NCBI GenBank assembly: GCA_902785575.1
Contig: CACZZF010000012.1
Span: 62,001-126,000 of the forward strand
Reading direction: 5' to 3'
DNA length: 64,000 bases
Origin: an uncultured Bacteroidia bacterium
Lineage (GTDB): Bacteria; Bacteroidota; Bacteroidia; Bacteroidales; UBA932
Positions 1 to 64,000 of this stretch are shown one piece after another (position 1 is the first letter of the stretch; the number at the start of each line of letters is the position of its first letter). The notes under the pieces are model-generated. The model was given only the letters and a program-made list of their open reading frames with translations, made no database searches and was not told the DNA's origin. The position numbers and the translations under genes are program-made.

Positions 1-1121
1 AGTTTATTCTCAAAAAGAGTGGATAACGATGTGTAATAATTTTTCAAGTCTGCGTAAGATGCTTCGGCCGAAGGAGTCACAAATGTTTTCCCGTTACGGA
101 TGATGTACATTCGTTTGGTCGGATTATCCAACATCAAAAGCCGCTCCCTGACGGTCTGAAGCAAAGAGACTGTCTTGAAAGCGTTCAGGGTCGCAAGGCG
201 GTTGGATATCTCTTCGAGAGGGCGTTCCACTGCAAGGATGGTCTCCCAATAACCTGGCTTCAATGGCTTATGTAGCCTTTCAGCCTTTCTGCGGATCTGG
301 TTGATCACTTTTCTTGAGGCGGAAGGCTCGGTCACCATCTCCTTCTTTTCAGTGTCATAGAACTTGGTAACGTGGGTCCTGAAGGCAAGGAACAAATCCT
401 TGAAACGATAGAAAACAGAAGCCAACGAATACCTTTCCGCCTCTGTCAACTTATTGAAATCAAACTGGGCGGCGGTTTGCTTGATTCGCCTAATAAGATC
501 CTTGTTCTTTATCAGCAGGGTCATTCCCGTCGACTCATAGACAATGAACCTGAACAGAGCCACAGGGTCTGAAGGCCTGATCCCAAGAGCTGAGGAAAGG
601 ACAGATAGAGCCTCCCGGTTGCGGACGGAATCTATATCCAATTTGACCTCAGGACGCGCTTTGTGATATTCCACAATAGCCCCGCAAATAGCCTTGACCG
701 TCACAGGGTTGAGGGCTATCCCTGAAGATACGATGCCCATGCAACGCTGGTACAGCTCATCCTCGGTTATCTTCCCTATCAGAGTGTACTTCCTGAATTC
801 CGGAGCCTCAGCGCCATCGTTCGGCACATAACCGTTACCATCCATAGTGTAGCCGGAGCCATAAGTTGAGGTATAATGCGCCACCTGATCCAGAAAAAGC
901 TCCCACCTATCCTTAGAGACCACATCATCCCAAGTTTTGTAGAAAGTCGAATTGGGGTCGACGGCCTCAGTCTTGATGAACATAGCCACATCCTCATTCA
1001 GGACATCGGGATGGATGATATAGCCTCTCTTAAGAGCCTCTGTCTGAAGAACTTCCGGCTCCTTTACCAATTTGGAGGAAGTTGTGACCGCCTTGAAGAA
1101 TTTTATAAGAGTAGGGTGCAT
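1..1121 (-). CDS. Unrecognised protein, N-terminal part (runs off window)
   Basis: Reading the minus strand from ATG at 1121-1119 gives 373 open codons to the window edge with no stop, so the gene continues to the left. The product starts MHPTLIKFFKAV. It has no obvious signal peptide or membrane segment and looks soluble and helical, with many charged residues. I do not recognise the family and see no catalytic motif. Codon use resembles the neighbouring genes, which supports real coding. The start is the first ATG after a U-rich hairpin (1126-1199) and has no Shine-Dalgarno site, as is common in Bacteroidota. Function unknown; the C-terminal part outside the window is needed to classify it. 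Confidence 0.75.
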   Translation of the reverse strand, partial: MHPTLIKFFKAVTTSSKLVKEPEVLQTEALKRGYIIHPDVLNEDVAMFIKTEAVDPNSTFYKTWDDVVSKDRWELFLDQVAHYTSTYGSGYTMDGNGYVPNDGAEAPEFRKYTLIGKITEDELYQRCMGIVSSGIALNPVTVKAICGAIVEYHKARPEVKLDIDSVRNREALSVLSSALGIRPSDPVALFRFIVYESTGMTLLIKNKDLIRRIKQTAAQFDFNKLTEAERYSLASVFYRFKDLFLAFRTHVTKFYDTEKKEMVTEPSASRKVINQIRRKAERLHKPLKPGYWETILAVERPLEEISNRLATLNAFKTVSLLQTVRERLLMLDNPTKRMYIIRNGKTFVTPSAEASYADLKNYYTSLSTLFENK

Positions 1122-1125
1122 AATC

Positions 1126-1199
1126 AAAAAAAAAGGACCGCGGAAAGTAAAAGTATAGCCCGAAGGCTAACAGGAAAAAAGGAACTTTCTATGCGGTCC
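1126..1199 (-). promoter_or_regulatory. Hairpin plus U9 tract directly upstream of the unknown gene (attenuator candidate)
   Basis: On the minus strand an outer stem pairs 1193-1199 with 1135-1141 (GGACCGC/GCGGTCC). A second helix pairs 1184-1189 with 1143-1148, and a small AGCC-UUCG-GGCU hairpin sits inside at 1157-1168. Nine T residues follow (1134-1126), ending 4 nt before the start codon. This is the shape of an intrinsic terminator placed in a 5' leader. It could be an attenuator, or the terminator of a short upstream transcript. No known riboswitch core was recognised. Confidence 0.5.
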
Positions 1200-1294
1200 A
1201 AGTCAACATTTGTTGTACGCAATATAGGCATTATTCCAAAGAATCGCAATAAAAAAGAAAAATGACTATATTAGTGCGATCAGAATAAAAAGAA

Positions 1295-1933
1295 ATGAGA
1301 GTCATATTAACAGGAGCCACCGGATACGTCGGAGAGGGTGTTTTGCTTGAATGCTTGAATAATCCCGAAATCACCAAGGTATTGAGTGTCAGCCGCCGTC
1401 CTTGCGGTCACGTGCATCCTAAGCTCAGGGAATATATTATCAGTGACTTCATGGCCATGCAGAAAGGTGATCCCGTTCTCCAAGGTTACGATGCGGTCTT
1501 TTTCTGCGCCGGGATCAGCAGCGTGGGAATGAAGGAGGAGAAGTACAAGATTATAAGCCACGACATACCGCTCCATTTCGCCGACATTGTCGGACCGAAA
1601 GAGAAGATGACTTTCGTCTATGTTAGTGGAGCCGGCAACTACAACCACACCGATCAGATGTGGGTACGAGTCAAGAAAAGCACCGAGGACGCCCTGGCTC
1701 GCAAAGGATTCAAGGGATCGTTCAACTTCCGCCCGGCGATCATGTGGCGCTACAAAGGCCAGCTCCATATCCAGAGAATGCAATATGTGTTCTGGGCTCT
1801 ATATCCCCTGATGAAGCTCTTGGGGCTCTGGAATACTATGTCTGAAGTCGGCAGGGCGATGATCGCCGTCTCCCGGGACGGCTACAGGGTCCGGGAGATA
1901 GAAGTCAGGGACATAATAGAACTAGCGAAATAA
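1295..1933 (+). CDS. Atypical short-chain dehydrogenase / NAD(P)-binding epimerase-like protein
   Basis: This 212-aa protein is a Rossmann-fold member of the atypical SDR (NmrA/epimerase-like) group. The N-terminus MRVILTGATGYVGEG carries the glycine-rich dinucleotide-binding motif GATGYVGEG at residues 7-15, right after the first beta strand. An acidic position after the second strand is not obvious, so NADP preference cannot be judged. A VYVSGAG segment near residue 110 matches the beta-strand before the usual catalytic serine, but there is no clear YxxxK pair. It stands alone between the divergent unknown gene and the convergent ribosomal operon. The start is the first ATG in frame and fits the family N-terminus. 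The substrate cannot be inferred. Confidence 0.8.
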   Translation: MRVILTGATGYVGEGVLLECLNNPEITKVLSVSRRPCGHVHPKLREYIISDFMAMQKGDPVLQGYDAVFFCAGISSVGMKEEKYKIISHDIPLHFADIVGPKEKMTFVYVSGAGNYNHTDQMWVRVKKSTEDALARKGFKGSFNFRPAIMWRYKGQLHIQRMQYVFWALYPLMKLLGLWNTMSEVGRAMIAVSRDGYRVREIEVRDIIELAK

Positions 1934-1961
1934 AAAAGCGGCGTCGGAAACCCGACGCCGC
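1932..1961 (-). terminator. Intrinsic terminator of the rpsF-rpsR-rplI operon
   Basis: A perfect 10-bp GC-rich stem (1938-1947 with 1952-1961) has a 4-nt loop. On the minus strand it is followed by a run of six T (1937-1932). It lies 23 nt past the rplI stop and also abuts the end of the convergent SDR gene, so it may slow transcription from both sides. The T-run is only on the minus-strand side. Confidence 0.88.
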
Positions 1962-1984
1962 TTAGCGAATTCTCACGTGAGATC

Positions 1985-2431
1985 TTAGGCCTCAGCCTCG
2001 ACAACAAACTTGAGAGCAGCCTTGATGGCCTTGTAAACCTTGACGGTTCCCTCGTACTCTCCAAGAGCCTTGATGTCATCAGGGATGGTGATGTTCTTCT
2101 TGTCAACATCGATCCCAGCGGCCTTCAGAGCCTCTTCGATCTGGGCGCTGGTGACAGATCCGTAGATCTTACCAGCCTCGCTCACCTTGACAGCGACCTT
2201 TACAGGCGCGGCCTCGATCTTGGCGGCGATAGCCTCAGCGTCAGCGATAAGCTTAGCCTCTTTGTGAGCCCTCTGGCGCTTTGTCTCCTCAAGCTGCTTG
2301 ATAGCAGAAGGAGTGGCGACAATCGCGAATCCCTGGGGAATAAGGTAGTTCAGTCCGTAACCACCCTTAACCTCTACCACATCACCGGCCTCGCCGAGAT
2401 TGGCAACTTCTTTCTTAAGTATGATTTTCAT
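1985..2431 (-). CDS. rplI: 50S ribosomal protein bL9
   Basis: This is ribosomal protein bL9 (148 aa), which binds 23S rRNA near the L1 stalk with an N-terminal domain and a long connecting helix. The N-terminal lobe is clear: MKIILKKEVANLGEAGDVVE followed by the G-rich YGLNYLIPQGFA segment. The middle Ala/Glu/Lys-rich stretch (about residues 45-75) is the linker helix, and the C-terminal domain is complete. Length is the usual one for the family. It is the third gene of the rpsF-rpsR-rplI operon, 15 nt after rpsR, and is followed by a strong terminator. Confidence 0.97.
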   Translation of the reverse strand: MKIILKKEVANLGEAGDVVEVKGGYGLNYLIPQGFAIVATPSAIKQLEETKRQRAHKEAKLIADAEAIAAKIEAAPVKVAVKVSEAGKIYGSVTSAQIEEALKAAGIDVDKKNITIPDDIKALGEYEGTVKVYKAIKAALKFVVEAEA

Positions 2432-2446
2432 GATCGCGCTCTCCTA

Positions 2447-2725
2447 TTATTTAAGAAGGTCAGTGACATACGGAAGCAGAGCGAGGGAACGGGCCCTCTT
2501 GACGGCCTTGGCGACCTTTCTCTGGAACTTCAGGGAAGTACCGGTGATACGGCGGGGAAGGATCTTACCCTGCTCGTTGAGGAACTTCTTAAGGAACTCA
2601 GGGTCCTTGTAATCAACATACTTGATACCAGCCTTCTTGAAACGGCAGTATTTCTTCTTCCTGACCTCGACTGTAGGAGGGTTCAGATAGCGGATTCCAG
2701 CATTCTGGGCTTCATTCTGTGCCAT
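2447..2725 (-). CDS. rpsR: 30S ribosomal protein bS18
   Basis: This is bS18 (92 aa), which forms a heterodimer with bS6 on the 30S platform. The conserved core reads [16 protein letters not shown], then [18 protein letters not shown] and the helical region [20 protein letters not shown]. All of this is typical of bacterial S18, and the length is normal with a short N-terminal extension. It lies between rpsF and rplI, as in most bacteria, with 17 nt to rpsF. Confidence 0.97.
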
Positions 2726-2742
2726 AGTGATTTCCTCCTTGA

Positions 2743-3198
2743 TTATTCGTTAACGGTTTCATTGGTTTCCTCAGCATCGGCGGGATCCTCAATATCCTCG
2801 ACGATAGGCTCAACGGGAGCGACAGGCTCAGCGACGGGCTCCTCAACCTTGGGAGCGGCAGCGGCCTTGGCCCTGTTCTGACGACGGCGCTCGGCGTATT
2901 CGACAGCGTCCTTGTCAAGAGCGACGGTCAGGAACCTGATGATCCTCTCATCACGGAAATACTGGGTCTCGAGGACCTCGACGAAAGAGGGATCAGCCTG
3001 GAACTGGATAAGATAATAGAAGCCGGAGGTCTTGTGCTGGATCGGATAAGCCAGCTGGCGGAGGCCCCAGTCTTCCTCGTACACGACCTCGCCACCATTG
3101 TCGGTGATGAGCTTGGTGTACTTGGCAACCGCTTCCTTCATCTGTTGTTCAGACAAAACGGGAGTAGCGATGAAAACGGTCTCGTACTGTTTTAACAT
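2743..3198 (-). CDS. rpsF: 30S ribosomal protein bS6 with acidic C-terminal tail
   Basis: This is bS6 (151 aa). The conserved S6 fold covers about residues 1-100 ([48 protein letters not shown]). It is followed by a low-complexity tail of about 45 residues rich in Ala, Pro and Glu ([20 protein letters not shown]) ending in TNETVNE. Acidic or glutamate-rich S6 tails are known in several phyla; E. coli S6 is modified by RimK at its C-terminus, but no rimK is in this window. It is the first gene of the operon, with a recognisable promoter and structured leader upstream. The ATG start at 3198 fits the family start. Confidence 0.96.
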
Positions 3199-3234
3199 TT
3201 TGTTGTAAATTTTTGATAATTAATAAAATACAGC

Positions 3235-3264
3235 CCTTTTGGGAACGTATGCCAACCCAAAAGG
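3235..3264 (-). promoter_or_regulatory. Inverted repeat in rpsF leader
   Basis: A perfect 9-bp inverted repeat (3235-3243 and 3256-3264, CCTTTTGGG type) with a 12-nt loop lies at the predicted 5' end of the rpsF mRNA, about 37 nt before the start codon. S6:S18 autoregulatory leaders are known in other bacteria and carry a conserved CCG in the loop. I do not see a CCG in this loop, so a regulatory role is inferred only from position. Confidence 0.45.
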
Positions 3265-3268
3265 ACTG

Positions 3269-3299
3269 CAAATATAGTCAATTATTCCGAATCCGCAAA
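3269..3299 (-). promoter_or_regulatory. Bacteroidota-type promoter of the rpsF operon
   Basis: On the minus strand a TTTG box (3299-3296) is followed after exactly 19 nt by TATATTTG (3276-3269). These match the Bacteroidota sigma-ABfr consensus, TTTG then TAnnTTTG. The predicted start near 3262 gives a leader of about 63 nt. Confidence 0.8.
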
Positions 3300-3302
3300 A
3301 AA

Positions 3303-3363
3303 AGATTCTTCGCTTTGCTCAGAATGACAATTGTCATCCTGAGGCACTTGTGCCGAAGGATCT
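3303..3363. repeat. Palindromic repeat copy 1 (61 bp)
   Basis: This is a dispersed repeat made of two inverted half-sites. The left half begins AGATTCTTCGCTTTGCTC and reaches AGAATGACA. The right half begins TGTCATCCTGAG and ends GAAGGATCT. Read on the minus strand, the element begins AGATCCTTCGG and supplies the AG of the pepD stop codon TAG. The same design and the same 61-bp length recur at 4853-4913. Confidence 0.85.
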
Positions 3364-4822
3364 ACTTCTCAGGAATATTCTCAAGGACATTGGTGAGGAA
3401 CTTCCAAGTCTGGGCGACAGTGTCGATCTTGACCCTCTCATCCGGAGAATGAGGATGGACGATTGTGGGTCCTATAGAGACCATCTCCCAATTCGGGTAC
3501 TTGGCTCCCATTATGGCGCACTCAAGGCCTCCGTGGGTAGCGGTGATCTTGAGGTCCTTGCCGAAAAGTTTCTTGTAGGTGTCCTCAAGCACCTTGATCA
3601 TCGGAGTGCCAAGCTTGGGGGTCCAGCCGCTATAAGCTCCTGACATAGAATACTTGGCGCCCGCCAATTCGAAGGCATAGCGGATAGAGTCGGCAAGATA
3701 TATCTTGGCGGAGTCGATTGAGCTTCTCGTGAGAGAATGGACCGTAAGATGTCCCTTCTCAGTACGGATGATCGCCATATTGGTCGAGGTCTCGGTGAGA
3801 CCAGGGAGAGTGTCACTCATCCTGCCCACACCATGATAGCACGCGAGTATCGCCTTGAGGGCATTACCGATAACCTTCGGGCTGATGTAACGGGCGGCGG
3901 GAGCGGACTGCTTTTCATAGAACATGACAGTGTCGGGATCCGAATACTGATATTCGAACTTGTTCTCCTCGAACTTCTTCTCCACCAACGCCTTGACCTT
4001 GCGGGACGCGGCAGACGGAATCAAGATAACGGCCTCGGCCTCAAAAGGAATGGCGTTGCGGAGGGAACCACCCTTGACATCAGCCACCTTAACCTCGGGG
4101 ACTTCATCAATAACGGCCTTCAGGATACGGCAGACAATCTTGTTGGCATTACCCCTGAACAGGGAAATGTCCATTCCGGAGTGGCCACCTTTCAGACCCT
4201 TGACTGTTAGTTTGTAACCCACATATCCTTCCGGAGTCTTATATGTCCTGTAAGCGAAATCCGCGGAACCATCGATTCCTCCGGCGCAACCGGTGCAAAG
4301 CTCACCTTCTTCCTCAGAATCGAGGTTAAGGAGGATATCACCCTTCAGTATACCAGGCTTGAGGGCGTTTGCTCCGGTCATACCAGTCTCCTCGTCATAG
4401 GTGATAAGGGCCTCCAGCGGACCATGCTTCAGGGTCTTGTCCTGGAATACGGAAAGCGCCAGCGCCACTCCGATACCATTATCGGCACCGAGCGTGGTTC
4501 CCTTAGCGGCTACCCACTCTCCCTTGATCTCGGTTTCGATCGGGTCGGTGAGGAAATCATGCTTGGTGTCAGCGGTCTTCTGAGGGACCATATCCATGTG
4601 GGCCTGCATTATCACGCCCTTACGGTTCTCAAACCCAGGAGTGGCGGGAGCGGAGAAAATGATGTTGCCCGTGTCGTCACGCTTCACATCGACTCCGTTG
4701 TCCTTGCCCCACTGGAGCAAATATTCCTGTACTTTCCCCTCATGCTTTGAGGGACGGGGAATCCTCGTCAGGCCATAGAAGTTCTCCCAAACGGCCTTAG
4801 GCTCTAAATCTCTAATTGTCAT
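3362..4822 (-). CDS. pepD: Cytosolic non-specific dipeptidase (aminoacyl-histidine dipeptidase, M20C)
   Basis: PepD is a two-zinc M20-family metallopeptidase that hydrolyses Xaa-His and many other dipeptides in the cytosol. The metal and catalytic motifs are present in order: QAHMDMV (residues 73-79, zinc His and catalytic Asp), GADNGIG (bridging Asp, about 116-122), DEETGM (catalytic Glu plus zinc ligand, about 145) and LDSEEEGEL (about 172). The late zinc His lies in the C-terminal part, near IGPTIVHPHSPDER. Length (486 aa) is normal for the family. The gene is monocistronic between two palindromic repeats, and its TAG stop overlaps the downstream repeat. It could serve peptides imported by the POT transporter at 7-8.7 kb, but that link is inference. 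Confidence 0.95.
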   Translation of the reverse strand: MTIRDLEPKAVWENFYGLTRIPRPSKHEGKVQEYLLQWGKDNGVDVKRDDTGNIIFSAPATPGFENRKGVIMQAHMDMVPQKTADTKHDFLTDPIETEIKGEWVAAKGTTLGADNGIGVALALSVFQDKTLKHGPLEALITYDEETGMTGANALKPGILKGDILLNLDSEEEGELCTGCAGGIDGSADFAYRTYKTPEGYVGYKLTVKGLKGGHSGMDISLFRGNANKIVCRILKAVIDEVPEVKVADVKGGSLRNAIPFEAEAVILIPSAASRKVKALVEKKFEENKFEYQYSDPDTVMFYEKQSAPAARYISPKVIGNALKAILACYHGVGRMSDTLPGLTETSTNMAIIRTEKGHLTVHSLTRSSIDSAKIYLADSIRYAFELAGAKYSMSGAYSGWTPKLGTPMIKVLEDTYKKLFGKDLKITATHGGLECAIMGAKYPNWEMVSIGPTIVHPHSPDERVKIDTVAQTWKFLTNVLENIPEK

Positions 4823-4852
4823 AGTGTTATAATGTTAATATGATTGTTTTTA

Positions 4853-4913
4853 AGATTCTTCGCTTCGCTCAGAATGACAGTGTCATCTTGAGCCGCGAAG
4901 CAGCGAAAGATCT
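4853..4913. repeat. Palindromic repeat copy 2 (61 bp)
   Basis: This copy has the same architecture as 3303-3363: AGATTCTTCGCTTCGCTC up to AGAATGACA, then TGTCATCTTGAG and ending GAAAGATCT. The right end provides the TAG stop codon of the minus-strand DUF4831 gene (4914-4912). The rest of the pepD upstream gap has no other clear feature. Confidence 0.85.
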
Positions 4914-5925
4914 ACTTCGAAGATATCGGGAAATAGCTCTCGACGCCGAGCTGGTAGACGGCGACCCTGTCCTGAAGAATAGGGTTTACTCCGTCGGTGA
5001 GTTTGACGGCGCAGATCGCGGGAATCCTGTAGATGGCGACCGCTCCCTTCGCGGAAGAGGCCCTGCCGGAAGCCTGGGAAACAGGCTGAGGTGTCAACTC
5101 AAGCAGATAAGGCTTGCCGGACACATTGTCAGCGGAGACAATCCCATCAGCGTCAGACAGACGGAACGCCACATATGTCTGGGATTTGCGATCCTTCTCC
5201 GGAACAACGTCACATTTCATCCTCTGGGTCTGGAAATCGCTGTAACCTATGAACATGGACATATATTCCTTCTCCAAAGCAGCGATCTCCGAAAGAGCCG
5301 CTCCCATGGCCTCGCCACTATATGTAGCGTCAGTGTCTCCGGTCACGATCTGGACTCTCTTCTTCCTCAGGTCGAAAATCATGTCGGCAGCCTCTTTGGC
5401 TCTTTGCTCAAGAGTCTTCTGGACCACCATGTTCTGCTGCACGGCCACCCGACTGCCGTCGACCCCGCGGTAAAGGGTCGTAGCCTCGGAGGTGAGGTTA
5501 GAGCTCACACCCTTGTCGGAGAAATCAGCATCAGCCTGGGAGGCGAACCGCCACTCGGCCCCGTTCCCGAATGAGCCGTCGTTGACGGCCACAAGTCCCT
5601 GCGAAGTGAGTGCGAGGAAGGACATCGCTCCTTTATCGGGAGTGATATAGTACCGGCAGTTCTGGTCAGCCTCAATATGGGGAGTCATCTTGACAGAGCT
5701 CAAAGAGCAGGTCTGCTGGTCTTCCTGGCGAGCGTTGACACCCAGGTACTTCTGGGCGAACTTGGCATAAGGGCCAGCGTGGAAACTCTCCCGGACGGCC
5801 TCGACCTCAAGGGTTATCGTGGTCTGCGGCAGGGCGTAGGAGACAGTCCCCATGGCGTCCTGGGCCTTGGCTCCGACCAGAGGAATCAAAGCCAGGGCGA
5901 TTGTCAGTTTTGTGTTCAGTCTCAT
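4912..5925 (-). CDS. Secreted DUF4831 family protein
   Basis: This 337-aa exported protein of unknown function has an N-terminal signal peptide (MRLNTKLTIALALIPLVGAK, cleavage probably after AKA at residues 19-21). The body resembles the DUF4831 family found in Bacteroidales: a conserved N-terminal beta-rich part (VSYALPQTTITLEVEA) and a helical segment LRKKRVQIVTGDTDATYSGE followed by SEIAALEKEYMSMFIGY. No catalytic motif is evident. It sits 21 nt behind the lipid A-type acyltransferase gene and probably shares its transcript, which would suit an envelope role, but nothing in the sequence says what it does. The stop codon is formed by a palindromic repeat. Confidence 0.75.
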   Translation of the reverse strand: MRLNTKLTIALALIPLVGAKAQDAMGTVSYALPQTTITLEVEAVRESFHAGPYAKFAQKYLGVNARQEDQQTCSLSSVKMTPHIEADQNCRYYITPDKGAMSFLALTSQGLVAVNDGSFGNGAEWRFASQADADFSDKGVSSNLTSEATTLYRGVDGSRVAVQQNMVVQKTLEQRAKEAADMIFDLRKKRVQIVTGDTDATYSGEAMGAALSEIAALEKEYMSMFIGYSDFQTQRMKCDVVPEKDRKSQTYVAFRLSDADGIVSADNVSGKPYLLELTPQPVSQASGRASSAKGAVAIYRIPAICAVKLTDGVNPILQDRVAVYQLGVESYFPISSK

Positions 5926-5946
5926 ATTCTTAGAATTTTACAATTA

Positions 5947-6864
5947 TTATTTTTTCCATCTTTTATGCGTCCAGAGGTAGCACCAAGGAACGGCCTCGAT
6001 GTCTTTCTGTAGCAAGGCGTAATATTCCTCCATAATCTCCTTCACCGAAAGTTTCGAAGCGTCGGGGCAGATCTGGGTGAACCGCCATTCGTAATGACCC
6101 TCACCGGTCGGGAACAAGCTGGCGTACAGCACGCTCCAGCCAAACTTCCGGGCCAGGGACGCTCCCCCGAACATCGTCTTGGTCTCCTGATGGAGGAACT
6201 CAACCGGGAGGTCCGCCACTGAGTCCCTGTAGGGACACTGGTCCGAGAGCATGTTGACCACCAACTTCCGGTCCTTGTTCTCAAGGACATGACGCAGGAT
6301 ACTCTCAGTTGAGATATAACCTTTATAATCAATACGCTTCACGGGAGCGCAGCGGCTGTCACCCATAATCTTGTCCCACATGCGGCTCTTCAGGGGCTTG
6401 TAAACGAATATCAAATCGTCCGGGACAAGGCCATCAATTATCTTGCCGTCCGGGCGGTAATCGTAGTTAAGGCAGCCTCCGAGGAGCTCCCAATTTCCGA
6501 AATGCGAGGTCAGGACCGCCACCCCGGGACTTTCGGAATATGCCTTCTCGAAAACCTCGATGTTGGAATATTCCACAATCCTCTGCCGACGGAGACGCTC
6601 GGGATTCCGGCATCCGCTGAACCAGACCGCCTCGGCGACAAGGCGCCCGAAATGCTTGTAGAACTCGTCCGCTATAGCGCTGATCTCGTGGTACTTCTTG
6701 TCAGGGAAAGAGCGTGACAGATTAGTCATCACCACATCCCTGCGGTAGCGCATGACATTTTTCAGGAACCATGACAGGAACCGGGCGAAGGCATAATGGA
6801 CCTTCAACGAAAGGGCCGAAAGAGCCCTCATGAGTCCAAGCATTATGATTGTTCCTATCAACAT
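5947..6864 (-). CDS. Lipid A biosynthesis acyltransferase (LpxL/HtrB-like)
   Basis: This 305-aa inner-membrane acyltransferase belongs to the LpxL/LpxM (HtrB) family, which transfers secondary acyl chains to lipid A. The N-terminus holds a hydrophobic stretch (about residues 1-30), and the signature HFGNWE, the catalytic HX4E motif, appears near residue 120. LSDQCPYRDS and the C-terminal PWCYLWTHKRWK are typical of the family. Several nearby ATGs exist (MLIGT, MLGLM, MRALS). The furthest start at 6864 lies just behind a plausible promoter, but MLGLMRALS is an equally good start. It precedes the DUF4831 gene in a probable two-gene operon. Which acyl chain or sugar it uses cannot be told. Confidence 0.88.
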   Translation of the reverse strand: MLIGTIIMLGLMRALSALSLKVHYAFARFLSWFLKNVMRYRRDVVMTNLSRSFPDKKYHEISAIADEFYKHFGRLVAEAVWFSGCRNPERLRRQRIVEYSNIEVFEKAYSESPGVAVLTSHFGNWELLGGCLNYDYRPDGKIIDGLVPDDLIFVYKPLKSRMWDKIMGDSRCAPVKRIDYKGYISTESILRHVLENKDRKLVVNMLSDQCPYRDSVADLPVEFLHQETKTMFGGASLARKFGWSVLYASLFPTGEGHYEWRFTQICPDASKLSVKEIMEEYYALLQKDIEAVPWCYLWTHKRWKK

Positions 6865-6885
6865 ATCGTCAGATTACCAATTCCA

Positions 6886-6917
6886 CAAATATAACAAAAC
6901 AGTGCCAAATATCGAAA
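6886..6917 (-). promoter_or_regulatory. Promoter upstream of the acyltransferase gene
   Basis: The minus strand shows TATATTTG (6893-6886), a full match to TAnnTTTG. A TTTC box, one mismatch from TTTG, lies 20 nt upstream (6917-6914). The expected transcript start near 6879 is just 15 nt before the first ATG. Confidence 0.6.
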
Positions 6918-6985
6918 ATTTGGAGAATATGAGGGGATTTAGTAAATTAGTTGGTCAATTTGGAATCAAACCAATATTCTAAGAT

Positions 6986-8659
6986 ATGTTTAAAGGACAA
7001 CCAAAAGGTCTATTTGCCCTGGCGCTAGCCAACACTGGCGAGCGCTTCGGGTACTACACAATGTTGGCCATCTTCCTCCTGTTCATACAGGCGAAGTTCG
7101 GCTTCTCGGCGGCGACCGCCACCCAGATTTATTCCATCTTCCTCGCCGGCGTTTATTTCATGCCGCTTCTGGGAGGTATCCTTGCTGACAAGATCGGCTA
7201 CGGTAAATGCGTGACAATCGGTATCGCAGTGATGTTCTGCGGTTATCTTTGTCTAGCTATACCCACCGCGCCTGACACTGCCGGCAAGGTTTTGATGTTC
7301 GGTGCCTTGGCTCTCATAGCTGTAGGAACAGGCCTTTTTAAGGGCAACCTTCAGGTGATGGTTGGCAACCTCTACGATGATCCTAAATACGCTGCCAAGA
7401 GGGATTCAGCATTCAGCCTTTTCTATATGGCTATCAATATCGGAGCCATGTTCGCTCCGTCAATGGCCAAAGCGGTCACTAACCACTTCCTCGGCAAGGC
7501 TGGCCTAGTCTATGTGAAGGAAATTCCCGCCCTGGCCCACCAGTTCCTTAACGGAACCATCACTCCGGCCAACCAAGAGACCCTCACCAATGCCATTGCC
7601 AGCAGTATGCCCGCAATGGCAGGTGGCAATCTTGGAGACTTCTGCAACCTTTACATCGAGAAACTCTCTGGCGCTTACAACTACGGTTTCGCTGTGGCTT
7701 GCGTGTCGCTGATCCTCTCGGTTATCATTTATTTCTCCTGCAAGTCTTGGTTCAAGCATGCTGATGTCAACGCCAAGCAGGCTGCCGCCAAGAGCGACGC
7801 GCCTGTGGTTGAGCTTACTCCCCAGCAGACAAAGAGCCGTGTGACCGCCCTTATGTTCGTCTTCGCCGTGGTTATATTCTTCTGGATGGCATTCCATCAG
7901 AACGGTGCCACGATGACTCTATTCGCCCGTGACTACACCCAGGCTTCCGTTACTGGTGGTCTGCGTATCGGATTCAATATCTGGGCCTTAGCTCTGATAG
8001 CGGTTTCCATCTATACCTTGTTCGGCTTCTTCCAGTCCGAGAACACCAAAGGCAAGATGATAAACGGACTTGTGACCCTCGGCCTTTGGGGCGGAGCGTT
8101 CGCTCTCTATAAGAGCATGCCCGCTACTGTGGCCATCCAGCCTTCTGACTTCCAGCAATTCAACCCCTTCTATGTGGTCGCCTTGACACCGGTCTCCATG
8201 GCTTTGTTCAGCGCTTTGGCGAATAAAGGCAAGGAGCCTTCAGCACCCCGGAAGATCGGAATCGGAATGTTCGTCGCGTCCCTTGGCTTCCTTGTCCTGA
8301 TCCTTGCATCCCGCGGGCTGGCGTCCCCGAAAGAACTCGGTGGAACCGTATCCCCTGACCTCGTTTCACCCGGTTGGCTGATCTCGACCTACCTGGTGCT
8401 GACCTTCGCCGAGTTGCTCCTGAGCCCTATGGGAATATCCTTCGTCTCGAAGGTTGCTCCTCCGAAGCTTAAGGGCGCTATGATGGGTTGCTGGTTCGCC
8501 GCGACCGCCGTAGGTAACTACCTGGTTTCAATCCCTGGCCTCCTGTGGAACAAGGTTCCTCTCTGGGGTGTCTGGGGACTGCTCCTCGCATTGTGCGTTA
8601 TCTCCGGTCTGGTGATGTTCTCTATGATGAAGAAACTCGAGGCAGCCACGAAAGACTAG
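6986..8659 (+). CDS. POT-family proton-dependent di/tripeptide transporter
   Basis: This 557-aa inner-membrane transporter of the POT/PTR2 (MFS) family couples proton entry to uptake of di- and tripeptides. The hallmark ERFGYY (in NTGERFGYYTM, residues 16-26) is the conserved ExxERFxYY proton-coupling motif of helix 1. LADKIGYGKC fits the loop after helix 2, and GTGLFKGNLQVMVGNLYDD corresponds to the PTR2 signature region. About 12-14 hydrophobic helices can be seen, with a longer insertion near residues 170-215 that is common in Bacteroidota members. The gene is monocistronic and convergent with the TIGR02757 gene, overlapping it by 4 bp. Confidence 0.93.
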   Translation: MFKGQPKGLFALALANTGERFGYYTMLAIFLLFIQAKFGFSAATATQIYSIFLAGVYFMPLLGGILADKIGYGKCVTIGIAVMFCGYLCLAIPTAPDTAGKVLMFGALALIAVGTGLFKGNLQVMVGNLYDDPKYAAKRDSAFSLFYMAINIGAMFAPSMAKAVTNHFLGKAGLVYVKEIPALAHQFLNGTITPANQETLTNAIASSMPAMAGGNLGDFCNLYIEKLSGAYNYGFAVACVSLILSVIIYFSCKSWFKHADVNAKQAAAKSDAPVVELTPQQTKSRVTALMFVFAVVIFFWMAFHQNGATMTLFARDYTQASVTGGLRIGFNIWALALIAVSIYTLFGFFQSENTKGKMINGLVTLGLWGGAFALYKSMPATVAIQPSDFQQFNPFYVVALTPVSMALFSALANKGKEPSAPRKIGIGMFVASLGFLVLILASRGLASPKELGGTVSPDLVSPGWLISTYLVLTFAELLLSPMGISFVSKVAPPKLKGAMMGCWFAATAVGNYLVSIPGLLWNKVPLWGVWGLLLALCVISGLVMFSMMKKLEAATKD

Positions 8660-9372
8660 ACTGAGGCCCCTTTCGGATGGGTGACTCCATAGCCGAAAAG
8701 GGAGAAATCACCCTTACAGGGATCACCGGGGAAGATATCATCGAACACCCCGGTGATTTCTTTTACTGTGACAATATCCTTCTGCTTACGGGACGTCAGA
8801 TCCAATGCCACCGCCTCGTCATAAACATGGACATCCAAGGGAATCAACAAGGTAGCTGGATCAGTGTTTTTCCAAAGGCCGAGGTCGACTTTGCCGTCGT
8901 TCCTGACCATCCAGCGACGCATCATGTTGATCTTCTTATTGGGCGCCTTGAGGTCGGGTTTTTGTCCGAATATTCTTACCCTGATCTCGTCTTGAGACAT
9001 CGGTTCAAGACTCGGAAGCTCCTCATACACAGTCTTCAAGCGGGAGCAAATCGCAGCAACCTCACTCCATTTGACTGTGCGGTGGATGCTGCACGGATCG
9101 CATCTCCACTCTCCTCTCATCACATAATCATAAGGTTTCCAGCCCATCTCATCGAATAGTCTCCCGCAATCCCTGACAATCATCGCCCGTCGTCCCCATG
9201 CGAAATGGGCGGCGAATATGGCCGCGACCTCAACATCCTTGACAGACCGCTCCCCTGAGCGGACAAGTTCAGAGAAACGTCGGGGAAAAGCTATCGGATC
9301 CTCCTGGAAATATTTGGGATCATTGTATGTCTCAGCCCAATTGATGAGCAGTTCTTTTGTCTTATCGTCCAT
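8656..9372 (-). CDS. TIGR02757 family protein
   Basis: This 238-aa protein matches the TIGR02757 (DUF2400) family, common in Bacteroidota and of unknown biochemical role. Recognisable blocks are YNDPKYFQEDPIAFPRRF near the N-terminus, AAIFAAHFAWGRRAMI (about residues 50-65) and the C-terminal LLIPLDVHVYDEAVALDLTSRKQ, which recalls helix-rich DNA glycosylase-like folds. The function is not established and I do not assign one. The stop overlaps the POT transporter stop on the other strand, and a terminator-like hairpin for that transcript lies inside its 3' end. Its start overlaps the 3' end of the radical SAM gene by 11 bp, which suggests one transcript. Confidence 0.85.
   Translation of the reverse strand: MDDKTKELLINWAETYNDPKYFQEDPIAFPRRFSELVRSGERSVKDVEVAAIFAAHFAWGRRAMIVRDCGRLFDEMGWKPYDYVMRGEWRCDPCSIHRTVKWSEVAAICSRLKTVYEELPSLEPMSQDEIRVRIFGQKPDLKAPNKKINMMRRWMVRNDGKVDLGLWKNTDPATLLIPLDVHVYDEAVALDLTSRKQKDIVTVKEITGVFDDIFPGDPCKGDFSLFGYGVTHPKGASV
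8722..8765 (+). terminator. Terminator-like hairpin for the POT transporter transcript, inside the opposing gene
   Basis: A perfect 10-bp stem (8722-8731 with 8748-8757, ATCACCGGGG/CCCCGGTGAT) with a 16-nt loop is followed by TTCTTTT on the plus strand. It lies 63 nt past the transporter stop but within the coding sequence of the convergent TIGR02757 gene. Confidence 0.6.
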
Positions 9373-10648
9373 TATCCATCTTGTTTTTCCTGGCCCAAGA
9401 CATAACTCCGGCCGGAGACTTTTTCAATATCAGAAGGTCTCTCATCCTCTCGAAATATGGCTGGGTGTACCTGAAATAATCTTTTAGCCCCGCACAGAGG
9501 GAGTTCTTTGCCTCACCTCCCGGTCCCTGAGCCTGTCGAAGGGGCGTCCGGTCGAAACGGTGTTTGGGGCATTCTCCCCTGCAAGCGAAATAGAAACGGC
9601 ATCTCATGCATTCGGCCGGGAGGCTTGTCCTCTTGGCCACACCGAAACGGAAACGCTTCGGATCGTCATAAATCTCAACCAGAGGCTTCTCGAGTATATT
9701 TCCAAGCAGATACTCCGGATACACGAAATGGTCGCAATTGTACACATCCCCGTTATGCTCCACAACAAGGCAATCACCACAGGTCTCGCACATCGAGCAG
9801 ACTCCAGGCTGGACCTTGCAATACTGGGCCAGAGTGGCGTCAAACATCTGAACGAAATACTCCCCGACATCGCTGACGACCCACTCATCAAAAACATCCT
9901 TGAGGAACTGCCCGTAACCCTTTGCGCTGACGCTCCAGGGAGCCAGCCGGGCGCCCTCGGTCTCAGGCGAGACAATAACAGGCCTCCTGAAATCCGGCCG
10001 GTCCACGACATGTTCCACAGCCGGAAGGAATTGCATATAATGGCTCCCGACGGATTTGAAGAATGAATATATTTCCTTACCCCTACCTTCCGACAGGGAA
10101 CTCACTACGCTAAGGGTGTTGAACTCGACTCCGAATCTACGGAGCAAGTCCACTGAGGCCATCACCTTTTCCCAAGTCGGCCGACCTTGTTTGTCCAGCC
10201 GGAAACCGTCGTGGATATCCTGCGGTCCATCCAACGAAACCCCGACAAGGAAGTTGTTGAGCCAGAAGAACTCACACCATCTCTCATCAATCAGCGTGGC
10301 GTTCGTCTGGATAGTGTTGACAATCTTCTTGCCATCAGCATATTCACGCTGCCAGGCCATGGCTTTCTGATAGAAGTCAAGTCCTAAAAGGAGAGGTTCC
10401 CCTCCATGCCAGCAAAAAGTAACTTCAGGGACAGCGTTTGCGGTTATATACTGTCGGATGTATTCCCGGAGCAACTCATCGCTCATCACAGCCTCTTTTC
10501 CTCCATAACGCAAGGCCTTATCGAGGTAATAACAATACGAGCAATCCAGGTTGCACGCGGACCCGGCCGGTTTCACCATAGTGGAGAAAGCGGTAGGCCT
10601 CAACTCTTTACGAGCATCATCGAGAGTAATTGTCCTTGAATTGTCCAT
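9362..10648 (-). CDS. Anaerobic sulfatase-maturating enzyme (radical SAM/SPASM)
   Basis: This radical SAM enzyme belongs to the anSME/AslB family, which converts the active-site Cys or Ser of sulfatases to formylglycine. The SAM cluster motif CNLDCSYC (CxxxCxxC) lies about 32 residues from the start, followed by the WHGGEPLL segment. The C-terminal SPASM cysteines are visible (CSMCETCGDC, CDHFVYPEYLLGN, CMRCRFYFACRGECP). I choose ATG 10648 (MDNSRTITLDD), giving about 428 aa, rather than the GTG 17 codons upstream: a TAAATTTG promoter box lies at 10676-10669, between the two starts. An insertion (TPLRQAQGPGG) near the C-terminus coincides with a dispersed repeat. No sulfatase gene is in this window, so its partner is elsewhere. 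Confidence 0.9.
   Translation of the reverse strand: MDNSRTITLDDARKELRPTAFSTMVKPAGSACNLDCSYCYYLDKALRYGGKEAVMSDELLREYIRQYITANAVPEVTFCWHGGEPLLLGLDFYQKAMAWQREYADGKKIVNTIQTNATLIDERWCEFFWLNNFLVGVSLDGPQDIHDGFRLDKQGRPTWEKVMASVDLLRRFGVEFNTLSVVSSLSEGRGKEIYSFFKSVGSHYMQFLPAVEHVVDRPDFRRPVIVSPETEGARLAPWSVSAKGYGQFLKDVFDEWVVSDVGEYFVQMFDATLAQYCKVQPGVCSMCETCGDCLVVEHNGDVYNCDHFVYPEYLLGNILEKPLVEIYDDPKRFRFGVAKRTSLPAECMRCRFYFACRGECPKHRFDRTPLRQAQGPGGEAKNSLCAGLKDYFRYTQPYFERMRDLLILKKSPAGVMSWARKNKMDNGR
9522..9544. repeat. Dispersed repeat inside the radical SAM gene
   Basis: This short repeat unit (GGTCCCTGAGCCTGTCG then AAGGGG) lies inside the coding sequence and is read in frame as PLRQAQGP on the minus strand. It shares CTGAGCCTG(T/C)CGA(A) with the tandem array at 29694-29784. 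The translated peptide is a common in-frame signature of such repeats. Confidence 0.7.
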
Positions 10649-10668
10649 CGGGTATATGTCTCTTACGG

Positions 10669-10676
10669 CAAATTTA
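10669..10676 (-). promoter_or_regulatory. -7 box of the radical SAM operon
   Basis: TAAATTTG on the minus strand (10676-10669) matches TAnnTTTG. A clear TTTG -33 box was not found at the expected distance. The predicted start near 10662 supports translation from the ATG at 10648. Confidence 0.5.
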
Positions 10677-10692
10677 GTATTTTCGCGTAAAT

Positions 10693-11313
10693 ATGCCACG
10701 ACTCTTCATCATATCCGGTTGCAACGGCTCCGGAAAAACCACGGCCACTTATGCCGTGCTCCCCGGCCTGCTCGGATGCAGCGAATTTGTCAACTCTGAT
10801 GAGTTCGCCAAGAGCTTGTCGCCGTTCAGCCCTGAAAAGGCTTCCGTAGCCGCCAGCCGCTACATGTTGCTGAAAATGAGGCGCCTGCTGGATAGGAAGG
10901 AAGATTTCGCCATCGAAACCACCTTGGCCACAAGGTCGATGATCAAGATGATCAAAGACGCCCAGAAAGAGGGCTATTATGTCACGATCCTTTACCTTTG
11001 GTTGAACTCTCCTGACCTGGCGGTGGCCAGAGTGAAGGCTAGGGTGACCGCAGGTGGCCACAACATTAAGGAGGAGACTGTAAGGAGGCGCTACAGCGTC
11101 GGGTTGCACTACCTTTTCAGGGACTTCATGCCGATCTGTGACAGATGGATCCTTTGCGATAACTCTGATGATAACCTAAGGTTGGTCGCGGAGAGTTCCG
11201 GTAGCGGGATCACGGTGCGTGATCCTGAGACTTTCGGCAAGATCAAGACGATGAATTCGATTTATGAGAAAGAGTTGAGAGAAGAGGAAAAGAGGAAGAA
11301 TGTACAACAATGA
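10693..11313 (+). CDS. Zeta-toxin-like P-loop kinase
   Basis: This 206-aa P-loop protein resembles the zeta toxin family, kinases that phosphorylate UDP-activated amino sugars, and stand-alone zeta-like ATPases. The Walker A motif GCNGSGKTT is at residues 9-17. NSDEF (residues 34-38) resembles the acidic catalytic segment, FAIETTLATRS (about 72-82) matches the conserved ETT region, and RRRYSVGL is the basic lid. No epsilon-type antitoxin gene is adjacent, so a toxin role is not supported; many such proteins are housekeeping or of unknown role. Its 3' end overlaps the tldD start by 14 bp, so the two are translationally coupled. It diverges from the radical SAM gene with a 44-bp gap. Confidence 0.75.
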   Translation: MPRLFIISGCNGSGKTTATYAVLPGLLGCSEFVNSDEFAKSLSPFSPEKASVAASRYMLLKMRRLLDRKEDFAIETTLATRSMIKMIKDAQKEGYYVTILYLWLNSPDLAVARVKARVTAGGHNIKEETVRRRYSVGLHYLFRDFMPICDRWILCDNSDDNLRLVAESSGSGITVRDPETFGKIKTMNSIYEKELREEEKRKNVQQ

Positions 11314-12835
11314 GAACTATTACCTGGATCTGTTCCAGGTCACACGGCCACAGTTGGAGAATCTGGTGGCCGCCGGAATAAAGGAAGGTGGCAGCTACAG
11401 CGACCTGTTCTTTGAGAATACGACATATCAGGACCTGCTCCTTCGAGACGGAATCGTCTCCTCGGGAGGCTTTCATATCGATTATGGAGTCGGGATACGA
11501 GTCCTCAAAGGCGACCGGACCGGCTACGCCTACTCCGAATCCACCGACGCGAAATCGATGTCCGAAGCCGTCAAAGCCGCCGCATTAATCGCTGCCTCTG
11601 GGCCGGACCGACCTCTGGCCCCGGCCGAGTCCGTCCTCGCTCCGCTGCGGCCGAGTACGGCCGGAGACCAAGGTCGGCTCCGGCAGGTAAAGAATCGACA
11701 AGGAGCGCGAAGCGCAGGGAGCATCGACGCCATTTGCCCTCCTGTCACCAAAACTGCCGTTGACTACTATCCATTTGTCTCAGATTGGCGGACGGAGGAA
11801 GCCAGGGTCTTTGTGCCATTCATGGAGAGAATACAGAAGGAAATCAGCGCTCGGGACAACCGAGTGCTGAAAGTCATCGTGTCGCTTTCGAACCAGATCA
11901 GCGACATCCTGATGTTCAACTCCCTTGGTGAACTCACCTACGACACCCGCCCGATGGGCACCATCGCCGCCTCGATAGTCTTCACCCAAGACGGTAAGAT
12001 CGAGAACAAAACCGTCTCCAGGAGCTACCGCACCGGCACCGAAATGCTCACCGAAACGCTGTTGGAAGAAATTGTATCAGAGGCTGTCAAGGGAATCGAC
12101 GAAAGGTTCGCCGCAAGAAGACCTAAAGGCGGGAAAATGAGCGTCGTGATGGGAGCGGGAGCCTCCGGAATATTGCTCCACGAAGCCATGGGACACGCCT
12201 TTGAGGCGGATTTCAACCGCAAAGGCCAGTCCATATTCAGCGGCCGGATCGGCGAGAAAGTCTGTTCCGAAGATATATCCATAGTTGACGACGGAACTAT
12301 CCCAGGTAACCGCGGAGCAGTCAACTTCGACGATGAAGGAGTACCCGGACAGAAGACCTTCATGGTCAGAAACGGCATCCTGGAGTCATATCTCCACGAC
12401 CGAATCAGCGCCACCCATTTCGGAGTCTCCCCTACCGGCAATGGCCGCAGGGAGAGTTTCCGATACGCCCCAATTCCCAGGATGAGAGCCACTTACATGC
12501 TTGGAGGAAAGGCGACTAAGGAAGATATTATCACCTCTGTGAAGAAAGGAGTTTATGTGGACCAGTTCAGCAACGGACAGGTCCAGATCGGAGAGGGCGA
12601 CTTCACCTTCTTCGTGAAGAGCGGTTTCCTGATTGAGGACGGCAAGTTGACAATGCCGGTAAAGGATATAAACATCATCGGGAACGGTCCCCAGGCCTTG
12701 GCCGACATAACAATGGTCGGGAATGATCCGAAGGTAGATGAAGGCGCCTGGACCTGCGGCAAAGGGCAGAGTTGCCCTGTGTCCTGCGGGATCCCTACAG
12801 TACTTGTGAACAATCTGACAGTGGGAGGAGAATAG
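11300..12835 (+). CDS. tldD: TldD-family metalloprotease, with an internal GC-rich insertion
   Basis: TldD forms the catalytic half of the TldD/TldE (PmbA) heterodimer, which degrades unfolded peptides inside the cell. The zinc motif HEAMGH is visible in LLHEAMGHAFEADF (about residues 293-306), and the C-terminal CGKGQSCPVSCGIPT segment is typical of TldD. At 511 aa it is somewhat longer than usual. The extra length maps to residues 107-148, a low-complexity Arg/Pro/Ala-rich stretch encoded by GC-rich, palindrome-containing DNA. This region lies before the catalytic part and the frame is kept. pmbA follows after 1 nt. Confidence 0.92.
   Translation: MYNNENYYLDLFQVTRPQLENLVAAGIKEGGSYSDLFFENTTYQDLLLRDGIVSSGGFHIDYGVGIRVLKGDRTGYAYSESTDAKSMSEAVKAAALIAASGPDRPLAPAESVLAPLRPSTAGDQGRLRQVKNRQGARSAGSIDAICPPVTKTAVDYYPFVSDWRTEEARVFVPFMERIQKEISARDNRVLKVIVSLSNQISDILMFNSLGELTYDTRPMGTIAASIVFTQDGKIENKTVSRSYRTGTEMLTETLLEEIVSEAVKGIDERFAARRPKGGKMSVVMGAGASGILLHEAMGHAFEADFNRKGQSIFSGRIGEKVCSEDISIVDDGTIPGNRGAVNFDDEGVPGQKTFMVRNGILESYLHDRISATHFGVSPTGNGRRESFRYAPIPRMRATYMLGGKATKEDIITSVKKGVYVDQFSNGQVQIGEGDFTFFVKSGFLIEDGKLTMPVKDINIIGNGPQALADITMVGNDPKVDEGAWTCGKGQSCPVSCGIPTVLVNNLTVGGE
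11618..11743. repeat. GC-rich insertion in tldD with small palindromes
   Basis: This stretch of about 126 bp differs from the flanking coding sequence in composition. It encodes an atypical peptide (APAESVLAPLRPS, then GARSAGSIDA). It contains a GGCCG-AGTA-CGGCC palindrome (11649-11662) flanked by CTCC and GGAG. Boundaries are estimated from where typical TldD sequence stops and resumes. It is probably an inserted repetitive element that preserves the frame, but I did not find another copy in this window. Confidence 0.5.
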
Positions 12836-12836
12836 A

Positions 12837-14204
12837 ATGGAAGAGATAACTGGAATGCTTTCTGAAAATGAGATAAGGACCGCCGAACTTTGCCTTGAGA
12901 AGGCGCTGGAACTCGGAGCGGAAAAGGTCAGGGTCACCCTCAACAAAAGCCTGATGGAACTCTTCGGTATTTTGAACGGAGAGTTGGACAAGGTGAACCA
13001 TTGCCTCGACAGATCCCTGAGCGTATGTTTATTCGTGGATGGGAAGTATGGGACATTCTCCACCAACAGACTGGTAGAGAATGAGTTGGATAATTTCTTA
13101 AGAAAGTCTGTCGCGACTGTCAGGATGTTGGCTGAGGATCCATGCAGGGACCTTCCGGATTCCGGCAGGACCGCAAAGAACGCTCTCACTGGCAAGGAGT
13201 TGGGGCTATATGACCCTTCCTATCCCGCTTTGACCTCGGACGAAAGGCTCAAGATGGCCTTGGACGCTTCAATATTCAAGAAACATGAGGCTGAAGGACT
13301 CATCTCAGAAGAGGGGGAATATTCCGACTCTATCTTCGACACTTTCTTACTGGACTCAAACGGCCTCCGATGCCGCCACATCGAGACCTCCTTTGAATAT
13401 GGAGTCGAGATGACGGTAAAGGATCCGGAAGGCAACCGGTTCAGTGGATATTGGTGGGACTCGACCCCGAGGCTCGCCGAGTTGAAAATAGGAGACTGTG
13501 GAGAGACCGCTTTCCAACGGGCAATGGCCCAAATCGACCCCAGAAAGGTTCCCAGCGGCAAGTATACCTTAGTCGTGGACAGCGAGAACTCATCCCGACT
13601 GGTCACCCCCCTGACTTCAGCCCTCGGTGCTTTCGCACTCCAGCAGAAGAATTCTTTCTTACTGGACTCACTCGGGAAAAAGGTATTCCCCGAGTGGCTG
13701 GATCTGATAGACATGCCCCACGCCAAGGGACAGACCGGATCAAGGCTGTTTGACTCGGAGGGTGTCGCCACCAAAGAGACCCCGGTTATCGAGAAAGGTA
13801 TAGTAAAGGAGTATTTCGTCAATACATACATGTCCAATAAGATGGGTATCGCCCCCACTGTAGAGGACGTGACAAGGCCTGTGATACCCCCATGCGTCTC
13901 ACCAGAGCTTGTGAAGCCAGAGAATATGGACAGGCAAGCCATAATGGACCTTGTAAAAGACGGGATTTTGGTCACCGGCTTCAACGGAGGTAACAGTAAT
14001 TCCGCCACGGGTGATTTTTCTTTCGGTGTGGAAGGATTTTTGTTCAAGGACGGTCGCGTCGTCCATCCTGTCAGGGAAATGCTGATCACGGGAAACCTGC
14101 TGACCTTGTGGAACAACCTTCTTGCCGCGGGAGATGACGCTAGGATGTGCAAGTCAAAGGTCATCCCGACCTTGGCGTTCATGGACGTCGACTTCAGCGC
14201 CTGA
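12837..14204 (+). CDS. pmbA: TldE/PmbA family protein (TldD partner)
   Basis: This 455-aa protein belongs to the PmbA/TldE family, the non-catalytic partner that completes the TldD/TldE protease. It lacks the HExxxH zinc motif, as expected. Family-like segments are GKYTLVVDSENSSRLVTPL (central), QTGSRLFDSEGVATKETPVIEKG (about residues 300-323) and the C-terminal FLFKDGRVVHPVREMLITGNL. The gene begins one nucleotide after the tldD stop, as expected for a heterodimer made from one mRNA. A half copy of the palindromic repeat follows the stop. Confidence 0.92.
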   Translation: MEEITGMLSENEIRTAELCLEKALELGAEKVRVTLNKSLMELFGILNGELDKVNHCLDRSLSVCLFVDGKYGTFSTNRLVENELDNFLRKSVATVRMLAEDPCRDLPDSGRTAKNALTGKELGLYDPSYPALTSDERLKMALDASIFKKHEAEGLISEEGEYSDSIFDTFLLDSNGLRCRHIETSFEYGVEMTVKDPEGNRFSGYWWDSTPRLAELKIGDCGETAFQRAMAQIDPRKVPSGKYTLVVDSENSSRLVTPLTSALGAFALQQKNSFLLDSLGKKVFPEWLDLIDMPHAKGQTGSRLFDSEGVATKETPVIEKGIVKEYFVNTYMSNKMGIAPTVEDVTRPVIPPCVSPELVKPENMDRQAIMDLVKDGILVTGFNGGNSNSATGDFSFGVEGFLFKDGRVVHPVREMLITGNLLTLWNNLLAAGDDARMCKSKVIPTLAFMDVDFSA

Positions 14205-14208
14205 CAAA

Positions 14209-14235
14209 TGTCATTCTGAGCGAAGCGAAGAATCT
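14209..14235. repeat. Half copy of the palindromic repeat
   Basis: A single half-site beginning TGTCATTCTGAGCGAAGCG and ending AAGAATCT lies 4 nt after the pmbA stop. The opposite half-site is missing here. Confidence 0.75.
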
Positions 14236-14268
14236 AATTGTATGGAAACTATTAATATTGAATAATAC

Positions 14269-14799
14269 ATGAAAGCAGAAAAGAACAAAGTCGTCAGCTT
14301 GACCTATGAGCTGATCGTCGATGGGGCTCTTGCCGACAAGGCCGATGAGACCCGTCCCCTAGAGTACATCCACGGTACCGGGATGCTCCTTCCCAAGTTT
14401 GAAAGCGAGGTGGAAGGGAAAGAGCCCGGTGAGGAATTCGCCTTCACTCTTACTCCGGAGGAGGGCTACGGTACATTCGATGAGACCAGACTTATCGATC
14501 TCCCGATGGAGGCCTTCATGATGGATGGTAAGGTCAGGGATGATCTTCTTGTCGTAGGCAGGATGATCCCCATGATGAGCGATTCAGGCCAGGTTGTCAA
14601 CGGCATCGTCCATGAAGTGACTGACAATAAGGTCACTATGAATTTCAACCACCCGATGGCCGGCAAGACCTTGAACTTCACCGGCAAGGTCATCGCCGTC
14701 CGCGAGGCCACTGAGAAAGAGCTCGAGAAAGGCCATCCTTGCAAGCATCACAGTGACGGCGATTGCTGCCATCACGGTGACTGCCACAAAGATTCCTAA
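14269..14799 (+). CDS. slyD: FKBP-type peptidyl-prolyl isomerase, SlyD-like
   Basis: This 176-aa cytosolic prolyl isomerase and chaperone is of the SlyD type. The FKBP domain is split by an insert-in-flap domain as in SlyD: VSLTYELIVDG at the N-terminus, PLEYIHGTGMLLPKFESEVEGKE around residues 27-50, then the flap domain and a return to FNHPMAGKTLNFTGKVIAVR near residue 125. The C-terminal tail is rich in His and Cys (HPCKHHSDGDCCHHGDC), typical of metal-binding SlyD tails linked to nickel handling. No hydrogenase or urease genes are in the window. It may share the upstream tldD-pmbA transcript or have its own promoter; its stop overlaps the end of the phosphatase gene on the other strand by 4 bp. 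Confidence 0.93.
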   Translation: MKAEKNKVVSLTYELIVDGALADKADETRPLEYIHGTGMLLPKFESEVEGKEPGEEFAFTLTPEEGYGTFDETRLIDLPMEAFMMDGKVRDDLLVVGRMIPMMSDSGQVVNGIVHEVTDNKVTMNFNHPMAGKTLNFTGKVIAVREATEKELEKGHPCKHHSDGDCCHHGDCHKDS

Positions 14800-16922
14800 T
14801 AGCTAGAATCGAGGATGTGGATGTGGGTCACGACTCGTCTTTCATTGTCGTGCTTGAAAGTATTTGAACCGGAGGGATAATTCACCACATTGGTCTTCTC
14901 GGAGCCTTGGCCCTTGACACACATCGTGGACGATCCACCACCATCAAGATTCATAGCCTGCTGGGGATGGAAGTGATTCTCTATGAATGATGTAAGCTCA
15001 AATGCGTTCATACCTTCAGCGATTCCTGGCCTGCGCCCGTCTACGACAATCAGAATAAGGTGATTATCCTCCGTCGTGGCGACCGCGGTCCTTGGATGAC
15101 GCACACCCTGGTGGCGGATAGGATCCTCATAATTGAGTTTGCCGACCTGCTCATCTGAGAGACTCGTGGCAGCGAAATATTTCCCGACCGGGATATAGCC
15201 GTCAATAAGCATCGGAGAGCACCCGAAAACATCCGGATAGCTGATGGATGAGAATGCCTCCCTGCGCTCCTGCAGAGTCATATCCTTGCCCGTGTACTCT
15301 ATTTTGACATTTCTTCCGTCGGTACTGATCGAGCAGTCAGTCTTCCACTGCGGAGGAGTCCCGATAACCGGAACGACATCGCTGTCGATGTTGTTGTAAG
15401 TCTTGCCGTCGACCTTGATAAATGATGACACTCTCTCATAAGTGGCATTGATTGTCGCGACAGCCCCCGCCTTCTTGAAAGCGTCGGAGGTGGCCATCCG
15501 GCCTTCTTCGATACCGAACTTGACTGAGTAGCGGGGATTATTCATATCCACATCCACCGCATAGACTAGCTGATGGACGCCAGAGATCGGTTCCACTCCG
15601 CTGTAACGCTTATACACAAGACCATCCTGGACATTCTCAACCTGCCACCCTCCCCTATTGAAGTCGGGGCCTTTCTCAATGGATTCCATATAATGCGCGC
15701 GAAGGTCTGACCAGTGATAGAACGGCCATCTGTCGGTATTCACTCCGGCTATCCGGCATTCGTTCTCATTAAGAAGAACCTTGACCAGGATGTCTTTGGA
15801 GCCCTTTTTCTTGAAAAACACCATCTGGATGTTAGCGCCCATGGGGCAGGCGTTCTCCAGCATCCAATGTGACTCGAGATTATCCGTGTCAGCGACAGGA
15901 GAACAGCAGCCCTCGATGTCCATCTCAACCGCCAACGGGGCGATCTGCGTGTCGTGGCCGTACCTCAACGTGGCCTTGTACTCTCCTCCCGCAAGGGCTT
16001 TGTCAGCGTGCTCTATCATGTGTCTCAGAATAACTGAAGCTTCGTTGCGGACGATCTCACCATATTCCTCGGAAGGGCCAATGGAGAAGTACTCCCTCAG
16101 GTTATTCGACTTCCAAGTGCTATAGAAATCATTGTAGGTAAAATACTTGTACAGGTCAACTCCCAATTCGTCATTCAGGGCGTTGTCGATGGTGAGCTCC
16201 CAAAGCCACCTCACCATCCGCTTTCTCACGACCGGGTCAAGGTACTTGTTCTTATCCGCCCCCCTGTAAGTGAATATCTTGTCGAGCAGGGCCTCCCCCG
16301 CTTCTTCGTCAATCAACTTGTCGCTAAGAGTGCGGCCGTATTCGTGGGAAGCCGCCGAGACAGGATAGGAATTGAACACTTCAGCCTGGATCTTCGTGCC
16401 GCAATGGCGGTCGTACCTGACCTTGGGATTCTTGGCCGTGATGGCGTCAAGGCTGTACGCCATACTCATTATACATCTCTGGACCGTGGATGTGTAAACA
16501 TCTATCTTGCAATCGTTTCCTGTGAATATCTCCGGATAGCGGGCAATGGTTCTCTCCATAATGTGGCGATGCTCCCGACCACCCCTTGGAAGAAGCATTC
16601 CAAGATTGCCATCGGCGTCAGTGGCTATCTTTCGCACATCCTCAAGCAAAGCTTTGCCAGTCTCGGTCAATGCTCCTGCCCTACCCGCTGCCTCAAGGAT
16701 CTCTAAAGGTTTGGTGTAGGTGTCCCCGGAGATGAGGTAACGGCTCCCGTGCCTTGCGAAATTAGCCAGATACACAGGTTTATACCCGGCCGGAGCCTTT
16801 GTCCAATGAGTCTCCACATCCGGATAAGGCTTATAAGACCAGGCCAGGGACTTGATGTCCTGTGAGGATAAGCAAAAAGGAAGCGATACGCAGATCGCGA
16901 TGACTAAAACAATTCGTTTCAT
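14796..16922 (-). CDS. Histidine phosphatase fused to a NAGPA-type phosphodiester glycosidase (exported)
   Basis: This 708-aa secreted protein has two enzyme domains. A signal peptide (about residues 1-20) is followed by a histidine acid phosphatase domain: RHGSR at residues 57-61 (phospho-accepting His) and GHD at about 322-324 (proton donor), a layout like phytases and multiple inositol polyphosphate phosphatases. From about residue 435 to the end comes a phosphodiester glycosidase (NAGPA/DUF2233) domain with RHPRTAVATTE, VVDGRRPG and the hallmark LDGGGSSTM. The usual NGGF motif is replaced by NATY near residue 492. It follows the EEP lipoprotein gene by 3 nt, behind susC-susD. It probably removes or exposes phosphate groups on a glycan or polyol; the exact substrate is inference. 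Confidence 0.85.
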   Translation of the reverse strand: MKRIVLVIAICVSLPFCLSSQDIKSLAWSYKPYPDVETHWTKAPAGYKPVYLANFARHGSRYLISGDTYTKPLEILEAAGRAGALTETGKALLEDVRKIATDADGNLGMLLPRGGREHRHIMERTIARYPEIFTGNDCKIDVYTSTVQRCIMSMAYSLDAITAKNPKVRYDRHCGTKIQAEVFNSYPVSAASHEYGRTLSDKLIDEEAGEALLDKIFTYRGADKNKYLDPVVRKRMVRWLWELTIDNALNDELGVDLYKYFTYNDFYSTWKSNNLREYFSIGPSEEYGEIVRNEASVILRHMIEHADKALAGGEYKATLRYGHDTQIAPLAVEMDIEGCCSPVADTDNLESHWMLENACPMGANIQMVFFKKKGSKDILVKVLLNENECRIAGVNTDRWPFYHWSDLRAHYMESIEKGPDFNRGGWQVENVQDGLVYKRYSGVEPISGVHQLVYAVDVDMNNPRYSVKFGIEEGRMATSDAFKKAGAVATINATYERVSSFIKVDGKTYNNIDSDVVPVIGTPPQWKTDCSISTDGRNVKIEYTGKDMTLQERREAFSSISYPDVFGCSPMLIDGYIPVGKYFAATSLSDEQVGKLNYEDPIRHQGVRHPRTAVATTEDNHLILIVVDGRRPGIAEGMNAFELTSFIENHFHPQQAMNLDGGGSSTMCVKGQGSEKTNVVNYPSGSNTFKHDNERRVVTHIHILDSSY

Positions 16923-16925
16923 TTG

Positions 16926-17852
16926 TCAGAATGTGAATATGGCGTAAATAGGGTAATGATCTGATATATAATCTATATTCTTCCACCCGTCCCGGACGGT
17001 CTTGTATTCCTTAGCATTAAGCCCCACGCTATAGAAGATGTGGTCGATTATGGAGCTGCTGCCTCTGGCCGAGTTAGAGAAAGCGTTATAAGTGGCGTAG
17101 CTATCCGAGACCGGGGCGGTCTTCCGGGCGCTTTTCATCATCAAGTGAAGAGGAGCGAAGATAGAGTCATCCTCCGTAGAGTTGAAATCAGCGGTCAGAA
17201 CGCAAGGAAGCCCATCCGGGTTAAGCTCGCCCATCTTCCTGACTATCAATTTCACACTCTCCGAACGCGCCACTGTTCCCTTATGGTCGAGGTGGGTATT
17301 GAAATACATGATTTCCTTCCCAAGGCGCTTAATGCGCACCCTTGCCCAAGTGCAAGTACGGTTACAGGCGGCATCCCACCCTCTGGAGACCCTATCAGGT
17401 GAATCACTCAGCCAGAACGTACCCCAATTCACAATAGTCACAGAATCTTTCAGATAGAAGATAGCCATCATCTCCCCTTTCTCATTGCCATCATCTCTTC
17501 CGACACCGATGGCGTCGTATACGGGCACATTGACCACTATGTCGTGACGCTGCTCCGCAAGACACTCCTGAACACCCATCAACAAGGGGCGCTCGGTTTT
17601 CAGCATCTCATAGACTCCTTCCCTGCGCTTGGCCCAGCCATTACCGGAGGAGTTGTCGGAAGAATTCTGGTAACGAACGTTGAAAGACATCAGTTTGAAA
17701 CCGTCGGAAGGGACAGTGGAGACGTAATCTGTGCCAAACTCAATGTCACTGATGTATTCGGACAGATCTATCTTCCCTCTATTCTTCCCGCAACCGGCCG
17801 CAAGTAAGGCGACCGCCACAAAAGACATAGCCAACTTCAGAAAAACTCGCAT
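16926..17852 (-). CDS. Endonuclease/exonuclease/phosphatase-family lipoprotein
   Basis: This lipoprotein of about 308 aa has the EEP fold shared by DNase I, sphingomyelinases and inositol phosphatases. I choose ATG 17852 (MRVFLKLAMSF) because it begins a clean lipoprotein signal with lipobox LLAAGC. The upstream ATG would put the signal behind 19 extra residues and lies too near the promoter box. The catalytic set is complete: SFNVRYQN (Asn), GVQECL (Glu), FNTHLDHKG (His), LTADFNSTED (Asp, Asn) and ISDHYPIYA (His). Such proteins in SusC/D loci are predicted to act on phosphodiesters at the cell surface. It has its own promoter behind the susD terminator and is 3 nt ahead of the phosphatase fusion gene. 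Confidence 0.87.
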   Translation of the reverse strand: MRVFLKLAMSFVAVALLAAGCGKNRGKIDLSEYISDIEFGTDYVSTVPSDGFKLMSFNVRYQNSSDNSSGNGWAKRREGVYEMLKTERPLLMGVQECLAEQRHDIVVNVPVYDAIGVGRDDGNEKGEMMAIFYLKDSVTIVNWGTFWLSDSPDRVSRGWDAACNRTCTWARVRIKRLGKEIMYFNTHLDHKGTVARSESVKLIVRKMGELNPDGLPCVLTADFNSTEDDSIFAPLHLMMKSARKTAPVSDSYATYNAFSNSARGSSSIIDHIFYSVGLNAKEYKTVRDGWKNIDYISDHYPIYAIFTF

Positions 17853-17876
17853 CGGATAATGATTGATCACTGAGTA

Positions 17877-17910
17877 CAAATATAATAAAAAAAGAAGAAG
17901 TCCCGTCAAA
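17877..17910 (-). promoter_or_regulatory. Promoter of the EEP-phosphatase unit, overlapping the susD terminator
   Basis: TATATTTG on the minus strand (17884-17877) matches the -7 consensus. A TTTG (17910-17907) lies 22 nt upstream, slightly longer than usual, and falls inside the terminator hairpin. Predicted start near 17870. Confidence 0.5.
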
Positions 17911-17933
17911 TGATTCTCTGACGGAACTTCTTC
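17887..17933 (-). terminator. Intrinsic terminator behind susD
   Basis: Arms 17919-17933 and 17894-17908 (GAAGAAGT.CCGTCA type) pair over 15 positions with one mismatch and a 10-nt loop. Seven T (17893-17887) follow on the minus strand, 16 nt past the SusD stop. It separates the susC-susD message from the enzyme genes. Confidence 0.85.
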
Positions 17934-17948
17934 ATTCTCAACGAAATA

Positions 17949-19778
17949 CTACCAGCCCGGATTCTGTTTCAGATTCGGGTTCTTCTGAATGACAGTCTCG
18001 GGGATCGGATAGAGATACTGACGCTGAGGCCAATCCCTGTCCTTGACATACTTCATGATGTAACCACCTTCCGGCTGGGCGACAAGGTTGACATCATTCT
18101 TGGAATCGCCCTTGCCAACCTTGACTCCGATACCCTTGTACTCATCGGGGATGTCACCGTATGTGAAGTACACATCGTTGGTGCCATCCTCGTTGATATC
18201 CAAAGGCTCATCCATGGCGGGGACAAAGATTCCCTCCCAAGGATCGTCTACCCAAAGGTTGCAGCAGGCCCAACGTTTGAGGTCGGTCATACGCAGACCC
18301 TCGTAAGCAAGCTCAATGGCCCTCTCACGGCGGATCTCAAGGATAACCGGATCGGTCACGCCAGGATAGTAACTGGCGATGTAAGGCTCGACCTCCGTAG
18401 GTTTGGAAGTAAGAGTTCCTGTCTGAGGAGTTCCTCCTGTGATACCAGCCCTTTTACGAAGGGTTCCGATTGTCTGCTCCCAGTCTCCGTCGGTAAGGGT
18501 ACCCAACTCAGCCTTGGCCTCAGCATAGTTGAGCAGCATCTCGGCGTAGCGGATCAGAGGCTCGTCGTTGCCGTTCGAGCTGTGGTCATCGTAGAGGATG
18601 TCATCGATAACCCACTTCGTGACCTGGTATCCACTCAGTGTGTGGCCGGTGAAGTTCGCCGCGGTGGCCTCGTAGGCGCCTAGAGCGTTCTTGCGGGTAT
18701 AGTCCCAGCCGCGGATGGTCTCGTTCAGACGGGTGTCGCGACCGGTGGTCTCCTGCTTGAATGTCTTGAAAGTGCCGTCCTCGTTCTTCTCGTTGTACGG
18801 TGTACCATCACTGTTCAGGTAGGTCTTCGCGAATTTGCGGGACATACCGAGGTGAGGACCGTAGGTCGAGGAGTTGTACCACCAGTTCTGCTCACCGATG
18901 CAAAGGGTCTCATCAGCCACAATGGCGAGCATGACCTCCTGGGTGACAGTGTTGTCGGCGATGAACAACTGACGGTAAGCGCCGCGGCCATTGGCGTACT
19001 TGGTGCCAGTGTAAATGCTGTAGACACCAGAATCCATCACCTTCTTGGCGGCGTCAGCGGCCAGGGCATAGAGATCGTTAGGCTTATACTGCGTGCAGCC
19101 AGTACGGGCGATGTCAAGCTGGTCGCCGGCATGGTACTTACGCCAAGCCGCCTCGAAGAGACAGATCCTGGACTTGAGGGCCATAGCCGTCCACTTGTTC
19201 ACCAAAGAGGAATTCAAAGTCGCCTTGCTCTCGATGATATTGTCGAAAGCGAAGTCAAGATCCTCGATTATATGCCCGATTATGACGTCACGAGTGTCCT
19301 GAGTATTCATAAGGCGCTCATCCTCAGGTGAGTTGAACACCCAGTCAATCCACGGGACAGGGCCGTACGTGACAAGTTTGTCGAAATAGAAATAAGCGCG
19401 GAACAGACGAGCGATGCCGTTGTAGTTGTCACGCGTTTTTTGGGGGACATTCTCGTTGACATTCTTCTCAAGGAAGAAGTTGATGTTCCTAAGAGCAGAC
19501 CAGGACCAGCTGGTGGCTGAGGAGACTGTGTAGGCTCCGACCTCCATGCCACCCACCGAGTTCTTCGGACCATAGTCTGTAGTTGAATCGAGTGTGTACA
19601 CTCCGGTCCTGCTCGGCAGATTCTCATAGAAACCGTACATATAGGTCTGCAAACCGCCTTCAGAAGAGAACATCATGTCCACGGAAGCGGACGATTTCGG
19701 CTCCTCGTTGTAATCGCAGGATACTGAAAACGCGCCGACTGCCAATGCCAAAGTAATAAAAGTCAATATCTTTTTCAT
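17949..19778 (-). CDS. SusD/RagB-like surface nutrient-binding lipoprotein
   Basis: This 609-aa RagB/SusD family lipoprotein is the surface lid that binds a glycan or other nutrient over the SusC channel. A lipoprotein signal is visible (TLALAVGAFSVSC, Cys near residue 21), followed by DYNEEP. Family blocks include RAYFYFDKLVTYGPVPWIDW (about residues 128-147), RYAEMLLNYAEAKAELG (about 400) and EIRRERAIELAYEGLRMTDLKR near residue 495. The C-terminus NLKQNPGW is typical. It lies 13 nt behind susC and is followed by a strong terminator. The substrate is not predictable from sequence; the neighbours suggest a phosphorylated one. Confidence 0.95.
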   Translation of the reverse strand: MKKILTFITLALAVGAFSVSCDYNEEPKSSASVDMMFSSEGGLQTYMYGFYENLPSRTGVYTLDSTTDYGPKNSVGGMEVGAYTVSSATSWSWSALRNINFFLEKNVNENVPQKTRDNYNGIARLFRAYFYFDKLVTYGPVPWIDWVFNSPEDERLMNTQDTRDVIIGHIIEDLDFAFDNIIESKATLNSSLVNKWTAMALKSRICLFEAAWRKYHAGDQLDIARTGCTQYKPNDLYALAADAAKKVMDSGVYSIYTGTKYANGRGAYRQLFIADNTVTQEVMLAIVADETLCIGEQNWWYNSSTYGPHLGMSRKFAKTYLNSDGTPYNEKNEDGTFKTFKQETTGRDTRLNETIRGWDYTRKNALGAYEATAANFTGHTLSGYQVTKWVIDDILYDDHSSNGNDEPLIRYAEMLLNYAEAKAELGTLTDGDWEQTIGTLRKRAGITGGTPQTGTLTSKPTEVEPYIASYYPGVTDPVILEIRRERAIELAYEGLRMTDLKRWACCNLWVDDPWEGIFVPAMDEPLDINEDGTNDVYFTYGDIPDEYKGIGVKVGKGDSKNDVNLVAQPEGGYIMKYVKDRDWPQRQYLYPIPETVIQKNPNLKQNPGW

Positions 19779-19791
19779 AATGCCTGCATTT

Positions 19792-22700
19792 TTAGAAGGT
19801 TATGTTGATACCGAAGGTGTAGGTCTTCAACATCGGGTAGTTGTAGGCGTCACCTGAGCCTGTCGTAAGATCAGGATCGGAGGTGCCGATATTGGAGACG
19901 TTGATGTCCTTGGTAAGCTTGTAGAGAGGAGACCAGGTGAAGAGGTTCTCACCGGAGAAGTAGACGCTCACGCCTTTCATTCCGACAGACTCAACCCAGT
20001 TCTTGGGAAGCCTGTAACCCAGCTGGACGTTCTTCAGACGGCAATATGCGACGCTCTGGAGGTAACGTGTGCTGGCGTTGTTGGTACCTTTGTAGAACGG
20101 GGCGTAGTAACCAGTGTAACGGGGCAGGAACGCATTGGGATTGTCCTCGGTCCAGTAGTTGCCCAGATGCCACTTGGGAAGGTTGTTGTAAGGACGGTTG
20201 TACTGTCCCCAGAACATGGACGCCTCATTTGAGGGGAACCAGTCCTGTTTGCCCACTCCCTGGAAGAACGCGGAAGCCCAGATGCCATTCCAGTCAATCG
20301 AGAGATTGAAACTGTACATGAAGCGGGGATTCTCGTTACCGATGATCTTACGGTCACCCGGATCACCGACCTGGTTCTTGCCACGGTCGATGTAACCGTT
20401 GCCGTTGAGGTCCTCGAACTTGATGTCACCGGGATAGATGGTGTAGGACTTGGAGGTCTGCATCAGAGGGTTGTAGTACTTCTGACCGGCATCCCTAACC
20501 TTTACCATTGCGGCATCGATTTCACTCTGGGTCTGCCAGAGACCGTTGGAGGTGAAGCCCCAGAGCTCACCCATCCTCATGCCCTCGTAGTAGTTGCCCG
20601 CGAGGGACTGGTTGGCCGCGTTGACAAGGTCTTTATTGGCGTTGTTGTACTTGTCTATGATTGAATAATAGTCATAGAGGGAAGCCTTGACGCTGTATAT
20701 GAAAGGCTTGCTGGCAAGCTCGAAATCATCGTGCCAGGCGACGCTGACCTCGAATCCACGGGTGGACATGTCAGCGTAGTTGCCCTTAGGCGAAGAAGCA
20801 CCGAACACATCAGGCACGGTAGGTCCCGCGACGATCATATTGATGGTCTTACGCAGGTAGGCATCGGCTGTGACGGTGAGGCGGCTGTTGAGGAAGCCGG
20901 CGTCCAAACCCACATCATAGGTGGTGGCGGTCTCCCAAGTCAAGTCATCAGGAAGGGCGCCAGGAGCGGTGGTATACCTCTGCTTGACACCGTTGAGAAG
21001 ACGGCCCGAGGTGGAGACGCTCATCGTCTGCTTGTACTGGTAATTGCCAAGACCTGAGGCGTTTCCGAGGGAACCGTAAGAGGCGCGGAGCTTAAGGTTG
21101 GAGATGAAGGCGGGGTTGACGTGCCACCAAGGCTCCTGGGAGATCCTCCAACCGGCGGAGACCGACGGGAAGAAGGCCCAGCGGTGGTGCGACGGGAACC
21201 TGGAGGAGCCGTCGTAACGGCCGTTGACCTCGAGAAGGTACCTCTCGTCGAAGATGTAGTTGAACCTGAAGAAGGCTCCGCCGAACTGATAGGCGGACCA
21301 GCTGGAAGTGGTTGACTTGTTGTCAGTTCCGAGCGTCAGGTTAAGGTTCTCGATGTCAGGGGTCAGGAAGTCGGTATTAGCGGCATAGACATTCTTATGC
21401 TGACTTTGCTCGTAGTTCCAACCGACCATTCCCTTGACATAATGCTTGCCGAAGGTGTTCTCATACTCGGTGTAGATGTTGGTCGCAATGTACCTGGTCC
21501 ATTCATTGGTCTCGGAGAACTTGTTTCCCGCAGGGTCCTTGATGTACTCCAAGATGCTGTTGCCGTTGGCGTCGACTGACTTGGCGTAAGGGGTACGGGC
21601 CTCTTTCTTGGTGCGCTCGTAGGTGGTCTTCCTATAGGTGAAGTCTCCCTTGAGACGGAGGGTGTTGTTCAGCCACTGGGCCACGAAACCGGTCGTGTTC
21701 TTCAGGACCTCGTTCACGGTTTTGATTCCGCTCTGACCATAAATGAGGTCAGCGGTGGAATAAACTCCAGAGTAAGTGAGTGTCCCGTCAGGGTTGAGCA
21801 GAGGCTCGGAAGGGTGACCCTCGTCGGCGATATTACGGTAAACGACTCCAGAGCCCTCTGAATAAGTGATAGGGTTGTAGTATCTGTTATAACCGTAGTC
21901 CAGGTTGTTCGTGATCTTCAACCATGGAAGGGCCTGGTATCCCATCTTCGCCCTAAGGTTGTAGGAGTTGTAACGGTCAGTCTGCTTGTCGCTGTTGAAG
22001 AGTCCGTCGAAATGATGGTAACGTCCTGAGAGATAGTAGTCGAACTTGCCGTCACTTCCGGAGATTGAGATGTTGTGGTTCATGCTCGGGACAGTGTCCT
22101 TGTAGAGGGCGGAGAAATAATCGACCTCTTTCGGGAAATAGACATAACGTCCTTTCGTCGTTCCCATCGAGCCATCGGAGATGATGGTACCGAAGTCTCC
22201 CGCATCGTGTCTTCTCTTGTATTCCTCAAGCCAAGCAAGTGAGAACTGCTGGGTCTTGTTGATACCCGAAGGCTTCGCTCCCTCGTTGTAAGAGGAGTAG
22301 GCCTTGTAGAAGTGCTCGGCCCAGACATAACCGTCAGTCACGACATCCGGCTTGTTCTGGGGAGCCTGAATCGAGAAATTGGCCGTGTAGTTGATCTGCG
22401 GCTTGCCTTTGGAGGCTTCCTTGGTCGTGATGAGGACCACTCCGTAAGGGGCTCGGGCTCCGTAGATAGCCGAGGCCGCGGCGTCCTTCAAGACGGAGAC
22501 GGTCTCGATATCATTCGGGTTCAGCATGGAAGGGTCACCCTCGACGCCGTCGATAAGGACCAGGGCGCTACCGCCGTTGATGGAACCGGTACCACGGACG
22601 TTGAAGTCAGCGGTACGGCCAGGCTTACCGTCGGCCAGGGTAATGTTAAGGTTCGGGACAGCACCTTCGAGCATCTGGGTCACGTTGGTGGCAGCGCGGC

Positions 22701-23103
22701 CCTCGAAGACATCACTTGTGACCTGCTCCACGGCACCGGTCAGGTTGACCTTTTTCTGTGTACCGTAACCGACGACGACCGTCTCAGTCAGGGAGAATGA
22801 ATCATCCTTCAGGACGACCACAATATTCCCTTGTGAGGCGGGAACACTCACCCGTTCTGTCTGATAGCCGAGGCAACTGACCTCGAGAATCACATCCTGA
22901 GCGGGAACATTGATTGAGAATTCTCCGTTAGTCCCGGTGGTGTTACCGTTCCGGGTCCCCTCTTGGATGACCGCGGCCCCGACTACCGGAACTTTACCGG
23001 AGTCGACAACCTTTCCGGAGATGGTCCTTGTCTGGGCCAAAGCTCCGAACTCAGCCATCAGGAGGAGCGACAGAGTCAATGCGCAAAGTTTGAAAAATCT
23101 CAT
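19792..23103 (-). CDS. SusC/RagA-family TonB-linked outer-membrane transporter
   Basis: This 1103-aa TonB-dependent transporter forms the channel of a SusC/SusD nutrient uptake pair. In order: a signal peptide (residues 1-23); a carboxypeptidase-regulatory-like domain (RTISGKVVDSGKVPVVGAAV onward, to about residue 95); a TonB-box and plug start ETVVVGYGTQKKVNLTGA (about 106-123); plug sequence SALVLIDGVEGDPSMLNPND with SVLKDAAASAIYGARAPYGV (about 180-225); and a long beta-barrel ending in aromatic TFGINITF. Length is usual for the family. A susC start remnant with a similar leader lies 300 bp upstream. No sigma/anti-sigma pair or hybrid two-component regulator is next to it, so how it is controlled is unclear. 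Confidence 0.96.
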   Translation of the reverse strand: MRFFKLCALTLSLLLMAEFGALAQTRTISGKVVDSGKVPVVGAAVIQEGTRNGNTTGTNGEFSINVPAQDVILEVSCLGYQTERVSVPASQGNIVVVLKDDSFSLTETVVVGYGTQKKVNLTGAVEQVTSDVFEGRAATNVTQMLEGAVPNLNITLADGKPGRTADFNVRGTGSINGGSALVLIDGVEGDPSMLNPNDIETVSVLKDAAASAIYGARAPYGVVLITTKEASKGKPQINYTANFSIQAPQNKPDVVTDGYVWAEHFYKAYSSYNEGAKPSGINKTQQFSLAWLEEYKRRHDAGDFGTIISDGSMGTTKGRYVYFPKEVDYFSALYKDTVPSMNHNISISGSDGKFDYYLSGRYHHFDGLFNSDKQTDRYNSYNLRAKMGYQALPWLKITNNLDYGYNRYYNPITYSEGSGVVYRNIADEGHPSEPLLNPDGTLTYSGVYSTADLIYGQSGIKTVNEVLKNTTGFVAQWLNNTLRLKGDFTYRKTTYERTKKEARTPYAKSVDANGNSILEYIKDPAGNKFSETNEWTRYIATNIYTEYENTFGKHYVKGMVGWNYEQSQHKNVYAANTDFLTPDIENLNLTLGTDNKSTTSSWSAYQFGGAFFRFNYIFDERYLLEVNGRYDGSSRFPSHHRWAFFPSVSAGWRISQEPWWHVNPAFISNLKLRASYGSLGNASGLGNYQYKQTMSVSTSGRLLNGVKQRYTTAPGALPDDLTWETATTYDVGLDAGFLNSRLTVTADAYLRKTINMIVAGPTVPDVFGASSPKGNYADMSTRGFEVSVAWHDDFELASKPFIYSVKASLYDYYSIIDKYNNANKDLVNAANQSLAGNYYEGMRMGELWGFTSNGLWQTQSEIDAAMVKVRDAGQKYYNPLMQTSKSYTIYPGDIKFEDLNGNGYIDRGKNQVGDPGDRKIIGNENPRFMYSFNLSIDWNGIWASAFFQGVGKQDWFPSNEASMFWGQYNRPYNNLPKWHLGNYWTEDNPNAFLPRYTGYYAPFYKGTNNASTRYLQSVAYCRLKNVQLGYRLPKNWVESVGMKGVSVYFSGENLFTWSPLYKLTKDINVSNIGTSDPDLTTGSGDAYNYPMLKTYTFGINITF

Positions 23104-23271
23104 GATGGATAGATTTTTGGTTAATTAATTAATGTGTATAATAGGTTATTCCATATCCAAAAACTCACACAAAAATATAGGTTTAATCAAAACCACGTAA
23201 CGCGGATTAATCGTTTTTAATCCTTTTGACAAGAGATTTCGACCTTAGTAAAAAAAAAGGCAGAATTAATG
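23104..23271 (-). promoter_or_regulatory. susC leader and promoter region
   Basis: This AT-rich leader has TTAATTAATTAA just before the susC ATG, a TATTTTTG box that fits TAnnTTTG about 70 nt upstream, and the conserved element at 23226-23244. No TTTG -33 box stands at the usual 19-21 nt, so an alternative sigma factor or an activator could be involved. Confidence 0.4.
23226..23244. repeat. Duplicated upstream element, copy A
   Basis: The 19-bp element TTGACAAGAGATTTCGACC lies 123 bp upstream of the susC ATG. A near-identical copy (17 of 19 bases) lies at 23523-23541. Confidence 0.7.
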
Positions 23272-23403
23272 TTAATTATCCACTACCGGCGCGCCATTGG
23301 CGTCTTGCACCACACCGGTCACGGTTCTGTTCTGCGCCAGCAGGCCGAACGACGCGACCATTGACAGGAACAGTGTCAAGATCAGAGATCGCTTGTGAAA
23401 CAT
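23272..23403 (-). pseudogene. 43-codon SusC N-terminal remnant
   Basis: ATG 23403 opens a 43-aa frame ending TAA at 23272. It begins MFHKRSLILTLFLSMVASFG, a good signal peptide ending LLAQ, and continues RTVTGVVQDANGAPVVDN. That is the first strand of the carboxypeptidase-regulatory-like domain found at the N-terminus of SusC proteins, and it stops there. The full susC downstream has the matching RTISGKVVDSGKVPVVGAA. It is therefore most likely what is left of a second susC gene, or of a duplication of the susC start. A short functional peptide cannot be excluded because the leader is also preserved. Confidence 0.7.
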
Positions 23404-23522
23404 AATTTTTTAATTAATTGGTTAAAAATAAGTATTGGGTATATGAATAAATGGTTAGTCATTAGGGTCCGTTTTATCCAAAAGCAATGTAGCTTCCACG
23501 AAAATATAATTAATTCATCATA

Positions 23523-23541
23523 TTGACAAGAAATTTCGACA
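23523..23541. repeat. Duplicated upstream element, copy B
   Basis: TTGACAAGAAATTTCGACA lies 120 bp upstream of the remnant ATG, almost the same distance as copy A from susC. A shared TATCCAAAA also occurs in both leaders (23154-23162 and 23475-23483). The spacing suggests a conserved regulatory site or a duplicated promoter block. Confidence 0.65.
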
Positions 23542-23591
23542 AAAATTCACTATAAGAAAAGATTACAAACTTTTTTTTTAAGTTTGCAGAG

Positions 23592-24698
23592 ATGAAAACA
23601 GCGGTCGTAATACTAAATTGGAACACCAGGGACTTTCTGGAAAGATTCCTTCCGGGCCTGATAACCAGTATGCCTGAAGGCGCTGAAGTCTTGGTCGCCG
23701 ACAACGGGTCCACGGACGGATCATTAGAGCTGCTTGATGAGAAGTTCCCGGGAATCAAGCAGATACGTTTCGAAAAAAACCATGGCTTCACCGGTGGGTA
23801 TAACAGGGCTTTCGAGGCCTTGGTCAAAATGCCGGAAGCCTCTGATTTGGAGTATTTTCTGTTGATCAACTCAGACATCGAGGTCCCGGCCGGCTGGCTT
23901 GAGCCGTTGATCTCTTGGATGGACAGCCATCCGGACTGCGCCGCATGCGCCCCGAAACTCCATTCCTGGCAAGACCGTGATAGTTTCGAGTATGCCGGCG
24001 CCGCGGGAGGCTTGCTGGACAAATACGGTTATCCGTTCTGCAGGGGAAGAGTCCTTAAAAAGCTGGAGAAAGACGATGGCCAGTATGACTCCCCTTCCAA
24101 GGTTTTCTGGGCCACCGGAGCTTGCCTTATGGTCAGAAAAGCTGACTACGAGAAGATGGGAGGTCTGGACGAAAGGTTTTTCGCCCACATGGAGGAAATA
24201 GACCTCTGTTGGAGGTTACAGCTTGAGGGTCGGAATATTTGTGTGATTCCAGATTCTGTCGTATATCATGTCGGAGGAGGCACCCTACCGAATGACTCTC
24301 CTTGGAAGCTCAAGCTCAACTACCGCAACAACCTCCTCATGCTCCGGAACAATCTCGCCAAGACTTATGCGCTCAGGGAGGCCGTCTCAGCTGATTCAGC
24401 GGTCGCGGCGAGGAAAGGATTCAGGAAAGCCGGAAGAACCATATTCATGCGCCAGTGCTTGGACCTATGCTCCGCTCTTGTGTACCTTCTTACCGGAAAA
24501 ATCAGCCTTTTGAAATCCGTTTTTGAGGCCCACAAGGAGTACAGGAAACTCACCACAAGATTGGAAGTTTCTGAGATCCAGTCGTTCTTGGAGTCGCATA
24601 AAGGGATCTCGGCACCTTTCTTGTTCCCGAAATGGATCGTTCCTTTGGCTATGACCAAAGGAAATGGTATATTTGCCTATATTAGGAATAGAATATGA
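23592..24698 (+). CDS. Glycosyltransferase family 2
   Basis: This 368-aa GT2 enzyme is of the rhamnosyltransferase-like kind. The GT-A fold begins at once: TAVVILNWNTRDFLERF, then VLVADNGSTDGSLELL (nucleotide-binding Asp, residues 35-50), NHGFTGGYNRAFEAL and the metal-binding LLINSDIEVPAGWLEPL (about residues 94-110). FWATGACLMVRKADYEKMGGLDERFFAHMEEIDLCWRL (from about 176) is the usual catalytic Asp/Glu region. The C-terminus is hydrophobic or amphipathic (about 280-300) and may associate with the membrane. Its end overlaps the trkA start by 4 bp (ATGA), so the two are coupled, although their jobs seem unrelated. The sugar is unknown. Confidence 0.9.
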   Translation: MKTAVVILNWNTRDFLERFLPGLITSMPEGAEVLVADNGSTDGSLELLDEKFPGIKQIRFEKNHGFTGGYNRAFEALVKMPEASDLEYFLLINSDIEVPAGWLEPLISWMDSHPDCAACAPKLHSWQDRDSFEYAGAAGGLLDKYGYPFCRGRVLKKLEKDDGQYDSPSKVFWATGACLMVRKADYEKMGGLDERFFAHMEEIDLCWRLQLEGRNICVIPDSVVYHVGGGTLPNDSPWKLKLNYRNNLLMLRNNLAKTYALREAVSADSAVAARKGFRKAGRTIFMRQCLDLCSALVYLLTGKISLLKSVFEAHKEYRKLTTRLEVSEIQSFLESHKGISAPFLFPKWIVPLAMTKGNGIFAYIRNRI

Positions 24699-26056
24699 AA
24701 ATCGTCATTCAAGGAGCCGGTGAGATCGGATCCCATCTGGCCAAGATGCTAAGCAAAGAGGCCAACGATATCACCATCATAGACGAGGATCCCCAAAGGC
24801 TCAACAGCTTAACCGCGATCGCCGATGTGATGGCAATTGAGGGGCGTCCTTCCTCTATAAATGTAATGAGGGAGGCGGATGTCCAGAATGCGGATCTGTT
24901 CATCTCCGTCGTGCCTTTTGTGCCTCAGGATGTGAATATCATCAGCGCTCTTCTGGCGAAGAACCTCGGAGCGAAAAAAGTCACCGCAAGAATTGACGAC
25001 AATGAGTTTCTGACTCCGGAGAACAAACTGCTGTTCAAGCAGATGGGCATAGAGCTTATGTTCTATCCCGAGCGACTTGCCGCTGATGAGATATTCGATC
25101 TCCTGAAGCATTCCTCAGCATCCGAATCGATGGATTTCGCCCGAGGAAAGCTGCAGGTCGAAGTATTCAAACTGGAAGAGGACTCCCCTCTTCTCGACAT
25201 GAAGATCGCCGAGTTCGCCGCTATCGCCAGCAAAGACGAGCTCCAGTTCAGGGTTATCGCCATCTCCCGTGGCGGTAAAACCATAATGCCCAAATTCGAC
25301 ACCAAACTCCAGTACCATGATCTGGTGTTTATCATAGCGACCAGGGAAGGAATCGGTTTCCTGATGAAGTTCCTTGGGAAGAACCATGTTGAGACCGACA
25401 AGGTGATGATTCTGGGTGGTTCCAGGATAGCTGAACTTGCCGCGGAACAGTTGAGCAGGAAGATAAGCCTGGTGAAGATCCTTGAGAAAGACAAGGAGAG
25501 GGCCATGGAACTCTCCGAGCGGCTCCCGGACAATGTCGTGGTGGTCGTAGGAGATGGTCGCAACTCAGAACTACTTGTGGATGAGGGAATTAAAGGCTTT
25601 GATGCGTTCCTTGCCCTGACTGGCAAAGACGAAGCAAACGTGCTGGCTTGCGTGTCAGCCAAGAAATTCGGAGTCGAGAAAACCATAGCCGAAGTAGAGA
25701 ATATAGAGTACATCCACCTTGCCGAGGAAATGGGTGTCGACTCAGTCATCAACAAGAAACTCATCACTGCCGGAAGGCTTTTCAAGTTCACTCTCAGCGG
25801 CAAGGCCAGGCTGGTCAAATACATGAGCGGCACCGATGCTGAGGTCCTGGAATTCACTGTACCGCCGGGTAGCGCCATTACCAAGGCCCCGTTGAAAGAT
25901 CTCTCCTTCCCGAAGGATTCAGTGATTGGAGGAGTGATCCGCGGCAGCGAGTCGATGATAGCGATCGGAACCACCAAGATCGAGGCCTATGACCGGGTGG
26001 TGGTGTTCGCTCTTCCCCATGCGGTCAAGGAGGTGGACAAGTTTTTCAAGCAGTAA
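24695..26056 (+). CDS. trkA: Trk system potassium uptake regulator TrkA
   Basis: This 453-aa cytoplasmic NAD-binding regulator of Trk/Ktr potassium channels has the classic duplicated layout. RCK domain 1 starts MKIVIQGAGEIGSHLAKML with GAGEIGSHLA as dinucleotide motif and an acidic IIDEDPQRL at the end of strand 2; a TrkA-C domain follows (about residues 140-220). RCK domain 2 begins KVMILGGSRIAELAAEQL near residue 232, followed by a second TrkA-C domain. The membrane partner TrkH is not in the window. It overlaps the upstream GT2 gene by 4 bp and is followed by a YkvA-type gene 12 nt later. Confidence 0.95.
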   Translation: MKIVIQGAGEIGSHLAKMLSKEANDITIIDEDPQRLNSLTAIADVMAIEGRPSSINVMREADVQNADLFISVVPFVPQDVNIISALLAKNLGAKKVTARIDDNEFLTPENKLLFKQMGIELMFYPERLAADEIFDLLKHSSASESMDFARGKLQVEVFKLEEDSPLLDMKIAEFAAIASKDELQFRVIAISRGGKTIMPKFDTKLQYHDLVFIIATREGIGFLMKFLGKNHVETDKVMILGGSRIAELAAEQLSRKISLVKILEKDKERAMELSERLPDNVVVVVGDGRNSELLVDEGIKGFDAFLALTGKDEANVLACVSAKKFGVEKTIAEVENIEYIHLAEEMGVDSVINKKLITAGRLFKFTLSGKARLVKYMSGTDAEVLEFTVPPGSAITKAPLKDLSFPKDSVIGGVIRGSESMIAIGTTKIEAYDRVVVFALPHAVKEVDKFFKQ

Positions 26057-26068
26057 ACCGGAATCAAG

Positions 26069-26455
26069 ATGAACGCCCTGGACAATAACTATAATAAGTA
26101 TCAGAAATATTTCTCCGACGACCAGTTCTGGGGAAAACTCAAGAGAATGGCCCGCAAGGCCGGAATCAAGATCGCTTATGCCGCCTTGCTGTTATACTAT
26201 GTCCTCCGCAACCCGGCCACTCCGAAAGCGGACAGGACCAAGATCATTGGCGCCCTGGGATATCTCATCCTCCCGACCGACCTTATTCCCGACTTCCTTC
26301 CTGTGGTAGGCTACACCGATGACCTGGCCGCCATCATGTGGGCTCTATATTCAGTGGCCAAGAACATCACCCCTGAAGTGAAGATCATGGCTCGGGAAAA
26401 GCTCGGGGAATGGTTCCAGGACTACGACAGTTCCGACCTCGAAGGGATGTCGTGA
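26069..26455 (+). CDS. YkvA/DUF1232 family small membrane-associated protein
   Basis: This 128-aa protein has a DUF1232 (YkvA) domain: ALGYLILPTDLIPDFLPVVGYTDDLAAI (about residues 70-98) is the diagnostic block, with two hydrophobic segments (about 35-47 and 70-86). The function of the family is not known. The gene lies between trkA (12-nt gap) and the ABC-F gene (1-nt gap) and so belongs to one operon. It might be associated with the membrane, but no partner can be named. Confidence 0.88.
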   Translation: MNALDNNYNKYQKYFSDDQFWGKLKRMARKAGIKIAYAALLLYYVLRNPATPKADRTKIIGALGYLILPTDLIPDFLPVVGYTDDLAAIMWALYSVAKNITPEVKIMAREKLGEWFQDYDSSDLEGMS

Positions 26456-26456
26456 T

Positions 26457-28253
26457 ATGCCTAGCTATCTCCAAATAGAGAACATTTCAAAGTCTTACGG
26501 CCCGAAGATTCTCTTCGAGCATATAGGTTTCAACGTCAATGAGGGCGATAAGATAGCCCTGATTGCCCCAAATGGTACCGGCAAGACCAGCCTGCTGCGC
26601 ATTCTCGCCGGCAAGGACAGTTCCGACTCCGGTGGCCGAGTCCTTTTCCTCAAGGACATAAGGATAGCCTTCTTGGAGCAGGAATATGATTTCGATCCGG
26701 CGGCGACCGTCTGGGACCAGATCATAGCTGACAGTTCCAAATGGATGGAACATCTTGATCCTGAGCATGTGGCGGCCTATGAACTCAAGATCCGCCAACT
26801 GTTGACCTCCTTCTCTATTGAAGACTCTTCGAGGCGAATGGGAGACTTGTCCGGCGGTGAGATCAAGAGAGTCGCCATCATTGTGATGCTCGCGAGCGAG
26901 GCGGATTTCTACATAATGGACGAGCCAACCAACCATCTCGACATCGAGGCTATCGAATATCTTGAGAGCTATTTAACCCGGGCCCGCTGCACCCTGTTGA
27001 TGGTGACTCATGACAGGTACTTCCTGGATAGCGTGGCGAACATTGTGATGGAGATCGACCGGGGGCAGGTATACATTTATAAAGGCGACTATGAAAACTA
27101 CCTTGAAAAGCGCCAGGAGAGGATAGACAACTACAACGCCGAGACTGACAAAGTCCGCAATATCCTTCGCAGGGAGCTGGAGTGGATGCATGCCAGCCCA
27201 TGCGCCCGTACAGGGAAGGCCAAGTCCAGGAAAAACGCTTTCTATGAGCTTCAGGATAGAGCCGGCCAGGTCTACCGGACGACCCAGCTGAACCTGGATG
27301 AGATGGGAGGAGCCACAAGACTAGGGACAAAGATTATCAACTGTAAGAATTTGGGATTCAGCCTCGGTGGAACGACCTTCATGAAGGATTTCACCTATAA
27401 TTTCCAACGTTACGAGAGAGTCGGCATCGTGGGTGGAAACGGCTCAGGGAAAACGACTTTCATCAACCTTCTGACTGGAAGGACAGGTGTGGACTTCCCT
27501 TTCGAGGTCACCGGAACCATCGAAAGAGGTGAGTCTCTGAATATCGGATATTACCGTCAGGACGGGATGAGTTTCGATGAGGACCAGACCGTGCTTGAGA
27601 CAGTGAACGACACCCATCTCCTGGGACGTTTCATGTTCCCGCATGACATGCTGAACAACAAGATCAGGAAGCTCTCCGGAGGCGAGAAGCGCAGGCTATA
27701 TCTGCTTACCATCCTGATGCGCCAGCCGAACCTCCTGGTGATGGACGAGCCTACGAACGACCTGGACATCGTGACTCTGAACGTGTTGGAGGAGTATCTC
27801 AAAGAATATAAAGGCACCCTCATAATTGTCTCGCATGACAGGCATTTCCTGGACCGCCTCGTGGACCATCTGTTCATATTCATGGGCGACGGTACCGTCA
27901 AGGATTATGTCGGCAGCTACAGCCAGTACCGTGAATATGTCCGCCGCCAGCCCAAAGTTTCTAACGCCGACGGTGGGGATAGCGTCAGGGGAGATGTCCC
28001 TCCTGACGCCGTCGCTGACAACAAGAGAAAGGACCGCCGGAAGTTGACTTATAAGGAGCAAAAGGAGTTTGAGGGGCTTGAGAAGGACATCGAGACATTG
28101 ACCACTGAGAAAGCTGACCTCGAATCGAAACTCAGTGGAGGTATAACCGACGTGGAGGAACTCAGGAAAGCCTCAGCCAGATTCTCAGAGGTTTCCAACC
28201 TCCTCGACGCCGCCGAAACCAGATGGCTGGAGCTGTCCATGATTCTGGATTGA
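26457..28253 (+). CDS. ABC-F family ATPase (Uup-like)
   Basis: This 598-aa soluble protein has two ABC ATPase domains and no membrane segments, the ABC-F type that acts on ribosomes or nucleic acids. Domain 1 has Walker A APNGTGKTSLL (about residues 38-48), signature LSGGEIKR and Walker B FYIMDEPTNHLD. Domain 2 has GGNGSGKTTFIN (about 328-339), LSGGEKRRLYLL and LLVMDEPTNDLD. A Lys/Glu-rich C-terminal coiled coil (about residues 520-598) resembles Uup. A role in translation quality control or branched-DNA processing is possible from the family; no antibiotic-resistance role is implied. It is third in a run with trkA and ykvA-like genes. Confidence 0.93.
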   Translation: MPSYLQIENISKSYGPKILFEHIGFNVNEGDKIALIAPNGTGKTSLLRILAGKDSSDSGGRVLFLKDIRIAFLEQEYDFDPAATVWDQIIADSSKWMEHLDPEHVAAYELKIRQLLTSFSIEDSSRRMGDLSGGEIKRVAIIVMLASEADFYIMDEPTNHLDIEAIEYLESYLTRARCTLLMVTHDRYFLDSVANIVMEIDRGQVYIYKGDYENYLEKRQERIDNYNAETDKVRNILRRELEWMHASPCARTGKAKSRKNAFYELQDRAGQVYRTTQLNLDEMGGATRLGTKIINCKNLGFSLGGTTFMKDFTYNFQRYERVGIVGGNGSGKTTFINLLTGRTGVDFPFEVTGTIERGESLNIGYYRQDGMSFDEDQTVLETVNDTHLLGRFMFPHDMLNNKIRKLSGGEKRRLYLLTILMRQPNLLVMDEPTNDLDIVTLNVLEEYLKEYKGTLIIVSHDRHFLDRLVDHLFIFMGDGTVKDYVGSYSQYREYVRRQPKVSNADGGDSVRGDVPPDAVADNKRKDRRKLTYKEQKEFEGLEKDIETLTTEKADLESKLSGGITDVEELRKASARFSEVSNLLDAAETRWLELSMILD

Positions 28254-28280
28254 TAACTGATTATTCACTATATTCGCGAT

Positions 28281-29663
28281 ATGAGCTCATTTCTAGCACC
28301 TCCTCCCTTCAAAGAGGAAATGACCGGCCCGGAGGTCGATTCCATCTACAAGAAAAAACGCTTGCAGGTATTCCTGGGCATATTCATAGGCTACGCCGGC
28401 TTTTACATCGTCCGCAAGAATTTCTCGATGGCCATCCCCGGACTCGAGGCTCTCGGCTTCACCACTGAGGAACTCGCCATCGTGCTGTCGATGAACGCTA
28501 TAGCTTACGGATTCTCGAAGTTCCTGATGGCCAGCATCTCGGACCGTAGCGACGCCCGGAAGTTCTTGCCCCTCGGCCTGGTCTTGGCCGCCCTCTCAAT
28601 GGCGTTCATGATCGTTCCGGTGCAGTGGCTCGGAATCGAGCACAAGTTCTGGGCGATAGCGCTCATGTCATTGCTCAACTTCCTTGTGGGTTGGTTCAAC
28701 GGAATGGGCTGGCCTCCATGCGGAAGGGTCATGACACGATGGTTCTCCATTAAGGAACGCGGCACTTGGATGTCAGTCTGGAATTGCGCCCACAACGTCG
28801 GAGGCGCTTTGGTCGGACCTATGGCCACTTACGGCGCGGTTTGGTTCGGATCGTGGTTCTACGGTGCCCATACCGATCATTATTTCCTGATCGGATCTTT
28901 CGTGTTCCCGGCCGCCGTGGCCATCCTCATAGCTATTATCGCATACTGCATGATCCGTGACACACCTCAGTCACTCGGACTCCCCTCCATCGAGAAATGG
29001 TCCGGCCATGCGGCCAAGCATTACACTGTCAAGAGCGAGGAAGTCATGTCTGTCAAGGATATATTCAGGACAGTCCTTTCCAACAAACTGCTCTGGTATA
29101 TCGCTTTCGCCAACGCCTTCGTCTACATGGTCCGTTATGGTTGTCTTGACTGGGCACCGAAGATATTAACTGACAAAGGAATAGACCTAACCAGCACCGG
29201 CTGGGCGTACTTCGCCTACGAGTTCGCCGCCATCCCTGGAACTTTGTTCTGCGGCTGGCTCAGCGACAAAGTTTTCAACGGAAGAAGAGCGCTCCCTACT
29301 ATGCTGTTCATGGCCCTCGTGGGAGTCGCCATATTCATTTATTGGAAAAACCTTGAAAATCTGACCGTCATCATCTCTTGCCTGATAGCCATCGGCTTCT
29401 TCATCTACGGCCCTGTCATGCTGATTGGTGTGCAAGCCCTTGACCTCGCCCCGAAGAACGCCGCCGGCACCGCCGCCGGACTTACCGGATTCCTAGGTTA
29501 TGTGCTGGGCACGGCGATTCTGGCCAACATCCTGGTGGGCTTCACGATGAGACGAGCCGGATTGGACACCGTGTTCATCCTTTTCATAGCCGCCTGCGTC
29601 ATCTCGATCCTGTTGATGGGTCTGACTTACAAGGCAGAGCAGTATCTCGCGAAGAAAGAGTAG
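28281..29663 (+). CDS. MFS organophosphate:phosphate antiporter-like transporter (GlpT/UhpC type)
   Basis: This 460-aa major facilitator transporter is of the organophosphate:phosphate antiporter family (GlpT, UhpT, UhpC). Family features are FIGYAGFYIVRKNFSMAIPG in helix 1, an MFS loop SISDRSDARKFLPLG after helix 2, and the GlpT-like stretch NGMGWPPCGRVMTRWFSIKERG (about residues 150-171). About 12 helices are visible. Such proteins swap glycerol-3-phosphate or hexose phosphates for phosphate. That would fit the phosphoesterases of the SusC/SusD locus 5 kb away, but this is inference. The stop codon TAG is joined to a palindromic repeat array. Confidence 0.88.
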   Translation: MSSFLAPPPFKEEMTGPEVDSIYKKKRLQVFLGIFIGYAGFYIVRKNFSMAIPGLEALGFTTEELAIVLSMNAIAYGFSKFLMASISDRSDARKFLPLGLVLAALSMAFMIVPVQWLGIEHKFWAIALMSLLNFLVGWFNGMGWPPCGRVMTRWFSIKERGTWMSVWNCAHNVGGALVGPMATYGAVWFGSWFYGAHTDHYFLIGSFVFPAAVAILIAIIAYCMIRDTPQSLGLPSIEKWSGHAAKHYTVKSEEVMSVKDIFRTVLSNKLLWYIAFANAFVYMVRYGCLDWAPKILTDKGIDLTSTGWAYFAYEFAAIPGTLFCGWLSDKVFNGRRALPTMLFMALVGVAIFIYWKNLENLTVIISCLIAIGFFIYGPVMLIGVQALDLAPKNAAGTAAGLTGFLGYVLGTAILANILVGFTMRRAGLDTVFILFIAACVISILLMGLTYKAEQYLAKKE

Positions 29664-29784
29664 ATCTTTCGCCGCGCTCAAGATGACAATATAATTCTGA
29701 GCCTGCGACCACTGTCATTCTGAGCCTGCGACCACTGTCATTCTGAGCCTGCGACCACTGTCATTCTGAGCCTGCGAAGAATCT
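29662..29784. repeat. Palindromic repeat expanded into a 23-bp tandem array
   Basis: The element starts AGATCTTTCGCCGCGCTC, inside the transporter stop codon, then carries a 23-bp unit (ATTCTGAGCCTGCGACCACT then GTC). The unit is repeated at 29694-29716, 29717-29739 and 29740-29762, with a fourth, partial unit from 29763. The array ends GAAGAATCT. It is the repeat family half-site amplified in tandem. The rest of the gap to grpE has no other obvious feature. Confidence 0.85.
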
Positions 29785-29858
29785 CTCTGCCATTCTGTCA
29801 GCGATTCTTTGTTGGCAGATAATTTGATATGTCCAAATTAGTTTAATGGAGAAAGACT

Positions 29859-30416
29859 ATGAGCAAGAAGAAAAACAATGAGGAAGTAAAAGAGGAAGTG
29901 AAGGAAGAGAAGGTCAAGAAAGAGGATCTCGCCAACGAGAAACTTGAGGCTGATTTGGAGGCTCTTAGGAAAGAGAACGAGGAGCTGAAAACAAGCGTGG
30001 CGAAGGAGAAGGACGACTATCTCCGCCTGATGGCCGATTTCGAGAATTTCCGCCGTCACTCCGCTGAGACGAAGCTTGAGCTAGTCAGCACAGCATCCGC
30101 TGACATAATCAAGGGCCTGCTTCCTGTTCTCGACGACTTCGAGCGTGCGATGAAAATGCTCACAGATGCTGAAGACAAGGTAGCCGTCGAGGGCACAGAA
30201 TTGATATATAATAAGTTAATGACTTTCCTCAAGGCTAAGGGACTGGACATCATCAAGGCAAAAGACGAGAAGTTTGACACTGATTTCCATGAGGCCGTGG
30301 CTCAAGTGCCGGTTCCCGAAGAGGATAAGAAGGGCCTTGTGTTCGACGTGGTACAGACCGGTTATACTCTTTCCGGAAAGGTAATCCGTTACGCAAAGGT
30401 CGTTGTCGGAATATAG
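29859..30416 (+). CDS. grpE: Nucleotide exchange factor GrpE
   Basis: GrpE (185 aa) releases ADP from DnaK in the Hsp70 cycle. The N-terminal 50 residues are charged and coiled coil-like (KKKNNEEVKEEVKEE), followed by the long dimer helix ending in LMADFENFRRHSAE (about residues 65-78). The C-terminal beta-wing domain contains FDTDFHEAVAQVPVPEEDKKG and GYTLSGKVIRYAKVVVG. Length and order fit the family. dnaJ follows after 11 nt, as in many Bacteroidota. dnaK and hrcA are not in the window. Confidence 0.96.
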   Translation: MSKKKNNEEVKEEVKEEKVKKEDLANEKLEADLEALRKENEELKTSVAKEKDDYLRLMADFENFRRHSAETKLELVSTASADIIKGLLPVLDDFERAMKMLTDAEDKVAVEGTELIYNKLMTFLKAKGLDIIKAKDEKFDTDFHEAVAQVPVPEEDKKGLVFDVVQTGYTLSGKVIRYAKVVVGI

Positions 30417-30427
30417 GAGGTTGATCC

Positions 30428-31618
30428 ATGGCTGAGAAAAGAGACTATTACGAGGTTCTGGGAATCGCCAAGACAGCGACCGCTGATGAGATAAAACTTG
30501 CCTACAGGAAGGCTGCCATGAAATGGCATCCTGACCGCTGGGTTGAAGGTACTGACGCTGAGAAGAAAACCGCCGAGGAAAAGTTCAAAGAGGCCTCGGA
30601 GGCTTATTCAGTGCTTAGCGACCCTGACAAGAAGGCCAGGTACGACCAATTCGGATTCTCCGGTGTGGACGGCCAGGCGGGACCTGATTTCAGCGGAGGC
30701 TTCGGCAACCTGGAGGATATCCTTCGGGATCTCTTCGGAGGAGGCTTCGGTGGTTTCGGAGGCTTTGGCGGGTTCAGTGGATTCGGCGGTGGAGGCGGCT
30801 CCACAAGGTCCCAGACCAGGGTTTATAAAGGACGTGACATCCGTACGAGAGTACGTCTGACTTTGGAGGAAATCGCCAAGGGCGTTGAGAAAGAGATCAC
30901 GATAGAGCGCAACCGCCCCTGCCCCGACTGCGGAGGTAAAGGTACCAAGAACTCTTCAGACATAAAGACTTGCCCGACCTGTAACGGATCGGGCCAGGTC
31001 CAGCATGTGACCAACTCATTGTTCGGAAGGACAATGACTTATTCCACCTGCCCCCAGTGCGGTGGTGAGGGAAAGATAGTCACCAATCCATGCCGCACAT
31101 GCGGAGGCACCGGGCTTGTGAGGAAACGTGAGACTGTCAAAGTCAAGATCCCGGCTGGTGTCGAGGATGGAATGCAGCTTACTCTCAGGGGTGAGGGCCA
31201 TGCGGCTCCTCATAACGGGGTGAACGGAGACCTGCTTGTCATTATCGAGGAGGTTGCACATTCCAACCTTAAGAGAGAAGGCAACAACCTCTTCTATTCC
31301 ACCATGATATCCGTCACGGACGCCATACTCGGCACCGAGATAGCAGTCCCTTGCATAGACGGGACCTATAAGGTAAAGGTCGAACCCGGCACACAATCTG
31401 GAACCGTCGTGAAACTCCGCGGAAAAGGCCTTCCGGCAGTGAGCGGATACGGAAGCGGGACTGGAGACATGTATGTGAAAATCCTTGTCTGGATACCTAA
31501 AAGGCTATCGAGCGATGAGAAAGCCGCCCTGCAAAACATGAGGACCAGCCGTTCCTTCACTCCTGATCCTTCAAGGGACGATAAGGCGGTGTTTGACAAG
31601 ATCAAGGATATTTTTTAA
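30428..31618 (+). CDS. dnaJ: Chaperone DnaJ (Hsp40, class I)
   Basis: This 396-aa class I J-protein stimulates DnaK ATPase and binds unfolded clients. The J-domain covers about residues 1-72 with HPD at MKWHPDRW. A Gly/Phe-rich linker follows (FGGGFGGFGGFGGFSGFGG). Next come four zinc-binding CxxCxGxG repeats (CPDCGGKG, CPTCNGSG, CPQCGGEG, CRTCGGTG; about 155-235) and a C-terminal client-binding region. All key residues are present. A slightly longer J-domain loop (DRWVEGTDAEKK) is seen. It is the second gene of grpE-dnaJ. Confidence 0.97.
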   Translation: MAEKRDYYEVLGIAKTATADEIKLAYRKAAMKWHPDRWVEGTDAEKKTAEEKFKEASEAYSVLSDPDKKARYDQFGFSGVDGQAGPDFSGGFGNLEDILRDLFGGGFGGFGGFGGFSGFGGGGGSTRSQTRVYKGRDIRTRVRLTLEEIAKGVEKEITIERNRPCPDCGGKGTKNSSDIKTCPTCNGSGQVQHVTNSLFGRTMTYSTCPQCGGEGKIVTNPCRTCGGTGLVRKRETVKVKIPAGVEDGMQLTLRGEGHAAPHNGVNGDLLVIIEEVAHSNLKREGNNLFYSTMISVTDAILGTEIAVPCIDGTYKVKVEPGTQSGTVVKLRGKGLPAVSGYGSGTGDMYVKILVWIPKRLSSDEKAALQNMRTSRSFTPDPSRDDKAVFDKIKDIF

Positions 31619-31636
31619 ATATTCCTCGAAAAAAGT

Positions 31637-31666
31637 TTTGTGATTGTAAAATTATTCGTACTTTTG
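31637..31666 (+). promoter_or_regulatory. Promoter of rplS
   Basis: TTTG (31637-31640), an 18-nt spacer and TACTTTTG (31659-31666) match the Bacteroidota consensus. The start should lie near 31673, leaving a leader of about 70 nt before rplS. Confidence 0.75.
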
Positions 31667-31741
31667 CAGTCCGAAATTTAAGAGCAACCTCTTGCGGGTC
31701 GTTATCAGATGTGCGTAATGTTGCGTAAAAAGTATTGAGAG

Positions 31742-32125
31742 ATGGATTTAATGAAAATTGCTGAGCAATCTTTCGCTAACGAGAAAGTTGCTACCTTCCC
31801 TAAGTTCAAGGCCGGTGACACCATCACCGTCACTTACAGGATCAAGGAAGGCGATAAGGAGAGGCTCCAGAACTTCAGGGGCGTCGTCATCCAGGAAAGG
31901 GGCGCTACCCCGACCACCAGGACTTTCACCGTCCGCAAGGTTTCCGGTGGAATTGGTGTTGAGAGGATTTTCCCCTTCCAGTCACCGTTCATCGAGAACA
32001 TCGAGCTGAACAAGGTCGGTAAGGTCCGCAGAGCCAGGATATTCTACCTGCGTAACCTCTCTGGTAAGAAGGCCAGGATCAAGGAGCGCAAGTTCGCTGG
32101 CAAAAAGGTTGAGGACGCCGAATAG
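31742..32125 (+). CDS. rplS: 50S ribosomal protein bL19
   Basis: bL19 (127 aa) lies at the subunit interface. The conserved core is present: [29 protein letters not shown] (about residues 22-50), [22 protein letters not shown] and the C-terminal [19 protein letters not shown]. The C-terminal extension is short. The ATG at 31742 is preferred, with the alternative MKIAEQSF three codons in. It stands alone rather than behind trmD, and is followed 8 nt later by a tRNA-Arg gene, so the mRNA and tRNAs likely share a transcript ending at the terminator near 32330. Confidence 0.96.
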
Positions 32126-32133
32126 AAAGCTAA

Positions 32134-32210
32134 GGTCCCCTAGCTCAACTGAATAGAGCATCTGACTACGGATCAGAAGGTTACAGGTTTGAATCCTGTG
32201 GGGATCACCA
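32134..32210 (+). tRNA. tRNA-Arg (anticodon ACG)
   Basis: This is a full cloverleaf. The acceptor arm GGTCCCC pairs with GGGGATC (one G-U). The anticodon stem TCTGA/TCAGA encloses loop CTACGGA, giving anticodon ACG. The T arm contains GGTTTGAATCC. A discriminator A and an encoded CCA end the gene. The A34 anticodon base is normally edited to inosine. Confidence 0.95.
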
Positions 32211-32215
32211 CTTTA

Positions 32216-32288
32216 GCGGAATTAGCTCAGTTGGTAGAGCATCAGCTTCCCAAGCTGAGGGTCGCGAGTTCGAATCTCGTATTCCGCT
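32216..32288 (+). tRNA. tRNA-Gly (anticodon CCC)
   Basis: The acceptor arm GCGGAAT pairs with ATTCCGC, followed by discriminator T. The D arm reads TAGCTCAGTTGGTAGAGCA. The anticodon stem TCAGC/GCTGA holds loop TTCCCAA, so the anticodon is CCC. The T arm has GAGTTCGAATCTC. No CCA is encoded, unlike the tRNA-Arg 5 nt upstream. Confidence 0.93.
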
Positions 32289-32299
32289 CGCAAATTAAA

Positions 32300-32330
32300 A
32301 GATAGCCGATCATTCGGCTATCTTTTTTTT
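32300..32330 (+). terminator. Terminator of the rplS-tRNA unit
   Basis: A 10-bp perfect stem (32300-32309 with 32314-32323, AGATAGCCGA/TCGGCTATCT) with loop TCAT runs into T8. It closes the rplS, tRNA-Arg, tRNA-Gly transcript. Confidence 0.92.
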
Positions 32331-32350
32331 GTATAGATCCACCCACAACC

Positions 32351-32395
32351 AAAAACCTCCGCCCAAATCGCCTTATATCAGGCTTTGGGCGGAGG
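32351..32395 (-). terminator. Terminator of the secA-bactofilin operon
   Basis: A 12-bp perfect stem (32384-32395 with 32356-32367, CCTCCGCCCAAA type) has an inner GCC/GGC pairing. On the minus strand it is followed by five T (32355-32351). It lies 27 nt beyond the bactofilin stop. Confidence 0.82.
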
Positions 32396-32421
32396 CGTGG
32401 AATAGAAAACCTTACGGCTCG

Positions 32422-32934
32422 TCAGGCCTCCGGAATCTCATTCGCCGCCGGAGCGGAGAAAGGAGACGGAGTTGAGCCAACTTTATAGGTGTCATCCTCG
32501 ATTTCCTGCTCGGGGATGTCATACATGGCGGGACGCTCACCAGTGGTCAACTGGGTGAATTCATCCTCATCAATCATCTTGCAGTTACCGTTGAAAACAG
32601 CATCAAGGTCAACTTGGAGCCTTCTGATGTGAAGGTCACCGCTTACAACACAAGTATCTTTAAGGCTCAGGGTGTCCTTAACATAGAAATTGCCGTCTAT
32701 CTTGCCCCAAAAATCGCAACTCGTGCAAATGATGTCGCCTTTGACGACAGCCTTCTCACCGACCACAACCTTGGCCTGGGAGACGATTTTCCCTTCGAAG
32801 TTACCATCGATCCTGATGTCATTCGGAGATGTGATCTCACCTTTGATGCTAGATCCGGCCGAGATCCTGCTGATGTCGTTGACTCCCACTGAGTCTCCGG
32901 ACCTGTCATAATTCGCTGCCATATTCTTTTTCAT
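32422..32934 (-). CDS. Bactofilin family protein
   Basis: This 170-aa protein has a bactofilin (DUF583) beta-helix, which self-assembles into filaments that organise cell shape or envelope enzymes. The core (about residues 25-115) repeats short hydrophobic strands with turns, e.g. SSIKGEITSPNDIRIDGNFEGKI, VVVGEKAVVKGDIICTSCDFWG and CVVSGDLHIRRLQVDLDAVFNG. The N- and C-terminal tails are polar and likely disordered. A PDIPEQE-like acidic tail ends the protein. It follows secA by 24 nt and shares its terminator, which suggests co-transcription; no peptidase partner of the LytM type is beside it. Confidence 0.9.
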   Translation of the reverse strand: MKKNMAANYDRSGDSVGVNDISRISAGSSIKGEITSPNDIRIDGNFEGKIVSQAKVVVGEKAVVKGDIICTSCDFWGKIDGNFYVKDTLSLKDTCVVSGDLHIRRLQVDLDAVFNGNCKMIDEDEFTQLTTGERPAMYDIPEQEIEDDTYKVGSTPSPFSAPAANEIPEA

Positions 32935-32958
32935 TTAATCGTTAATATTCAAATACTT

Positions 32959-35900
32959 CTATACAAGACCGACTCCATGGCAGTTCTTGTATTTCTTACC
33001 GGAGCCGCAAGGACAAGGATCATTGCGCCCGACCTTCTTCTCGACATGAACCGGTGTGTTGGCCTTCTGCTCACCGTTCGTCACGAGATCGTTGCGACGG
33101 GTCTGCATCTGGCTCATGTCCGTCCGGCGCCTCGGTGCCTGGGCAGGGCGAGCCTCATTCTCATCCCTCAACGGGACGAAAGCCCTGAGAAGGAATGAGA
33201 GGACATCCTTGTTGAGATCCTCAAGCATAGAGGCGAAGAGGTTGTAGCTCTCGAGTTTGTAGACCACAAGAGGATCCTTCTGCTCGTAGGCGGCGTTCTG
33301 GACGCTTGTACGAAGATCGTCCATCTCACGGAGATGCTGCTTCCAATGCTCATCGATCTGGTAAAGGATGATGGTGCGGCTGAGCGCCTTCGCTATCTCT
33401 TTGCCCTGGGTGTTATATGCTTTCTCAAGATTGACGCTGAGAGTCAACATCTTCCGGCCGTCAGAAATCGGGATAGCGATGTTCTGGTACATACTCCCCT
33501 GCTTCTCGTAAATCTGCTTGATGAAAGGATAAACCTTCTCGGCAAGGGTGTTCATCCTACGGTCATAGACCTCCTGCATGTGCTTGCAAAGGGCGTCAGA
33601 CAGATCGTTGGGCTTGGCGCTGGAATAGAAGGCCTCATCGAATCCAAGGTCTATGGACAACTGGCCCATCACATATTCCTCAAAATTCTGGTAGGACATT
33701 CCTTCCGCCCTGTCGGCGATAAGGTTCGAGGAGTCGATCATCATGTTCTGGACATCAATCTCAATCCTTTCTCCGGAAAGAGCGTTGCGGCGGCGGGCAT
33801 AGACAGCCTCACGCTGATAGTTCATGACATCATCGTACTCAAGGAGTCTCTTACGGACACCGAAGTTGTTCTCCTCCACCTTCTTCTGAGCGTTCTCGAT
33901 GGACTTGGAGAGCATTCCGTTGACGAGAGCCTCGTCATCAGCCATACCCAATTTATCGACCACGCCCGCGATCCTCTCGGAACCGAACAGACGCATAAGC
34001 TTATCTTCAAGGGAGATGTAGAACTCGGAGGAACCCGGGTCACCCTGACGGCCGGAACGCCCCCTCAACTGACGGTCGACACGACGGCTGTCATGCCTCT
34101 CCGTACCGATGATCGCAAGTCCGCCGGCTTCCTTGACCTCAGGGGAAAGCTTGATATCGGTTCCACGGCCAGCCATATTGGTGGCAATGGTCACATTGCC
34201 CTTCTGTCCGGCCTGGGCGACAATCTCAGCCTCCCTGGCATGCTCCTTGGCATTGAGGACATTATGCTTGATGCCTCTCATACGGAGCATGCGGCTCAGA
34301 AGCTCAGAAGTCTCCACATCGGTAGTGCCAACCAGAACCGGCCTTCCTTGATCGGTGAGCTCCTTGACTTTGTTGATAACCGCTTGATATTTAGCCTTCT
34401 TGGTCTTGTAGATAAGGTCGTCCTTATCATCCCTGATAACAGGTCTGTTGGTAGGAATCACGACCACATCAAGCTTATAGATGGACCAGAACTCGCCCGC
34501 CTCTGTCTCAGCGGTACCGGTCATACCGGCGAGTTTATGATACATCCTGAAATAATTCTGGAGAGTGATGGTAGCGAAGGTCTGGGTCGCCGCCTCGACT
34601 TTGACGTTCTCCTTCGCCTCGACAGCCTGATGCAAACCGTCGCTCCAACGGCGCCCCTCCATAATACGGCCGGTCTGCTCGTCGACGATCTTGACCTTGT
34701 TGTCGATCACGACATAGTCAACATCCTTCTGGAACATGGCGTATGCCTTCAAGAGCTGGATCATGGCGTGGACCCTCTCGCTCTTTAGGGAATATTCCTC
34801 CATCAGTTTGTCCTGACGCTCCTGCTTCTCCTCCGGGGAGAGAGTCTCGTCCTTCTTGATGTCGGCGATCTTGCTTCCCATATCGGGCAGGACGAAGAAA
34901 TCAGGATCGGACACAGAGTTGGCAAGGGCGTCGTGACCCTTGTCAGTCATGTCGACAGAGTGCTGCTGCTCGCTGATGACGAAGTAAAGCTCGTCAGTGA
35001 CTATGTGCATCTGGCTCTCATTGTCCTGCATGTAGAAGTTCTCAGCCTTCTGCATAAGGGCCTTCATACCCTGCTCGCTGAGGAACTTAATGAGAGGCTG
35101 ATATTTAGGCAATCCTTTATAAGCCCTGTAGAGCAACATACCTCCCTCATCCATCTTACCGGCAGAGATAGCCTTCTTGGCCTCATTGAGCACCTGGTTG
35201 ACAAGGGTGCGCTGCTTCTGGTATAGACTCTCGACATAAGGGCGGTACTCGATGTACTGCTCGTCATCTTCCGCCTTGGCGACAGGACCCGAGATGATCA
35301 ACGGGGTACGGGCGTCATCGATAAGGACGGAGTCAACCTCATCGACGATTGCGTAGTGATGTTTGCGCTGCACGAGGTCATTCATATTGACCGCCATATT
35401 GTCACGCAAGTAGTCGAAACCGAACTCGTTGTTGGTACCGAAAGTGATATCGCAGTTATATGCCCTCTTACGGGCGTCGCTGTTGGGCTCGTGCTTGTCA
35501 ATGCAATCGACCGAGAGGCCATGGAACATATAGAGAGGTCCCATCCACTCGGAGTCACGTTTGGAGAGGTAGTCGTTGACGGTAACAACGTGGACACCTT
35601 TTCCAGCGAGGGCGTTAAGGAATACAGGCAGAGTCGCCACAAGGGTCTTACCCTCACCGGTCGCCATCTCAGCGATGCTTCCCATCTGCTCTTTATTGGA
35701 TTTCACTCCACCATTCAGGACGATACCACCGATCAACTGGACATCGTAATGAACCATGTCCCAGGTAACCTCATTCCCCCCGGCGATCCAATGGTTCTGG
35801 TAGATGGCCTTGTCTCCATCAATGGTCACGAAATCGTGGTTGATACTGAGATCCCTGTCGAACTGGGTCGCGTCGACGACGATTGTCTCATTCTCCTTGA

Positions 35901-36264
35901 ACCGCCTGGCGGTGGACTTCATGATAGAGAATGCCTCAGGAAGAATCTCCTCCAGGGTCTTCTCAATCTGCTCATCCTCCTCTTTCACAAGTTTGTCTGA
36001 CTCGGTGGCGAGATTCTCCTTCTCGGAAACGGGAATATCTTCCTCCAGTTTCGCCTTTATCTCGGCGATCCTCGCCTCGAAAGGCGCCTCGCATTCGCGA
36101 AGCTTATCCTTCAGGGCCTGGGATCTTGCCCTCAACTCGTCATCTGAAAGAGCGTCTATCGCGGGATAAGCCGCCAGGACCTTGTCCAGGACCGGCTTGA
36201 TGAGCTTCATGTCACGGTCGGCTTTCGAGCCGAATATCTTTCTTAATAAGCCTGATACAGCCAT
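32959..36264 (-). CDS. secA: Preprotein translocase ATPase SecA
   Basis: SecA (1101 aa) is the ATPase that drives proteins through SecYEG. Walker A appears in [20 protein letters not shown] (about residue 205). [20 protein letters not shown] is the Walker B/DEAD region, and [13 protein letters not shown] with [25 protein letters not shown] (about 690-730) forms the second nucleotide fold. The C-terminal SEC-C zinc tail [14 protein letters not shown] (near 1085-1098) is intact. The greater length compared with E. coli (901 aa) is normal for Bacteroidota and comes mostly from insertions in the N-terminal third. The start at 36264 lies just behind a -7 box and a 13-bp dyad. Confidence 0.97.
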
Positions 36265-36275
36265 AAAAAAACTTT

Positions 36276-36318
36276 GTCTCTGATTAACCTACAAATATAG
36301 CGATAATCAGAGACAATA
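36276..36318 (-). promoter_or_regulatory. secA promoter inside a perfect 13-bp inverted repeat
   Basis: The -7 box TATATTTG (36301-36294, minus strand) lies between the arms of a perfect inverted repeat: TTGTCTCTGATTA at 36276-36288 and TAATCAGAGACAA at 36306-36318, with a 17-nt spacer. A -33 box is weak (ATTG near 36322). The predicted start near 36287 falls in the promoter-proximal arm, so the dyad is more likely a DNA operator than an RNA hairpin. Confidence 0.65.
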
Positions 36319-36328
36319 ACAATACCAG

Positions 36329-36384
36329 ATTCTTCACTGGCGTTCAGAATGACATTTTGTCATCCTGAGCGAAGCGAAGGATCT
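36329..36384. repeat. Palindromic repeat copy (56 bp)
   Basis: This is a diverged left half (AGATTCTTCACTGGCG up to AGAATGACA) and an intact right half (TGTCATCCTGAGCGAAGC, ending GAAGGATCT). On the minus strand its end supplies the TAG of the outer-membrane protein gene at 36385-36383. Confidence 0.82.
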
Positions 36385-37027
36385 AGAACATGAATCCCAC
36401 GCCTAATTTCAGCTGGCTGCGATGTATCTTCAGAACCCCGCTCGTGAGGTTACCGCCATTGCGGTTGACCACACCATAATCATACCTGATGGAGAAACGC
36501 ACGGCATCCATCACGTCGAGGCCAAGTCCTCCACCGAGAAGGACGTCGAAACGGGAATACTTGGTATAGCCGCTAAGCTGGCCGCTGTAGATGTCGTACT
36601 CCATGCTGGTACTCTTCTCCTTGATCCTAGAGGTAAGGCCAAGATCGAGGGTCGGTCCAGCGAACACCAGAACGCGCATATCCTCGCTCAAAGGGAACTT
36701 GATATTGAGATCGAGAGGAACCGCCACATAAGTCTCGGTGAAACCGACCTTGGTGTAATCATAGATACTGACCTCACCGCCGGTAAAATAGCCGAACTGG
36801 ATCCCGGGAGCGAATCCTACAGTACCTTCTATCAGAGGAATATCATAGGACAAGCCAAGGGTTCCGCCATAAAGGTCAGCGGAGACATGTCCAAGAGTGT
36901 AATCGAACCGGGTGTCGCTGAGTCCGAAACCGACTTCAGCCACAAGATTCTGGGCGAAAGCGTTTGTCCCGGTGAGCGCCAATGACGCCGCAAGGATGGT
37001 TGTGATGAACTTTCTCATATCATTCAA
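36383..37027 (-). CDS. Small outer-membrane beta-barrel protein
   Basis: This 214-aa exported protein has a signal peptide (MRKFITTILAASLALTGTNAFAQ; the likely true start is MRKF, residue 4, at 37018). It then shows alternating polar/hydrophobic strands typical of an 8-stranded barrel (e.g. LVAEVGFGLSDTRFDYTLG, GTVGFAPGIQFGYFTGG) and ends in an aromatic residue (LKLGVGFMF), the usual outer-membrane insertion signal. It resembles the OMP_b-brl/PorT-like families of Bacteroidota, but the specific role is unknown. It follows the end of polysaccharide cluster 1 by 35 nt and may be the last gene of that run. Confidence 0.82.
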   Translation of the reverse strand: MNDMRKFITTILAASLALTGTNAFAQNLVAEVGFGLSDTRFDYTLGHVSADLYGGTLGLSYDIPLIEGTVGFAPGIQFGYFTGGEVSIYDYTKVGFTETYVAVPLDLNIKFPLSEDMRVLVFAGPTLDLGLTSRIKEKSTSMEYDIYSGQLSGYTKYSRFDVLLGGGLGLDVMDAVRFSIRYDYGVVNRNGGNLTSGVLKIHRSQLKLGVGFMF

Positions 37028-37062
37028 ATTGATTTATAATAACATATATTCAAAAATAATGC

Positions 37063-37977
37063 TCATTTGTCATCCGTGGGCAACTTCACCTGGTCGCCCA
37101 TCTCACGGAGAAACTCCCTGGAGAAATACTTCATGAACCCGCCAGCAGAAGTCAGAGTCAGTTCCCCGAAATAAACCTTTCCATCAACATCATAGAGGTC
37201 AACCCGCATCTGGGGAAAGCCTTTTGATAGTTCTGAAGCTATCTCCAGCATTCTCCTGAAACTTGCCGGCTTGGGAATAGCGCCTCCCCCGTCCTTGTAA
37301 TGATCAGTTGCCACAAGCGCATCGGGACGAGGTTCCCAATTCAAGTCAAACACATTGAGATCCAACGAGTTCTCTGTCCTGTCACTGCAAGTCAGGATCG
37401 AATAAGGCTTGCCGTCGAAACACCAGAACTTATAGTCAACCATAGACCGTGAGCCTGCAGGCTGAGTCGACGAGTCCAACAGTTCCTCAGCAATGACAAG
37501 GGGTGTTATCTTTGTGTAATGCAGTTCCGAGGTCTCGAATCCGCATCTTACTTTCATCAACTTAGAGAAATGAGCTATCGTCGCGGGAATGTCCAGCTTA
37601 CTCTTGTCAGAGCATATCACAGCATCCCCGCTGCCGTTATTCAACTTCAGCACAAAGGAATCCGGAAGGCTGTCCCAATCAATATCCTCCGCCTTCTCCC
37701 AGGTCCCGAGCGACTTGACAAGAGTGTCACCGAATCCTTTTTCCTCCACATATTTCCGGACCGCGAACTTGTCGGCAAGAATAGGCCACATCGAGGTGTC
37801 GCCGTTGAACTTGAGCCAATTGATCTTCTCATTCAGATCTTTAGGATGTTTGAGATCCGGCCAGCGGTGAAGCATCTGGTAATATTTCAGCCTCGCGACT
37901 ACCTCCGGCCCCAGCAAATGAGTCTTCGCCAGGGTCCGCAGCACAAAGTTGAACAAATCGCTAAACCACTTTCTCAT
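37063..37977 (-). CDS. TupA-like ATP-grasp protein
   Basis: This protein of about 304 aa (start ATG 37977, MRKWFSDLFNF) is of the TupA-like ATP-grasp family found in surface polysaccharide loci. The longer frame starting 25 codons earlier overlaps the upstream gene and is not needed. Blocks include HPKDLNEKINWLKFNGDTSMW (about residues 35-55), LADKFAVRKYVEEKGFGDTLV, SFVLKLNNGSGDAVIC and the C-terminal VDLYDVDGKVYFGELTLTSAGG, with Glu and Asn as likely magnesium ligands. ATP-grasp enzymes make amide or peptide-like bonds, and TupA is linked to teichuronopeptide synthesis; here the acceptor is unknown. A second homologue lies at 41343-42245. It starts 1 nt after the preceding gene. Confidence 0.85.
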   Translation of the reverse strand: MRKWFSDLFNFVLRTLAKTHLLGPEVVARLKYYQMLHRWPDLKHPKDLNEKINWLKFNGDTSMWPILADKFAVRKYVEEKGFGDTLVKSLGTWEKAEDIDWDSLPDSFVLKLNNGSGDAVICSDKSKLDIPATIAHFSKLMKVRCGFETSELHYTKITPLVIAEELLDSSTQPAGSRSMVDYKFWCFDGKPYSILTCSDRTENSLDLNVFDLNWEPRPDALVATDHYKDGGGAIPKPASFRRMLEIASELSKGFPQMRVDLYDVDGKVYFGELTLTSAGGFMKYFSREFLREMGDQVKLPTDDK

Positions 37978-37978
37978 A

Positions 37979-38839
37979 TTAAATGAAAGCTCCTTTTGAC
38001 ATAGACTTCTTTCGGTATTCTTTCGCCTTCCGGTACTCGCCGAAAGCCTCACACATGTACTTAAGAGGGAGGAAAGACTTGAATTTCAAACAACTGTACA
38101 GTGAGTATAGGAAAATATACAACGCCTGACAGAAAGGCTTCCTTCCAGGATCGGAGAACCTGTGGAGGGCATATGCGAAGACACTGCGGTAGATATACCG
38201 CTCCTTCGGCTGCTTTCTCTCGCCAATATCATGTACGACAAGCGCGTCCGGAACGACTCCGATGCCGTAACCATGGTAAAGGACACGGGAACAATAGTTG
38301 TCGTCCTCCCCATTAAAATGGAACAGCGGTGAGAAAAGCCCGACTTCCTCAAGTCCCTTCCTGGAAATGAACCAATGCGCGGCCATGACGAAAGGAACCG
38401 ACCAAAGGCGATCATCAACAACTCTCCGGCTCGGAACAACCCTGGACTTGAAAAGACGGTTCATTTCCTCAAGGCCATCATTCATCTGCATTGGGCTCAG
38501 AAGCACATATTCAGGATGGGACTCATTGACAGCCAACAACTTCCCTATTGTGTCCGGCATAATCCACGCATCCTGGTTCAACAAGTAGGCATAGTCGTAA
38601 CCATTCTCCAGAGCATAGCGCATTCCCATGTTATTGGCCGCTCCGAAACCGAGGTTATCAGTGTTTATGACCAGCCTCACCTCCGGGTAATGCTCTCTTA
38701 TCCACTCAGTGGTGCCGTCAGTTGAACCGTTGTCGGCCACATAGACATCCACAGGCACCTCTGAAGCCTTAAGGCTGCCTTGGCACCTTTCCACCCACCT
38801 CATACCGTTGTAGGTCACTATTATGACTAATACTCTCAT
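37979..38839 (-). CDS. Glycosyltransferase family 2
   Basis: This 286-aa GT2 enzyme has the GT-A start MRVLVIIVTYNGMRWVERC, nucleotide-binding VYVADNGSTDGTTEWI (about residues 32-47), NLGFGAANNMGMRYAL and a QDAW motif in YLLNQDAWIMPDTIG (about 85-99) in place of DxD. FNGEDDNYCSRVLYHGY (about 185) is the catalytic region. It is 4 bp into the end of the next upstream GT2 gene, giving ATGA coupling. The donor and acceptor sugars are not predictable. It is part of cluster 1. Confidence 0.9.
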   Translation of the reverse strand: MRVLVIIVTYNGMRWVERCQGSLKASEVPVDVYVADNGSTDGTTEWIREHYPEVRLVINTDNLGFGAANNMGMRYALENGYDYAYLLNQDAWIMPDTIGKLLAVNESHPEYVLLSPMQMNDGLEEMNRLFKSRVVPSRRVVDDRLWSVPFVMAAHWFISRKGLEEVGLFSPLFHFNGEDDNYCSRVLYHGYGIGVVPDALVVHDIGERKQPKERYIYRSVFAYALHRFSDPGRKPFCQALYIFLYSLYSCLKFKSFLPLKYMCEAFGEYRKAKEYRKKSMSKGAFI

Positions 38840-39786
38840 CGGTTACGCAGTTGGTTGTAATACTTGATGAAGATCTCTTTCGGAGATTTCCTGGTGAATA
38901 TGCTGTGGCGGACATTCCTGGCCGTCGCTGACATAATGCCATCATGACTGGAAGGGTCGCCGCAATCCTTGAACAAATACTTCAAACTCCGGGCCGCCTC
39001 AACGCACCAGCAATAAGCCCCTAAAAGCAAATATGCCAATGCGTTACCTCGTGTGAAGAATATCAACGCTCCCCTGACCCGGGCAGGCTTGATGGCAGCC
39101 TCCATCATGGAAGCCGTGGAGTTGGCAATATGGTATAGGGTCAAATCCGCGTCGGTGTAAACTCCGTACCCGTTCTCGTTCATCTTGGTGCCGAGGGCCA
39201 CATCCTCCGGAGTAAAGAAATATGTCTCATCAAACCACCCCATCCGCTTGAAAATATCCGTCCTGGCGAGGAAGGCGGCACCATTGAGATTATATGTCTT
39301 GAACAAGCCCTCCCGCATCGTCCATTTTGACGGTTTCGTCTCGTTGTTGAAGTGGAGATAACGAAGGATATATCCCCAGCCCGTGAACTTCCGCCGCCCG
39401 CAGGTCTGCACCCTCCCGTCGGGGAAGACAATCTTCGGAGACACTACCGCAGCATCGGATGGAAGTTTCTCAAAATCAGCGACAAGCCGGTCAATAACCG
39501 GAGAATCGATGTAGGTGTCATCATTGACTATAAACGTGTATTCACCAGAGACTTGACGCAGTGCTAAATTGTTATTCTCCGAAAAACCGCGAAGAGAATC
39601 GCTCCGGACGATGGTAACCCAAGGATATTCCTCTTTCAGCGACTGAAGATTACCATCCGAGAACATATAGGCCACCACGAAAGTCTCATAAGAGACACCC
39701 GTGTGTTCCCGTATGCTGTCCAGACACGGACGAAGCACATCCATCTTGTCCATACAGACTATCACTATGCTGACCTTCGGTTCCAT
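38836..39786 (-). CDS. Glycosyltransferase family 2
   Basis: This 316-aa GT2 protein begins PKVSIVIVCMDKMDVLRPCL. It has a long acceptor loop, FSENNNLALRQVSGEYTFI followed by the metal-binding VNDDTYIDSP (about residues 85-95), and LNGAAFLARTDIFKRMGWFDE with FFTPEDVALGTKM (about 165-200). A hydrophobic patch near residue 250 (NALAYLLLGAYCW) may anchor it to the membrane. It overlaps the previous gene by 22 bp. Linkage specificity is unknown. Confidence 0.88.
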   Translation of the reverse strand: MEPKVSIVIVCMDKMDVLRPCLDSIREHTGVSYETFVVAYMFSDGNLQSLKEEYPWVTIVRSDSLRGFSENNNLALRQVSGEYTFIVNDDTYIDSPVIDRLVADFEKLPSDAAVVSPKIVFPDGRVQTCGRRKFTGWGYILRYLHFNNETKPSKWTMREGLFKTYNLNGAAFLARTDIFKRMGWFDETYFFTPEDVALGTKMNENGYGVYTDADLTLYHIANSTASMMEAAIKPARVRGALIFFTRGNALAYLLLGAYCWCVEAARSLKYLFKDCGDPSSHDGIMSATARNVRHSIFTRKSPKEIFIKYYNQLRNR

Positions 39787-40580
39787 CCTAGTATCAAACC
39801 TTTTATTATCGCAACTGATTTACTCCACTTTTGCCGCTCGAACAAAAGGATCAATGGAATCCTTTTTAAGAGATAATGTCTGAGGATCACTCCCTTCTTC
39901 CTGTGGCGCGCGGGATACTTTTTCGCAAGGACGATCTCGCTGAAACAAATCTCCCTCAACCGGGATGGTGAATAATCATATACTTCGGGATGGAATCCCA
40001 GGAAACACACTTTTCTCTTTCTACCGAAACGCTGAATCAAAGCTGTTCCGCCGACAATCCATGAAGGGATACCCGCTTCCGCAGCCTTATAGCAAAAATC
40101 GAGATCTATACCGTCAACAAAGAACAATTCCTCATAACCACCGATCCTTTCGTATATTTCCCTACGGACAAGCATCCCCGATGTGATAAGGGTACCGGCT
40201 GGAGTGAAGTCCGGTTTCAAAGCCGGGGTGTAAACCGCCGGACCATATAGTCCGAAAGGAGCTTCCGATGTAGCGACCCTCTCCAAGAACAAGCCGAGAT
40301 TATCCCATATCGAATCCTGATCCATTGTGAGAAGGGCGTCATACTCCTCTTCAAAAAAAATCTCCCTCGTCAAGTTGAGCGCCCTGGATATTCCCACATT
40401 CTCTCCAACACCATAATACGTCAGGTTATCCATGGCTGGAAGCCTGAAGCGAATGTTGTCAGGAGCTGGGGTATTCTCCCATATGAGAACATCGTCCACA
40501 TGCCCTGCCAAGGCCTCGACATTCCTCTTAAGCAACTCGAGGTCAGGATAATAAGTCACTATGACCGCCAATACCTTCAT
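39765..40580 (-). CDS. Glycosyltransferase family 2, rhamnosyltransferase-like
   Basis: This protein of about 271 aa has start ATG 40580 (MKVLAVIVTYYPDLELLKRN). The longer frame begins within the DUF616 gene and is rejected. Features resemble WbbL/RfbF-type rhamnosyltransferases: the YYPD opening, LIWENTPAPDN, GENVGISRALN and ALLTMDQDSIWDN (about residues 80-92) with a DQDS metal-binding motif. GGYEELFFVDGIDLDFCYKA (about 150-170) is the catalytic region. It starts 1 nt after the stop of the DUF616 gene. Rhamnose as donor is suggested by the family only; no rml genes are here. Confidence 0.88.
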   Translation of the reverse strand: MKVLAVIVTYYPDLELLKRNVEALAGHVDDVLIWENTPAPDNIRFRLPAMDNLTYYGVGENVGISRALNLTREIFFEEEYDALLTMDQDSIWDNLGLFLERVATSEAPFGLYGPAVYTPALKPDFTPAGTLITSGMLVRREIYERIGGYEELFFVDGIDLDFCYKAAEAGIPSWIVGGTALIQRFGRKRKVCFLGFHPEVYDYSPSRLREICFSEIVLAKKYPARHRKKGVILRHYLLKRIPLILLFERQKWSKSVAIIKGLILGWNRRSA

Positions 40581-40581
40581 C

Positions 40582-41346
40582 TTAGACCAGAAGCAGTTTT
40601 GTAAGCCAACGGACAAGGGTCCATTTTATTTTCAACAATAACTTGCGGAGACCTTTGACGTGGTTTTCCCCAGAGAGCGCGTCATGCTTACGGAAAGCCA
40701 GGAAAGGGACATTCCTCGCATTCAGGGACTCACCGAACAAAAGAGGGACCTTCATCCCACGTTTCCAATAAAGATACATCAAACTGAACTGGTCGCGGGG
40801 AGTGTACTCATTGTAAACCTTCCACCACTCTTCTGAGACACTGACTATTGAAGGATCGTTATGGACACGGAAGATAATGTTGTTCTCAAACATGCCAAAG
40901 TGCTCCGGGAAACCTTCTTTCCTCAAATACCTATACTGGCGGTAGACTTTGAAGAACGGAACTCTGGCCATGATTGAGATCGCTCTCATATCATCATAAA
41001 CGCAATCAAAGAATGGATGAGGAACCTGGGATATCAAGTGCCCATCACTGATTGCTTTTTCAACCGCGGAATAGAACTCTGGCCCTGTTATCTGGACATT
41101 CGCATCCATCCAGATGCTGATCTCGTATTCCGGAAGAGCCTTATGCGGCATCAATTTGACAAATCTTGAAAGTCTTGTCTTGTCTTTACTTGAATATGGG
41201 ATTGGACGAATCTCCCAGACTCCGACCTTTATCTGCTGATAATCATTCGAGAAACAGATATAGTCAAAATCGGGATCGACCGCCAATGGTTGGCGGAGCT
41301 CATCGTATCCATCTACAATACAAGTATATATAACCTTTCTATTCAT
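40582..41346 (-). CDS. DUF616 family glycosyltransferase-like protein
   Basis: This 254-aa protein resembles the DUF616 family, which is related to eukaryotic TOD1 and has a GT-A-like fold. It starts VIYTCIVDGYDELRQP and continues DPDFDYICFSND (about residues 23-34), SRFVKLMPHKALPEYEISIWMDANVQI with the DAN motif near residue 82, and a final basic region (KLLLKIKWTLVRWL) that may touch the membrane. The usual DxD is represented by WMDAN. The family is common in polysaccharide loci but its reaction is not established. It overlaps the upstream TupA-like gene by 4 bp. Confidence 0.82.
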   Translation of the reverse strand: MNRKVIYTCIVDGYDELRQPLAVDPDFDYICFSNDYQQIKVGVWEIRPIPYSSKDKTRLSRFVKLMPHKALPEYEISIWMDANVQITGPEFYSAVEKAISDGHLISQVPHPFFDCVYDDMRAISIMARVPFFKVYRQYRYLRKEGFPEHFGMFENNIIFRVHNDPSIVSVSEEWWKVYNEYTPRDQFSLMYLYWKRGMKVPLLFGESLNARNVPFLAFRKHDALSGENHVKGLRKLLLKIKWTLVRWLTKLLLV

Positions 41347-42245
41347 CTCTTCTTATGAGGAAGGACACACTGGGCACCAAGTTCTTTCAGATATTCATCA
41401 GTATAAAAATCCATCTTACCGAAGAAACTGGCGAAGGTCAGCTCGCTAAAATAGAGTTTTCCGCCGGAAATATAAAAATCTGCCCTGACTTCCGGGAAAC
41501 CTTCCGAAAGCCTATGGGCGGCATCCAGCATCTCATCAAGGCATTCCGGCTTGGGAACCTTGCCTTCACCATCCTTATAATGCCCGGTGAATACTGATGC
41601 TTCCGGATGGACATTCCAATCAAGATCATAAAGATTCACGTAAGTCTCCGACGAGGTTCTTCCATAACACGCCCAGATTGAATATGGCTTGCCATCAAAA
41701 CACCAGATCTTGTAGTCAACAGGTAAAGACGTCAAGGAATTGTCATCCGGAGGGACAAAACTTTCGGCTATAACCAAAGGTTTGATGTCGTTGTAATATA
41801 GCTCACCGTTGTAATACCCGTATTTCCTCTTGAGACATTTCTTCAGATCCGCCCGTAAGGCAGCATCATTAAAACCTTTGGATTTGTCCACTATGTGTGT
41901 TGAACCGCTATCGTGATTGCATTTTATGACGAACTTATCTGGAAGTGACTCAAAATCAATATCTTCAACCCTTTCCCAAACACCCAGCAACGGAACAAGA
42001 ATGTCACCGAGACCTTTGGATTTCACATAATCTCTGACCTTGTATTTGTCGGAACATAGTGTCCACATCGAAGTATCCGAGCAACACATAAGCCACTGGA
42101 TCTTCTCATTGATATCCCGAGGATTATTCCAATCGACCTTGTAGCCTTTCCACTTCAACCATCCCCTATCCACGAAATACCTGGGGAAGTGGTCCTGTAG
42201 AAAATGCCTGACCGTCCAATATATTTTCCTGAGAAGAGCCATCAT
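41343..42245 (-). CDS. TupA-like ATP-grasp protein
   Basis: This 300-aa protein is homologous to the product at 37063-37977. It shows WNNPRDINEKIQWLMCCSDTSMW (about residues 40-62), CSDKYKVRDYVKSKGLGDILVPLLG, KFVIKCNHDSGSTHIV and ADFYISGGKLYFSELTFASF. The acidic residues of the ATP-grasp metal site are kept. Two copies in one cluster suggest two successive ligation steps or two acceptors. It sits 8 nt after the CapA-like gene. The substrate is unknown; for TupA itself a link to peptide-substituted polysaccharide is known. Confidence 0.85.
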   Translation of the reverse strand: MMALLRKIYWTVRHFLQDHFPRYFVDRGWLKWKGYKVDWNNPRDINEKIQWLMCCSDTSMWTLCSDKYKVRDYVKSKGLGDILVPLLGVWERVEDIDFESLPDKFVIKCNHDSGSTHIVDKSKGFNDAALRADLKKCLKRKYGYYNGELYYNDIKPLVIAESFVPPDDNSLTSLPVDYKIWCFDGKPYSIWACYGRTSSETYVNLYDLDWNVHPEASVFTGHYKDGEGKVPKPECLDEMLDAAHRLSEGFPEVRADFYISGGKLYFSELTFASFFGKMDFYTDEYLKELGAQCVLPHKKR

Positions 42246-42253
42246 TAACCAAG

Positions 42254-43378
42254 CTATTTGTTCTTTTCCAAAAACCTCATTAAGCCGTCCCTATGAGCGT
42301 CACATCCCACATAATCAAGGAACAAATCACCTTTCTTTTTTGACAAGAAAGGTTTGATGAGACCTATACGGGACAGCCTGCGAGCCAGCTTATCCGGAAG
42401 AGCAAAAGCGCCCCTATAGACGAAACCCTGCCTATCAAGGAAGGCATTATATTCATTCTCAAGAGCTTCCGTGTCAGCGATAACACTGTTAAGCTCGCTG
42501 ATATGAGAGAGGAAAGCATTGGAGGATTCCTCATCCATAACACGAGGCCCAGGTTGCTCCAGGCATTGGGAGAAAGGTATCAATTTGAAGCCGACCTCAG
42601 TTTCTTCCGCAAGATCGAGTTCCACCATAACGCCCTTGTGCCATGAATCGCATTCAGGCTTAAAAGGCTCGAAACAGAAGTTTCCAATCCCATAGAAAAC
42701 AGGCTTTCCTGAATATACCTCATATCCGGAGCAGCAGTGCTGATGATGATTGATGACCGCGTCAGCACCGACATCGACAAAGGTCCTATAAGTACGAACC
42801 ATCCTGGGGGAAGGATATTCACAGCGCTCATATCCGCCATGAACGATAACCACCACATAGTCAGCTTGTCCCCGGGCCATACGGATCTGACTGACTTGCG
42901 TCATAGGGTCCAGTTCAGCCGCGCCTGGCGTATTCTTTCCAGCTATAGAGAATTCCCTCTCGCAGCAATTGATGATAGCCAAGGTCTTTCCACCGATGTC
43001 TTTGAAAAGAATCCTCGAAGCTTCCTGCCTGTCTTTCCCAACCCCAACGTGATCTATTGCCCGGGCATCAAGAAGAGACAAGGTCTCGAAAATTCCCTCC
43101 GGGCCAAAATCATTGATATGGTTATTGGCGAGGGTAACACAATCGAAACCGGCATATTTCAAAGCGTCAAGAGCCTTGACTTCACATTTCAAAGCTGGTC
43201 CGACTTTACTGATCGGTTCCAGCGCTCCAGTGACAGGACACTCAAGATTGACCACAGAATAATCAACCTTCCCAGTAATCTCCTTGATATCAGAGAAAAC
43301 CGACTCAAAATCGCCTTTCCCTAAACTCTCTTTAACTTTACCTGACGGGTAGAAGTCCCCTGCTACTAATACTCTCAT
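42254..43378 (-). CDS. CapA family (poly-gamma-glutamate/PGA_cap) protein
   Basis: This 374-aa protein is of the CapA/PgsA PGA_cap family, metallophosphatase-like proteins known from poly-gamma-glutamate capsule and other polymer loci. Motifs: MRVLVAGDFYPSG (metal Asp), DYSVVNLECPVTG (Asn-Leu-Glu), TLANNHINDFGPEG (NNH near residue 96) and VVIVHGGYERCEYPS (HG). INHHQHCCSGYEVYSGKPVFYGIGNF (about residue 215) gives the last His set. Most family members carry an N-terminal membrane anchor, which is absent here, so it may be cytosolic. It overlaps the GT4 gene by 4 bp. Its presence beside two ATP-grasp genes suggests amino acid ligation to the polymer. Confidence 0.87.
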   Translation of the reverse strand: MRVLVAGDFYPSGKVKESLGKGDFESVFSDIKEITGKVDYSVVNLECPVTGALEPISKVGPALKCEVKALDALKYAGFDCVTLANNHINDFGPEGIFETLSLLDARAIDHVGVGKDRQEASRILFKDIGGKTLAIINCCEREFSIAGKNTPGAAELDPMTQVSQIRMARGQADYVVVIVHGGYERCEYPSPRMVRTYRTFVDVGADAVINHHQHCCSGYEVYSGKPVFYGIGNFCFEPFKPECDSWHKGVMVELDLAEETEVGFKLIPFSQCLEQPGPRVMDEESSNAFLSHISELNSVIADTEALENEYNAFLDRQGFVYRGAFALPDKLARRLSRIGLIKPFLSKKKGDLFLDYVGCDAHRDGLMRFLEKNK

Positions 43379-44571
43379 TTCCCTAAACTATTAAGAAAAC
43401 CGAGGAGAGGATCTCCCCAAATGGAATAATCAAAACTGCCATGACATAGAGCCCTTGCCCCTTCGGAAACCTTTTTTCTCTCTTCCTGATTCATGAATAC
43501 CCGGACAATCGCCCGGGCCAAGGCATCATTGTCCTCCAAGTCAATGATATATGCGGATTTGCCATCCTCAAGCCAATTCATAGCCTCACCAAACCGAGTG
43601 ATAATCACAGGTTTCCCGGCAGCAAGATATTCCCCGAGTTTGGTCGAGAAACCGTAACGGTTCTGCAGAGTCGGATACTTGTTGATAATAGTAAGAGTGG
43701 CTCCAGACAGATATTCGCTCAACTTACAGTCATTAAGATAGCCTGTGAATATGACCTTACCGTCAAGGTCATATTGATTTATCAAACGGATAATCTCATC
43801 TTTGTGAGGAGATTCCTCAACAGAGCCTGATAATACAAACTTGACCGGGAATGGTATGCCTCTACACGCCTTTCCAAAGGCCTCGATCATTCCAAGGATT
43901 CCGTCCTTTTGCTCGAAAAGGGTTCCTGAATGGAAAATGTACGGGACCTCTTGATCCATGCTCTTGTCAGGAAGATTAAACTCCTCATAATCGACCAAGA
44001 TGGGGACCTTGATATGTTTACAATCCGGTCTTGTCCATTTTTTCGCGAGTTCCAGGAGCGGGTCGGAGATACTTATGACCCCGTCAAGAAGAGGAAACTG
44101 CTCATTAAGAACGCGTTTCCGCATGTGAGCCGTTTCTTCGGTCTCCACGGAAGTTCCATATGGTATCTCGCATAAATCCCTTACACAGAACGCCCCCACG
44201 CTTTTGGCCGCATTCATGAATCTCAACATCAGATCCAACTGCTGCCCCATGTACAGGAAGAGCACATCTCCCTTATGGAGATTCTTCCTCAAGTATCTTT
44301 TAGTCAACTTGGCATCAAGCCAATTAAAGAACTTACGGGTGACATAATGGTTCCCTTTATATGGCGATCCTCCGATATAGCGGTATGGAACACCCTGGAA
44401 AACACCTTTGGAGGCAGTATTTCGCGCCTTGCCCCGCTTTTCCGTCCTCCTAAACAGAACCACCTCACAATCAATTCCTACGGATAACATCGCCCGGGCA
44501 TAGCATCTCACCCTCTTTGTCCCGGCCATCCCATTAGGATAAGGCTCTGGCGCAACGATTATCAGTCTCAT
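43375..44571 (-). CDS. Glycosyltransferase family 4
   Basis: This 398-aa retaining GT-B glycosyltransferase of family 4 has an N-terminal domain beginning MRLIIVAPEPYPNGMAGTKR, with DVLFLYMGQQLDLMLRF near residue 95. The C-terminal donor domain includes YIFHSGTLFEQKDGILGMIEAF (about 205-226), KVIFTGYLNDCKLSEYLSGA and the EX7E-like stretch NRYGFSTKLGEYLAAGKPVIIT (about 305-326). It ends 4 bp into the CapA-like gene and starts 4 bp into the flippase gene. Donor sugar not assignable. Confidence 0.9.
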   Translation of the reverse strand: MRLIIVAPEPYPNGMAGTKRVRCYARAMLSVGIDCEVVLFRRTEKRGKARNTASKGVFQGVPYRYIGGSPYKGNHYVTRKFFNWLDAKLTKRYLRKNLHKGDVLFLYMGQQLDLMLRFMNAAKSVGAFCVRDLCEIPYGTSVETEETAHMRKRVLNEQFPLLDGVISISDPLLELAKKWTRPDCKHIKVPILVDYEEFNLPDKSMDQEVPYIFHSGTLFEQKDGILGMIEAFGKACRGIPFPVKFVLSGSVEESPHKDEIIRLINQYDLDGKVIFTGYLNDCKLSEYLSGATLTIINKYPTLQNRYGFSTKLGEYLAAGKPVIITRFGEAMNWLEDGKSAYIIDLEDNDALARAIVRVFMNQEERKKVSEGARALCHGSFDYSIWGDPLLGFLNSLGK

Positions 44572-46109
44572 TTACCAGCCCTCCTAATGATTTTATAGAA
44601 TATCTCCTCTATAAATGTGCGTTCACCTTTCGTAAGAGCATAAACGTATGATAACGAGCCTATTACCAAGGTCGTAGCAACTGTGACAGCGACAAGTCTG
44701 AGGAAACCTGACGGCATGATGGCACGGACTACGTAACCGGTGACAAAGGCGAATACCGCGACCAACGCCAACCTGAATAATACGGCTTTGCAGAAATCCC
44801 AGACCGGGAAACCCTCCTGCCGCTTGCAGATGAGAAGAGTAAAAACATCAACAAAGATCTGCATGACTAAAAAGGTGATATATGACGTCTCCGGAGAGCA
44901 TCCGAACGCATAAGCGACCCAGACAGCAATGAAAGCGATAACATTCATCAGACCTGTCATGATGCAGAAATACTTGATCTTCCCGGAGGATATGATCAAT
45001 TGCCTTGGCGTATTCATACCTATATCAACCAGGATACATATCAAGGAAATTCTCACGAACGTTGACGTGTATTCAGGGACATCTTTTAGCCAAAGTTCCA
45101 GAAGATAATCGCACTCGAGGATGATTGGTGTCACGATAAGCAGAAGAAGCAGGAAGGATATCTTGACGCCCTTATGGACAAGATCAAAAGCATATTTCCT
45201 GTCCCCTTCCGCATATGATTTCGTGAGACGCGGATTAAGGGCATGCAAGAAGTTCACCGCAAAAGGACGTACAGTTCCTTCCACCTGTGTGGTCACTCCC
45301 CTGGCGGCGTTGACAAGGACACCGAAGTACTTGTTTACCAGCAGGTTGGTACCACTGCTGGCCATCACACCAAATCCAGAGCTGAAGAAGTTCCAGCCCA
45401 CGAAACCTGACATCTCTTTAATGATGCCTTTGTCAATAACAATACGTCCCCTACTCTCGTCGAAGTGCCGTTTACAATAAACCCCGTAAGTAAGGCGCAC
45501 AAGGATAGCGATGGCGAGCATCAGCACTGAATAGGTCTTGAGCTTGTCGAATGAAGAATACATCAACAAGATGGCCACGGAGAGTTTCAGGAGAGCCTCC
45601 AGAATGCTGATATAAGCGTATGCTGACATCTTCTCATGCGCCACTATCATGGAGTTATAAGGGACGCTGAGCAAAGTTACGCACAGGATACCGAAAGAGC
45701 AGTGTAGAACCCAATGGGCAGCCCCGAGCCGGTCCGGAGGAATACTCATGTGACTATTGAGCCACCAGAGACCAGCTGTCTCCACAATCAAGCCGACCAC
45801 GACGCACATGAGCAACTGTATTATCACGCTAGCCGAAAAAACACGGTGAGTCTTATCCGGATCACCCTCTCCAAGAGAGTAGGTCAAGAACCGAGTGATA
45901 GCATTAGACACCGAGCCGGTCAAAACAGCACAAAAAGCGACTACACCACCTACCGCATTGAAAACTCCATAGTCGTGCTGTCCGAGAGCGGAAAGGATAA
46001 TTCTTGATGTGAAAAGCCCGATGAACATCAACAAAAGCATACGAATGAAGAGGAAGACGGTATTACCCGCGATCCTTTTGTTCTTCTCGTAGTTTGATGA
46101 ATCGTTCAT
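44568..46109 (-). CDS. Polysaccharide flippase (Wzx/MATE-like)
   Basis: This 513-aa inner-membrane protein with about 12-14 helices is in the polysaccharide flippase (MOP superfamily) group that moves undecaprenyl-linked repeat units. N-terminal: TVFLFIRMLLLMFIGLFTSRIIL then ALGQHDYGVFNAVGGVVAF (about residues 42-60), a typical flippase block. The cytosolic loops are basic. It is 21 nt behind the epimerase gene and coupled to the GT4 gene. No Wzy-type polymerase gene is found in this cluster, in contrast to cluster 2. Confidence 0.9.
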   Translation of the reverse strand: MNDSSNYEKNKRIAGNTVFLFIRMLLLMFIGLFTSRIILSALGQHDYGVFNAVGGVVAFCAVLTGSVSNAITRFLTYSLGEGDPDKTHRVFSASVIIQLLMCVVVGLIVETAGLWWLNSHMSIPPDRLGAAHWVLHCSFGILCVTLLSVPYNSMIVAHEKMSAYAYISILEALLKLSVAILLMYSSFDKLKTYSVLMLAIAILVRLTYGVYCKRHFDESRGRIVIDKGIIKEMSGFVGWNFFSSGFGVMASSGTNLLVNKYFGVLVNAARGVTTQVEGTVRPFAVNFLHALNPRLTKSYAEGDRKYAFDLVHKGVKISFLLLLLIVTPIILECDYLLELWLKDVPEYTSTFVRISLICILVDIGMNTPRQLIISSGKIKYFCIMTGLMNVIAFIAVWVAYAFGCSPETSYITFLVMQIFVDVFTLLICKRQEGFPVWDFCKAVLFRLALVAVFAFVTGYVVRAIMPSGFLRLVAVTVATTLVIGSLSYVYALTKGERTFIEEIFYKIIRRAGK

Positions 46110-46130
46110 GCTATTGGAAACTTCTGATTA

Positions 46131-47231
46131 TCAACGCAAAGGGTTCTTCTCAGACTTGAACCACGCGATAAACTGTCCGATTCCCTCATGAAGGGTTGTG
46201 GAGGGATGATAACCAAGACGGGTCTCGAGTTTGGAACAATCGGCGTAGGTCTGGTAGACATCCCCAGCCTGCATCGGAAGGAATACCTTCTTCGCTTCTG
46301 TTCCCAACGCGGTCTCGATCTCCGAGATGAAATCCATAAGCTTAACAGGGTTTGAGCAACCGATATTGTAGACCTCAAACGGCACGGATCCTTCGCTTCG
46401 CATAGAACCTTCGCTTCGCATAGATCCTTCGCTTCGCTCAGGATGACAGGATGGGCAGGCCTCAGTATGACAGGAGGGAGGGTTGTCAATTACTCGGATG
46501 GTGCCTTCAACGATATCGTCGACATAGGTGAAATCCCGGATCATGTCACCACCGTTGAACACCTTTATCGGCTCTCCGTTGGAGATGGCCGTGGCGAAGA
46601 GCATCGGAGACATGTCCGGACGTCCCCACGGGCCATAGACAGTGAAGAATCGAAGACCTGTGGCCGGGATCCCGTAAAGCTTTGAATACGAGTGGGCCAT
46701 AAGCTCATTTGACTTCTTGGTCGCGCCATACAGGCTAACCTGGGAATCAGCCTTGTCCTCCTCGTTGAAAGGCACCTTTGTGTTCAAGCCATATACCGAG
46801 CTTGAAGAAGCGAAAACCAGATGCTTGACAGGATGGTTCCGGCAAGCCTCAAGGATATTCAGGAAACCTTCCAGGTTGCTATGAAGATAAGCGTAAGGAT
46901 TTGTGATAGAATACCTTACGCCAGCCTGTGCCGCAAGGTTCACCACCACATCGAATCCTTCTTCCGCAAATAGTTTGTCAAGAGCCGCCTTATCGCATAA
47001 GTCACCCTTGACGAAACGGACAGAAGGCCAATTCGCGCTGTATTTCACCTCGCCATCAGCGTAGGGTCCCTCAAAACCGTTCTCCTTAAGACGACCATAT
47101 TTCAGCCGGACGTCATAATAATCATTGATATTATCGAATCCGACGACTTCGTCTCCCCTGCTTGCCAATCTCGCGAGAAGATTGGCGCCTATGAACCCGG
47201 CCGCGCCGGTCAAAAAAACCTTCATTCCCAA
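46131..47231 (-). CDS. UDP-glucuronate 4-epimerase-like NAD-dependent epimerase, with in-frame repeat insertion
   Basis: This 366-aa extended SDR is of the nucleotide-sugar epimerase kind (UDP-glucuronate to UDP-galacturonate, CapI-like). GAAGFIGANLLARLA (residues 9-23) is the NAD motif, FDNINDYYDVRLK fits the family, and the catalytic SSSVYG and YGATKKSNE (about residues 142 and 168; YxxxK) are intact. GRPDMSPMLFATAI matches the active-site helix. About 33 extra residues near residues 255-285 (ending RSEGSMRSEGSVPFEVYN) are encoded by a tandem of the dispersed repeat and keep the frame. The true start may be the second Met (MKVFLTGAAG). It directly follows purC with no gap. Confidence 0.9.
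   Translation of the reverse strand: MGMKVFLTGAAGFIGANLLARLASRGDEVVGFDNINDYYDVRLKYGRLKENGFEGPYADGEVKYSANWPSVRFVKGDLCDKAALDKLFAEEGFDVVVNLAAQAGVRYSITNPYAYLHSNLEGFLNILEACRNHPVKHLVFASSSSVYGLNTKVPFNEEDKADSQVSLYGATKKSNELMAHSYSKLYGIPATGLRFFTVYGPWGRPDMSPMLFATAISNGEPIKVFNGGDMIRDFTYVDDIVEGTIRVIDNPPSCHTEACPSCHPERSEGSMRSEGSMRSEGSVPFEVYNIGCSNPVKLMDFISEIETALGTEAKKVFLPMQAGDVYQTYADCSKLETRLGYHPSTTLHEGIGQFIAWFKSEKNPLR
46384..46486. repeat. Palindromic repeat inserted in frame in the epimerase gene
   Basis: An 18-bp unit (GATCCTTCGCTTCGCATA) is repeated at 46388-46405, 46406-46423 and 46424-46441 (with small changes), then AGGATGACA, and a diverged return half to about 46486. 18 bp is six codons, so the frame is preserved. 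The minus strand reads CHPERSEGSMRSEGS, a peptide known from in-frame copies of this kind of repeat. Confidence 0.85.
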
Positions 47232-48173
47232 TTATTTAACACTTTCAATCCAGGAGCGCACATTCGCCTCCATAGAGGTCCCTGAATATTCAACCTTCTC
47301 GAACTTCTCGCCCGTGATGTGCTCGTAAAGCTCAATATAACGGTCGGTGATACCAGCCACGACCTCGGGAGTCATCTCGGGAACCTTCTGGCCTTTCTGT
47401 CCCTGGAAGCCATTGGCCATCAGCCACTCACGCACGAACTCCTTGGAAAGTTGGCGCTGCCTCTCCCCTTTGGCGAGACGATCCTCATAACCCTCGGCAT
47501 AGAAATACCTCGAAGAATCGGGGGTATGGACCTCATCCATCAGGTAAATCTCACCGTTCCTCTTTCCGAACTCGTACTTGGTGTCCACAAGGATAAGACC
47601 CTGCTTCGCCGCTATCTCAGTACCCCTCTGGAATATCGCCCTGGTATACTCCTCCAGATTCTCGTAATCTTCCTTTCCGACCAGGCCGGAGGCTATGATC
47701 TCCTCTTTTGAGATATCCTCGTCATGACCTTCCGCGGCTTTTGTCGTGGGTGTTATGATAGGCTCCGGAAACTTCTGGTTCTCAACCATTCCCTCAGGTA
47801 GAGGAACTCCGCAAAGAGTCCTCTTCCCGGCCTTGTACTCGCGCCACGCATGGCCGGCGAGGTAGCCCCTTATAACCATCTCAACCTTGAAAGGCTCGCA
47901 TTTGTATCCAACGGTGACAGCCGGGTCAGGAACAGCGACCTTCCAATTAGGAAGGATATCCGAAGTGGCGTCCAGGAACTTGGCGGCGATCCGGTTCAGC
48001 ACCTGTCCCTTGTAAGGGATGCCCTCAGGGAGGACAACATCAAAAGCCGAGATCCTGTCGGTGACCACCATGGCGAGATATTTACCGTCAATATCGTAAA
48101 CATCACGAACCTTTCCTACATACTTGCCAACCTGTCCCGGGAGGTTGAAGCCCGTTTCCACAATAGCTTTCAT
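47232..48173 (-). CDS. purC: Phosphoribosylaminoimidazole-succinocarboxamide synthase
   Basis: This 313-aa SAICAR synthase joins CAIR and aspartate with ATP in purine synthesis. Visible blocks: [36 protein letters not shown] (from residue 18), [22 protein letters not shown], the signature region [30 protein letters not shown] (about 205-235) and SKEFVREWL. The length is that of the longer eukaryote-like class used by Bacteroidota. It starts immediately after the recX stop and runs directly into the epimerase gene, so a core purine gene sits inside a polysaccharide transcript. Confidence 0.96.
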
Positions 48174-48656
48174 TTATTCTTGATAATTAATTATTTCCAT
48201 ATCTTTTAGCAGCTCCGCGACAACAGGGGCGAGCTGGTCATATTCGTATCCTCTGGTCAAACCGAACTTAAGGAGTTTGAACTTTATCTGAGGATCTCCA
48301 ATCAGGGTCCTGCACTTTGTCTCGAGTACAGAACGCATCCGGCGGTCAGCCTCCTCCTTGTCGATCTCTCCTAAAGCTCGCGCCACGACAGGCCTTGGTA
48401 TACCTTTACCCACAAGAGTATATGAGATTTTCGCCGGTCCCCATCCAGTCAACCTGGACTTCTCCCTGGCGAAAGCGGAGGCGTAACGCAGGTCATCAAC
48501 AAATCGGTCGGCAACTAGCGATTCAACAAGTTTCCCGGCCTGCTCCCGATCGCCTTCAAAAGCGGTCATGGCTTTCCTGAATACGTCCGAGGTGCAATAC
48601 TCCCTCTTTGAGCATTGTGCCTGCAGGCGATCCAAGACTTTAGAATAATCCTCCAT
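48174..48656 (-). CDS. recX: Regulatory protein RecX
   Basis: RecX (160 aa from ATG 48656, MEDYSKVLDRLQAQCSKREY) is a three-helix-repeat protein that modulates RecA filaments. The longer frame starting 40 codons upstream overlaps the patatin gene and has an atypical sequence, so I reject it. Family blocks are CSKREYCTSDVFRKAM, FVDDLRYASAFAREKSRLTGWGPAKI (about residues 50-75) and RALGEIDKEEADRRM. The C-terminal half is present and complete. It starts 1 nt after the patatin gene stop and ends exactly at the purC start. No recA is nearby. Confidence 0.9.
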   Translation of the reverse strand: MEDYSKVLDRLQAQCSKREYCTSDVFRKAMTAFEGDREQAGKLVESLVADRFVDDLRYASAFAREKSRLTGWGPAKISYTLVGKGIPRPVVARALGEIDKEEADRRMRSVLETKCRTLIGDPQIKFKLLKFGLTRGYEYDQLAPVVAELLKDMEIINYQE

Positions 48657-48657
48657 A

Positions 48658-51099
48658 TCAGAAATCGAATCCGAGGCTGACGTAGACTCCAGCTTTATGT
48701 GAGTAATCTGACCAATGGACATTGAAACCCAAAGGGCCGATGATGCTGTTGTACGTGTACTGCAAGCCGAAGCCATGATAGTCTTGAATCTCTTCCGCCC
48801 AATTCATAAAACCGTCCCACTCATTGGAGGACAGGGCGTAATTATAAATCGCGGTGAGATAGTTGTTGCGGTAGAGCTTGAATCGGAAATCCGCTCTTGC
48901 GACACCTAATACTTTAGGCATCGAGGCGGCGGAAGTTATGCCGATAAAAGGCATCTGCTGCTCAAGGTAACGTCCCGCAAGGCTTCCACCCATAGTGTTC
49001 GCGAACGGGATGGGAATGTCATCTCCGAAAAGCGCCCTCATATTCAGCGACGGGATAAATGCGAAGGAATCCCCACCATACACTTTCAACGCGTCGAAAT
49101 GAATCGCGTGGAAATTGTGCATCTTCTTAGGGAAAGATCCGAACATCCAGCTGTATGAGATCCCGACTGAATGCCCGCTGGAAGGCACATATCCATCATC
49201 CAATGAATCGTTCCTTCCATCAATGAAGAAAGACAAATGGCTGTTGCTCAACTGGTCCACATTATAATCCGAGAGATCCTTTTCAGAGAGGATGGAGCTG
49301 ATGTTGAAATAGTCATTCCGGAATCCTTCCTTCAGGAAGAACTTGGACCATTTTATGTTGGAAAGGTAAACCTCTTGCCTGAGGTTAGTGGAGTTGATCC
49401 TGAAGTTGTTGTCCCCAAGGCTGAAGGTATTCCTGTCCGTATAGCGGATGCTGGCAGCGGCATTCACAGTCATGCCTCTTTGAGCAACATAGGAATACAC
49501 CACACCGGCATACGGGTTCGACCCGATCTTACCGGTAAAATCCAAGGAAGCGCCGCGGAGCTTCTGTACTCCGACACCCAGATTGAACATGACGGCGACG
49601 ACCTCCTCAGTATCGAACCTCGCCCCGAAACCGACCTTGTTGATAGGTCCCTTCTTACAATTGAATTTCAAGCGGTAAGGCTGGTTATCACCGAGAAGCT
49701 CATAATTGACATAATCGAAAGAATTCGTGGCATAGATGGTCGCCACAGCATTCTCTATCTCTTCACTGCCGACATAGGTGCCAGCTTTCAAATTTATCTT
49801 GTTCTGAAGATAGGCGCTCTCCTTGTCACTAACCCCGACCACCTCGACTCCGGAGATCATGACCTTTCCGATACGGATGTCATCAGCGACCTGGTTATGG
49901 AGGGTCTTGACCCCTGGACCGACAATCCTCTTGATGGAATCCAAGGCCGCGGCCTGAGCCACCGCCGCTTCATAACCCCTGTTGATGATAACGTCGATAC
50001 TCTTTGTGTCGAAACTCATCATGGAATATTCATGGAGATCAGGGAAGATCGTCACATCCGGGATGTTGATGTTATTCTCGTAAGAAGAACGGCCCATCAT
50101 GTCAATTCCAGTGTCAAGGATGTCACCAAGATTGTTGATTTCCGAGTATGATTTGTAACCACTTGAGAGATTGACACCTATCACTATGTCGGCACCGCAT
50201 TTCTTGGCCAGGTCAGTCGGGAAGTTATTACGCATACCTCCGTCCACCAACACCATTCCATCTGTCTTCACGGGAGTGAACAAGCCAGGGATAGACATGG
50301 TCGAGCGCAACGCGGTATTGAGCTTCCCTTGAGTCCATATCTTAGCGGTTCCCCTTACCAGATCGGTGGCGACGCACAAGAACGGGATAGGAAGCTCTGT
50401 ATAAAAGTCTATATCATCCTGATAACCGACTGAAAGAGAGCTGAATAGGTTATTCACATTCTGCCCGTAGACCATTCCTGATGGAAGGCTGCCAAGCAGG
50501 TTGTCCCTGACGAGACCCGAAGCGTCGACATCGCCGTTAGCACCGAGACGGAGCTCATCCCCCTTATGGGGGTACTGGGTCTCATCTGATTTCTGTTTCA
50601 AGAATTCCTTCTTGTCGTAATAGAAAGGGAAAGACAGGGCATATTTCTCTTTGTACTTAATCGTGGAATATGACAGGTATTTTCTCGGAACCTTATCAGA
50701 CAGAGCCATATCCCAATCGATACTTCTAATCAGGGAATCAAGATGAGGAGCGTCATATCCAAGGGCATATATACCCCCGACAAGGCCTCCCATGCTAGTA
50801 CCCATCACGAGGTCGATGGGCATACCGATCGACTCCAGATAATTAATGACACCCACATGTGCCGCACCTTTCGCGCCTCCTCCAGACAGTACCAGAGCGA
50901 CAGTCGGACGATGCTTGACAATCCTTATGGAGTCCAGTCTATGTTTGATAACCCTAACCCTCAAGTCCCTGGCTTCCGAAGCGGCATCTATCACAGCGTG
51001 GCTCTGCTGCGCCATTCCAGTAAAGGAAGCCGCGATAAAAGCGAGAGCCGAAGCGAATATGACTCTGGAAAGACTACTCATTCTTATCATAGGTCTCAT
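48658..51099 (-). CDS. Outer-membrane patatin-like phospholipase with POTRA and beta-barrel
   Basis: This 813-aa exported protein has a signal peptide (about residues 1-30) and then a patatin domain (about 65-260) with the oxyanion loop GGGAKGAAH, the nucleophile elbow GTSMGG (GxSxG) and the catalytic LVDGGMRNNFP (DGG). A POTRA-like stretch follows (about 420-500) and a C-terminal Omp85-type barrel ends in VSLGFDF. This is the layout of the Bacteroidota and PlpD-type (type Vd) patatins, which show phospholipase activity. It could act at the outer membrane on lipids; substrate not fixed. It overlaps rlmN by 4 bp and is coupled to recX. Confidence 0.92.
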   Translation of the reverse strand: MRPMIRMSSLSRVIFASALAFIAASFTGMAQQSHAVIDAASEARDLRVRVIKHRLDSIRIVKHRPTVALVLSGGGAKGAAHVGVINYLESIGMPIDLVMGTSMGGLVGGIYALGYDAPHLDSLIRSIDWDMALSDKVPRKYLSYSTIKYKEKYALSFPFYYDKKEFLKQKSDETQYPHKGDELRLGANGDVDASGLVRDNLLGSLPSGMVYGQNVNNLFSSLSVGYQDDIDFYTELPIPFLCVATDLVRGTAKIWTQGKLNTALRSTMSIPGLFTPVKTDGMVLVDGGMRNNFPTDLAKKCGADIVIGVNLSSGYKSYSEINNLGDILDTGIDMMGRSSYENNINIPDVTIFPDLHEYSMMSFDTKSIDVIINRGYEAAVAQAAALDSIKRIVGPGVKTLHNQVADDIRIGKVMISGVEVVGVSDKESAYLQNKINLKAGTYVGSEEIENAVATIYATNSFDYVNYELLGDNQPYRLKFNCKKGPINKVGFGARFDTEEVVAVMFNLGVGVQKLRGASLDFTGKIGSNPYAGVVYSYVAQRGMTVNAAASIRYTDRNTFSLGDNNFRINSTNLRQEVYLSNIKWSKFFLKEGFRNDYFNISSILSEKDLSDYNVDQLSNSHLSFFIDGRNDSLDDGYVPSSGHSVGISYSWMFGSFPKKMHNFHAIHFDALKVYGGDSFAFIPSLNMRALFGDDIPIPFANTMGGSLAGRYLEQQMPFIGITSAASMPKVLGVARADFRFKLYRNNYLTAIYNYALSSNEWDGFMNWAEEIQDYHGFGLQYTYNSIIGPLGFNVHWSDYSHKAGVYVSLGFDF

Positions 51100-52124
51100 G
51101 TGACTGACTTTTTTCTGTGTTCACCAGCGAGCATCCCGCAGGCAGCCATAATATCCTCACCTCTGGAAGCCCTTATGGTACAGGTGATTCCATGGTTTGA
51201 AAGACGATCCCGGAAATTCTCCATCACGAGCTGGGGAGACGTCTCGAATGGAGCGTCGGGAATCTTGTGGAAACGGATCAAATTGACCCTGCACTCCAAT
51301 CCCTTCAGGAGCCTGATCAAAGCGTCAGCGTGACGTTTCGTGTCGTTCAGACCGGCGAACATGGTGTATTCAAAACTGACACGTCGCTGGCCGGTGAAGT
51401 CATATTCACGGAGCAGATCGATCACCGCCTCTTCAGGCCATGCCTTTTGAACCGGCATCAGAGCGGCTCTCTCCTCCGGGAACGGATTGTGAAGACTTAC
51501 CGCCAAATGGCAACGGGTCTCATCCAAGAAGCGCCTAAGATTAGGGAGGACGCCGATCGTGGAAAGCGTTATCCGTTTCGGGCTCCAACCGAAGCCCCAG
51601 TCGGAGGTCAGTACCTCAATGACTCTAAGCACATTGTCGTAATTGTCCAAAGGCTCGCCCATGCCCATGAACACGGCATTGGTGAGCTCCTGGGACTCAT
51701 CGATGGCGATGAATTGCGAGAGGATTCCCGAGGCGGTTAGGTCCCCGTGGAATCCCTGGCGGCCGGTCATGCAGAACTTGCATCCCATCCGGCACCCGGC
51801 CTGGCTGGAAACGCAAAGAGTCTTCCGCTCATCATCAGGAATCATCACCGCCTCAACCGCATCTCCCCCACCGAGAGGGAAAAGATACTTCTTGGTTCCA
51901 TCTCTGGAAACCTGGCATGAGGAATAGTTAACCAACCCGAGATCAAACTCCTCAGCAAGCCTTTCCCTGCCCACTTTGGAGATGTTGGTCATCTCTTCAA
52001 ATGAGCGGACCCGGTGTCCGTAGAGCCAGCTCGCCAACTGCTTCCCGGCGAAGGCGGGAAGCCCGACTTTGAGGGCGGCTTCCTTAAGTTCCGAGGGCGT
52101 TTTCCCTAATAATGACTCTCTCAT
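51096..52124 (-). CDS. rlmN: 23S rRNA/tRNA adenine-C2 methyltransferase RlmN
   Basis: This radical SAM methyltransferase adds a methyl group to A2503 of 23S rRNA and to A37 of some tRNAs. Start ATG 52124 (MRESLLGKTPSELKE), 342 aa, is preferred over the ATG nine codons upstream because the promoter box lies close by. The CRMGCKFC cluster motif (CxxxCxxC, residues about 110-117) is followed by GQGFHGD-like TGRQGFHGDL, GMGEPLDNYDNV and SLHNPFPEERAALMPV. The catalytic Cys is near the C-terminus in ASRGEDIMAACGML. Length is normal. It appears to be the first gene of the long minus-strand run. Confidence 0.95.
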   Translation of the reverse strand: MRESLLGKTPSELKEAALKVGLPAFAGKQLASWLYGHRVRSFEEMTNISKVGRERLAEEFDLGLVNYSSCQVSRDGTKKYLFPLGGGDAVEAVMIPDDERKTLCVSSQAGCRMGCKFCMTGRQGFHGDLTASGILSQFIAIDESQELTNAVFMGMGEPLDNYDNVLRVIEVLTSDWGFGWSPKRITLSTIGVLPNLRRFLDETRCHLAVSLHNPFPEERAALMPVQKAWPEEAVIDLLREYDFTGQRRVSFEYTMFAGLNDTKRHADALIRLLKGLECRVNLIRFHKIPDAPFETSPQLVMENFRDRLSNHGITCTIRASRGEDIMAACGMLAGEHRKKSVT

Positions 52125-52148
52125 CGGAGCGAAGAATATACACGAGTA

Positions 52149-52156
52149 CAAATTTA
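52149..52156 (-). promoter_or_regulatory. -7 box upstream of rlmN
   Basis: TAAATTTG (52156-52149, minus strand) matches TAnnTTTG. A TTTG (52174-52171) is only 14 nt upstream, shorter than the usual 19-21, so the -33 element is doubtful. The predicted start near 52142 supports the ATG at 52124. Confidence 0.5.
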
Positions 52157-52181
52157 ATGAAAAATAATGTCAAATTTTTTG

Positions 52182-52189
52182 TAAATTTG
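52182..52189 (+). promoter_or_regulatory. -7 box upstream of the outer-membrane gene of cluster 2
   Basis: TAAATTTG at 52182-52189 on the plus strand matches TAnnTTTG. It faces away from the rlmN box about 25 bp apart, so the two operons are divergently controlled from one short region. No clear TTTG at -33. The resulting leader is about 100 nt long. Confidence 0.45.
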
Positions 52190-52295
52190 CATAATAAATG
52201 GAAATGAAACGTTCCATACGTACGGCTTGTACCTACTTCTGTGGGCACAAAGGCGAAGCCGTTATCCAGAACAAACAAATAAAAACAATAACAAA

Positions 52296-53108
52296 ATGCG
52301 CAAATCAATCATTTGTCTCGCCGCACTCCTGATCGGAGCGGCGAGCCTCTCTGCCCAGAACAACGGACAAAGTGTCAAGACACAGCCTCAAGACACCACT
52401 CAGAAAGTCAAGACTGAAGTCCCGAAAGCAGCCGCTCAGAAGGCAGCGAAAGAGACCACCAAGAAAGTGGCCGACAGTAATAGGAACAAGATGTATGTTT
52501 CGCTTCAGGGTGGCGGCCTTGTCTCCCTCAACGAGAACTACCGCATCTATGGCGAAAATGGGAAGAACTCTGACCTCTTGACTGGCCAGGGATCCGCCGC
52601 TTTCGGCTACCAGTTCACCCCTGTATCCGGCGTTCGTGTATGGGCCGGGTATGCCGGCAACCGTAGCGCCTGCAACACTAAAGAGACTTCTGGCCATCGT
52701 TTTTATCCTTACAAATTCAACAGCATCAACGCCTTCGTTGATTATGTGATGGATTTCAGCGGCTTCAGCGACAGCGATTGGACAGTTGTCCCCAAACTGT
52801 ACGCCGGTATAGGATTAGGCAACACCTCGGGCTTTGAGAAGACTCCTGACAATCCCGCTCCTGGCAACCAGTTCCACCCTTGGCAGAAAGTTTCAGAGAA
52901 AAACACTGCCTTCGGCTTCAGAGGTGGTTTAATCCTTGAGTTCATGGTCAGCCAGTCATTCGGTATTCTCGCCGACTTTGGTGGAGAGTTTTACACCGAT
53001 GGTTACAATGGACTGAATCCCGGCAAGGAGGTCAGCGAGTCTGGCGACAAGAACTTCCCTCTCGACTTCCGCGGCGTCGCATCACTCGGAGTAGCGATTC
53101 ATTTCTAG
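52296..53108 (+). CDS. Outer-membrane beta-barrel protein
   Basis: This protein of about 270 aa has start ATG 52296, at MRKSIICLAALLIGAASLSA, a clear signal peptide; the ATG 23 codons upstream would bury the signal. After the signal comes a Thr/Lys/Gln-rich linker of about 45 residues (QDTTQKVKTEVPKAAAQKAA), then strands of a barrel (KMYVSLQGGGLVSLNENYR, FGYQFTPVSGVRVWAGYAG) and a final strand ending in Phe (VASLGVAIHF). It resembles Bacteroidota OMP_b-brl proteins of unknown function. It leads into cluster 2 with a 9-nt gap. Confidence 0.82.
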   Translation: MRKSIICLAALLIGAASLSAQNNGQSVKTQPQDTTQKVKTEVPKAAAQKAAKETTKKVADSNRNKMYVSLQGGGLVSLNENYRIYGENGKNSDLLTGQGSAAFGYQFTPVSGVRVWAGYAGNRSACNTKETSGHRFYPYKFNSINAFVDYVMDFSGFSDSDWTVVPKLYAGIGLGNTSGFEKTPDNPAPGNQFHPWQKVSEKNTAFGFRGGLILEFMVSQSFGILADFGGEFYTDGYNGLNPGKEVSESGDKNFPLDFRGVASLGVAIHF

Positions 53109-53117
53109 CCTCCCCCC

Positions 53118-54404
53118 TTGTCACTATTTTCAATTAGGAAGCGGATCAGGCACGCTCTGAAGCCGGCATTTTATCGTTGGGTAATGCCTGCTTATTTAGG
53201 TATTATCCGAAATCGGCTTTATTACAGAATCAGAAAAACAAATTCTGTATCTGTGGCTTTCATTGTTTCAGAGCTCGCCCAATGGAGATACCAAAGTTTA
53301 TATGACCTTCTAGTTTCTGACAACAGATTTAAATTAAGTATTCTACTAGTTCCTTTTGTATCATATTCTGAGAAAGATAAAGAAGATTCTCTTCATAGAT
53401 TAAGGAGCTATTTTAAGGATAAAGGAATACATTATTTCGATTTCAAGTCTTATGAAGCAACCTATTCTTTCTTAAAAACGGACATTGATCCTGACCTTAT
53501 TTTTTATCCGCAACCGTACGATAATTGTTACGCAACTTGTTTGGATAGCAAGGTATTTGAGAAAAAGTTGATCTGTTATTTCCCTTACGGAATGCCGACT
53601 ATCCGCGAAGAATGGACTTTCAATCTACGTTTTCACAATATAGCTTGGAGAATCTATTACCAGACGTCGGCCAATTGGGAGAACTTTTTGACTTATTCGT
53701 ACATAAGAGGACGAAACGTACGAGTGGTCGGGGATCCAATAGCTGACCAATTCTTTTCCGGGAATAATCCTGATGTCTGGAAACGACAAGATAAAAAGAA
53801 AAAAAGAGTCATCTGGGCACCTCATTATTCTATCACCGACAATCGAAGCGGGATGTTGAGCCGTAATTCTTTCGAATGGCTGAGCGAGGCTATGCTGCAG
53901 ATAGCGCATGAATACCAAGAAACCGTACAGTTTTCTTTTAAGCCGCATCCGAGATTGTTAAGCGAGTTATATCATGCTAAGGAATGGGGAGTCAAAAGGG
54001 CGGATGATTACTATGCTTTATGGGATCAAATGCCTAACACCCAGCTGGATACAGGTGGTTATGTAGGTCTGTTTATGCACTCTGACGCTTTGATCCACGA
54101 CTCTGCGTCTTTTACGGCCGAGTATCAATTCACCGGGAAGCCTGCACTCTTTATTTCAGACAACATTAAGAAGCAAGAATCTCAATTAACCACATTTGGC
54201 AGACTGGCGCTTGCGTGCCATTATCAAGGGGACAGTATTGATGCGATCCGCTCTTTCATTGACAAGGTCGTTATTGGCGATGAAGACTCATTGGCCGATA
54301 GAAGAAAGGATTTCCGCGACAATTATTTGCTTCCTCCTGGGGGGCTTTCCGCAGCTAAGAATGTTTACGATGATATTTTGTCATCATTAGGGCTAAAAGG
54401 ATAG
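53118..54404 (+). CDS. CDP-glycerol:polyglycerophosphate transferase-like protein
   Basis: This 428-aa protein resembles CDP-glycerol glycerophosphotransferases (TagB/TagF family), which transfer polyol-phosphate from CDP-polyols to a growing chain. The C-terminal donor domain shows KRVIWAPHYSIT (about residue 230), VQFSFKPHPRLLSELY (KPHP about 277) and DALIHDSASFTAEYQFTGKPALFIS (about 320), matching the WxPT, HP and DxSS segments of the family; HDSAS replaces the usual DYSS. The start is TTG at 53118, 9 nt after the barrel gene, because no ATG precedes the conserved N-terminus. Codon use is more AT-rich than in the genes before it. Donor could be CDP-glycerol or CDP-ribitol. Confidence 0.8.
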   Translation: MSLFSIRKRIRHALKPAFYRWVMPAYLGIIRNRLYYRIRKTNSVSVAFIVSELAQWRYQSLYDLLVSDNRFKLSILLVPFVSYSEKDKEDSLHRLRSYFKDKGIHYFDFKSYEATYSFLKTDIDPDLIFYPQPYDNCYATCLDSKVFEKKLICYFPYGMPTIREEWTFNLRFHNIAWRIYYQTSANWENFLTYSYIRGRNVRVVGDPIADQFFSGNNPDVWKRQDKKKKRVIWAPHYSITDNRSGMLSRNSFEWLSEAMLQIAHEYQETVQFSFKPHPRLLSELYHAKEWGVKRADDYYALWDQMPNTQLDTGGYVGLFMHSDALIHDSASFTAEYQFTGKPALFISDNIKKQESQLTTFGRLALACHYQGDSIDAIRSFIDKVVIGDEDSLADRRKDFRDNYLLPPGGLSAAKNVYDDILSSLGLKG

Positions 54405-54410
54405 TTTTTC

Positions 54411-55865
54411 TTGGAAAAAGGGCTCAAATCTTTAACATATACCGGGGTCATTTGGAGTTTTATCGAGAGATTCTCATACCAATTGATCCAGTTCGTCATA
54501 TCAATAATAATGGCGAGGATCCTTGACCCCGGTGATTACGGATTGATCGGTTTATTGGCCATTTTCATGGCTCTCTCACAAGTATTCATTGACGGAGGTT
54601 TTTCAAGCGCACTGATTCAATCAAAAGAGAATACTGACAAAGATTTCGCCACGGTCTTTTATATTAACCTTGCTATCAGTATTTTACTGTATGGATTGCT
54701 ATTTGTTTCAGCTCCTGCTATCGCTTCATTTTATCATCAGCCTTCGCTGAAACAGATCACTCGAGTTTATACCACAACACTAATTATCAGTTCATTATCT
54801 GCCGTACATAGTACTAAACTGGTAATAAATGTTGACTTCAAGACTCAATCAATTATTTCTGTATCATCGGCGATCATTTCCGGATGTATCGGTATCTTTC
54901 TGGCAATAAAGGGATTCGGTGTCTGGGCTTTGGTTATCCAGTCTATTGTAGGGACCTCAATAGGATGTTTGATGAAATATCTACTAGTGCGGTGGATTCC
55001 TAAAAGTGGATTTTCCAAATCATCATTTAACAGACTCTTCTCTTTCGGATCTAAATTATTGATTGCTCAGATCATCAGTACTATTTACGACAACATCTAC
55101 TCGCTATTCATTGGTAAACGATTCTCCACAAGAACATTAGGGTTCTACACAAGAGGAAATCAATTCAATAATCTTGTAAGTGTCAACATAAGCGACATCA
55201 TGAACAGGGTCTCATTCCCCGTACTCAGCAGAGTTCAAGATGATAACACGAGATTGCTGGAGATATATTCAAAATATATTAAGATGTCCGTGTTCATCAT
55301 GTTCCCTATGGTACTTGGATTATGCGGGGTCGCAAAACCTTTGATAACTTTTTTACTGACAGAGAAATGGCTACCTTGCGTTCCGCTTCTTCAAATTTTG
55401 TGTTTCGCCTTTCTCTTTAACGGCGTGACCAAAATCAACCTGAATCTGCTTTACGTAAAAGGAAGGTCTGATCTTGTATTAAGGCTGGAAATCATCAAGA
55501 AGTGTATCGGGTTCACTATTCTTGTCATAACCGTATTCTTTGACATCAAGATTGTTTGTTTTGGTCAGGTCATCTATTCCTGGGTAGCATTGTTCTTGAA
55601 TACTTTCTACACCAAACGAATACTCGGATTCGGGTTTTATGAACAAATTAAATCTATTATCCCGTATTTGTCATTAAGTCTCATAGTTTTAGCCGAATCA
55701 CTAGCAATCTCGAGTTTCGTGGAACCATCCTGGTTATCCTTAATCATATCATTAGTTGTTTGTTCCGCCACATATCTCGGGCTGTCTAAGTATTTTAGCC
55801 TTTATGCTTTCGGTGAGGTCTTCTCAACCGCAAAGAATTATTTGATCAGAATGAAGCATCAATAA
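54411..55865 (+). CDS. Polysaccharide exporter/flippase (WzxC/TuaB-like)
   Basis: This 484-aa inner-membrane protein has about 12-14 helices. The N-terminal block GVIWSFIERFSYQLIQFVI then ARILDPGDYGLIGLLAIFMAL (about residues 35-55) and FIDGGFSSALIQSKE are typical of WzxC/TuaB-type lipid-linked polysaccharide exporters. The start is TTG (54411), 6 nt after the upstream stop; this is the second TTG start in a row. The cytosolic loops carry basic residues. It is AT-rich like its neighbour. It would export the cluster 2 repeat unit. Confidence 0.88.
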   Translation: MEKGLKSLTYTGVIWSFIERFSYQLIQFVISIIMARILDPGDYGLIGLLAIFMALSQVFIDGGFSSALIQSKENTDKDFATVFYINLAISILLYGLLFVSAPAIASFYHQPSLKQITRVYTTTLIISSLSAVHSTKLVINVDFKTQSIISVSSAIISGCIGIFLAIKGFGVWALVIQSIVGTSIGCLMKYLLVRWIPKSGFSKSSFNRLFSFGSKLLIAQIISTIYDNIYSLFIGKRFSTRTLGFYTRGNQFNNLVSVNISDIMNRVSFPVLSRVQDDNTRLLEIYSKYIKMSVFIMFPMVLGLCGVAKPLITFLLTEKWLPCVPLLQILCFAFLFNGVTKINLNLLYVKGRSDLVLRLEIIKKCIGFTILVITVFFDIKIVCFGQVIYSWVALFLNTFYTKRILGFGFYEQIKSIIPYLSLSLIVLAESLAISSFVEPSWLSLIISLVVCSATYLGLSKYFSLYAFGEVFSTAKNYLIRMKHQ

Positions 55866-55871
55866 TCTCGG

Positions 55872-56665
55872 ATGATTCTTCTATTCGCCATATTACTTTT
55901 CATTTGCGCTTGGGGAGTTCGTTTTTCATCCTTTCGCGAAGATTACTTTGATATCGACACCACAACCTCAGTTAAGGGAATATTTGCCGCAATCATACTT
56001 TTCTCGCACATCACGGGTTATATTCAGTTGAATGACAACTGGTTTGACATGTCCTACAGGACCATTTTAGGCTACATCGGTCAGTTGATGGTCGTAATGT
56101 ATTTCTTCTATTCAGGCTATGGTATCTTTGAATCTTTCAAGAGCAAAATGAACTATGAGAAATCATTCACAAGAAAAAGGCTCATGAAGACCTTGATACA
56201 TTTTGACGCGGCTGTTCTTCTGTTCTTGATCTTATCTATTGTTTCCGGTGAGAAATACCCTACCAGATATTACTTTACATGCTGGATCGGCTGGGATTCC
56301 ATCGGAAACAGCAACTGGTTTATTTTTGTAATATTGGCTCTGTATGCTTGCGTATCATTGAGCATGGCTCTTACCAGAAAAAGTTCTTCAGGATAGATTG
56401 GCTTGGGGTATCAGCCTGTTTATTTAGTCTGGCCGTGGTCACAGGATGCACAAAAATTAAACTTAAGAATAAGGCATTGGATTGGTTAGGCTCGCATTGT
56501 TTTGAGATTTACATTCTTCAACGTTTGCCGATGATAGTATTGACATCCCTCGGGGTGAATAACAATTCATACCTTTTCGTTGCATTTACCATTCCTTGCG
56601 TCATTATTGTGGCCATTCTTTTTAAATCCGTATTAAGAAAAATCGATGAAATCTATTTCGCCTGA
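55872..56665 (+). pseudogene. Acyltransferase-3 family protein, frameshifted
   Basis: The first frame (55872-56396) and the second frame (to 56665) form one protein if one A is added to the A5 run at 56378-56382; the joined product would be 264 aa. It looks like an integral-membrane O-acyltransferase (acyltransferase 3): N-terminal VKGIFAAIILFSHITGYIQ with a His (about residue 46), MYFFYSGYGIFESFKSK (about 77), and C-terminal WLGSHCFEIYILQRLPMIVL. The family usually runs to 320 residues or more, so a middle segment of several helices also seems missing. It may be dead, a sequencing slip, or phase-variable. It lies between the flippase and a GT2 gene. Confidence 0.75.
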
Positions 56666-56677
56666 GCGACCTACACC

Positions 56678-57601
56678 ATGATGCGAGAATCAGATAATCC
56701 GGCTATTTCGGTAATCATCACTGTCTTCAATTCAGAAAAGACACTTCAGCGGTGTTTGATTAGCATTGCATCGCAGTCTTTTCAGGATTTCGAAGTGATC
56801 TGCATCAACGATGGAAGCTGTGACGGAAGTTTGTCAATCCTTGAGAATTACGCGCGGAAAGATAACCGTTTCCGAGTAATCTCCCAGCCCAACAAGGGTG
56901 TGGCGATGGCAAGACAGGCAGCTTTAGATGCATCGAAAGGGACCTTTTCAATCCACGTTGATTCAGACGACTGGGTAGAACCTGATATGCTTGAGGGGAT
57001 GATAAATGTCGCACTAAGCGAGGATGCGGATCTTGTTATTTGTGACTTTCTCAAAGAATGGCCTGACAAGAAAGAAATAATATCGCAGAAACCTAGAGAA
57101 CTAGACTCAGCCATTATTTTGGGGCAGATGTTTAGTGAACTGCATGGCAGTTTATGTAATAAATTAATTCGAAACGCCACAATACTACATTCGGGGATAA
57201 AGTTCGAGGAAGGTCTTAACTCTTGCGAAGATCAACTCTTCGTCATGAGATTACTTTCATCTCCTATTAAAGTCTCATACATAAACAAACCTTACTATCA
57301 CTATATTATTAACACAGGTCAGCAATCTATCACTCAGAATTGGTTTAGAACCCCTGTTTCTCAAAGACTTCTTTTTATAAAAAACGCGGAAAAACTAGTC
57401 AATACTGATTATCAGATTGATTGTTTCAAAGAGTATGTGGCAAGAATAGCATATGACGCCACCCGTAGCGACAAAGAGTTCTGTCCAAGTTTTCGGCAAG
57501 CATTTTTTGATTATTGGCCACAAATTAAAAGAGCATCTATCCCTTTGTATAGAAAAGTCATCATCTGGTTAGCGCTAATAGGCATCCGAATCCCAAGATA
57601 A
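56678..57601 (+). CDS. Glycosyltransferase family 2
   Basis: This 307-aa GT2 enzyme is of the GT-A, SpsA-like kind: ISVIITVFNSEKTLQRCLISIASQSFQDFEVICIND (from residue 9), PNKGVAMARQAALDASKG, and the metal-binding FSIHVDSDDWVEPD (about 90-103, DSDD). The C-terminal part (NKLIRNATILHSGIKFEEGLNSCEDQLFVMRLL) contains the acidic catalytic segment. It follows the broken acyltransferase by 12 nt. AT-rich codon use continues. Sugar unknown. Confidence 0.9.
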   Translation: MMRESDNPAISVIITVFNSEKTLQRCLISIASQSFQDFEVICINDGSCDGSLSILENYARKDNRFRVISQPNKGVAMARQAALDASKGTFSIHVDSDDWVEPDMLEGMINVALSEDADLVICDFLKEWPDKKEIISQKPRELDSAIILGQMFSELHGSLCNKLIRNATILHSGIKFEEGLNSCEDQLFVMRLLSSPIKVSYINKPYYHYIINTGQQSITQNWFRTPVSQRLLFIKNAEKLVNTDYQIDCFKEYVARIAYDATRSDKEFCPSFRQAFFDYWPQIKRASIPLYRKVIIWLALIGIRIPR

Positions 57602-57649
57602 AATGACGGTTTTGTTTTTACTCAAAACTCATATTTCTAGATATTTTCC

Positions 57650-58363
57650 TTGAATATGAACCATGTAATTATTGTTGCTGGTGGGATTGGCTCCCGGATG
57701 AATTTGGATATCCCAAAGCAGTTCTATGAAGTAAATGGAGACCCTATTATCTTATACTCCATAAAGAAGTTCGCATCCAGCCCGTTGATTAATTCTATCG
57801 TGATAGTTTTGGCCGATGAATGGGTCGAGTATATGAAAAATAAAATCTCTGAAGCTCATATTGACATTCCTGTACATTATGCAAAGGCTGGAAAGTCTAG
57901 GCAACATTCTGTCTATAATGGGCTTTTGGTTTTAAAAGGGTATGCTTGCTATAATGATGTGGTGCTGATACATGACTCAGTCAGGCCTCTGTTCCCACTA
58001 TTTTGTATAAGTGATGGTATTTCAGCCTGCCAAGAATATGATGGATGCATTCCTGTGATACCAGTTAAAGACGCGACATATCTTAGCCATGATGGTATAC
58101 AATTATCTGATGCGCTTCCTCGGCAAGAGCTTTTCTCGGGCCAATCGCCGGAGTGTTTCTTATTCGGGAAAATATTTGACGCTCATTCCAATTTTAAAGA
58201 CTCGGAAATCTCAAGCATACGAGGTTGTTCAGAATTGGCATTGAAAGCTGGTCTAACAATAAAACTGATTAATGGTTCAGAGGGTAATTTCAAGATCACA
58301 ACTATTGAAGATCTCAGTTCTTTTCAAATAATAATTGAGGATCAGAAGAGAATAATAAAATGA
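57650..58363 (+). CDS. IspD/TarI-like cytidylyltransferase
   Basis: This 237-aa nucleotidyltransferase makes a CDP-activated polyol. The CTP-binding AGGIGSRM (residues 11-18), PKQFYEVNGDPIILYSI (about 24-40), the mid-domain KAGKSRQHSVYNGL, and VVLIHDSVRPLFP (IHDxVRP, about 105-117) are the IspD/TarI signatures. In capsule loci such proteins usually make CDP-ribitol, not the isoprenoid intermediate, which agrees with the CDP-glycerol transferase-like gene upstream. The matching dehydrogenase TarJ is not visible in the window. A 48-nt gap precedes it. The IspD reaction cannot be excluded by sequence alone. Confidence 0.82.
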   Translation: MNMNHVIIVAGGIGSRMNLDIPKQFYEVNGDPIILYSIKKFASSPLINSIVIVLADEWVEYMKNKISEAHIDIPVHYAKAGKSRQHSVYNGLLVLKGYACYNDVVLIHDSVRPLFPLFCISDGISACQEYDGCIPVIPVKDATYLSHDGIQLSDALPRQELFSGQSPECFLFGKIFDAHSNFKDSEISSIRGCSELALKAGLTIKLINGSEGNFKITTIEDLSSFQIIIEDQKRIIK

Positions 58364-58384
58364 TAAGGAGTCCATTACTGATTA

Positions 58385-59356
58385 ATGCTAGAGGGTAGTT
58401 TTTCATATTCAGTCGCTATACGTACATTAGGAAAAGCCGGTGACATGTTTAGCCGGTTGATATACTCTCTGAAATCACAGACAATCCCACCAAGTGGTAT
58501 TTATGTGTATATCGCTGAAGGATACGAACTTCCAAAGCGTGTCGCTGATGAGAGATACATCTATTGTGCGAAAGGCATGGTCCACCAAAGGGCCCTGCCG
58601 TTCAATGAGATTACGACTGAATATATCCTTCTTTGTGACGATGACATCGAGTTCAAGGAAGATGCGGTCATGAAACTATTTGAAGCCCTGGAAGAATATG
58701 ACGGGGACTGCGTGAGCCCGAATCTTTTCCCTAACCACATGATGAGCCTGAAGGATAAGATAACCCATGCCGTTTTATATGGGGAGTTTCCTGGTATCAT
58801 CAGAAACAAGTACGCGTTCAGGATCCGCCGCAACGGGTATTACACATATTCATCAAGACCTAAAGAAGTAATGGTCTCCCAGTCAAGTGCCGGAGCCTGC
58901 TTGCTGATGAAGAAGGAATCCTTTCTTGACATTCGTTTCTGGGAAGAGATCTGGATGGACAGTTTCAGGTACCCTATAGGTGAAGATCAGATGCTCGCTT
59001 ACAAGTTATACCGGACCGGCCATAAACTATTGGTTCATTTTGATGCCGGAGTGACTCACCTTGACGCTGGATCGGGCCATGCTAGCGATCCCGAGAAGAC
59101 CGACCTGGATGAGAAATGCCTGAGGTATTTGATATGGTACCGCTCAATTTTCCAGCCATCTGGTGCTCCCGAGAAAGTTTTGGCATCCATTTATTTCTAC
59201 TCACGGTGGCTGCTCCAATTAGTATTATCATTAGTCAGTGTCATCAATGGGCATTCTTTTAGATTCACCAACTGCTTCAAATCCATCAAAAAAGCACATG
59301 CTTTCATCGCTTCCGAAGAGTTTTCCAGTATTCCTAAATGGGAGATAACAATCTGA
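58385..59356 (+). CDS. Glycosyltransferase family 2
   Basis: This 323-aa protein has a GT2-type core: SVAIRTLGKAGDMFSRLI, then LKSQTIPPSGIYVYIAEGYE, VHQRALPFNEITTEYILLCDDDIEFKED with the DDD metal site (about residues 78-85), and the catalytic segment YPIGEDQMLAYKLYRTGHKL near residue 200. SQSSAGACLLMKKESFLDIRFWEE precedes it. A hydrophobic C-terminal patch (LLQLVLSLVSVI) may anchor the enzyme. The gene is less AT-rich than those before it and marks the end of the AT-rich stretch. Linkage unknown. Confidence 0.85.
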   Translation: MLEGSFSYSVAIRTLGKAGDMFSRLIYSLKSQTIPPSGIYVYIAEGYELPKRVADERYIYCAKGMVHQRALPFNEITTEYILLCDDDIEFKEDAVMKLFEALEEYDGDCVSPNLFPNHMMSLKDKITHAVLYGEFPGIIRNKYAFRIRRNGYYTYSSRPKEVMVSQSSAGACLLMKKESFLDIRFWEEIWMDSFRYPIGEDQMLAYKLYRTGHKLLVHFDAGVTHLDAGSGHASDPEKTDLDEKCLRYLIWYRSIFQPSGAPEKVLASIYFYSRWLLQLVLSLVSVINGHSFRFTNCFKSIKKAHAFIASEEFSSIPKWEITI

Positions 59357-59358
59357 TA

Positions 59359-60291
59359 ATGAACACAATTCCCATACTATTCACTTTTGACGGCAGTCTC
59401 AAAACCGCCGCCGGAGTGTGTCTAACCTCCTTGCTGGAGAATGCCGGACCAGACACTTTTTATGACATATTCATCCTTCATGAGCCAGACCCGCATATTT
59501 CTGGCAAACTGACGGACTTGGCCAGTCACTATGGTAACTGCAGATTCACTTTCAGGGAAGTGAGAGGCGAATTTGAGGAGGGATACAATATAAGGGGCAT
59601 TCCCGAAACGGCATATTTTCGCCTTCTCGCACCCGAAAGGATTCCAGAATATGACAAGATCCTATATTCTGATGTCGATGTCATCTTCAGGGAAGACTTG
59701 TCCAAATACTATGCTATCGACCTAAAGGACAATTACTTCGCTGGAGTGGACTCCCTTCCCGCGATTAACGCTGACGACCTTCTGTATGCGCAAAAGACTC
59801 TGGGCGAGAAGATCAAAAACGGTTATTTCTATTCTGGGAACCTCATCCTTAATTTGAAACTGCTCCGGCAAGATAATAAGATCGAGGAATTCCGAGGTCT
59901 TGGGGACTGTCACTTCAAGTTCCAGGACATGGACATTATCAATTTGACATGTAGCGGGCGTATTTTGCCCCTTGGGCCCTCTTTCTGCCTTAGTACCTAC
60001 TACTACGATTCGATAATGTCTGGCAGGGAGAGTGTCAAGGCCGCTTTCGGGAAGGACGAGTTGGACCATGCCATGAAATCCGGCATTGTCCATTACAATG
60101 GAGCGAAGCCGTGGAAAGAGGTCTGCCCTAACATGGACATATGGTGGTCTTACTACAGAAGGTCCATTTTCTACGATGAGGAATTCACCCATAAGTTCTG
60201 GAAGGACCAAACATATAGGCTGGAGAAAATGTCGCTAATGAAGCGGATTAAATTGGTAGGCAGGTATTTCCGCAAAGGTGGAAGAATGTAA
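59359..60291 (+). CDS. Glycosyltransferase family 8
   Basis: This protein of about 310 aa has start ATG 59359, MNTIPILFTFDGSLKTAAG, which begins 2 nt after the previous stop; the ATG at 59338 overlaps that gene. It is a GT8 (LgtC/glycogenin-like) retaining glycosyltransferase: VCLTSLLENAG, IRGIPETAYFRLLAPERIPEYDKILYSDVDVIF with the DVD metal motif (about residues 75-107) and YFYSGNLILNLKLLR. HYNGAKPWKE (about 250) matches the family end motif HFxGxxKPW. Donor likely UDP-galactose or UDP-glucose by family, not proven. Confidence 0.9.
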   Translation: MNTIPILFTFDGSLKTAAGVCLTSLLENAGPDTFYDIFILHEPDPHISGKLTDLASHYGNCRFTFREVRGEFEEGYNIRGIPETAYFRLLAPERIPEYDKILYSDVDVIFREDLSKYYAIDLKDNYFAGVDSLPAINADDLLYAQKTLGEKIKNGYFYSGNLILNLKLLRQDNKIEEFRGLGDCHFKFQDMDIINLTCSGRILPLGPSFCLSTYYYDSIMSGRESVKAAFGKDELDHAMKSGIVHYNGAKPWKEVCPNMDIWWSYYRRSIFYDEEFTHKFWKDQTYRLEKMSLMKRIKLVGRYFRKGGRM

Positions 60292-60295
60292 GAAC

Positions 60296-61267
60296 ATGAG
60301 TCCAACTATCTCAGTCATAATTCCTGTGTACAAGATCGAGCGCTTTGCGGAAAGGTGCGCCAAGTCATTGATGGAGCAGGACTTCCAAGATGTGGAGTTC
60401 ATTTTTGTAGACGATGCCTCACCCGACGGAAGTATGGCAATCATCCGGCGGGTTTGTGTGGAATATGACAGGGATATCAAGTATCTTATTCACGATATCA
60501 ATAAAGGTCTTCCTGCCGCCAGAAACACTGGCATGGCCGCTGCTTCTGGCGAGTTCATATACCACTGTGACTCAGACGATTACCTTGAACCTTCTTTACT
60601 TAAGGAGCTGTACGATGCTGCCTCAAGGGAAGGTGCCGACTTCGCTTATAGCGACTTCTACCTGGATTTCGGCTCATCAAAAAGGTACATGACAAATCCG
60701 GACTTCATTGACCCAGAGAGGATGATTAAAGAGGGATTCCTGGCGGGTACGATGAAGTACAATGTCTGGAACAAACTGATAAAAAAAGACTTATACGATA
60801 AAATTACCTTTCCGGAAGGCCACCCTATGGGAGAGGACATGACGATGATAGCCGTGGCTATGGGAGCGACAAAGTGCGTACATGTGCCAAAAGCCCTTTA
60901 CCACTACATGAGGACCAACTCTGAGGCTTATACAAGCGCTCTCTCCCAGAAAAGGCTTGATGACATAAGGAGCAACGTGGACAGGACGATGGACTTCCTT
61001 GCCAAATGGGATGTTCAAGATAAGGACAGGTTCCTTGAGTATTTTAAACTGAGCATCAAACTGCCGTTCCTCTTTTCCGGCAACAAGAGCCAGTACAAGC
61101 TTTGGGAAGAGTGGTATCCTGAGGCAAACTCTTTTATTGACTCTATACCTTTTATCCCAAAAAGGACCAAGATGGTCCAACAATGGGCCAGGGACGGTAA
61201 GTTTTCCCTTGTCAGGCTTTATTCTTTCGTCGTCAACAAGATATATTATAAACTAGTGAAGCACTGA
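60296..61267 (+). CDS. Glycosyltransferase family 2
   Basis: This GT2 enzyme of about 323 aa has start ATG 60296 (MSPTISVIIPVYKIERFAER), 4 nt after the GT8 stop. It shows EFIFVDDASPDGSMAII (residues 33-49), INKGLPAARNTGMAAASGEFIYHCDSDDYLEPSLL with DSDD metal motif (about 75-100), and the catalytic region FPEGHPMGEDMTMIAVAM near residue 180. It overlaps the Wzy-like gene start by 1 nt (TGATG). Specificity not predictable. Confidence 0.9.
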   Translation: MSPTISVIIPVYKIERFAERCAKSLMEQDFQDVEFIFVDDASPDGSMAIIRRVCVEYDRDIKYLIHDINKGLPAARNTGMAAASGEFIYHCDSDDYLEPSLLKELYDAASREGADFAYSDFYLDFGSSKRYMTNPDFIDPERMIKEGFLAGTMKYNVWNKLIKKDLYDKITFPEGHPMGEDMTMIAVAMGATKCVHVPKALYHYMRTNSEAYTSALSQKRLDDIRSNVDRTMDFLAKWDVQDKDRFLEYFKLSIKLPFLFSGNKSQYKLWEEWYPEANSFIDSIPFIPKRTKMVQQWARDGKFSLVRLYSFVVNKIYYKLVKH

Positions 61268-62535
61268 TGCTTAAGTGGTTGGTCATATTGGTCAGCATTG
61301 TGCTGACTAGTCTCTTCCTCTTCCCTATCGTGCCGGCAATCATGCCGTGGGCGAACACGAAGATGATTCTGGCCGCCATCGGGCTTTTCATTTTTGTTGT
61401 CAAACACTTATTAGCTGGCTCAGCAAAAGTATCAAAGGATTTCGCCATACTAAGCTCACTGGCGATCCTGGTCAGTGCAATCAGTTATTTCACCATGGTA
61501 TTCAATGGCACCAAGGATTCAACATTTACAGATTATATAGTTTCTGTATGGGTTTGGCTCGGAGGTGCTTATTTCCTGATCTGGTTGTACACTCATATCC
61601 ATGGGAAAGTTAACGTCAAACTCATTAGCAATTACTTAATCGCTGTCTGCGTCGCACAGTGCATCCTTGCTTACATGATGACGGTATTTCCTGCGCTTGG
61701 TAGTACTATTGACAGTCTCTTTGGAGAATCAGAAAGTTACATGGGACTTGCGGAAGACCGCATGCATGGACTTGGAGCAGCGCTTGACCCTGCCGGTCTT
61801 AAATTCTCTGCGATACTAGTTTTGACTTCATTTTTAATCGCTAATAACGCATTCCCTACAACACCCGTAGAAAGGATTCTTTATGTTATCTCTTTATTTG
61901 TCATTGCAATTATAGGGAATATGATATCAAGATCTACCACTGTCGGACTGATTATCTCTATCATTTATCTGACAGCCTACACTATATTGTCGGGAGATTT
62001 AAAATCCAGCACTAGATTCTTTATTTCTTTTTCAGGAATAGTAGTGTTAGGAGCCTTACTAGTAATATATCTTTACAGGACAAATACTGGTTTCATGCAA
62101 AACTTAAGGTTCGGTTTCGAGGGCTTCTTCTCCATCGCTGAAAAAGGCTATTGGGAGACAAATTCTAATAACATTCTAAAGAATATGATTGTGTGGCCTG
62201 AAAGCCTCAAGACCTGGATCATCGGAGATGGCTATATAGAAAACCCGGCGTCTGACCCCAACTTCTTGGGAGAAGTCACAGGAGGCTATTATAGAGGTAC
62301 CGACATCGGTTACCTCCGTTATATCTTCTATTTCGGAATAATCGGTCTTGCTGCCCTAATAGCCGTATTCATAAAGTCCACAAAGATCTGCATCGACCAT
62401 TTCAAAGGGTATAAAATCCTTTTCCTTTTGATGCTGCTTTCAAACTTGGTATGCTGGTTAAAGGTGTCCTCCGATACCTTCTCGGTCTTCGCTCCTTTCC
62501 TGTGCCTTGCCTTTATAGAGGATGACAATTCATGA
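61267..62535 (+). CDS. Wzy-like polymerase / O-antigen polymerase family membrane protein
   Basis: This 422-aa integral-membrane protein has about ten helices and a large periplasmic loop around residues 285-345 (ending GGYYRGTDIGYLRYIFYFGI). Such an arrangement is seen in Wzy polymerases and O-antigen ligases. The sequence does not give a specific motif, so the assignment comes from topology and its place between glycosyltransferase genes. It would join repeat units exported by the flippase at 54.4 kb. The start overlaps the previous stop by 1 nt and the stop overlaps the next GT4 gene by 4 nt. Confidence 0.75.
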   Translation: MLKWLVILVSIVLTSLFLFPIVPAIMPWANTKMILAAIGLFIFVVKHLLAGSAKVSKDFAILSSLAILVSAISYFTMVFNGTKDSTFTDYIVSVWVWLGGAYFLIWLYTHIHGKVNVKLISNYLIAVCVAQCILAYMMTVFPALGSTIDSLFGESESYMGLAEDRMHGLGAALDPAGLKFSAILVLTSFLIANNAFPTTPVERILYVISLFVIAIIGNMISRSTTVGLIISIIYLTAYTILSGDLKSSTRFFISFSGIVVLGALLVIYLYRTNTGFMQNLRFGFEGFFSIAEKGYWETNSNNILKNMIVWPESLKTWIIGDGYIENPASDPNFLGEVTGGYYRGTDIGYLRYIFYFGIIGLAALIAVFIKSTKICIDHFKGYKILFLLMLLSNLVCWLKVSSDTFSVFAPFLCLAFIEDDNS

Positions 62536-63662
62536 AACTGGTCTACTGCATACATTCAACTTACAACCCCGGAGGGATGGAACGCGTCCTCTTGAACAAG
62601 GTGCGTTACCTTGTCGCAAAGGGAGGGTACGAGATATCCGTTGTGACAACTGACCAGAAAGGAAGGCCATCTTTCTATCCCTTCCCTGAGGAAGTTAAGA
62701 TGACCGACCTGGACATTAATTACACAGATGACAAGTTCAAGGATCCTCTGACCAAAATAACGGAATATTTCCGACGCAAAAGACTTCACAAACAACGACT
62801 TACAGCCTATCTTAAAGAGACAAAGGCGGACATAGTAATATCCCTCTATCCATGCGAGTCTTCTTTCATACCGTCAATTAAGGACGGCAGTAAGAAGATT
62901 CTTGAGTTCCACCAGTGCAAACTGGTGAGACTCTGCTATGACAGGAAAGGGATAATAGGTCTCACGGACAAAATCAGGACGAAACAGGATGAGAGGATGG
63001 TCCGGAGGTTCGACCGTTTTGTGGTGCTTACAGAGGAAGACAAAGGCTATTGGGGAGATCTTCCAAACATCTCGGTCATCCCGAACGCTGCCTTAGCTAT
63101 CCCGTTCAAAAAGAGCGACCTCTCAGCGAAAAGAGTGATTGCTGTGGGACGGCTTGACCACCAGAAAGCATTCGATCGCCTAATCAAGGCGTGGAGCCTG
63201 ATTCCCCTTTCCAGCCGCTCAGGTTGGAGATTGGACATATTCGGACAGGGAGAATGGGAGGACATGCTGAAAAATATGATCCAGGAAATGGGACTGTCAG
63301 ATTCTGTCCGGGTCAATAAACCGACCCAAAACATTTTCGACGAATACACTGCCAGCTCTTTCCTGGCGATGACATCTCATTATGAGGGATTTCCGATGGT
63401 GATGATTGAGGCTATGGCCTGCGGACTGCCGGTGGTCACTTTCGACTATCCCTGTGGACCAAAGGACATTATTACGGACGGGGTTGATGGTCTCATAGTC
63501 AAAGAAGGAGATTTACAAGCCTTTGCGGATGCGATGGCCAGGCTTATGGGAGATGAGAATCTTCTAAGCTCTTTATCAACAGAGGCCCCAAAGGTGGTAG
63601 AACGGTACTCTGAGAGAATAGTAATGGAAAAATGGGAAAACTGCTTCAGATCAATCCTGTAA
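62532..63662 (+). CDS. Glycosyltransferase family 4
   Basis: This 376-aa GT-B enzyme of family 4 has an N-terminus MKLVYCIHSTYNPGGMERVL with the GGMERV loop. The C-terminal donor site reads KRVIAVGRLDHQKAFDRLIKAW (about residues 199-220), RLDIFGQGEWEDML, and the EX7E segment SHYEGFPMVMIEAMACGLPVVTFDYPCGPKDII (about 280-315). Both Glu residues are present. It overlaps the next GT4 frame by 31 bp. Sugar not predictable. Confidence 0.92.
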   Translation: MKLVYCIHSTYNPGGMERVLLNKVRYLVAKGGYEISVVTTDQKGRPSFYPFPEEVKMTDLDINYTDDKFKDPLTKITEYFRRKRLHKQRLTAYLKETKADIVISLYPCESSFIPSIKDGSKKILEFHQCKLVRLCYDRKGIIGLTDKIRTKQDERMVRRFDRFVVLTEEDKGYWGDLPNISVIPNAALAIPFKKSDLSAKRVIAVGRLDHQKAFDRLIKAWSLIPLSSRSGWRLDIFGQGEWEDMLKNMIQEMGLSDSVRVNKPTQNIFDEYTASSFLAMTSHYEGFPMVMIEAMACGLPVVTFDYPCGPKDIITDGVDGLIVKEGDLQAFADAMARLMGDENLLSSLSTEAPKVVERYSERIVMEKWENCFRSIL

Positions 63663-64000
63663 TCAGGGACTCCACATCGACCGGCCGAATCATGAAAGAG
63701 ATCGGTGCGCTTGCCAGTTCCAAGGGCTGGGAGAGTTTCATTGCCTATAGCAAGGCAAGGGATGGGGTTAAGGAGATTAAAGGATCAAGCATAGTTCCCG
63801 TAGGTAACAAGGTGGATCTCCTGATTCATTATCTGGCCACAAGATTGTTTGACGCTCATGGGCTTGCTTCAAAGGTCGCGACAAAAAGGTTTATCCGTAA
63901 AGTTTGCGAGATTGACCCAGATGTACTCCACATCCACAATATCCACGGCTATTTCCTTAATTACAAGATACTTTTCAATTATCTCAAGGATAGTGGTAAG
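63632..64000 (+). CDS. Glycosyltransferase family 4, N-terminal part (runs off window)
   Basis: An open frame of 123 codons starts at ATG 63632 (MGKLLQINPVIRDSTSTGRI) and has no stop before the window end. The opening INPVIRDSTSTGRIMKEIG and DVLHIHNIHGYFLNYKIL (about residues 97-114) are typical of GT4 proteins of the capsular kind. It overlaps the preceding gene by 31 bp; an alternative start is the ATG at 63692. The donor domain lies outside the window. Confidence 0.82.
   Translation, partial: MGKLLQINPVIRDSTSTGRIMKEIGALASSKGWESFIAYSKARDGVKEIKGSSIVPVGNKVDLLIHYLATRLFDAHGLASKVATKRFIRKVCEIDPDVLHIHNIHGYFLNYKILFNYLKDSGK

Follow-up and report, generated by a model that had tools for sequence, protein, structure and literature searches.

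Gene content of the SusC/SusD locus

Four genes were observed on the minus strand within positions 14796–23103 of the window, which is the whole stretch of 64,000 nucleotides analysed, from a rumen bacterium, and these encode SusC, SusD, an EEP-fold lipoprotein and a fusion of a histidine acid phosphatase (HAP) with a NAGPA-type phosphodiester glycosidase. The features, listed in the order of transcription, are as follows.

23272..23403, minus strand: remnant (43 codons) of another SusC N-terminus, upstream of SusC
19792..23103, minus strand: SusC-type TonB-dependent outer-membrane transporter, 1103 aa (TIGR04056, E 5e-244; TIGR04057 signature; Pfam plug and barrel)
17949..19778, minus strand: SusD-type surface lipoprotein, 609 aa (PF07980, E 3e-45)
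16926..17852, minus strand: EEP-fold lipoprotein and likely sugar phosphatase; 308 aa when started at ATG 17852 (PF03372, E 2e-12)
14796..16922, minus strand: exported protein of 708 aa that joins a histidine acid phosphatase to a NAGPA phosphodiester glycosidase (PF00328 and PF09992 in one ORF)
15678..16847, minus strand: MINPP-like HAP domain within the fusion, approximately residues 26–415 (PDB 7r5y, E 3e-52; Foldseek 7r5y, E 3e-27)
14808..15665, minus strand: NAGPA region within the fusion, approximately residues 420–705 (PF09992, E 6e-23)

SusC and SusD are adjacent on the same strand, as in SusC/SusD-type utilization loci, with a gap of 13 bases and with TIGR04056 and PF07980 both over their cut-offs, and only 3 bases separate the EEP gene from the fusion. 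The SusC N-terminal remnant has a 113-aa counterpart in L005, 51% identical to the SusC N-terminus. A candidate second SusC at 32959–36264 of the window proved to be SecA. All four components named in the first-pass annotation are present by profile matches, including the exported phosphatase–glycosidase as a single ORF with intact motifs and the EEP protein with its complete catalytic set.

Domains and motifs of the fusion and the EEP lipoprotein

The fusion matches PF00328 over residues 56–385 (E 9e-9, over the cut-off) and PF09992 over residues 502–703 (E 6e-23, 82.3 bits against a cut-off of 25), and full-length orthologues of it were found in other genomes. The RHGSR (57–61) and HD (323–324) motifs of the HAP half, and the HPR (609–611), VDGR (627–630) and DGGGS (660–664) motifs of the NAGPA half, are invariant in 18 fusions, down to 35% identity. 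Together with PF09992, the HPR, DGR and DGGGS motifs place the second half in the NAGPA family, with weak matches to 6pki/6pkg; the structure prediction was usable for the HAP half, and the NAGPA half had a pLDDT below 50, hence no fold is claimed for it. On family and motifs, bacterial NAGPA proteins, this fusion included, are predicted to cleave sugar-1-phosphodiesters, so that a sugar-1-phosphate diester, either phosphomannan-like or a hexose-phosphate polymer, is the substrate suggested by the NAGPA half.

The HAP half, taken alone, would suggest an inositol phosphate. It belongs to histidine phosphatase branch 2 with RHGxR, and its closest solved relatives are MINPPs, the best being 7r5y, a Prevotella sp. 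CAG:617 MINPP with an InsP6 analogue. An inositol phosphate (phytate) locus is a serious rival to a phosphomannan locus because of this closeness to phytate-type MINPPs, and is on balance doubtful: SusC/D would import phytate or lower inositol phosphates, which are abundant in plant feed, the MINPP-like domain would strip their phosphates mainly for phosphate supply, and NAGPA and EEP would treat other phosphoesters. In three further Bacteroidales families (L087, L092, L095), stand-alone HAP genes lie directly after SusC-SusD, which agrees with an inositol phosphate locus. Such a locus leaves unexplained the presence of NAGPA, a sugar-1-phosphodiester family, and its repeated fusion to HAP. 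The HAE proton-donor triplet that is the usual MINPP motif (PMC7762957, PMC3969271) is also absent, with HD in its place in the fusions and in most of the stand-alone relatives read, although 7r5y, titled MINPP, likewise has HD. R183 of BtMinpp aligns by eye with Asn in the window HAP, and 7r5y also lacks it. A search of the genome for iolE gave no match over the cut-off; this argues only against inositol as a carbon source, which it probably is not here.

The EEP ORF spans 16926–17909 and opens at 17909, with the lipoprotein start probably at the ATG at 17852, and its lipobox is LLAAGC. All nine catalytic residues checked are intact (N77, E115, H206, D208, D241, N243, D289, D317 and H318). 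The best solved relatives in the PDB search were 3mpr (E 2e-49) and 4c1r (E 3e-49), the latter being the nearest named structure, titled mannosyl-6-phosphatase, an activity which we take from that title to be its biology. The EEP fold with a full metal and catalytic residue set agrees with the 4c1r group, which also takes in the uncharacterised members 3mpr and 3g6s, and the lipoprotein is likely a sugar phosphatase. A nuclease acting on nucleic acid was discounted, since such a substrate would leave NAGPA and HAP without a function, and the PDB relatives of the EEP protein do not carry nuclease names.

Genomic neighbourhood

HAP, NAGPA and EEP are the only enzymes of the locus, and all are predicted to act on phosphate bonds. 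As the first-pass annotation had claimed, no glycoside hydrolase or sulfatase adjoins them. A scan of ten further genes from 8.6 to 28.3 kb of the window likewise found none; they encode a TIGR02757 protein, an anaerobic sulfatase maturase, a P-loop protein, TldD, PmbA, an FKBP isomerase, a glycosyltransferase, TrkA, a DUF1232-like protein and an ABC-F protein, several of these names being based on sub-threshold matches or on reading of the sequence. The locus therefore has no linked CAZyme of the classical class (GH, PL, CE or sulfatase) of SusC/SusD utilization loci.

Such an enzyme set could also belong to general phosphate scavenging, in which the enzymes would free phosphate from a wide range of esters when phosphate is limiting, with SusC/D bringing in unspecific or unrelated material. 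Every enzyme of the locus would release phosphate, and some fusions have a purple acid phosphatase or GDPD gene as a neighbour (L018, L107, L105). A SusC/D pair of its own, together with a phosphodiester glycosidase, nevertheless implies a specific sugar-bearing substrate, and the PDB search places the EEP protein among the 3mpr/4c1r enzymes and not among nucleases, which leaves scavenging decidedly unlikely.

The GlpT-like antiporter that had been taken as a supporting clue lies at 28281–29663 and scores 523.8, below the glpT equivalog cut-off of 632.55. It belongs to a GT2-TrkA-DUF1232-ABC-F-GlpT-GrpE block that is conserved whether SusC/D is present or absent, and because this separate block persists regardless of SusC/D, the gene was rejected as a locus member and its proximity is no evidence for a common pathway.

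Conservation and modularity of the gene order

All four genes in exactly this order are shared only with close rumen relatives. The expectation of the same order in other Bacteroidales holds to that extent, and elsewhere the fusion and SusC-SusD-EEP occur separately. The fusion stays at one fixed chromosomal site with or without SusC/D, standing there without it in L006, L009 and L010, and many loci carry SusC-SusD-EEP but no fusion. The SusD clade of the window is present in 30 of the 101 genomes of the genus, and the SusC/D clade is mostly without the fusion. An EEP gene lies near 17 of the 18 fetched loci of this clade, against 2 of the 16 full SusC genes of the window's genome.

This pattern might indicate two unrelated units, a resident fusion at its fixed site and a mobile SusC-SusD-EEP cassette with a substrate of its own inserted alongside, as the fusion-only sites, the many fusion-free cassettes and the two differing cassette types at the site (window and L015) would suggest. 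Insertion of both cassette types beside the fusion is not expected by chance, nor are the SusC/D-NAGPA-fusion(-EEP) loci that occur independently elsewhere (L109/L110, L191, L193), and we regard two unrelated units as unlikely. Other SusC/D loci with NAGPA, HAP-NAGPA and/or EEP comprise L109/L110, L191, L193, L196 and L015, and no recognised glycoside hydrolase was found inside these blocks.

Repeated origin of the HAP-NAGPA fusions

HAP-NAGPA fusions arose at least three times within the genus, giving lineages F1, F2 and G, as topology tests reject one origin. A single clade of the F1 and F2 HAP domains was rejected (AU p 0.00024), as were a single clade of the NAGPA domains of all fusions (p 2.8e-6) and an F2+G clade of NAGPA domains (p 6e-42), and therefore the same two activities were joined repeatedly. 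All fusions come from one genus, and their associations thus share history. Two EEP subfamilies, 16–20% identical, were recruited separately beside fusions. This repeated independent joining, together with the placement of several fusions in other SusC/D loci whose only enzymes are NAGPA, HAP and EEP, is the new result of the analysis.

Proposed function and substrate

The observed genes, their intact catalytic motifs, the repeated domain joining and the recurrence of the enzymes with SusC/D are consistent with a SusC/SusD import locus for a glycan in which phosphodiesters at the anomeric carbon link or cap the sugars (sugar-1-phosphate-6-sugar), a reading to which we give an even chance. The substrate, the cell location and the order of events are those that we infer. 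SusD would capture the glycan and SusC would import it; in the periplasm, the NAGPA domain would cut the sugar-1-phosphate bond, freeing one sugar and leaving the phosphate on the next, and the HAP domain of the same protein, aided by the EEP phosphatase, would take off this remaining phosphomonoester. A capped side chain would need one NAGPA-then-HAP round, whereas a hexose-phosphate polymer would require them to take turns, which would explain the joining of the two domains. Uptake of a phosphorylated substrate, as first suggested from this DNA, is supported by the repeated fusions and by the separate SusC/D loci with the same enzymes, and draws no support from GlpT or from the four-gene order beyond close rumen relatives.

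A mannose phosphodiester, for example yeast or fungal phosphomannan, is the leading specific substrate, and only a tentative one. It is suggested by the 4c1r relationship of the EEP protein, by about 11 GH92 genes over the cut-off in the genome, none of them at this locus, and by a GH92-NAGPA fusion in the same genome (L022:6995-10015), which was found only in 5 genomes, all carrying F1 fusions. This second fusion carries a NAGPA of another lineage and adjoins an outer-membrane barrel protein, not SusC; the neighbouring L022:1210-4617 was rejected as SusC, being an outer-membrane barrel (PF25183), and L022:4635-6983 as SusD, being a BACON-domain protein. The genome (98.8% complete) thus has the GH92 of yeast mannan utilization, but no GH76 endo-alpha-1,6-mannanase over the cut-off was found in it, with one sub-cut-off match, and classical yeast mannan degradation is therefore incomplete. 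The missing GH76, the MINPP-like HAP, the occurrence of the fusion without SusC/D and the mostly fusion-free SusC/D clade count against the phosphodiester-glycan reading.

Significance and comparison with known systems

In gut Bacteroidota, foraging loci are usually interpreted through their glycoside hydrolases, lyases and sulfatases, so that loci with phosphate-bond enzymes alone would go missed or unassigned. Phosphodiester-linked glycans occur in yeasts, fungi, protozoa and many bacteria, all of them rumen-resident, and the locus and its relatives point to an overlooked feeding route on phosphate-bearing glycans. No paper on phosphodiester glycosidase with Bacteroides or mannan was found in the literature searched. 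The repeated HAP-NAGPA joining predicts one substrate and two sequential cuts. A possible generalization, which we put forward with reserve, is a class of SusC/D loci for sugar-1-phosphate-diester glycans (hexose-phosphate polymers or phosphomannans) built on a repeatedly and independently fused two-stroke enzyme, in which NAGPA would remove a sugar and bare a phosphate, and HAP would remove that phosphate and bare the next diester. A natural uncapping-plus-phosphatase enzyme could serve phosphorylated-glycan analysis.

Like other Bacteroidota SusC/SusD PULs, the locus is a tight run of genes in which SusC and SusD precede an exported enzyme and a surface lipoprotein enzyme, but it contains only phosphate-bond enzymes, with no glycoside hydrolase, lyase or sulfatase. 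With the Bacteroides yeast mannan loci and 4c1r it shares an EEP protein of the same group (E 3e-49) and many GH92 genes in the genome, and differs in having its GH92 genes outside the locus, no GH76 over the cut-off and an added HAP-NAGPA fusion. The MINPPs and histidine acid phytases (BtMinpp, 4fdt; Prevotella CAG:617, 7r5y) belong to the same RHGxR fold family and are the closest solved relatives of the HAP half, whereas the window HAP has HD rather than HAE, is fused to NAGPA and is joined to SusC/D and EEP genes. The same-genome GH92-NAGPA protein likewise joins NAGPA to another catalytic domain beside an outer-membrane barrel, but its partner is of an alpha-mannosidase family, its NAGPA is of another lineage and its barrel is not SusC. 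The NAGPA 'uncovering enzyme' (6pki, 6pkg) shares the family and the DGGGS motif, with weak matches. In mammals NAGPA uncaps, and the histidine acid phosphatase ACP2 can dephosphorylate mannose-6-phosphate; unlike this lysosomal mannose-6-phosphate processing, both predicted activities lie here in one bacterial protein.

Organization of the phosphatase-glycosidase locus

The genome of the window (G000) is a rumen-type Bacteroidales genome of 3.05 Mb with 98.8% completeness, in which the window occupies C12:62001-126000, and the assemblies with near-identical and related loci are of rumen, goat, buffalo and yak origin. The locus comprises four minus-strand genes, listed in their order:

19792-23103, minus strand: SusC
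17949-19778, minus strand: SusD
16926-17852 (by likely start), minus strand: EEP lipoprotein
14796-16922, minus strand: fusion of 708 aa, with PF00328 (histidine acid phosphatase, HAP) and PF09992 (NAGPA phosphodiester glycosidase)

The EEP protein retains the full catalytic set and no glycoside hydrolase or sulfatase was detected among the scanned neighbours, which confirms the first-pass annotation of a SusC/SusD locus equipped with phosphate-bond enzymes; all conclusions on this locus and its relatives are sequence-derived. The signal peptide of the fusion has no conserved lipobox, from which we infer export to the periplasm or to vesicles, as for the phytase BtMinpp (PMC3969271). The predicted structure of the NAGPA half was unusable. 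Some 4 kb away from the four genes, 9362-10699 (minus strand) encodes an anaerobic sulfatase maturase (TIGR03942 over cut-off) that has no neighbouring sulfatase. Elsewhere in G000, a 1374-aa ORF on contig C14 (L197:11924-16048, start MMKKILGLDLGTTSVGWAM) is putatively Cas9-like, by eye only.

Gene order and the SusC-SusD-EEP cassette

Among the loci retrieved with the window fusion protein as query, the fusion usually occupies one chromosomal site, with a GT2-TrkA block on one side and FKBP-PmbA-TldD on the other. The four-gene order of the window, SusC-SusD-EEP-fusion, recurs in L005 (a near-identical strain), L011, L013 and L016, while L012, L014 and L100 have two SusC-SusD pairs with the EEP gene in between, L015 is rearranged to fusion-SusC-SusD-EEP with SusC/D of a different type (41% and 33% identity) and an EEP of a different subfamily, and L006, L009 and L010 have the fusion alone, at that same chromosomal position. 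Judged by this variation, including the solitary fusions, the SusC/D/EEP part behaves as an exchangeable cassette next to a resident fusion gene. Upstream of the window SusC, a 43-codon SusC stub (23272-23403, minus strand) has a different SusC N-terminus with an intact signal peptide, and L005 has a longer stub (3366-3707) rejoining the same downstream DNA; the stub is likely the scar of a lost tandem SusC-SusD pair, and such tandem pairs are present in L011, L012 and L014.

At E 1e-100 or better, the window SusD has relatives in 30 of the 101 genus genomes. An EEP gene lies nearby at 17/18 of their loci retrieved from sites other than that of the window locus, often with an intervening PKD/propeller-type lipoprotein, against 2 of the 16 full SusC genes of G000 (within ~10 kb, the window SusC being one of the two); the counts carry no p-value and loci of one genus are not fully independent. 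EEP linkage is therefore a trait of the window SusC/D clade rather than one of SusC genes at large. Near one SusC-SusD-EEP locus, a single protein combines GH97, GDSL esterase and EEP domains (L148:17464-19998). Proteins of ~1150 aa whose EEP domain is confined to the C-terminal end were observed at three loci with several EEP genes each (L151:13186-16629, L152:2448-5909 and L154:11193-14645); that of L151, which was scanned, has ~880 residues with no Pfam match.

Distribution and repeated origin of the fusion

What would surprise a specialist is the repeated fusion of HAP and NAGPA. Searches with the window protein recovered full-length fusions in 15/101 genus genomes and none in 295 order and 395 phylum genomes, all numbers being samples; outside the genus, matches at the cut-offs used were to the phosphatase half only, with the exception of one isolated NAGPA match. 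Searching with the NAGPA domain of a GH92 fusion revealed additional fusions within the genus (type G). The trees of the two halves conflict: the HAP domains of F1 (window type) and F2 (L104-L109) are far apart (monophyly rejected, AU p 0.00024) but their NAGPA domains group together, and the type G NAGPA represents another lineage (all-fusion single clade rejected, p 2.8e-6; F2+G rejected, p 6e-42). Given this disagreement, the simplest account is that HAP and NAGPA were joined at least three times, one joining possibly being a domain swap. Read with the shared history of associations within one genus in mind, recurrent fusion of one pair of activities is good evidence that the two would act sequentially on one substrate. 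Beside HAP-NAGPA fusions, large proteins ending in NAGPA were also observed (L190:11909-14701, 930 aa; L195:4747-7875, 1042 aa), with long N-terminal parts bearing no clear enzyme domain.

Candidate substrates and proposed mechanism

The earlier interpretation, uptake of a phosphorylated substrate, was right in kind, wrong about a GlpT antiporter 5 kb away and incomplete on conservation. Judged from domain content, the substrate may be a mannose phosphodiester of phosphomannan type. The nearest named structure of the EEP is 4c1r, which we take, from its PDB name, to be a mannosyl-6-phosphatase, and G000 has ~11 GH92 genes, one of them an alpha-mannosidase-NAGPA fusion (L022:6995-10015, C14) adjoining an outer-membrane barrel and a BACON protein. 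Full-length GH92-NAGPA occurs in 5/101 genus genomes, each also with F1 fusions, a co-occurrence that may reflect shared descent; no GH76 was over cut-off in G000, which argues against ordinary yeast mannan. On contig C8 of G000, an EEP fused to glycerophosphodiester phosphodiesterase (GDPD; L040:3896-5620) has GH92 genes and an alkaline phosphatase as cluster neighbours. Inositol phosphates (phytate) may also be the substrate, as the HAP half is closest to the MINPP phytases, best to that of Prevotella CAG:617 (7r5y), but its donor motif is HD and not the MINPP-type HAE (PMC7762957). The donor of 7r5y is also HD, so the motif is compatible with phytate; no iolE-type gene was detected at its cut-off in a check for inositol catabolism.

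NAGPA enzymes cleave a sugar-1-phosphodiester on its sugar side, so that a phosphomonoester remains, an activity established for the mammalian uncovering enzyme. The NAGPA domain in the fusion would do likewise, and removal of the phosphomonoester generated would fall to HAP and the EEP enzyme. Where the sugar is a single cap, as in yeast phosphomannan, one NAGPA-then-phosphatase round would suffice; on a hexose-phosphate polymer the two steps would have to alternate, in which case physical joining of the domains would be useful.

Relation to other SusC/D loci

Comparable blocks were observed in L109/L110 (two genomes; SusC-SusD-BT_3987-type lipoprotein-GLUG protein-NAGPA-GDSL-HAP-fusion-EEP), L191 (SusC-SusD-GLUG protein-NAGPA-fusion), L193 (SusC-SusD-unassigned protein-NAGPA-two further proteins-fusion) and L196 (SusC-SusD-NAGPA-NAGPA), with no glycoside hydrolase recognised by Pfam inside them (flanking genes scanned in part), and a stand-alone HAP directly follows SusC-SusD in other Bacteroidales families (L087, L092 and L095). 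SusC/D loci whose enzymes all cleave phosphate bonds thus form a recurrent pattern and are no one-off. No paper on such a system was found in the open-access literature, and as coverage was limited to that literature, this is no proof that the system is undescribed. The window locus is a variant within SusC/D utilization loci.
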